Below are positions 1 to 24,902 of a stretch of DNA of 24,902 nucleotides, one piece after another. Source of the stretch: a virus. The notes beneath the pieces were generated by a model. That model was given only the letters and a program-made list of their open reading frames with translations, made no database searches and was not told where the DNA came from. How positions within the stretch are numbered: the first letter of the stretch is position 1; each line of letters starts with the position of its first letter. The position numbers were made by a program, and so were the translations under genes. The DNA is taken from positions 1-24,902 of the IMG/VR virus record IMGVR_UViG_3300009182_000301. One strand, written 5' to 3'.

Positions 1-1014
1 AATAAAGTAGTTAACATTAATAGTTATTCAACTGAAAAAGGTCATAAGGGTGGATTAGACCAAAGAGCTATCGCTATTGGTACACAAGGACTTGCTGACG
101 TATTCTATTTGATGGATTACATCTTTACATCTGAAGAAGCTCGTAAGTTGAATAAAGATATTTTTGAAACAATCTATTTCGCGGCAATCACTGAAAGTAA
201 CAGATTATGTATGGATGGTGAGTATGAACCATATGCTCACTTTGAAGGGTCACCGATGTCACAAGGAGTATTCCAATTTGATATGTGGGGATTGAAAGAA
301 GATGAGTTATCAAAAAGATGGCCTTGGGGAATTCTTAAACAGAATGTTAGTAAGTATGGAGTTTGTAATTCTTTATTCACGGCTCAAATGCCTGTAGCAT
401 CTTCAGCAAAGATTACAGGTTCATATGAAATGACAGAACCAGCTCACTCAGCCATCTTTAACAGACGTGTGGTTGGTGGAGAGATTATGATTGTTAACAA
501 GTATTTGATTAGTGATTTTGAGAAGATTGGAATTTGGTCTGAGGACTTAAAGAATGAAATTATCATGAACGAAGGTTCAATTCAAAACATTAATTTTAAT
601 AACTACCTTGACCAAGAAGATAAGAGATATAATTTCAAAGTTAAAAGAACTGAACATTTAATTAAGAAATACAAAACAATTTGGGAGATTTCACAAAGAG
701 AATTGATTGAGATGGCTGCTGACAGAGCACCATTTATTGACCAATCACAATCAATGAATATCTACATGTCAAATCCAACATTGTCAAAGATTTCATCTTC
801 ACATTTTTACGGATGGGAAAAAGGGTTGAAGACACTTTGTTATTACGTTAGAACAAGAGCAATCTCAACAGGAGCAAAACACTTGGCTATGGACGTATCA
901 AAAATTAACAAACCAAAAGCAACTCCTGAACCACCAAAGGTTGATTACAGTTATATGAATCTACCCGACAAACCTGAAAATAGTGAATTTGATTGTTTTG
1001 GATGTTCTTCTTAA
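1..1014 (+). CDS. nrdA: Ribonucleoside-diphosphate reductase large subunit, class Ia (5' end outside window)
   Basis: The reading frame is open from base 1, so the gene is cut by the window edge; 337 C-terminal residues are visible. The protein reduces ribonucleoside diphosphates to deoxyribonucleotides, using a tyrosyl radical passed from an NrdB partner that is not in this window. Family signatures seen here are an IGTQGLAD segment near residue 30, FEGSPMSQG near 80, a PVASSA segment near 100, AADRAPFIDQSQS near 200, and a YY pair in LCYYVRTRA (residues 281-282) that matches the radical-relay tyrosines of class Ia enzymes. The tail ends DCFGCSS, supplying the C-terminal redox cysteine pair as CxxC. 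The gene ends in TAA and is followed directly by a terminator, so it closes its transcription unit. Large phages often carry this gene to boost dNTP supply. Identity is very secure; only the subtype and the missing N-terminus are inferred. Confidence 0.96.
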   Translation, partial: NKVVNINSYSTEKGHKGGLDQRAIAIGTQGLADVFYLMDYIFTSEEARKLNKDIFETIYFAAITESNRLCMDGEYEPYAHFEGSPMSQGVFQFDMWGLKEDELSKRWPWGILKQNVSKYGVCNSLFTAQMPVASSAKITGSYEMTEPAHSAIFNRRVVGGEIMIVNKYLISDFEKIGIWSEDLKNEIIMNEGSIQNINFNNYLDQEDKRYNFKVKRTEHLIKKYKTIWEISQRELIEMAADRAPFIDQSQSMNIYMSNPTLSKISSSHFYGWEKGLKTLCYYVRTRAISTGAKHLAMDVSKINKPKATPEPPKVDYSYMNLPDKPENSEFDCFGCSS

Positions 1015-1030
1015 AAAAATCCGATGTGTT

Positions 1031-1055
1031 ATCCCGAGCTAGGTCGGGATTTTTA
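1031..1055 (+). terminator. Rho-independent terminator after nrdA
   Basis: A 7-bp GC-containing stem (ATCCCGA pairing with TCGGGAT) with a 6-nt loop is followed by a run of T. It lies 16 nt after the nrdA stop codon and before the next candidate promoter, so it should separate nrdA transcription from the flavoprotein gene. Confidence 0.8.
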
Positions 1056-1065
1056 ATTTAACAAG

Positions 1066-1072
1066 TATTTAT
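1066..1072 (+). promoter_or_regulatory. TATTTAT box upstream of the flavoprotein gene
   Basis: TATTTAT, preceded by AAG, lies 4 nt before the ATG at 1077. The same heptamer occurs in the other intergenic gaps of this window that precede a gene. It may be a phage-specific promoter element or part of a start-site context. No Shine-Dalgarno sequence is present. Function is inferred from recurrence only. Confidence 0.4.
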
Positions 1073-1076
1073 TATT

Positions 1077-1844
1077 ATGTCTAATATCATACAAGAAGAA
1101 ATTGAGAAGATAAGAAAAATGATGCTCTCAGAGAACATGGTTCAAGAGGGTGGTGAAAAAAAGTTAAAAGAAACTTTGGATATCTTAAAAAAGAAAAAGA
1201 AAGTTTTATTATTAAGTTGTTCAAATAGACATAATTGGGACCCAAAAAATATTGATGTTCCTAAATCAAAAATCTTAGCAATGTATTTGAATGAAGAACT
1301 TGGCGACAAATCAGTATTCATTGATGTTTCAGAATTAAAGATATTTCCTTGTGAAGGAAACGTATCACGAGAAGATGGTAATAGTTGTGGGCTTTTAAAA
1401 GCGTTACTTAAAGATGATAAAAAAAATCCTTCAGGATATCACAGATGTTGGGCAAGTTTAAACAATAAAACAGATGAACTTTGGAAAATATCTAAAGAAC
1501 TTTTTGAGGCAGATGCTGTAGTATTTTTTAGTTCAGTGAGATGGGGACAAGCAAATATGTTCTATCAAAATTTGATTGAACGATTAACTTGGATTGAAAA
1601 TAGACATAATACTTTAGGTGAAAAAAATATAGTTGAGGGTATTGAGACAGGGTTTATTTGTGTTGGACAAAACTGGAACGGTGAAGATGTAACTAAGACT
1701 CAAATGAAAGTACATGAGTTCTATGGATTTGAACCTAATAAGAAACTATATTGGAATTGGCAATACACAACTGATGTTTACGATGAAAAACAATCTTCTT
1801 ACAAAAAATCTCATAAAAAGTTTATTGATGACATGGGATTATAA
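1077..1844 (+). CDS. Flavodoxin-fold NAD(P)H-dependent FMN reductase-like protein
   Basis: This 255-aa protein resembles the NADPH-dependent FMN reductase (flavodoxin-fold) family. After an N-terminal extension, a beta strand and phosphate-loop-like segment (VLLLSCSNR) starts near residue 42. A segment with FSSVRWGQANMFYQNLIERL near residues 150-170 matches the flavin-binding and dimer region of the family, and ICVGQNWNGE follows near 195. Members bind FMN and transfer electrons from NAD(P)H; the phage substrate cannot be told. Cysteines in CEGNVS and the later HRCW segment are unusual for simple FMN reductases. The first 25 residues form a charged helix ending LSEN, then a Lys-rich linker, and are not part of the fold. 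The gene has its own TATTTAT box and terminator, so it may be an independent unit. A redox role linked to the neighbouring reductase is possible but unproven. Confidence 0.75.
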   Translation: MSNIIQEEIEKIRKMMLSENMVQEGGEKKLKETLDILKKKKKVLLLSCSNRHNWDPKNIDVPKSKILAMYLNEELGDKSVFIDVSELKIFPCEGNVSREDGNSCGLLKALLKDDKKNPSGYHRCWASLNNKTDELWKISKELFEADAVVFFSSVRWGQANMFYQNLIERLTWIENRHNTLGEKNIVEGIETGFICVGQNWNGEDVTKTQMKVHEFYGFEPNKKLYWNWQYTTDVYDEKQSSYKKSHKKFIDDMGL

Positions 1845-1868
1845 ATTTGATATTAAGAACTTAATAAT

Positions 1869-1895
1869 AAAATCCGGACTAAGTTCGGATTTTTT
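1869..1895 (+). terminator. Rho-independent terminator after the flavoprotein gene
   Basis: AAAATCCG pairs with CGGATTTT, extendable by a G-T and an A-T pair around a CTAAG loop, and is followed by further T residues. It lies 24 nt after the stop at 1844 and isolates the flavoprotein gene from the baseplate genes downstream. Stem sequence and layout resemble the hairpin after nrdA. Confidence 0.8.
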
Positions 1896-1904
1896 ATTTC
1901 ATAG

Positions 1905-1911
1905 TATTTAT
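1905..1911 (+). promoter_or_regulatory. TATTTAT box at the head of the baseplate gene block
   Basis: TATTTAT, preceded by TAG, lies just after the terminator and 5 nt before the ATG at 1917. Being placed between a terminator and the first baseplate gene makes a promoter role more likely here than for the other copies. There is no Shine-Dalgarno sequence. Confidence 0.45.
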
Positions 1912-1916
1912 AAAAT

Positions 1917-2378
1917 ATGGCTAATGGTGTAACATACGGTATTAATTTTCCTTTTGGTGATTCCTTAACTGGAAAATATCTTAACTTATCTGAAACTCCT
2001 AGTGATGAGATTAAAAATAATTTAATACACTTATTATTAACTCGAAAAGGTAGTAGATATTTTTTACCTGATTTTGGTACAAGATTGTATGAGTATATTT
2101 TTGAACCATTAGATGGGCCAACATTTAATGATATTGAATCGGAAATTAAAGATTCTGTGGAAACATATATACCGAACTTATTGATAACATCGATAAGGGT
2201 CACCGCTCTATCATCTGAAGAAGCGGGTCCATATGTAACAACAGAAGGAAACGTTGTAAATACACAATTAACTATACCAGGATTGGCAACTAAAGAATAT
2301 ACTGCTAAAGTAAGAATTGACTATCAAATAACAAATGATGTGTTTAACTCAAGTAGTTTTGTAATAATTAATATATAA
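1917..2378 (+). CDS. GPW/gp25-family baseplate wedge protein
   Basis: At 153 aa this is the size expected for the GPW/gp25 family (T4 gp25, P2 gpW). These proteins form part of the wedge core that joins the baseplate to the tail sheath and tube. Visible signs are an N-terminal GINFPFGDSL segment, then a helix and LLLTRKGSRYFLPDFGTRL, matching the family core in which a conserved Gly-Arg and PDFG-type turn precede the FEP segment (FEPLDGPT). A beta-rich C-terminus follows, typical of T4-like versions. The ATG at 1917 sits 5 nt after a TATTTAT box. The gene is followed after one base by the gp6-like gene, the same pairing seen in many myoviruses, which supports both calls. Confidence 0.9.
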   Translation: MANGVTYGINFPFGDSLTGKYLNLSETPSDEIKNNLIHLLLTRKGSRYFLPDFGTRLYEYIFEPLDGPTFNDIESEIKDSVETYIPNLLITSIRVTALSSEEAGPYVTTEGNVVNTQLTIPGLATKEYTAKVRIDYQITNDVFNSSSFVIINI

Positions 2379-2379
2379 G

Positions 2380-4218
2380 ATGGCAAACAAACAAATATCA
2401 TATACAACAAGGGACTTTCAAAATATAAGACAAGAGTTAGTAAATTTTGTTAAAGCGTATTACCCTGAGTTAGTTCAAAATGTTAATGATGCGGCAGTTT
2501 TTTCAGTTTTTTTAGACCTTAATGCTGCAGTTACAGATAATTTACATTATCACATTGATAGAGGTATACAAGAAACTGTATTACAATATGCCCAACAGAG
2601 TTCATCAATATATAACATCGCAAGAACATACGGACTTAAAATTCCTGGACAAAGACCGTCAGTTGCTTTAGTAGATTTTTCAATTGTCGTTCCTGCTGAT
2701 GGGGATAAAGAAAATATTAAATATTGTGGAATATTAAGACGAGGTTCACAAGTATATGGTGCAGGACAAGTTTTTGAAACTGCGAGTGACATAGATTTTT
2801 CAAAAGAAACAAATAGTGAAGGTTTTAGAAATAGAACTAAAACACCTATTCAAAACGCAAATGGGATAACAATAAATTATAGAATTACTAAAAGAGAACC
2901 TGTTGTTAATGGTATCACTAAAGTGTTTAGAAAGACAATTACTACCTCTGAGTCAAGACCATTTTTAGAATTGTTTTTACCTGAAAAAAATGTTTTAGGG
3001 GTTACAAGTGTTTTATTAAAAGATGGACTAAACTACAATAATGTTCCGTCTGTTGAAGAATTTTTAGGTCTAAACAATAGATGGTATGAGGTTGATGCGT
3101 TGGCACAAGATAGAATATTTGTTGAAGACCCAACAGGTTCACAGAGTGCTGCTGGAAAAAAAGTTGGAAAGTATCTTCAGACAAGTAATAAATTTATAAC
3201 TGAATATACTCCACAAGGATTTTTAAAAATGACATTTGGTGGAGGAAGTCAGTCAACAGATGAACTCTTAAGAGAGTTTGCTAGAAATGGGACACCTTTA
3301 GATTTATCTAAATATTCAAATAACTTATCATTAGGGTCAACAATTACTCCAAATACAACACTATTTGTACAATATAGAATTGGTGGTGGATTGGGTACTA
3401 ATTTAGGTACAAGTGTTATTAACCAAATAGGTACTATCAATTTCGCGGTTAATGGACCAAATCCATCAATTAATAGTTCAGTTATTAATAGTATTTCTTG
3501 TACTAATGTCACTGCGGCTATTGGTGGAGCTAACGTTCCGACTGTTGAAGAAGTTAGAAACTTAATTGGATTTAACTTTTCTTCTCAAAACAGAGCGGTG
3601 ACAATTAATGATTATAATGCGGTTTTAAGAAAAATGCCATCACAATTTGGGGCACCTGCGAAAGTTGCAATAACTGAAGAGGATAATAAAATTAAAGTTA
3701 AAATGTTAACTTTTGATGACCAAGGCAAACTAAGTTCAAATGTATCAAGTAGTTTGAAAACAAATGTTTCAAATTATCTTTCAAATTATCGAATGATTAA
3801 TGATTATATTTCGGTTGAAAGCGCTGAGGTTATTGATTTAAAACTTGAGATTAGTGTGGTATTAGATTCAACACAAAATCAAGGAACTGTTGTTACTAAT
3901 ATAGTTAATACTGTAGATACTTTCTTTAGTCCTTTAAATAGGAGTATGGGTGAAAATGTTTATATATCCGAGTTAAAAAGATTAATACAATCATTAAACG
4001 GTATTTTATCTATCAGTGAAATAAATGTATTCAATTTAGTCGGAGGTCAGTACTCTTCAAATCAAACATCACAAGCGTATAGTGATAGTACAACAAAACA
4101 AATTGGTTTGATTAACGAAACATTATTTGCCACACCATCACAAATTTATCAAATTAGATTTCCAAATAAGGATATTACTGTAAGTACTTTAAATTTAAGT
4201 ACTGTCAACTTCTCTTAA
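2380..4218 (+). CDS. gp6/baseplate J-like wedge protein
   Basis: This 612-aa protein is close in length to T4 gp6 (about 660 aa), the wedge protein whose dimers form the inner ring of the contractile baseplate. The N-terminus (SYTTRDFQNIRQEL, then YYPEL and an LDLNAAVTDNLHYHIDR segment) is the usual start of the T4-like gp6/J family. Near residues 385-425, VRNLIGFNFSSQNRAVTIND is followed by DYNAVLRKMP, the conserved baseplate-J element with its Asn-Arg-Ala-Val-Thr core. The remaining C-terminal third (ISVVLDSTQNQG, then ELKRLIQSLNGI) fits the final beta-alpha domain. The start ATG is one base after the gp25-like stop, so the two are probably co-translated. No Shine-Dalgarno is seen. Assignment to the family is strong; equivalence to T4 gp6 is by context. 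Confidence 0.9.
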   Translation: MANKQISYTTRDFQNIRQELVNFVKAYYPELVQNVNDAAVFSVFLDLNAAVTDNLHYHIDRGIQETVLQYAQQSSSIYNIARTYGLKIPGQRPSVALVDFSIVVPADGDKENIKYCGILRRGSQVYGAGQVFETASDIDFSKETNSEGFRNRTKTPIQNANGITINYRITKREPVVNGITKVFRKTITTSESRPFLELFLPEKNVLGVTSVLLKDGLNYNNVPSVEEFLGLNNRWYEVDALAQDRIFVEDPTGSQSAAGKKVGKYLQTSNKFITEYTPQGFLKMTFGGGSQSTDELLREFARNGTPLDLSKYSNNLSLGSTITPNTTLFVQYRIGGGLGTNLGTSVINQIGTINFAVNGPNPSINSSVINSISCTNVTAAIGGANVPTVEEVRNLIGFNFSSQNRAVTINDYNAVLRKMPSQFGAPAKVAITEEDNKIKVKMLTFDDQGKLSSNVSSSLKTNVSNYLSNYRMINDYISVESAEVIDLKLEISVVLDSTQNQGTVVTNIVNTVDTFFSPLNRSMGENVYISELKRLIQSLNGILSISEINVFNLVGGQYSSNQTSQAYSDSTTKQIGLINETLFATPSQIYQIRFPNKDITVSTLNLSTVNFS

Positions 4219-4233
4219 CTTTGAAACATAATT

Positions 4234-4252
4234 TACTATTTTGAAAATAGTA
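4234..4252 (+). other. AT-rich hairpin between the gp6-like and giant structural genes
   Basis: An 8-bp perfect inverted repeat (TACTATTT and AAATAGTA) flanks a TGA loop, 15 nt after the stop of the gp6-like gene. It has no GC clamp and no following T run, so it is a poor terminator. It may instead stabilise mRNA or act as a processing site. It lies 7 nt upstream of a TATTTAT box. Confidence 0.4.
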
Positions 4253-4259
4253 GCTAAAC

Positions 4260-4266
4260 TATTTAT
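4260..4266 (+). promoter_or_regulatory. TATTTAT box upstream of the 1847-aa gene
   Basis: TATTTAT, preceded by AAC, lies 12 nt before the ATG at 4279, with an A-rich spacer and no Shine-Dalgarno sequence. The role as promoter or initiation element is inferred from recurrence at other gaps. Confidence 0.4.
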
Positions 4267-4278
4267 TAAAAAAGTAAA

Positions 4279-7200
4279 ATGCCAAAGTCATATAGAATAC
4301 GTACCCAATTAGGTATTAACCAAAATATTCCTGTTAAGATACCTATAGTTTTAGAACAAAATTTTGATACATTAGAAATTTTGTCTTTGGCTATTCGTCC
4401 TGACGATATCTACATTAGAAGTTGTGCGGATTATGGTGTTGTTTGTGGTAGAATATTTTGTAATAATGGTTTTGGTATCCCTAACGCAAGAGTTTCTGTA
4501 TTTATTCCAATCGAGGACATAGATACTCAAAATGACTATATTGCTTCATTATATCCTTATAAAAGTTTTACAGATATTAATGATGATGGGTATAGATATA
4601 ATCTTTTACCTTATACTCAATCACACTCAGGTCACGTCCCTACTGGTACTTTTCCTGAACGTTTAGATGTTTTAACTGATAAACCACTTATTCAGGTTTA
4701 CGAAAAATATTACAAGTTTACAGTTAAAACTAATGAGTCGGGTGACTACATGATTTTTGGTCTCCCATTGGGACAACAAACTTTATTTATGCAAGTTGAC
4801 CTTTCAGACATTGGTGAGTTCTCGTTAACTCCCCAAGATTTGATAAGAATGGGGTTGGCGACTGAGAGTACCGTTAATGGTTCAAAATTTAAATCATCAA
4901 CAAATTACGCTGAGTTACCACAAATTGTGACAGTTCAAAAAACGGTTCAGATTGAACCATTCTTTGGTGAACTTGAGATTTGTAATTATAACATTGCTAG
5001 AGTTGACTTTGATTTAACATCTGAGAATAATGTTAAACTTGAACCTACGGCAGTTTTTATGGGTTCAATAATATCTACTGATGATACTCAAAAAGTTGGT
5101 AAGAACTTTAAATTTTTAAATCAAACACAATCAGCGTGTAAAGTTAAAAGGACTGCTGGTGAATTATGTACCATGACTACAGGTCCTGGACAGATAATTG
5201 CTCTGAGACAAACAATCTTTAATGATAAGGATGGTAGACCAATTTTAGAACAAGCTCAGTTAGACAATGACGGTAAAGTTATTGACGAAAATGGGGTGTG
5301 GGTGTTAGAAGTACCTATGAACTTGGACTATGTGTATACCGATGAGAATGGTGTTAAAAAAATAAGTAGTGACCCTAAGTTAGGGGTACCAACAAGGGGT
5401 AAATATCGATTTAAAGTTAAGTGGTCACAATCACCCGCTTTAAGTGACCCAACCAAGAGAGCGTATTTTTTATTACCAAACATTAAAGAAAGAGGATGGA
5501 ATGACCCATTTACTGACCCAATATCATTAGCTTTTAGTGAATTTGATTTTACCGATAGTGGTCAGTTACCTGATAGTGATTTGGTTACGGCGACACTCAC
5601 AGTTAACGAAAGTGATATTTTTAGGATTAAAACGGTACAGAATGTTAGAGATTTAACAATTACTGACCCTAATGGTAACCCTTATCTCAGTCAATTATTT
5701 AGAGAAGTCGGGACTTATACATTACAATTTTATAGAGAAGACCCTGCGGCCCAATATCTTTTTACATTTTATAATATTCCTTTTAACAGATTTATGTTGG
5801 AAGGTTCTTACGCTTTTAGTTTAGATTGGAATGATTATGCGGTACCTGATGAGGCAATTAATTGTAGAGATACATTCTATGATATATCGTATAATAAGGT
5901 ATATACTACAACTCAGTTTATTGATAGATATCAGGGTAGTAGATACGCTTGGAATACTGTTGGTATTAAAAGAATTACTGATACAAGTTGTCAGGGTGAC
6001 TATAATACATTTCCAACTAACGATGCTTTTTATAGGTTTGATTTTATTTATTTAATCATCTCTTTTTTCTTAAATCTATTTAAATTTATTTTTATAGCTC
6101 TTTTATTTGTTATTCATGTGTTGGCATTTTTGTTTGTGACAATATTGCCGGCAACAATGACATTTCTTATAGGATTTTTTTTATACCAATGTGCTTATGA
6201 AATTATTGGTGTTGCTGCGGCTTTAGCTAATGTCCCTCCAGCAGTTGCACTTGCGGTTAATCACGGAATAAAGGCATTATTATGGTTATCGGGTTCGGTT
6301 ACTTTAGCATTAATTTATGATGATATTAAAAGAATTGCTAAGAAACTTAGAAATGTTACATTACCTTTAGTCCTTTATACTGATGACGGATGTGAAAGAT
6401 GTAAATGTAATTCAAGTACTGAAATTGACTCAACTTACAATGGACCCTCAATTTCATTTCCTCAAGTGGATTTTGATTTACAAACATCTTATTTAATTAA
6501 TAGTACATCAAATGCTTTATATAATGGGATACCTGTAGAATCAATCAATGTTGTTAGTCAAATATTTACAGGTTCGGTTGATATTAATATTAAAAGATTC
6601 CCAATTCAACCAACATATTATTTAGATTCCGCAAACTCACAATATGTTTCAACTGGTGAATATTATTCAACAACGGCATTACCACCTTCTGAGTTATATA
6701 ATTTATTTAATACTAAATCAAAATATTTTAATAACGTAACTGATTTTGGAAATGGTTCTGAACTTGGATGGAATCAAATAAAGGTGAAATGGTTTCCTAA
6801 TGAAAATATAGGTGTTAACGATTTCCATTATGATAATGTTATAATTTTGGTATTAGATAAAACTGCTCCTGATTACTCTTTAGGACAGTTAATTTCATTC
6901 CAAGATGATACTTTAAGCGGTGACTTAAATCGAAATGTTACGACTGGTACTACAATATTCCCACCATCATTAACAGTTACATATGCTAATCCTAACTCTC
7001 CGTTAGGCCAGGGAACGGGTGATTTAGAAACAACATATATTGTACCTATTTTATCTTCTACAACATCTGTTGATAGGATTACACCATTTGCATCAGATGT
7101 CGAATATTTCCAAGTTATTACAGGGATGACGATAGGCCAATATGTTACATTGGCAAACCCAAGTTCGGATGAATTAAGTTTTGGTGTTAGATACTTACAA

Positions 7201-9822
7201 CGAGTTAATAATACTCAATCTTATTTGAATATACCTTATATTAGAATTATGCCAAATAAGGCAACGGGTATTATTGAAGCTGGGTCAACACGTTTAACAA
7301 ACTTTATTACTGATTATGATGATTATAAAATAGTTATTTTACAACGTGGTATTGATGTACATTCGCCTAGAATTCCTCAAAAAATTGATTTAAGTAGAAT
7401 ATTTGGTTTTAACTCATATTCAAATAACTTTAATAATTCTTTAATTGTTGAAGGTGAATTTAAAATGAATTATCCTATTACAGGTACAATTTATTCTGAC
7501 AGACATAATGAAATTTTAGACAACACTTCAAATTTGTTTAAACAAAGTTATGCATTTACTTATAATCAAAATGATTATGTTACTAATGGGAATACGACAT
7601 TACCGTCATATTATTCATCGGTAGACGCGACAAGTTTTAATTCCAGTAATGGACAAATTGTATTTGCTGGAGATAACATATTAAATTACTTCGATTCAAT
7701 AGGGATGGGTATAAATATGTTTGGTAATAACATACTTGATAATCTAACAACATCATTTAGTCAAAATGTTTTAACTATAAATTCTAATAATAGTTGTAGC
7801 GAAAATAATTCCAGTTATAAGGTAAATACCTTCACAAAAATATTTACTTCACCTCAAACATATTACGTCCCTTATGGGGTTGGTACTGATAACTTTTCTT
7901 TTTATACCGCTCAGAAAGATAATCGATGTGCAGGTGTTAAAAATGTATTAGGTTATCAGGGTAATGAAGTTATTGATGGAGCTTCTTTCATGAGAAGTAA
8001 TTTTTCATATAACGGAACAAATGGAATTGTAACAATACCATTTGGAATTGATGTGGAAGAGTTTACTGATGGTACAGGAGTTGTTACCACAACTCAAGAA
8101 AAATTAATTGGTACCCCAAGATTTTTCTCAACACAATATGGGACAGGTATGACTACCTCTTTAAATGATGGATTGAACATTGTGTTTAGGTCTGATAGGT
8201 TACCAACGTCAACAACAATTCAAACTGCAAAATCAAATAGTTTCTTATTACACCAAAATAGTCAATTTGCAATTTTTAAAATAAATGATGAAGGTGAATC
8301 AACTCAAGTTATTGCAATTGATACTACCCCACAAACAAATAATGAAAGTTCGCTAATATTTACACCACCAAGTTATACTCAAGTATTGAATAGTTTAAGC
8401 AATTGTTCGGAATCGGTTCCATTATCTTGTTATGGTGTTAATTCTAATGGGGAACCATATATTAAACCTAATTGTGTTCAAGATTATATTGACCCATCAG
8501 GTAAAGAATTATTTTTTCTTCAGGGTAAAGGATGTTATAATATTGTGTCAAGACCGTTGTTAACTATTGGTCAAGATGTAAGAAATTTAGTTGAGTGGAT
8601 GACACGACTTAATTTAAATTTAGCGTTGTGTTTTGATGTTACATCTCATAATTTTACTAACCAATATATTAATGGGACATTATATGCGTATCCGTTCCAA
8701 AACCAAAGAATATTTGATTTAAATAATAATCCGTCAAGTTTATATTGTACTGATTTAATTTATTTACATGACCAAACAAGTAATTTCTATTATAGAAGTA
8801 GTCCCTTTCAAGTTTTAGACCAAAATAATCTTGAAATAGGAGGTTTTATTGGTAAAAAGAACAACAGAGGAAATGCAACTAATACTGGTAATAATAAATT
8901 TTTAGGTTCACCAACAACACTATTAGATTTAGGTCCTAAGTCAGATTTTATACAAGAGTTGGTATATAACGATGATTATGACGGATATATCGTTTCTAAA
9001 GTTAAATCGACATCATTCCAAGGAATTAATGATGTATTAAATTTATTTATTTTAAGTAGATTAATTAACACTTCATTTAATCAACAACTTATACCAACTT
9101 CAGATAGTCCAGATGAAGGTAGTAACGACCCTTCAGTAAAGGCTTTATTTTCAAATACAAGATGGAATAATAATGGAGCAACTTTAGTTCCTGGATATAT
9201 TGATGGTGATTATTCGCAAATGATTGCTATTAATTCACAATTTGGTATGACGGAATTTTCACCTGAAGCTTATACTTCCGATTCAGTATTTTTTGGGCAG
9301 ATTAATAACTTTCCAGTATTTGGGTTATTACTTACAGGTGATACTCAAGATAGAGATTATATCTCTCCAAGAAGAACTAATTGGAATAGTTCAGGTACAT
9401 TGATAAATAATCAACAAATAATTGATTGTTGGTTTACTAATATTAAAACTAATTCTCAGGAAGTTCCATTTTACCAATGGGGTTTAAATTATTGTGGTGG
9501 GCCAACTACAAATATATTTGGTAGTCAATCAAACAATTATAGTACCGCTGATGAGGCGTTTTTCTCTTACAAATACCAAAGTTTAGACAGATTAAATCCT
9601 GCGTCGCAATATTTCCAAAATGACCAAAGTGATGGTTATTACGTTAGAGGTACTCAAATTAATTTTGACAATAACGGAGTACCAACCGAATTAACACCAC
9701 AAAATTTCGAACAAAAGTTTTTAGTGGGAGCACCGTTTTACTTCTATTTTGGATTGAAGAAAGGTGGAAGCGCTATGGATGTGTTCATAACAAAATATAT
9801 TAATACTGAAACAAATGTCTGA
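4279..9822 (+). CDS. Giant baseplate/tail structural protein with internal transmembrane block
   Basis: At 1847 aa this is the largest complete gene in the window. I cannot name it; position after gp25-like and gp6-like genes suggests a baseplate component. Residues about 50-180 look like a carboxypeptidase-regulatory-like beta-sandwich (GVVCGRIFCNNGFGIPNARV, later a NESGDYMIFGLPLGQQTL stretch). Residues about 588-685 are strikingly hydrophobic, with several likely membrane helices (for example FIYLIISFFLNLFKF, FIALLFVIHVLAFLFV, ATMTFLIGFFLY, then a GIKALLWLSGSVTLALIY helix), closed by a basic KRIAKKLR. A cysteine-rich CERCKC motif follows at about 705-710. The rest is long, Asn/Ser/Thr-rich and beta-like. 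The N-terminus (SYRIRTQLGINQNIPVKI) looks like an assembly tail. It ends in TGA, overlapping the next start by 8 nt. The membrane block suggests a possible role in envelope penetration, which is inference. Confidence 0.8.
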   Translation: MPKSYRIRTQLGINQNIPVKIPIVLEQNFDTLEILSLAIRPDDIYIRSCADYGVVCGRIFCNNGFGIPNARVSVFIPIEDIDTQNDYIASLYPYKSFTDINDDGYRYNLLPYTQSHSGHVPTGTFPERLDVLTDKPLIQVYEKYYKFTVKTNESGDYMIFGLPLGQQTLFMQVDLSDIGEFSLTPQDLIRMGLATESTVNGSKFKSSTNYAELPQIVTVQKTVQIEPFFGELEICNYNIARVDFDLTSENNVKLEPTAVFMGSIISTDDTQKVGKNFKFLNQTQSACKVKRTAGELCTMTTGPGQIIALRQTIFNDKDGRPILEQAQLDNDGKVIDENGVWVLEVPMNLDYVYTDENGVKKISSDPKLGVPTRGKYRFKVKWSQSPALSDPTKRAYFLLPNIKERGWNDPFTDPISLAFSEFDFTDSGQLPDSDLVTATLTVNESDIFRIKTVQNVRDLTITDPNGNPYLSQLFREVGTYTLQFYREDPAAQYLFTFYNIPFNRFMLEGSYAFSLDWNDYAVPDEAINCRDTFYDISYNKVYTTTQFIDRYQGSRYAWNTVGIKRITDTSCQGDYNTFPTNDAFYRFDFIYLIISFFLNLFKFIFIALLFVIHVLAFLFVTILPATMTFLIGFFLYQCAYEIIGVAAALANVPPAVALAVNHGIKALLWLSGSVTLALIYDDIKRIAKKLRNVTLPLVLYTDDGCERCKCNSSTEIDSTYNGPSISFPQVDFDLQTSYLINSTSNALYNGIPVESINVVSQIFTGSVDINIKRFPIQPTYYLDSANSQYVSTGEYYSTTALPPSELYNLFNTKSKYFNNVTDFGNGSELGWNQIKVKWFPNENIGVNDFHYDNVIILVLDKTAPDYSLGQLISFQDDTLSGDLNRNVTTGTTIFPPSLTVTYANPNSPLGQGTGDLETTYIVPILSSTTSVDRITPFASDVEYFQVITGMTIGQYVTLANPSSDELSFGVRYLQRVNNTQSYLNIPYIRIMPNKATGIIEAGSTRLTNFITDYDDYKIVILQRGIDVHSPRIPQKIDLSRIFGFNSYSNNFNNSLIVEGEFKMNYPITGTIYSDRHNEILDNTSNLFKQSYAFTYNQNDYVTNGNTTLPSYYSSVDATSFNSSNGQIVFAGDNILNYFDSIGMGINMFGNNILDNLTTSFSQNVLTINSNNSCSENNSSYKVNTFTKIFTSPQTYYVPYGVGTDNFSFYTAQKDNRCAGVKNVLGYQGNEVIDGASFMRSNFSYNGTNGIVTIPFGIDVEEFTDGTGVVTTTQEKLIGTPRFFSTQYGTGMTTSLNDGLNIVFRSDRLPTSTTIQTAKSNSFLLHQNSQFAIFKINDEGESTQVIAIDTTPQTNNESSLIFTPPSYTQVLNSLSNCSESVPLSCYGVNSNGEPYIKPNCVQDYIDPSGKELFFLQGKGCYNIVSRPLLTIGQDVRNLVEWMTRLNLNLALCFDVTSHNFTNQYINGTLYAYPFQNQRIFDLNNNPSSLYCTDLIYLHDQTSNFYYRSSPFQVLDQNNLEIGGFIGKKNNRGNATNTGNNKFLGSPTTLLDLGPKSDFIQELVYNDDYDGYIVSKVKSTSFQGINDVLNLFILSRLINTSFNQQLIPTSDSPDEGSNDPSVKALFSNTRWNNNGATLVPGYIDGDYSQMIAINSQFGMTEFSPEAYTSDSVFFGQINNFPVFGLLLTGDTQDRDYISPRRTNWNSSGTLINNQQIIDCWFTNIKTNSQEVPFYQWGLNYCGGPTTNIFGSQSNNYSTADEAFFSYKYQSLDRLNPASQYFQNDQSDGYYVRGTQINFDNNGVPTELTPQNFEQKFLVGAPFYFYFGLKKGGSAMDVFITKYINTETNV
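6039..6345 (+). other. Segment encoding clustered transmembrane helices inside the giant structural gene
   Basis: About 100 codons (residues roughly 588-690) encode four or so hydrophobic helices rich in Phe, Leu, Ile and Val, broken by short polar or Pro-containing turns and ending in the basic KRIAKKLR. The frame is continuous with both flanks, and no stop or start context suggests a separate gene or a frameshift artefact. The flanking protein is polar and beta-like. Confidence 0.75.
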
Positions 9823-11662
9823 TTTAGGAAGTAATAGATATATTAAAGGTTCTTTAAGATATAAGGGAGCAACTGATAATGACATTAGTTTACAAATCCC
9901 AATTGAAAATACTATTAAAGAACTTGAAGAATATTCAAGAAATACAAATTTAAATTTAGCTCAATTATTTGATACTGAAAGACAAGCTTCAACAATTTTT
10001 GTACCTACTTGTAAGTTTAATATGGTATTTGAAAATGCTTATGAAGGTGTTGCTGGTAAGTTGGTTAACAATCAAAATTACCCGTATCCACCATTTAATA
10101 ATAATTTGTATTATTCTAACGTTTTAGTAGATAAACAAGACCAAATTAATTTTAATTGTTTAACACCTATTGCTTGGAAAGGATTCCCACAGTACGATGA
10201 ATTTAAATTTATTAGAACTGATTACGGAATACCGGGATGGACAGTTGGCGCAAACAAACATATTAAATTTCAAGCAAGTGAAACCACATTTTATAATTGG
10301 TATTTTCATTTAACTTACGCTTTTAGTTCAACAACTGCGACGACTATGCAGTATCAAACAGGTACGTCAACGACATATAGTTGGACTGCGGGTGATGGTA
10401 TACCATTTATAATGAATAAAACAAATGATGGTGACGGAAAACCAATGTTGAGGTTTACTTGTCCATGTCCACACGGATTAACTCCGGGTGAATATGTGTC
10501 ATTAAGTTTCCAAACAGGTGGTAATTGTAATAACATACAGGCGTTTGAAGTTTATAATTTAGGTAATGGTTTTGTCGATTCTGAACTTACAGTTTTTGAT
10601 GTCTATGATGTTGGGTATCAATGCAACGTTTTTACAAACGGACTTCAAGGGACTTTTAAACGAGTATTAGACATAAATAATATTGAGGAAACAACTTCAA
10701 AATATTATGTTAGATTACACAAGATATTAACACCATATCGACAAGCGATAATTAATAACTCAGGTTTTGAAAATAATGCTTTAAGGACAAAGAAAAAGTT
10801 TGAATCAAAATCTTTACAACCACCATACTTAAATAATCAAGGAAGAGTTTCGGTTAAAGAAGATAGTTTATCTTATAATGTTTCCTTCCAAGAATACCTT
10901 GATTTAAAAGGAATGATTGATAATCAAAGAAGACCCGTATCGGAAATATTTGTTACAGTTATTAACAGAGGTTATTTTGGTTGGTTTAATAAACCTAACG
11001 GTACAAGTAATGTTTCGTTGAGACAAGGTTGGGATTTTAATTTAGGACCTCAGTTAAATAACTGGTGGTCTAATCAATTTTCATTAACGAATATACAAAC
11101 TAACTTTTGGAACAATCCTAATACCTTTGATAATTACGAACAAAACGCAACACCATTAGTTTCACAAAGAGCATTTTATTATAATAGGAATTTAAATACT
11201 GGAGATACAATTTACGGAGATTATTGTGAATGGAATGATTTTGACCAAAAAGAAAGAGTAATATCTGATTATTACCATAAGTTTACTTTTAATCCTGATA
11301 ATTTTTCTATTGGACCTAACATACAAAATCAACTTGGATATTACTATAAACCTCATAATAGTTTAACTGTTAAGGAATATTCTCCATATGTTGAACAGAG
11401 TGATGAGGGTAACCCACAGAATTTTAGAATTGAGAATTTCCCAAATCACGCTTATTACTCTGTAAGAAATAATGATTTTAGATGGAGAGATTTATATCCA
11501 TATGGTTTTATAGATGAAACTAATGTTGGCGTTGATTATCCATTTATGAATGGTAGACATTATTTATATGATAATTTCTTTTTTAAAATAATACCTGAAG
11601 GTACTAACGTGTTTAACACTAGTATTTCAGTTAACGACCCAATAATTGACGGATGTGAATAA
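9815..11662 (+). CDS. Baseplate-associated structural protein (unknown family)
   Basis: This 615-aa protein is not one I can name. It starts at an ATG that overlaps the end of the giant gene by 8 nt, so translation is probably coupled. Composition is rich in Asn, Tyr, Phe and Thr with few Lys clusters, as expected for a beta-rich virion protein. Residues about 205-250 hold a short Cys-containing segment (FTCPCPHGLTPGEYVSLSF). The part around residues 340-390 (VSVKEDSLSYNVSFQEYLDL, then NQRRPVSEIFVTVINRGYFGWF) resembles a stretch shared by predicted structural proteins of large phages. By position it could be the functional counterpart of T4 gp8, but no homology to gp8 is claimed. It ends in TAA, overlapping the next gene by 8 nt in the same layout as at its own start. 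Confidence 0.75.
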   Translation: MSDLGSNRYIKGSLRYKGATDNDISLQIPIENTIKELEEYSRNTNLNLAQLFDTERQASTIFVPTCKFNMVFENAYEGVAGKLVNNQNYPYPPFNNNLYYSNVLVDKQDQINFNCLTPIAWKGFPQYDEFKFIRTDYGIPGWTVGANKHIKFQASETTFYNWYFHLTYAFSSTTATTMQYQTGTSTTYSWTAGDGIPFIMNKTNDGDGKPMLRFTCPCPHGLTPGEYVSLSFQTGGNCNNIQAFEVYNLGNGFVDSELTVFDVYDVGYQCNVFTNGLQGTFKRVLDINNIEETTSKYYVRLHKILTPYRQAIINNSGFENNALRTKKKFESKSLQPPYLNNQGRVSVKEDSLSYNVSFQEYLDLKGMIDNQRRPVSEIFVTVINRGYFGWFNKPNGTSNVSLRQGWDFNLGPQLNNWWSNQFSLTNIQTNFWNNPNTFDNYEQNATPLVSQRAFYYNRNLNTGDTIYGDYCEWNDFDQKERVISDYYHKFTFNPDNFSIGPNIQNQLGYYYKPHNSLTVKEYSPYVEQSDEGNPQNFRIENFPNHAYYSVRNNDFRWRDLYPYGFIDETNVGVDYPFMNGRHYLYDNFFFKIIPEGTNVFNTSISVNDPIIDGCE

Positions 11663-12770
11663 GTATAAAATTTTAAATACAAATAAAAATTTTCAGTTAC
11701 AGGTTAACATACCGACTACTTGGGATTTTGCTAATCGTGGTGATTTGATTGATGATTACGAATCTATTGTTGCTAAAGAAATGGTTGGTGTACCACAAAA
11801 CTTTGAGATGGCTAGGTTCTCACGAAAACCTATTTTAGATAGTAATAATGAACTTAATACTTCAATAACTTATAAATTTTATTTTGCTGATTACACACAA
11901 AATACATTAACACCAAACGCATTAGTACCTACATGGTATAATAGTTATGAGTTGGGTAATACGTTTACTCCTGAAGAACTTAGAACTAATGCAATGACAG
12001 TCCAAAAGTCGTTCTTCAAGGTTGACTTATATGATAGTAAAGACGCTAGAACACAAAAAAATTATTTAACTTTAATATTAAATGGTTCTTTAAGTTTACC
12101 GACAGAGGTTGTTACATCAACAACAACGACGACTTATAATTGTAGTACATTACTGATACAAGTATCTTTAAAAGTTTATAGCATTAGATATACAGATTGT
12201 TGTAATAAAGAAACAAATATAAATGGCGGGGGTACTTTTTTTACTGGACAATTGTGTGTTTTAAATAATTCAAATATTGTTATTAATACAAATGTAGGTA
12301 CATTTACAATTCCGTCAGTTGCTGGTACATATTCTTCATCTAATGGGGTTATTACGTTTATAAGTGGATGTACATGTATTGATGAATCTGGAAATGAAAC
12401 GAATGTTACAACAACAACTACTATTAGTAATGTTGTTCAATCTTTAGCACCAACTTTTGAATTAGACCATATTGGGTTAAAAGAGTCATATTTTATTTAT
12501 TGGTTTAAAGATTTTGATATTTTAAAACTTGATAAACTTTATATGAGAGTTAAGTTTTTTAACGGTAAAACTGGTGAATATACAACTTTTACAACCCGAA
12601 AACAAACTAGTATTAATACAAATAAACCGTTTAGAATTGACAACGATTATTTTTATCGTGAGGTTACTTTTGATTTTATTAATTACTTATATAATGTAAC
12701 AGGTTCAGGTAAAAGTTTACTGACATTAGATTGGTATGAATACATAAACCCACCAAAGAATAATGGTTAA
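11655..12770 (+). CDS. Structural protein with a Thr-linked inserted module
   Basis: About 371 aa, function unknown. No ATG exists near the 5' end. I chose GTG at 11655, which overlaps the previous stop by 8 nt exactly as the upstream gene overlaps its own predecessor; an in-frame TTG at 11646 is the alternative. The protein seems to be one domain split by an insert. Residues about 1-150 and 265-371 form the frame (the latter with IYWFKDFDILKLDKLYMRVKF), while residues about 153-260 are a Cys-rich beta module bounded by Thr runs (VTSTTTTTYNCS at the front, ETNVTTTTTIS at the back). The module holds CSTLL, TDCC, GQLC and GCTC cysteines. Thr runs of this kind usually mark flexible, surface-exposed linkers. 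The stop overlaps the next ATG as TAATG. Confidence 0.75.
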   Translation: MNKYKILNTNKNFQLQVNIPTTWDFANRGDLIDDYESIVAKEMVGVPQNFEMARFSRKPILDSNNELNTSITYKFYFADYTQNTLTPNALVPTWYNSYELGNTFTPEELRTNAMTVQKSFFKVDLYDSKDARTQKNYLTLILNGSLSLPTEVVTSTTTTTYNCSTLLIQVSLKVYSIRYTDCCNKETNINGGGTFFTGQLCVLNNSNIVINTNVGTFTIPSVAGTYSSSNGVITFISGCTCIDESGNETNVTTTTTISNVVQSLAPTFELDHIGLKESYFIYWFKDFDILKLDKLYMRVKFFNGKTGEYTTFTTRKQTSINTNKPFRIDNDYFYREVTFDFINYLYNVTGSGKSLLTLDWYEYINPPKNNG

Positions 12771-13864
12771 TGGATACTATTAGAATAAAAATATCACCTG
12801 AGTTTTTAAAGACAGACATTATTAGTGAAACTTATGATGGTAATACTTTTGGTGTATACTCAGGTCTTAGTCAAATGTTAAGTGGTGGAACAAACGGGTC
12901 TTCATTATTTACAGGATTAACAATACCGATTGTATTAAATCAAGATTATCATGATATAGGTTACTACTCAGTCTTTGATGGTGATATTAGTCAACAAAAT
13001 GTTAATGTTAATTTTCTTTTTAGTGCAACAACAGGTTCACCATGTACGTACTATGTTTATAATACCACAGAAAGTACAATTAATTATTTACAAGATTCCA
13101 CTTATCAAGTTGATTGGGGGGATGGTACACCTGTCCAATCTATAACTAATTTTTCACCTGATTATATTAGTCATGTGTACTCACAGTGTAATACAAATAC
13201 CCCTCAAAACTTTGTTATTACCTTAACTCAATTTAATAGTTTTGGTATACTAACGGTTCAAAAAACGGTAGAAGTTCCATTTACAGACGTTCAAATTTTA
13301 AATCCATTAGGTACGGTTACTTTTGTTTCACAAGGTGGTAGTTGGAGTACCGCTCCATCATTGTATAACTTTACTTGGTCTGGTGACTCTAACCTTAACT
13401 TATATGAACAATCAACACCTGCGTATGTCTCAGTACCTTATGTTATTTCGGGGTCAACTCAATCAAGATTGAGAGAATTGGCGTTGTATGGTTCAAACCC
13501 ATATCAAATTGGTGTTAACATACCAATACCTGATTGTTCAGGGTGTACAGGAACGGTTACAAATATACAAAATGGATATACCGCATATACTATTAATAAT
13601 ATAGATTATTTAGATTTTTCGGGAGGGACTTCAGTATTTGTTGCATATTCTTCAGGACTAACTGAATCAATGTTACATTATAGTGCGATAACTAAAAATG
13701 AAGTTTTAATGAATGTTATTGATGATTTCCAAATTCAAACTACTGTTTTGATTGAGAGAGGGGTTAATAGTGGGTTAGAGAATTTTAGAAGAATAGGTGA
13801 AGTAGGAACAACACCAGGGTTAGCAAAATATGGATATGGTTTTTTCAACGTTGTTAAGAGTTAA
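12770..13864 (+). CDS. PKD-domain tail/baseplate protein
   Basis: This 364-aa protein has a recognisable PKD-type Ig-like domain at residues about 105-168. It begins TYQVDWGDGTPVQS with the hallmark WGDGT motif, continues through a HVYSQC segment and ends in a TQFNSFGILTVQKTVEVPF strand. PKD domains are extracellular beta-sandwiches that mediate protein or carbohydrate contacts and are common in Bacteroidota surface proteins. The flanking regions are unfamiliar; one contains a CSGC motif near residue 260. The C-terminal part (LIERGVNSGLENFRRIGEVG and onward) reads like a phage baseplate attachment segment, since such tails are shared among structural proteins of large phages. The start overlaps the previous stop by one base, so it is probably translated by re-initiation. 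It is the last gene of this overlapping run. Confidence 0.78.
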   Translation: MDTIRIKISPEFLKTDIISETYDGNTFGVYSGLSQMLSGGTNGSSLFTGLTIPIVLNQDYHDIGYYSVFDGDISQQNVNVNFLFSATTGSPCTYYVYNTTESTINYLQDSTYQVDWGDGTPVQSITNFSPDYISHVYSQCNTNTPQNFVITLTQFNSFGILTVQKTVEVPFTDVQILNPLGTVTFVSQGGSWSTAPSLYNFTWSGDSNLNLYEQSTPAYVSVPYVISGSTQSRLRELALYGSNPYQIGVNIPIPDCSGCTGTVTNIQNGYTAYTINNIDYLDFSGGTSVFVAYSSGLTESMLHYSAITKNEVLMNVIDDFQIQTTVLIERGVNSGLENFRRIGEVGTTPGLAKYGYGFFNVVKS

Positions 13865-13880
13865 AAAAAATCATTATTAC

Positions 13881-13887
13881 TATTTAT
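13881..13887 (+). promoter_or_regulatory. TATTTAT box upstream of the 301-aa gene
   Basis: TATTTAT, preceded by TAC, sits in a 51-nt gap, 28 nt before the GTG start at 13916. The spacing is longer than for the other copies, which would allow a short untranslated leader. The leader is almost pure A and T and lacks a Shine-Dalgarno sequence. Confidence 0.4.
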
Positions 13888-13915
13888 AAAAATAAACATA
13901 CATAAATAAAAATTT

Positions 13916-14821
13916 GTGGCAACAGGTAATTACGGAACAATAAGACTAGCGGATGTAAGCCCCGCTGATGTTGAAATAATAGTTCATTATACGGCATCGC
14001 GCGACCAAACTGAAAATTTCACTCTTTTCACGATACCAAACTCTAATCTTATACCATATTTCAATAACGCGAATACAGGTGGTAATACAAATCAAATATT
14101 AGGTGGTTTATATAATTTAAATTTACCTGCTAATCAATTTAATAACTTAGGGATTTACACATTAATTTTAAGACCTGCTCAAATTAAAACTGTAATTACT
14201 GATTGTGGTATTTTAAGTTCTTTACCTAATGTAAAAGGGATAGTAATTGATTTAACAAATGTCCCATCAAATTTTTTAACAAACTTTGCGAATCAAGGAT
14301 TAACTGGATTTAGAGTTGAATATTACGACCCAACAGATAATACAAAAATCCCTAATTTTTACAGAATAATTACTTCTAATTTTTATTGTGAACCTGTTAC
14401 TCAAAACTTAACAAACACACAAGACAAATCTATTAGATACATATATTCTCAAGGTTCATCTAATTTAGTATTTTGTACTTTATCACCATCATCTGCACCA
14501 ACAAATAGACCAAACGCAATACCTAACATTGGGCAACCAAATCAAAATATTGTAATTACAAATACATTCTTTAATCCAATATCATTGGAAGTTGAAATTG
14601 TTGAACATGATATCTCAACATTGGCGATTGCTCTTTACGGTAATCAAACTAAATCAATTGATGATGGAATTTATACTATCTACGATACTTCTAATAACAT
14701 ATACAAACAATATAACTTATATGAAATTAGAGACCAATTAAACGACTTGTTATATGAAGTTAGACAAGACAGAGGGGACAATATCGATTTCACTAAAAAC
14801 TTTCAAACTATTATTGTTTAA
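13916..14821 (+). CDS. Phage structural protein of unknown function (301 aa)
   Basis: I do not recognise the family. The frame starts at GTG 13916 (encoding MATGNYGTIRLADVSP); no in-frame ATG lies nearby, and the upstream gap holds in-frame stops. The protein has no membrane segment or signal peptide and is mixed alpha and beta in appearance. Residues about 85-125 (RPAQIKTVITDCGILSSLPN and on) could form a small Rossmann-like or beta-sheet core. The last 70 residues (ALYGNQTKSIDDGIYTIYD, then a YEIRDQLNDLLYEVRQDRG helix) look conserved and could be an oligomerisation or baseplate-docking part. It is joined by a TAATG overlap to the gpI/gp7-like gene, so the two products are probably made in similar amounts and may interact. 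Confidence 0.72.
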   Translation: MATGNYGTIRLADVSPADVEIIVHYTASRDQTENFTLFTIPNSNLIPYFNNANTGGNTNQILGGLYNLNLPANQFNNLGIYTLILRPAQIKTVITDCGILSSLPNVKGIVIDLTNVPSNFLTNFANQGLTGFRVEYYDPTDNTKIPNFYRIITSNFYCEPVTQNLTNTQDKSIRYIYSQGSSNLVFCTLSPSSAPTNRPNAIPNIGQPNQNIVITNTFFNPISLEVEIVEHDISTLAIALYGNQTKSIDDGIYTIYDTSNNIYKQYNLYEIRDQLNDLLYEVRQDRGDNIDFTKNFQTIIV

Positions 14822-17775
14822 TGGTAAAATATAAATGTCCACCACAAGGGCCTACAGGTGCTAGTACATTCTCCGATAATATTGTCGGGTTACAACTTGT
14901 GCAAGGTGGTGGATTAACCAATGCTAATTTTGATTTTACTACAACGGTTGTTGAGAAAGTTAATCGAAGTTTTGATATTGGTACATTCTCAACTCCTATA
15001 TCGTTAAATGACTTAGGTATTGATTTAGGAAAATCATTTCAAATTTTTCAAAACAATTTTAAAGTAACTCCAAATTTTGATAGTTCAAAAATTACCAATT
15101 TTACAGCTTATGGTTCTTTAACAAAAAGATTTGAATCGTCAATAATTAATATTATTAATTATTTTCCAGCGGCTTTAGAAATAATTAATTTGAGAGAAGG
15201 TTATACCACAGGTAATACCGCTCAAAATATTACATTTTATTCAAATGAAAATGTTACAGAATTAGATTTAGATATAACTGCAATAAGAAATCCTTTTGGG
15301 ATAAATTTTACTGTAAATGCGACTAGTGACATTAATAGTTTAGAGTTCTCAATATCAAAATATAGAAATCTTAAAGAAACATATCCGGCATATGTTTTAA
15401 TAGTAAATGGGGGACAATATCCTTTATCATATTTATTTCCATCACAAAGTTTAACTGCCGGTACATTAACAATACAAGTTGATGGAAATCCTTTTTCAGG
15501 TAACTCAACATCGGTTGATACTATAGTTATTAGACCAAATGATGTTATTGTTAATGAAGTTTTTAATCTTAATTTAGATGAGGTTGACGAGTTCCTTTTA
15601 TATAGATATGTTACTCCAATATATACTGCTCAGTTTCAAATACCAACTGAGGCGGATAATGGTAATATTTTTACAAGATATCAAAATGTTACTTGGCCTT
15701 TAGATGGGTCATGGAACTTAGATATAAGAACTGAAAATTTCTCTTCTTATATTCAAACTTTAAATCAAATAGGAAATGAATTTGATAGTCAACAAACTGA
15801 TTTATTATCAAGATTTTATGTGACAGATGCTTTTCAAGAATTTGATACTCCTGATAAAAAAGTCGAAAAAACTTTAAGAATATATGGAAGAAGTTTTGAT
15901 GAAAGTAAAAAATACATAGACGCACTTTCATTCATGACTTCTGTAAATTATAATGTTGGTAATGATATACCATCTAAGTTGTTGCCAAATTTGGCGGAAA
16001 CCTTAGGATGGTCAACAAACATATCACCAATTACAAATGTCGATTATCTTACTTCCGTTTATGGAACAACTGAAAACGCTTTTCCTGGGTATTCAACAAG
16101 TCAAACTATTGATGATTTAAACAGTCAATTTTATAGGAATTTAATTTTAAATTCAGCGTATTTGTATAAGTCAAAAGGTACAAGAAAGGCAATTGATTTT
16201 TTAATGAATTATATTGGAGCTCCCGAGGCGTTAATAGAGTTTAATGAAAATGTTTATGTTGCTGATAGTCCTATTGATATTGAAAGATTTAATGAGTTAT
16301 TCCAACAAATTTCAGGTGGGGTATTCATACCTGAAACACCGTCATTAGACCCTTTAAACATATATAGTTTCCAGGGTAACCCATTTACTGCGTATACCTC
16401 AACAACAACAATAGAAACCGTTACGACAACAATAGATGACTATCCAGTTGATAGTGAAGGATATCCAAAACCAAGAGCAAATACTGCTAACATGTTTTTT
16501 CAAAAAGGGGAAGGATGGTTTGAACAAACACCTGAACATAGGTCTCCTGAAGAATTAATTATAACTACTAATTCATTTACTGGACAAAACTTAAATGTTC
16601 AAACACAATTAGAACCATTTACATATGGTCAAAAATATTTAGAAACATTTAGAGATTTTCCTTTCTTAAATTACGGATTTTCACTTAAAAAAGTTAATGA
16701 TAACAAAAAGAGCTGGAGTAATTTACAACCACCATTACGAAAAAATACTGACGATTTATTTGACGCTTATTATACAGTTAGTGATGATAGGTTAGTATTA
16801 AATGTTAAGAACGTTGATTTGTTTTTAAATCCTGCTCAAGCGTTGGTTTATGATGTTTGGTATCTATCAAACACACAAAACTATCCTATACCATCATCAG
16901 GGTTGTCTAATCCATATCCACAAGTTGGTGGGATAGATTGGACGTTTATTAATCCACAACCACAATATGAAACCTTCTTTGAGTTTTATAAAACTTTTTG
17001 GAGTAACATGATTAATGTGAGAAATAGACAATTCTCCTCTGATGGTAAGACAAGTGGATATCCTACATTACAATCTTTATTTTGGAAATATCTTACTATG
17101 TATCAAGATGTTGGAATCCAAAATGATAATTTTAATTATCAAAACATGATTGAATATATTAATGGTTTGGGTGATTCATGGATACGATTGGTTGAACAAT
17201 TTATGCCGGCAACAACTATTTGGAATACAGGTACTAAGTTTGAGAACTCTATTTTCCATAGACAAAAGTTTGTTTATAGAAGACAAAGAATGTGTCAAAC
17301 TGTCTCCGAAAACACCGTAGGTCCAATTAGTAATGGTACTGTTGAAGGAACTTTAGGGGCCCCATCTGTAACTTATCCAATTTTATTTGTTGACCAAAGT
17401 TATGTTATTGATGCGTATAATATGACATTACAAGATTGGATAACTCAAAATGCTTGTAATCCAAATCCAAATAACGTATCAGTTTATTTTGGGTTTTCAT
17501 TTACTATTAATGGAGTTGACTTTGTTTATAATGGAAATCCTCAAACTAATTTTCATGGAGCAACATTAACAAACCAACAATGGTATGATATTGTTATTGC
17601 AGGATTTAGTGAAATACAAAGTCAGTTATGGTTATATGGGATTAATGCTACTTATGATTATTCATATCCTGTTTTATATTATATTTTAGAATCAAATAAC
17701 GTTACGTTTTTTGAAACCGCTCCAACGTCTACTGACATAAACATTATAGTTAATTTAACAACAAGCTGTCAATAA
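14821..17775 (+). CDS. gpI/gp7-like baseplate wedge protein, extended
   Basis: This 984-aa protein carries a core that resembles the P2 gpI tail-protein family, whose fold is part of T4 gp7, the third conserved wedge protein beside gp6 and gp25. The key region is residues about 350-480: a helical stretch (KVEKTLRIYGRSFDESKKYI), then LLPNLAETLGWSTN, then FYRNLILNSAYLYKSKGTRKAI and DFLMNYIG. In gpI this same order is a leucine-rich LAWELGVD-type element, then an R-N-A/S-L/I-H/Y-R/K-KGT motif and a closing helix. The N-terminal 300 residues are beta-rich. A Thr-rich linker (TSTTTIETVTTT) lies near residue 530. Near 784, SWIRLVEQFMPATTIW begins a second conserved-looking block, and the final 130 residues form an extra domain. 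Length is close to T4 gp7 (about 1030 aa). The family call is from pattern only. Confidence 0.72.
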   Translation: MVKYKCPPQGPTGASTFSDNIVGLQLVQGGGLTNANFDFTTTVVEKVNRSFDIGTFSTPISLNDLGIDLGKSFQIFQNNFKVTPNFDSSKITNFTAYGSLTKRFESSIINIINYFPAALEIINLREGYTTGNTAQNITFYSNENVTELDLDITAIRNPFGINFTVNATSDINSLEFSISKYRNLKETYPAYVLIVNGGQYPLSYLFPSQSLTAGTLTIQVDGNPFSGNSTSVDTIVIRPNDVIVNEVFNLNLDEVDEFLLYRYVTPIYTAQFQIPTEADNGNIFTRYQNVTWPLDGSWNLDIRTENFSSYIQTLNQIGNEFDSQQTDLLSRFYVTDAFQEFDTPDKKVEKTLRIYGRSFDESKKYIDALSFMTSVNYNVGNDIPSKLLPNLAETLGWSTNISPITNVDYLTSVYGTTENAFPGYSTSQTIDDLNSQFYRNLILNSAYLYKSKGTRKAIDFLMNYIGAPEALIEFNENVYVADSPIDIERFNELFQQISGGVFIPETPSLDPLNIYSFQGNPFTAYTSTTTIETVTTTIDDYPVDSEGYPKPRANTANMFFQKGEGWFEQTPEHRSPEELIITTNSFTGQNLNVQTQLEPFTYGQKYLETFRDFPFLNYGFSLKKVNDNKKSWSNLQPPLRKNTDDLFDAYYTVSDDRLVLNVKNVDLFLNPAQALVYDVWYLSNTQNYPIPSSGLSNPYPQVGGIDWTFINPQPQYETFFEFYKTFWSNMINVRNRQFSSDGKTSGYPTLQSLFWKYLTMYQDVGIQNDNFNYQNMIEYINGLGDSWIRLVEQFMPATTIWNTGTKFENSIFHRQKFVYRRQRMCQTVSENTVGPISNGTVEGTLGAPSVTYPILFVDQSYVIDAYNMTLQDWITQNACNPNPNNVSVYFGFSFTINGVDFVYNGNPQTNFHGATLTNQQWYDIVIAGFSEIQSQLWLYGINATYDYSYPVLYYILESNNVTFFETAPTSTDINIIVNLTTSCQ

Positions 17776-17776
17776 T

Positions 17777-19921
17777 ATGTCATTTTTTTATAACATATCA
17801 GTAACTGGAGATTGTACTAACAGTAATTTAGGTAGTTTTAGTATTAATTTTACAAGTGGTAATACTCCTTATATTGTAAATTGGTTAACCCCATTATACA
17901 CTTCGGCGTCTACAACGGGAAATTACTCACTTACAGGGTTAAGTGCGGGTACATATCAATTTTATGTAAATGATTCGTCAGTTCCGGTTAATCAATCTTC
18001 AGGAGTTATACAAGTTTATATCACTTCAGCTAGTACTCTATTCATACAAGATGTTCAAAATACATCTTGTGGGTTGTCAAACGGTTCATTGACGGTTAAT
18101 ACATATACCAATTACGGTACTAATGAAATAACATTATTTAAAGATAATATTCAATATAGTACGGCATCAGTTACAAGTGCCAATCAATATACATTTATTA
18201 ATTTACCTGAAGGTGTTTATTACGCGACTTGTACAAACTATGGAGGATGTTATGGTAAATCTGAGAATGTTGTGCTTTACAATACAAGCTCTATGGATTT
18301 TGGGTTTTATGTTGTTAATAATCCGGCATGTTCACTTACAAATGGTAAGTTATTTGTTACAGGTGTTACAGGAATACCACCATACACATACGTTTGGTCA
18401 TCAAATATTAGTGGTTCTCCAACCACATCATCTGTTACGGGTTTAACTACAGGTAACTATTTTTGTACCGTTACTGATTCACAAGGATGTTCGATAACAA
18501 AAACAACGACAGTATTAAATGCTGACCCGATAGGGTTAATAACGTATACATTAGTTTCACCAACATGTACAGGTTCAACAGGTTCAATTACTTATTACAT
18601 ATCAGGTGGAACAGGGCCTTATTTTTATTTGTTAAGTAATGGGGACTCGTTAGTTAGTTATGACCAATTTTTAACTTTCAGTGGTTTATCTGCTGGTAAT
18701 TATACGTTAGAAGTTACTGATGTTGCTTTATGCACTGCAACATTTAATGTTGTATTACAAACACCAAATACTTTCTTTGTTGTCTCTGAGTCAATAACTG
18801 ATTCGAGTTGTAATAATAATTCAGGTATTTATAGTATTCAGTTACAAGGGGGTACAACACCTTACACTTACAACTTTACAAACAATAGTGGTTATACATT
18901 AATTAATTATGTTAATATACCAAACCAATCATTTGGTAATTTAGCTTCAGGTAATTATACCGTAACAATAAATGACGCAACATCGGCTTGTACATACACT
19001 AAAAACTTCTCAATCAATACAAGTTTATCATTTGGAGTTTCAATAAGTGCAACAACAACAAATTGTAGTTTCAATGGTGGTAGTATCTATTTAGAAGTTA
19101 CACCCGTTGTGACGGGATTAACTTATACCTATAGTTTATCTAATGGTGTAACATCAATACAAACTATATCAACGGCATATACGTTTTCTAATCTAACTGC
19201 CGGGGTTTACGATTTAATTGTTACTGACTCAAACTACTGTAGCCAAAGTTATTCGGTTAATGTTATTGATACTAGTCCTATTAATGTTCTTTTATATAGC
19301 ACAAATTGTGGGAATGGTAGTGGGGGGACAATAAGTGCTATGGTTAATTATACAGATTTTCCTGTTGATTTAACATGGAGTAGTAATGTTAATGGACAGA
19401 CAGGGGTATATCTTACAGGATTAACTGCGGGAACATATACGTTATCTGTAAGCGCTGAAACAGGATGTGTGACGACTAAAAGTAAGACAATAACATGTAA
19501 TCCATTAATTAATTTTTCAAGAACTCAACCTGTTAAAGTTTCAACACCAACTTACATACCTACAAAAACATATGATTTCAAAAATATGTTATTTACAGGA
19601 TATGCTAATTTAGTTAAAGGCCATGAAGATTGCAAATTAAATTACGCTCAATTTAATTGTGATATTGAAATAACTGGTACGACATATTCCTCAGTATTTT
19701 ATGTGTCACCTAATTTAAATTCAATACCATCAATCGATAATTTTATAACGGCTATTGAGTCACTACTCACTTTAATACCTAATTTACAAAACACTGAAAT
19801 TAATCCTGACACAAATACTATTGTTATTGAATCCAAAGTTGTTGGAGGTGTTGAAGTATATAAAGACGAACTATTAACAATTAGTGTTAGAGTAGTTTAT
19901 AATATTTCATGTAGGACTTAA
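17777..19921 (+). CDS. SprB-type repeat tail protein
   Basis: The 714-aa product is made of about seven repeats of roughly 80 residues, covering residues 1-573, plus a C-terminal domain. Each repeat has the SprB-repeat pattern: a Cys in an NxxC segment, a G-S/K-I/L beta strand, a PPYTY- or TPYTYN-like turn followed by W or F, a GLSAGTY/N-Y/V strand, a V-T/D-D/S segment and a second Cys near the end (as in TDSQGC). This family is known mainly from cell-surface adhesins of Bacteroidota, including SprB of gliding motility. The C-terminal 140 residues (from NFSRTQPVKVSTPTYIPTKT) lack repeats and may be the docking domain. No signal peptide is present, as fits a virion protein assembled in the cytoplasm. 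It begins one base after the gpI-like gene. A receptor-contacting role is likely but inferred. Confidence 0.82.
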   Translation: MSFFYNISVTGDCTNSNLGSFSINFTSGNTPYIVNWLTPLYTSASTTGNYSLTGLSAGTYQFYVNDSSVPVNQSSGVIQVYITSASTLFIQDVQNTSCGLSNGSLTVNTYTNYGTNEITLFKDNIQYSTASVTSANQYTFINLPEGVYYATCTNYGGCYGKSENVVLYNTSSMDFGFYVVNNPACSLTNGKLFVTGVTGIPPYTYVWSSNISGSPTTSSVTGLTTGNYFCTVTDSQGCSITKTTTVLNADPIGLITYTLVSPTCTGSTGSITYYISGGTGPYFYLLSNGDSLVSYDQFLTFSGLSAGNYTLEVTDVALCTATFNVVLQTPNTFFVVSESITDSSCNNNSGIYSIQLQGGTTPYTYNFTNNSGYTLINYVNIPNQSFGNLASGNYTVTINDATSACTYTKNFSINTSLSFGVSISATTTNCSFNGGSIYLEVTPVVTGLTYTYSLSNGVTSIQTISTAYTFSNLTAGVYDLIVTDSNYCSQSYSVNVIDTSPINVLLYSTNCGNGSGGTISAMVNYTDFPVDLTWSSNVNGQTGVYLTGLTAGTYTLSVSAETGCVTTKSKTITCNPLINFSRTQPVKVSTPTYIPTKTYDFKNMLFTGYANLVKGHEDCKLNYAQFNCDIEITGTTYSSVFYVSPNLNSIPSIDNFITAIESLLTLIPNLQNTEINPDTNTIVIESKVVGGVEVYKDELLTISVRVVYNISCRT
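17786..19497 (+). repeat. About seven diverged SprB-type repeat units
   Basis: Units of about 240-260 nt start near 17786, 18042, 18295, 18537, 18774, 19033 and 19282 (boundaries approximate). They are alike in protein pattern (paired Cys, PPYTY-like turn, GLSAGTY-like strand) but well diverged in DNA, so the array is old, unlike the near-perfect repeats in the two genes downstream. Confidence 0.75.
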
Positions 19922-19935
19922 AGTTTTGTTTGAAG

Positions 19936-19942
19936 TATTTAT
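19936..19942 (+). promoter_or_regulatory. TATTTAT box upstream of the Thr/Pro-linker gene
   Basis: TATTTAT, preceded by AAG, lies in a 26-nt gap, 5 nt before the ATG at 19948. The heptamer-to-start spacing and the AAG before it match the copy ahead of the flavoprotein gene. No terminator or Shine-Dalgarno is seen in this gap. Confidence 0.4.
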
Positions 19943-19947
19943 TTTAG

Positions 19948-20982
19948 ATGAGTTTAATTACAATTGATAACATATCAGGTGTTCCACCATATCAAATATA
20001 TGTTTGTGACATTTTCCAATTTAATTGTCAGTTTGTCGACACTTTTGTAAATTACATTCCACCGGCAGTTAGTTTTCCAATACCGAGTGGATATACAAGT
20101 GCTCCCAAATTATTAATTAAAATAGTTGATTCTACGGGATGTGTGTTTACACAAGAATATATGTGTGTGACACCGACACCAACTCCGAGTATTACTCCGA
20201 GTATTACCCCAACGATTTCTTTAACACCATCACATACACCAACACCGAGTATTACACCATCACATACACCGACACCGAGTATTACTCCAACTATTACACC
20301 GACTAAGACCGTAACTCCAAGTATTACACCTACTAAGACCGTAACTCCAAGTATTACACCTACTAAGACCGTAACTCCAACTGTTACAACAACTCCTACA
20401 CCTACACCAACACCTGAACCTTTATTATATGGTTATTTATTTATTGAGCCTTATTCAGGTTCATCGAGTATTGGTTCTTATATGAGTTCACTTGGGTCGA
20501 GTTTCTATGGATTCACAAACACAACACAACCAAGTAGTTCGGCAAGTACGTTTGACTCTGATATGAATCGATATGTTAATTTTTCAGGGTGGACAACAGG
20601 ATTATTTCCGTCGATTATCAAACAGACGATACCAATCACGACAAGTGGTTTTGACTCATATGGTAATCCAAAAATTGCTTATAATTTTTTAACTACAAAA
20701 GTTGCTAAAAATACTGTAGGTTCTAAAGCATGGTACACATGGATAATACCTGTGGTATATACAAATTACAAGTATCAAGTTGAAATTGATTTGGGGATTG
20801 TTAATCCAAATGTCTTTACAAGTGTGAAAATGGAACCAACAATTTACGCTAACACATTCACTTATACTGGTGGTACAATTGTTAAGACAACATATAGAGT
20901 TTACACCACATACCCATCAAATACGTTTGAATTGGATAATACTTATGACCTTTATTTTAGAGGAAGTAAGATTGATATATAA
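19948..20982 (+). CDS. Tail/fibre protein: SprB-like unit, Thr/Pro linker, C-terminal domain
   Basis: The 344-aa protein has three parts. Residues 1-73 look like one SprB-type unit ([13 protein letters not shown] at the front, [13 protein letters not shown] at the back), linking it to the preceding repeat protein. Residues about 74-157 are a linker of Thr, Pro and Ser with repeats such as [19 protein letters not shown] and [10 protein letters not shown]. Residues about 158-344 form a compact domain (from [13 protein letters not shown], including [11 protein letters not shown] and a KAWYTWIIP strand, ending [11 protein letters not shown]) of unknown function. Thr/Pro linkers of this sort are stiff and extended, and in secreted proteins they are often glycosylated. 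The design suggests a spacer that holds a binding domain away from the baseplate. It is followed after 9 nt by the fibre gene. Confidence 0.75.
20167..20418 (+). repeat. Thr/Pro-coding tandem repeat tract with 30-bp units
   Basis: A tract built of ACxCCx codon patterns. It includes two 30-bp copies at 20224-20253 and 20254-20283 that differ at one base, and 30-bp copies at 20302-20331 and 20332-20361 that are identical, with a partial third copy matching for 19 nt from 20362. Unit length is a multiple of three, so copy-number change keeps the frame. Confidence 0.9.
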
Positions 20983-20991
20983 TTATAGTAA

Positions 20992-23900
20992 ATGAGTTTC
21001 CCATATAAAAATCCAATATCGTCAATTCAAGTAAATGGAACACAGACTGTGCCAAGAAACAATACCTATGGTACTACTTTTAGTGTTAACAATACTGGTG
21101 GTTACATGGAGGTTTATAGTTTATCTGACCTTTATTATACTATACCATCAGGAACAACAGGGAGTATTGAGTATTCGGGTAACACTATCCCTATTGAGTT
21201 TACAAAGGGGACTGGAGCCGCTTGGTCACCTAATGTTATAACACTTGCCTCGGATAATATTTCATCAGGTAGAAGACGACTTGGTATGTTGGTATATGTT
21301 TATGAGCAAGACCAAGTTTATCAATATTATATTAATAATTACGAAACATTATTTAATGCTGCAACTGCTAGTACGGGGTGTGTTCGTATATCAGATTTCG
21401 GGACTACAATAAATAATAAGACCGCTGCGGGACAATCGTTTATTAACGCTTGGACGGGTAATACAATTGAAGATGTAAGTGGAGCAACTCATGCTACTGC
21501 GGTATGGAGAAAGTTTTCGTCAGGTGCAAGTTCAGGTGGGACATCAGGAACGAGTTTATACATTACGGGAACAGGTATTAATTCAACTGTTAGATGTGGG
21601 GTAAATAATACAGCTGCGGGTGATTTTGGAGGAGCTCTTGCGGGTTCTGGTAATACCGCTTCAGGTAAATATAGTTTTGTTGGTGGAGGAAAAAATAACA
21701 CCGCAAGTAACGCTTACTCAACCGTAGGCGGAGGATATTCAAACACCGCGATAGGCGATGATTCAACCGTAAGTGGAGGACAAAGTAACACCTCAAGTGG
21801 ATGTAGGTCAACCGTAAGTGGTGGATATCTTAACACCTCAAGTAATTATTACTCAACCGTAAGTGGAGGACGAAATAACACCTCAAGTGGTAATGGTTCA
21901 ACCGTAAGCGGAGGGTATTGTAATACCTCAAGTGGTACCACGTCAACGATAAGTGGGGGATATTGTAATATTAATGGAGGTGACTCAGCATTTATTGGCG
22001 CAGGTAGATGTAATACTATGGTTGGAATTACTGGCGGAATTATTGGAGGAGGTTCAACTAACACTGTTAGTAGCAATTATTCAGTTATTGGAGGAGGTGC
22101 AGGTAACACTGTAAGTGGTTATATTTCATTTGTTGGTGGTGGGTCAAGTAATACTGCAAGTGGAGATTATTCAAACGTAAGTGGGGGAAGATTTAATACT
22201 GTGAGTGGATACAAGTCAACAATAAGTGGTGGATATTGTAACAGTGCAAGTGGTAATTATTCATTTATTGGAGGGGGAAATCAAAACACAATTTCTACTT
22301 ATCCATCATTTTCTTCAATCCTTAATGGGTGTTTAAATACTATTTCAGGCGCTAGTAAAATGTCCAATTCAGTTGTTATTGGCGGGTTAAATAATATTAT
22401 ATCTGACTCATTTATTGGTGTGTTTGGGTGTAATATTGTTGCATCTTGTCCCAATACATTTTATACAAATAATTTTTGTTCTTGTGGGTCAATCTATTCA
22501 AGTACGTTGTCATCAGGACAAGCTGTTTGTTCGAGTACTAACGGATTATTAACAAATTATACACCTGTAAGTTCCGTTATTATTCAGGGAACGTGTACAA
22601 CATCTTCAATTAGATGTGGGGTTGCTAATAACGCGACTGCTGATTTTTCGGCATCGTTGGCTGGTACAGGTAATACCGCATCAGGATTAGCGTCGGTAGT
22701 TGTTGGTGGTGCATTCAATAATACCTATAGTACCTATTCTTTTGTTGGTGGTGGTATTGGTAATAAATCGTGTGGAAGTTCCGCTAGTGTTGTTGGAGGT
22801 GGTTTAAATACTTCTTGTTGCTCTTATTCATTTATTGGAGGGGGACTTCAAAATATTACTAGCGGAGTAACATCGTCAGTTGTTGGTGGTTGTAAAAATA
22901 CTGCGGGTGGTAACTGTTCATTTATTGGAGGTGGCACTTTAAATATTATTACATCAGGTGGTTCTTCTAGTTTTATTGGAACAGGTAGAGGTAATACTGT
23001 TAGTGGTAACTACAGTATGGTACTTGGAGGTAGTGGTAATACTGTTAGTGGTAGTTTTTCTTCGGCTATTGGTTGTGGATTAAATGCTACGGCTAACTGT
23101 ACGTTATATACTAATAATATAATAACAGGTACAATATCTGCGACAACATATAACAACTTACCTTCATTTAGTGGGGGAAGTATTACAGGTTTAACTATCA
23201 ACGGTAATCTAACGGTTACGGGTAATACGTCATTACAAGCTTTAACGGCAACGACAATATCTGCGACGACATATTTTAATTTGCCTGTTAGTGCGGTTAC
23301 AAGTGGAACAGGAATATCGGCGTCAACAAGTAATGGAGTTGTTACAATTACAAATACTTTACCTGACCAAACTGTTACAATCACAGGTGGGACAAACATA
23401 CAAATAGTAAGCTCCTATCCTAATTTTGGTGTCAACTTTACAGGGACAACAGGTTCTAATTTTACAGGTGGTACAGTATCGGGGGCTACTAACTTTACAG
23501 GTGGATTAAGTGCAAATACAATATCTGCGACGACATATAATAACCTTCCTTCATTTAGTGGGGGAACTATTACAGGACTTACAATTAACGGTAATTTAAC
23601 AGTTACAGGTAACACGTCATTACAAGCTTTAACGGCAACGACAATATCTGCAACAACATATTCTAATTTACCATTTTCAGGTACTGTTAGAGGTGGTGGT
23701 ACATCAAATTACATTCCAAAATGGACAGGAACAACCGCATTAGGTAATAGTCAGATACAAGATGACGGAACAAATATTGGTGTTAGTGTTGCTCCATCTG
23801 CTTCTTATAAAATGTATGTCTATTCATCAGTAAATTCGACCACTTTGAATGTTCAAAATCAAGCATCAGGGGGTATCGGTATTTCTTCATTAGTTAATGG

Positions 23901-24902
23901 TGGTGGTGGAGCAACTGGAATAAGCTCTTCTGCTTTCGGTGGTAATGGTTTTAACAATACAGGTATATTAGGTGTTGCTCAAGATGGGTTATTAGCAATA
24001 GGTGTTAAAGGTGCTTTAGACACTTCAGAATTTGGAGGTATAACTACAGGTATTGGAGGTTATTTTGATGCTAGAGCAATTGGTGGTTATAGCACCCCAT
24101 TAAGTGCATATTCAGTTCAATTACTTGACGGGACTGAAGGTGTTAACAAAGTTTTATTATCCACGACATCTGATGGTAAAGCCAACTGGTCAAGTACACT
24201 AACAGGTTTAACAAATGTTAGGTCAACAACAATATCTGCAACAACATATAACAATCTTCCATCATTTAGTGGAGGGACTATTACGGGTTTAACCATCAAC
24301 GGTAATTTAACTGTAACGGGTAATACTTCATTACAAGCATTAACTGCAACAACAATATCTGCAACAACTTTATCATCACCATTCACAACAGGTTCGGTTA
24401 TATTTCAGGGAAGTGGAGGAACTTTATCACAGAATAATTCTAATTTCTTTTGGGACAATACAAATAATCGTTTAGGTATTTTAACAAGTAGTCCCTCATA
24501 TGGATTAGATGTTAGTGGAACGGCGAGGGTGCAGAATCATTTTTACCAAAGTTCTGGATTTGCTTTAATCAGTTTAGGTAATACTCTAAATCTACGTTCA
24601 AACATAGCAGGTGGTAGCGGATATATTATAGATGCTCAAAGTTATAATACTTTAAATAGCCCTAATAATGAGCAAGGATTTGCAAACTTTTTAGGTACGT
24701 ACGCTCCAACATCAGCAAGTGGAACACCTTCTTTTAACGCTCTAAAAGTAACTCCTACAATCAACCAAACAGGTGGCTCGAGTGGAGTTACAAGAGGAAT
24801 TTATGTTAATCCAACGATATCGGCAGCGACAGATTTTAGAGCGATAGAAACAACTATTGGGAATGTAATGTTAAACACTGTAAGTGGTAATACACTTATT
24901 GG
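20992..24902 (+). CDS. Long trimeric tail fibre with YadA-head-like repeats (3' end outside window)
   Basis: The frame from ATG 20992 is open to the last base: 1303 codons with no stop, checked line by line. Residues about 1-190 (starting MSFPYKNPISSIQVNGTQTV) are non-repetitive and probably attach to the baseplate. Two blocks follow that match YadA-head (Hep/Hag-type) left-handed beta-roll repeats, with S-x-V-x-GG-x-x-NT-x-S-G units: residues about 225-470 and about 540-710. From about residue 710, three copies of a 48-residue TISATTY/LTINGNLTVTG module alternate with other beta-rich parts, and the visible end (SYGLDVSGTARVQ and NRLGI segments) is typical of trimeric fibre shafts that end in a chaperone or receptor-binding tip. 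It has no TATTTAT box or Shine-Dalgarno and starts 9 nt after the previous stop, so it is probably cotranscribed. Confidence 0.88.
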   Translation, partial: MSFPYKNPISSIQVNGTQTVPRNNTYGTTFSVNNTGGYMEVYSLSDLYYTIPSGTTGSIEYSGNTIPIEFTKGTGAAWSPNVITLASDNISSGRRRLGMLVYVYEQDQVYQYYINNYETLFNAATASTGCVRISDFGTTINNKTAAGQSFINAWTGNTIEDVSGATHATAVWRKFSSGASSGGTSGTSLYITGTGINSTVRCGVNNTAAGDFGGALAGSGNTASGKYSFVGGGKNNTASNAYSTVGGGYSNTAIGDDSTVSGGQSNTSSGCRSTVSGGYLNTSSNYYSTVSGGRNNTSSGNGSTVSGGYCNTSSGTTSTISGGYCNINGGDSAFIGAGRCNTMVGITGGIIGGGSTNTVSSNYSVIGGGAGNTVSGYISFVGGGSSNTASGDYSNVSGGRFNTVSGYKSTISGGYCNSASGNYSFIGGGNQNTISTYPSFSSILNGCLNTISGASKMSNSVVIGGLNNIISDSFIGVFGCNIVASCPNTFYTNNFCSCGSIYSSTLSSGQAVCSSTNGLLTNYTPVSSVIIQGTCTTSSIRCGVANNATADFSASLAGTGNTASGLASVVVGGAFNNTYSTYSFVGGGIGNKSCGSSASVVGGGLNTSCCSYSFIGGGLQNITSGVTSSVVGGCKNTAGGNCSFIGGGTLNIITSGGSSSFIGTGRGNTVSGNYSMVLGGSGNTVSGSFSSAIGCGLNATANCTLYTNNIITGTISATTYNNLPSFSGGSITGLTINGNLTVTGNTSLQALTATTISATTYFNLPVSAVTSGTGISASTSNGVVTITNTLPDQTVTITGGTNIQIVSSYPNFGVNFTGTTGSNFTGGTVSGATNFTGGLSANTISATTYNNLPSFSGGTITGLTINGNLTVTGNTSLQALTATTISATTYSNLPFSGTVRGGGTSNYIPKWTGTTALGNSQIQDDGTNIGVSVAPSASYKMYVYSSVNSTTLNVQNQASGGIGISSLVNGGGGATGISSSAFGGNGFNNTGILGVAQDGLLAIGVKGALDTSEFGGITTGIGGYFDARAIGGYSTPLSAYSVQLLDGTEGVNKVLLSTTSDGKANWSSTLTGLTNVRSTTISATTYNNLPSFSGGTITGLTINGNLTVTGNTSLQALTATTISATTLSSPFTTGSVIFQGSGGTLSQNNSNFFWDNTNNRLGILTSSPSYGLDVSGTARVQNHFYQSSGFALISLGNTLNLRSNIAGGSGYIIDAQSYNTLNSPNNEQGFANFLGTYAPTSASGTPSFNALKVTPTINQTGGSSGVTRGIYVNPTISAATDFRAIETTIGNVMLNTVSGNTLI
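21673..21984 (+). repeat. 45-bp tandem repeats coding YadA-head-like beta-roll units
   Basis: In-register 45-bp units start at 21673, 21718, 21763, 21808, 21853 and 21898, with a 42-bp unit at 21943. Four consecutive units open with TCAACCGTAAG or its near-identical form and contain ACACCTCAAGT or a close variant. DNA conservation far beyond protein need suggests recent amplification. More diverged units continue to about 22300. Confidence 0.88.
22597..23070 (+). repeat. Second YadA-head-like repeat block, duplicated from the first
   Basis: The opening of this block (IRCGV, then an LAGTGNTASG segment) mirrors that of the first block (VRCGV, then LAGSGNTASG) with the RCG codons at 22612 and 21592, an offset of 1020 nt. 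Units here are more diverged and richer in SFIGGG than STVSGG. Confidence 0.75.
23131..23274 (+). repeat. 48-codon fibre shaft module, copy 1
   Basis: First of three 144-bp modules reading from TISATTY through GLTINGNLTVTGN to a second TISATTY. Compared with copy 2 there are about 16 base differences but only one amino acid change (Ser for Thr after SGG). Confidence 0.88.
23518..23661 (+). repeat. 48-codon fibre shaft module, copy 2
   Basis: Same 144-bp module, in frame, starting 387 nt after copy 1. The last third is almost identical in DNA to copy 1, while the middle differs at many third positions. Confidence 0.88.
24229..24372 (+). repeat. 48-codon fibre shaft module, copy 3
   Basis: Same module again, 711 nt after copy 2. 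The protein equals copy 2 except that the final Tyr is replaced by Leu, where a new segment begins. Codons differ from both other copies at many third positions. Confidence 0.88.

Follow-up and report, generated by a model that had tools for sequence, protein, structure and literature searches.

A membrane-like hydrophobic block is a universal feature of a large baseplate-operon protein in an uncultured lineage of contractile-tailed phages

INTRODUCTION

When the tube of a contractile-tailed phage has penetrated the outer layers of the host, the DNA still has to cross the inner membrane, and how it does so is an old question. Several siphophage tape measure proteins carry transmembrane segments, and a single hydrophobic segment is present in T4 gp29. 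In the T4 baseplate, gp7 is part of the soluble wedge, yet the T4 GenBank record (L162:7061-10159) states for this protein that the “C-terminus is predicted integral membrane domain,” which refers to a protein with a single hydrophobic segment at about amino acids (aa) 882 to 904 and a Wimley-White value of 10.7. This indicates that hydropathy alone can mislead. A contractile injection system of Anabaena is anchored to the thylakoid membrane; its Cis13 component has a putative transmembrane helix, an extension of Cis12 touches the membrane, and truncation of the Cis13 helix releases the machines from the membrane (PMC8894136). The literature was also searched for phage baseplates that contain membrane helices or iron-sulphur sites, and no matching report was found.

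The DNA analyzed here, referred to as the “window,” is a stretch of 24,902 nucleotides of an uncultured virus (IMGVR_UViG_3300009182_000301). It encodes a protein of 1,847 aa, labeled TMprot, with a hydrophobic block at aa 589 to 691 (positions 6043 to 6351; Table 1). This block and its conservation are genuine, extend throughout a large lineage of uncultured phages, and have apparently not been described before. TMprot resembles T4 gp7 as a large protein encoded by a gene next to that of gp6 and with an annotated hydrophobic segment, but gp7 has one such segment instead of three or four and no CxxCxC framing. The Anabaena machine likewise has membrane-binding baseplate or fiber parts, but it is a cellular machine, and Cis13 is a tail-fiber-like protein ending in a single C-terminal helix, whereas TMprot contains an internal multihelix block framed by four cysteines.

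RESULTS AND DISCUSSION

TMprot is encoded in a baseplate operon of contractile-tailed phages

Table 1. Positions of the genes and of the TMprot features in the window
Feature	Position	Strand	Remarks
gp25-like baseplate wedge protein	1917..2378	+	PF04965, E 7e-11; phrog_261
gp6-like/Baseplate_J wedge protein	2380..4218	+	PF04865, E 7e-8; phrog_219
TMprot, 1,847 aa, baseplate-operon protein with membrane-like block	4279..9822	+	Uninterrupted ORF
N-terminal beta-sandwich region, ~aa 50-175	4426..4803	+	Weakly CarboxypepD_reg-like; in the most conserved part of TMprot
Cys571	5989..5991	+	Ahead of the block; invariant, 54/54 representatives
N-x-x-P-x-N-D motif, aa 576-582	6004..6024	+	P579 and D582 invariant
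Core hydrophobic run, aa 589-622	6043..6144	+	Almost charge-free in 54 representatives; polar stripe 595, 599, 602, His613
Predicted helix, aa 589-650	6043..6228	+	AF2
Predicted helix, aa 656-691	6244..6351	+	AF2; ends in KRIAKKLR
CERCKC, aa 705-710	6391..6408	+	After the block; all three cysteines (CxxCxC) family-invariant
615-aa protein	9815..11662	+	Always 3' of TMprot; no known family
Two unknown operon proteins, 374 and 364 aa	11646..13864	+	Without Pfam/PHROG family
Unknown operon protein, 301 aa	13916..14821	+	Mean column identity 76%; no match in phages or genomes
984-aa operon protein	14821..17775	+	Homologue of a 1,265- to 1,404-aa protein encoded after gp6 in phages immuto, Mel-JY01, and LR756508

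The gene order RNR-(FMN reductase)-gp25-gp6-TMprot-615aa-374aa-364aa-301aa-984aa was found at all loci long enough to show it. The FMN-reductase-like ORF, at positions 1077 to 1844 of the window, is located between RNR and gp25 in some relatives only. The gp6-like protein matched the “baseplate wedge protein” of Flavobacterium phage immuto with a tblastn E value of 2e-34. All six long sister contigs tested carried a sheath gene, the two longest sister contigs a gene for a Gp23-type capsid protein, and a contig of 240 kb encoded sheath, tube, a hub protein of the T4_baseplate family (PF12322), gp32, and a UvsX-like recombinase. The presence of sheath, tube, gp25, gp6, Gp23, gp32, and UvsX on the same or sister contigs identifies the lineage as contractile-tailed phages of the T4 superfamily. 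The first-pass annotation had placed TMprot in the baseplate region of a contractile phage, and this placement is borne out by the gp25-like and gp6-like neighbors and by the sheath, tube, and T4-type hub genes on related contigs.

Nevertheless, TMprot could not be assigned to a known baseplate component. An identity with T4 gp7 would fit the gene position, but the profile comparison by hhalign (A2/A3) gave a probability below 1%, and the role is better matched by the 984-aa protein. The latter was related to its counterparts in immuto, Mel-JY01, and LR756508 with HMM E values of 8e-4, 2e-8, and 6e-4 and hhalign probabilities of 81, 92, and 52%, respectively, and, judged from these profiles, is a better candidate than TMprot for a gp7-type wedge role. 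A direct profile comparison of the 984-aa protein with T4 gp7 did not detect a relationship, and TMprot had no detectable homology to the other T4 baseplate proteins tested.

Tape measure proteins are similar to the proposal made below for TMprot in so far as they store hydrophobic helices in the particle, and these helices presumably extend to the host membrane when infection takes place. They differ from TMprot, which is encoded by another gene, downstream of gp6, and is rich in beta structure. A 665-aa ORF (L163:6676-8670) follows the gene of the T4_baseplate-family hub protein, has relatives of 604 to 685 aa in six contigs, and possibly encodes the tape measure of this lineage. Its product was free of membrane-type segments in those four contigs in which it could be read, and none of the other tail-module ORFs inspected on the 240-kb contig had a comparable hydrophobic segment. 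TMprot itself was rejected as the tape measure, considering its beta-rich composition outside the block, its position 3' of gp6, and the existence of this separate candidate.

The hydrophobic block and the four cysteines are conserved

On the Wimley-White octanol scale (windows of 19 residues, in kcal/mol), the block contains three consecutive strong segments, aa 583 to 601 (11.5), aa 603 to 621 (16.9), and aa 622 to 640 (9.7), followed by a weaker fourth segment, aa 662 to 680 (4.4). A value above 6.5 did not occur in any other ORF of the window. The longest run without D, E, K, or R in TMprot spans 38 residues (aa 603 to 640) and includes the E-free stretch FIFIALL...QCAY. A block of about 100 residues with roughly four hydrophobic helices, as described in the first-pass annotation for positions 6039 to 6345 (about aa 587 to 689), is thus a fair description, and the basic cap (KRIAKKLR, aa 684 to 691, at the end of the block) and the subsequent CERCKC cluster mentioned there are both present in the sequence. 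For a single 19-residue window, the mean Kyte-Doolittle value of 2.98 just exceeded the maximum of 2.95 among the shuffled sequences, so that this test was too weak on its own and a 60-residue window was used instead: its best value of 2.08 compares with 0.81 ± 0.17 (maximum, 1.61) in 3,000 shuffles (z = 7.4).

A query with the single sequence recovered 112 relatives of TMprot from IMG/VR, and a query with the alignment recovered at least 575 among the matches listed (600 stretches); records very near that of the window may be absent from some of the searches. Contigs carrying the family reach 240 kb. With tblastn, the 50,697 deposited phage records contained no match for TMprot or the distant member L088, and the conserved 615-aa and 301-aa operon proteins were also without a match in these records. 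A scan of 84,980 prokaryote genomes found no TMprot relative, which left no co-occurrence there to be used for host assignment, and no cultured phage with a TMprot relative was found in the phage records or prokaryote genomes searched. One metagenome-assembled member, Myoviridae sp. ctPuP5, was found in the BFVD library (A0A8S5LA66; Foldseek E 1.7e-37, 38% identity over 464 aligned columns), where it is deposited as an uncharacterized protein.

In all 54 nonredundant relatives used as representatives, the block exceeds every other part of the protein in hydrophobicity, and the median of the best Wimley-White segment is 15.8 in the block vs 6.5 in the rest of the same proteins. Cys571, Pro579, Asp582, Cys705, Cys708, and Cys710 are invariant (54/54), and the block sits directly 5' of the CxxCxC motif in the full-length relatives among those listed. 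Columns 589 to 622 are nearly free of D, E, K, and R, with the exceptions of 602 (35% charged) and 620 (13%). A polar stripe on one helical face consists of N/S595, S/T/N599, T/K602, and His613, the last a histidine in 50 of the 54 proteins. Positively charged residues are conserved on either side of the core run (K564, R/K585, K/R623); position 623 is basic in about half of the relatives. Conservation of the basic cap is loose, unlike that of the four cysteines.

The hydrophobic segments have transmembrane strength, and this character is kept across the relatives, which is what would be predicted for an integral membrane protein. The membrane-like character proposed in the first-pass annotation extends to the entire family, where hydrophobicity is maintained despite strong divergence. 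Since nearly identical or identical proteins occur on several independent contigs and the block is universal, a local oddity or an assembly artifact can be ruled out. A proline at position 603 or 604 in 30 of the 54 relatives, together with the basic residue at 623, suggests a break or hairpin in the block of many of them. The size of the block ranges from one run of about 35 residues (L087 and L097) to four segments; the number of helices thus differs between relatives and does not fix a count of membrane crossings.

Two relatives deviated in their gene structure. One (L109:2236-10773) encodes 2,846 aa, about 1,000 more than the other members, and retains the block and the CxxCxC motif. In the other (L003:1174-6714), the protein of the window is split into two frames of 807 and 1,042 aa, which is probably an assembly or sequencing frameshift.

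Divergence and selection within the block

The relatives L004 and L005 are about 99% identical over aa 1 to 580, 20 to 45% identical over aa 601 to 680, and return to 75% at aa 701 to 720, and the diverged block remains hydrophobic. Pooled pN/pS ratios were 0.11 for aa 1 to 540, 0.08 for aa 541 to 588, 0.38 for the block, 0.48 for aa 696 to 800, and 0.32 for aa 801 to 1847. By these ratios, purifying selection acts on the block and preserves its character more than the exact residues. Divergence with retained hydrophobicity favors a role facing the membrane, in contact with lipids, over a soluble core with close packing, an argument that is not exclusive to the block because aa 720 to 1270 of TMprot are variable, too. 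Synonymous differences between L004 and L005 rise in the block as well, so that its divergence is likely to result in part from exchange between phages. Identity between these two proteins is 20 to 70% from about aa 600 to 1270 and then mostly about 80 to 95% again; from this pattern, the central region appears as mosaic or fast-evolving.

Structure prediction and the possibility of a soluble bundle

The first half of TMprot was modeled with AF2 as a monomer from 54 sequences (mean pLDDT, 73.7). The two helices of the block (Table 1) had pLDDT values of about 73 to 90, with predicted beta structure ahead of them and low confidence at aa 541 to 587 and 698 to 740, where Cys571, Cys705, Cys708, and Cys710 are located. 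The second half was modeled poorly (pLDDT, 61). TMprot is predicted to be beta-rich outside the block. Foldseek found nothing in the PDB at E ≤ 1e-3 for either half. TMprot belongs to no Pfam or PHROG family, with no PHROG match at E ≤ 1, and no strong match to Pfam, PHROG, or PDB sequence profiles was obtained. In the N-terminal region, 38 of the 54 family members matched PF13620 (best E value, 8e-4), the protein of the window remaining below the curated cut-off.

A soluble bundle core in the predicted structure had been named beforehand as an outcome that would speak against membrane helices. Such a core was not drawn; the model contains two long helices and low-confidence linkers, but a monomer prediction is blind to an oligomeric bundle. 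The helices of the block may indeed never be in a membrane, and three or six copies may bundle as a hydrophobic baseplate core, forming a structural pin. This explanation is rather unlikely and is kept at this level due to the precedent of T4 gp7, a soluble wedge protein with an annotated membrane domain (10.7). The assumption in the first-pass annotation that wedge proteins are soluble agrees with gp7, but the additional assumption that they do not normally contain multi-pass membrane segments is softened by the annotation of this protein. Moreover, AF2 drew a continuous helix of 62 residues instead of membrane-length helices with clear turns, which argues against insertion and for the bundle, and the spacing of three to four residues in the polar stripe at 595/599/602/613 would suit an oligomeric bundle, too. 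On the other hand, the block is far longer and more hydrophobic than the segment of gp7, with its 16.9 segment and two further strong segments, its sequence diverges strongly while hydrophobicity is kept, unlike a tightly packed core, and the number of helices varies between relatives.

Proposed function of TMprot

The explanation that we prefer, although tentatively and with slightly less than even confidence, is that TMprot is a baseplate protein of the virion whose helices enter the envelope of the host in the course of infection. A membrane role of TMprot is likely. The conserved sequence features suggest that the tail tip of the phage is partly inserted into a membrane or resides in one. 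TMprot would be a structural component of the baseplate region in this contractile-tailed, T4-related lineage, presumably as part of the virion, and the beta-rich parts flanking the block would keep TMprot in place within the baseplate. Cys571 and the CxxCxC motif would form a four-cysteine site that clamps the block at its base. This site would probably bind a metal because the phage is assembled in the reducing cytosol. In the free particle, the block would be shielded. Rearrangement of the baseplate, or arrival of the tail tip at the host envelope, could then expose the block and allow it to insert into the membrane, and several copies together might anchor the tail end or help to form a passage for the DNA.

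A more elaborate form of this proposal, which must be regarded as doubtful, envisages helical modules that are arranged as a ring and insert into the membrane, with a four-cysteine site holding each of them; upon contraction, they would dock the tail in the host membrane and form or seal the passage of the DNA. If true, this would be a delivery device with a distribution so far limited to a single abundant lineage of uncultured phages, probably of Bacteroidota.

Instead of acting during infection, the block may anchor the growing baseplate to the inner membrane of the host during assembly and be buried or detached later. Cis13 of Anabaena, with its putative transmembrane helix, provides a precedent for membrane anchoring of a contractile machine (PMC8894136). 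The conserved residues K564, R/K585, and K/R623 fit an orientation with both flanks in the cytoplasm. However, a lytic virion must be released, so that such an anchor needs to be undone, and we know of no membrane-anchored assembly factor that is fused inside a structural protein of 1,847 aa; assembly anchoring is accordingly improbable. Even more so, and with only a slight chance of being correct, TMprot could be a membrane protein outside the particle that acts on the infected cell in takeover or superinfection exclusion and is just encoded in the baseplate operon. The strong local diversity of the block resembles that of surface or exclusion proteins, and there is no homology to known tail proteins. 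This has to be weighed against the invariant place of the gene between gp6 and the other conserved operon genes across loci, a size and a richness in beta structure as usual for tail proteins, and a conserved N terminus without a hydrophobic signal-type segment.

With respect to the passage of DNA across the inner membrane, the importance of TMprot results from the obligate and strongly conserved membrane-type block in a baseplate-operon protein of hundreds of environmental phage contigs and of at least one metagenome-assembled deposited phage. Residues 560 to 720 delimit a piece of 160 residues that is suited to expression and to direct assays of membrane insertion, metal binding, and formation of oligomers.

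Host and lineage

A Shine-Dalgarno-like word preceded only 4 of 147 family starts, which instead had an A-rich stretch at about −12 to −5. In the tail region of the window, the ORF at 17777 to 19921 (714 aa) contains SprB repeats (PF13573), a CarboxypepD_reg match, and a Hoc-like PHROG match, which represents Bacteroidota-type adhesin modules in a phage. Scarce Shine-Dalgarno sites and SprB repeats are known features of Bacteroidota, and from both together we infer that the lineage probably infects Bacteroidota. The moraphages, described in a recent survey, are large phages of aquatic habitats that encode gp25, gp6, the tail tube protein gp19, and a sheath; their predicted hosts are mostly Bacteroidota, and no tape measure was found in them (PMC12619734). 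The TMprot lineage may be the same as or related to them. The nearest deposited relatives according to gp6, capsid, and the 984-aa protein are immuto (vB_FspM_immuto, Immutovirus), Microcystis phage Mel-JY01, and the uncultured phage LR756508. These three differ in having no TMprot counterpart, and the genes after gp6 contain no such block, which makes the block protein a feature of its own lineage.

Two further ORFs follow in the window. That at 19948 to 20982 contains a long Thr/Pro/Ser repeat (SITPSITPT...) and belongs to no known family. The ORF from 20992 to 24900, which runs off the end of the window, contains many near-repeats of “NTxSGxxSTVSGGxxN,” similar to the beta-roll heads of trimeric adhesins, as well as repeated units of “SATTYNNLPSFSGGxITGLTINGNLTVTGNTSLQALTATTISATT.”
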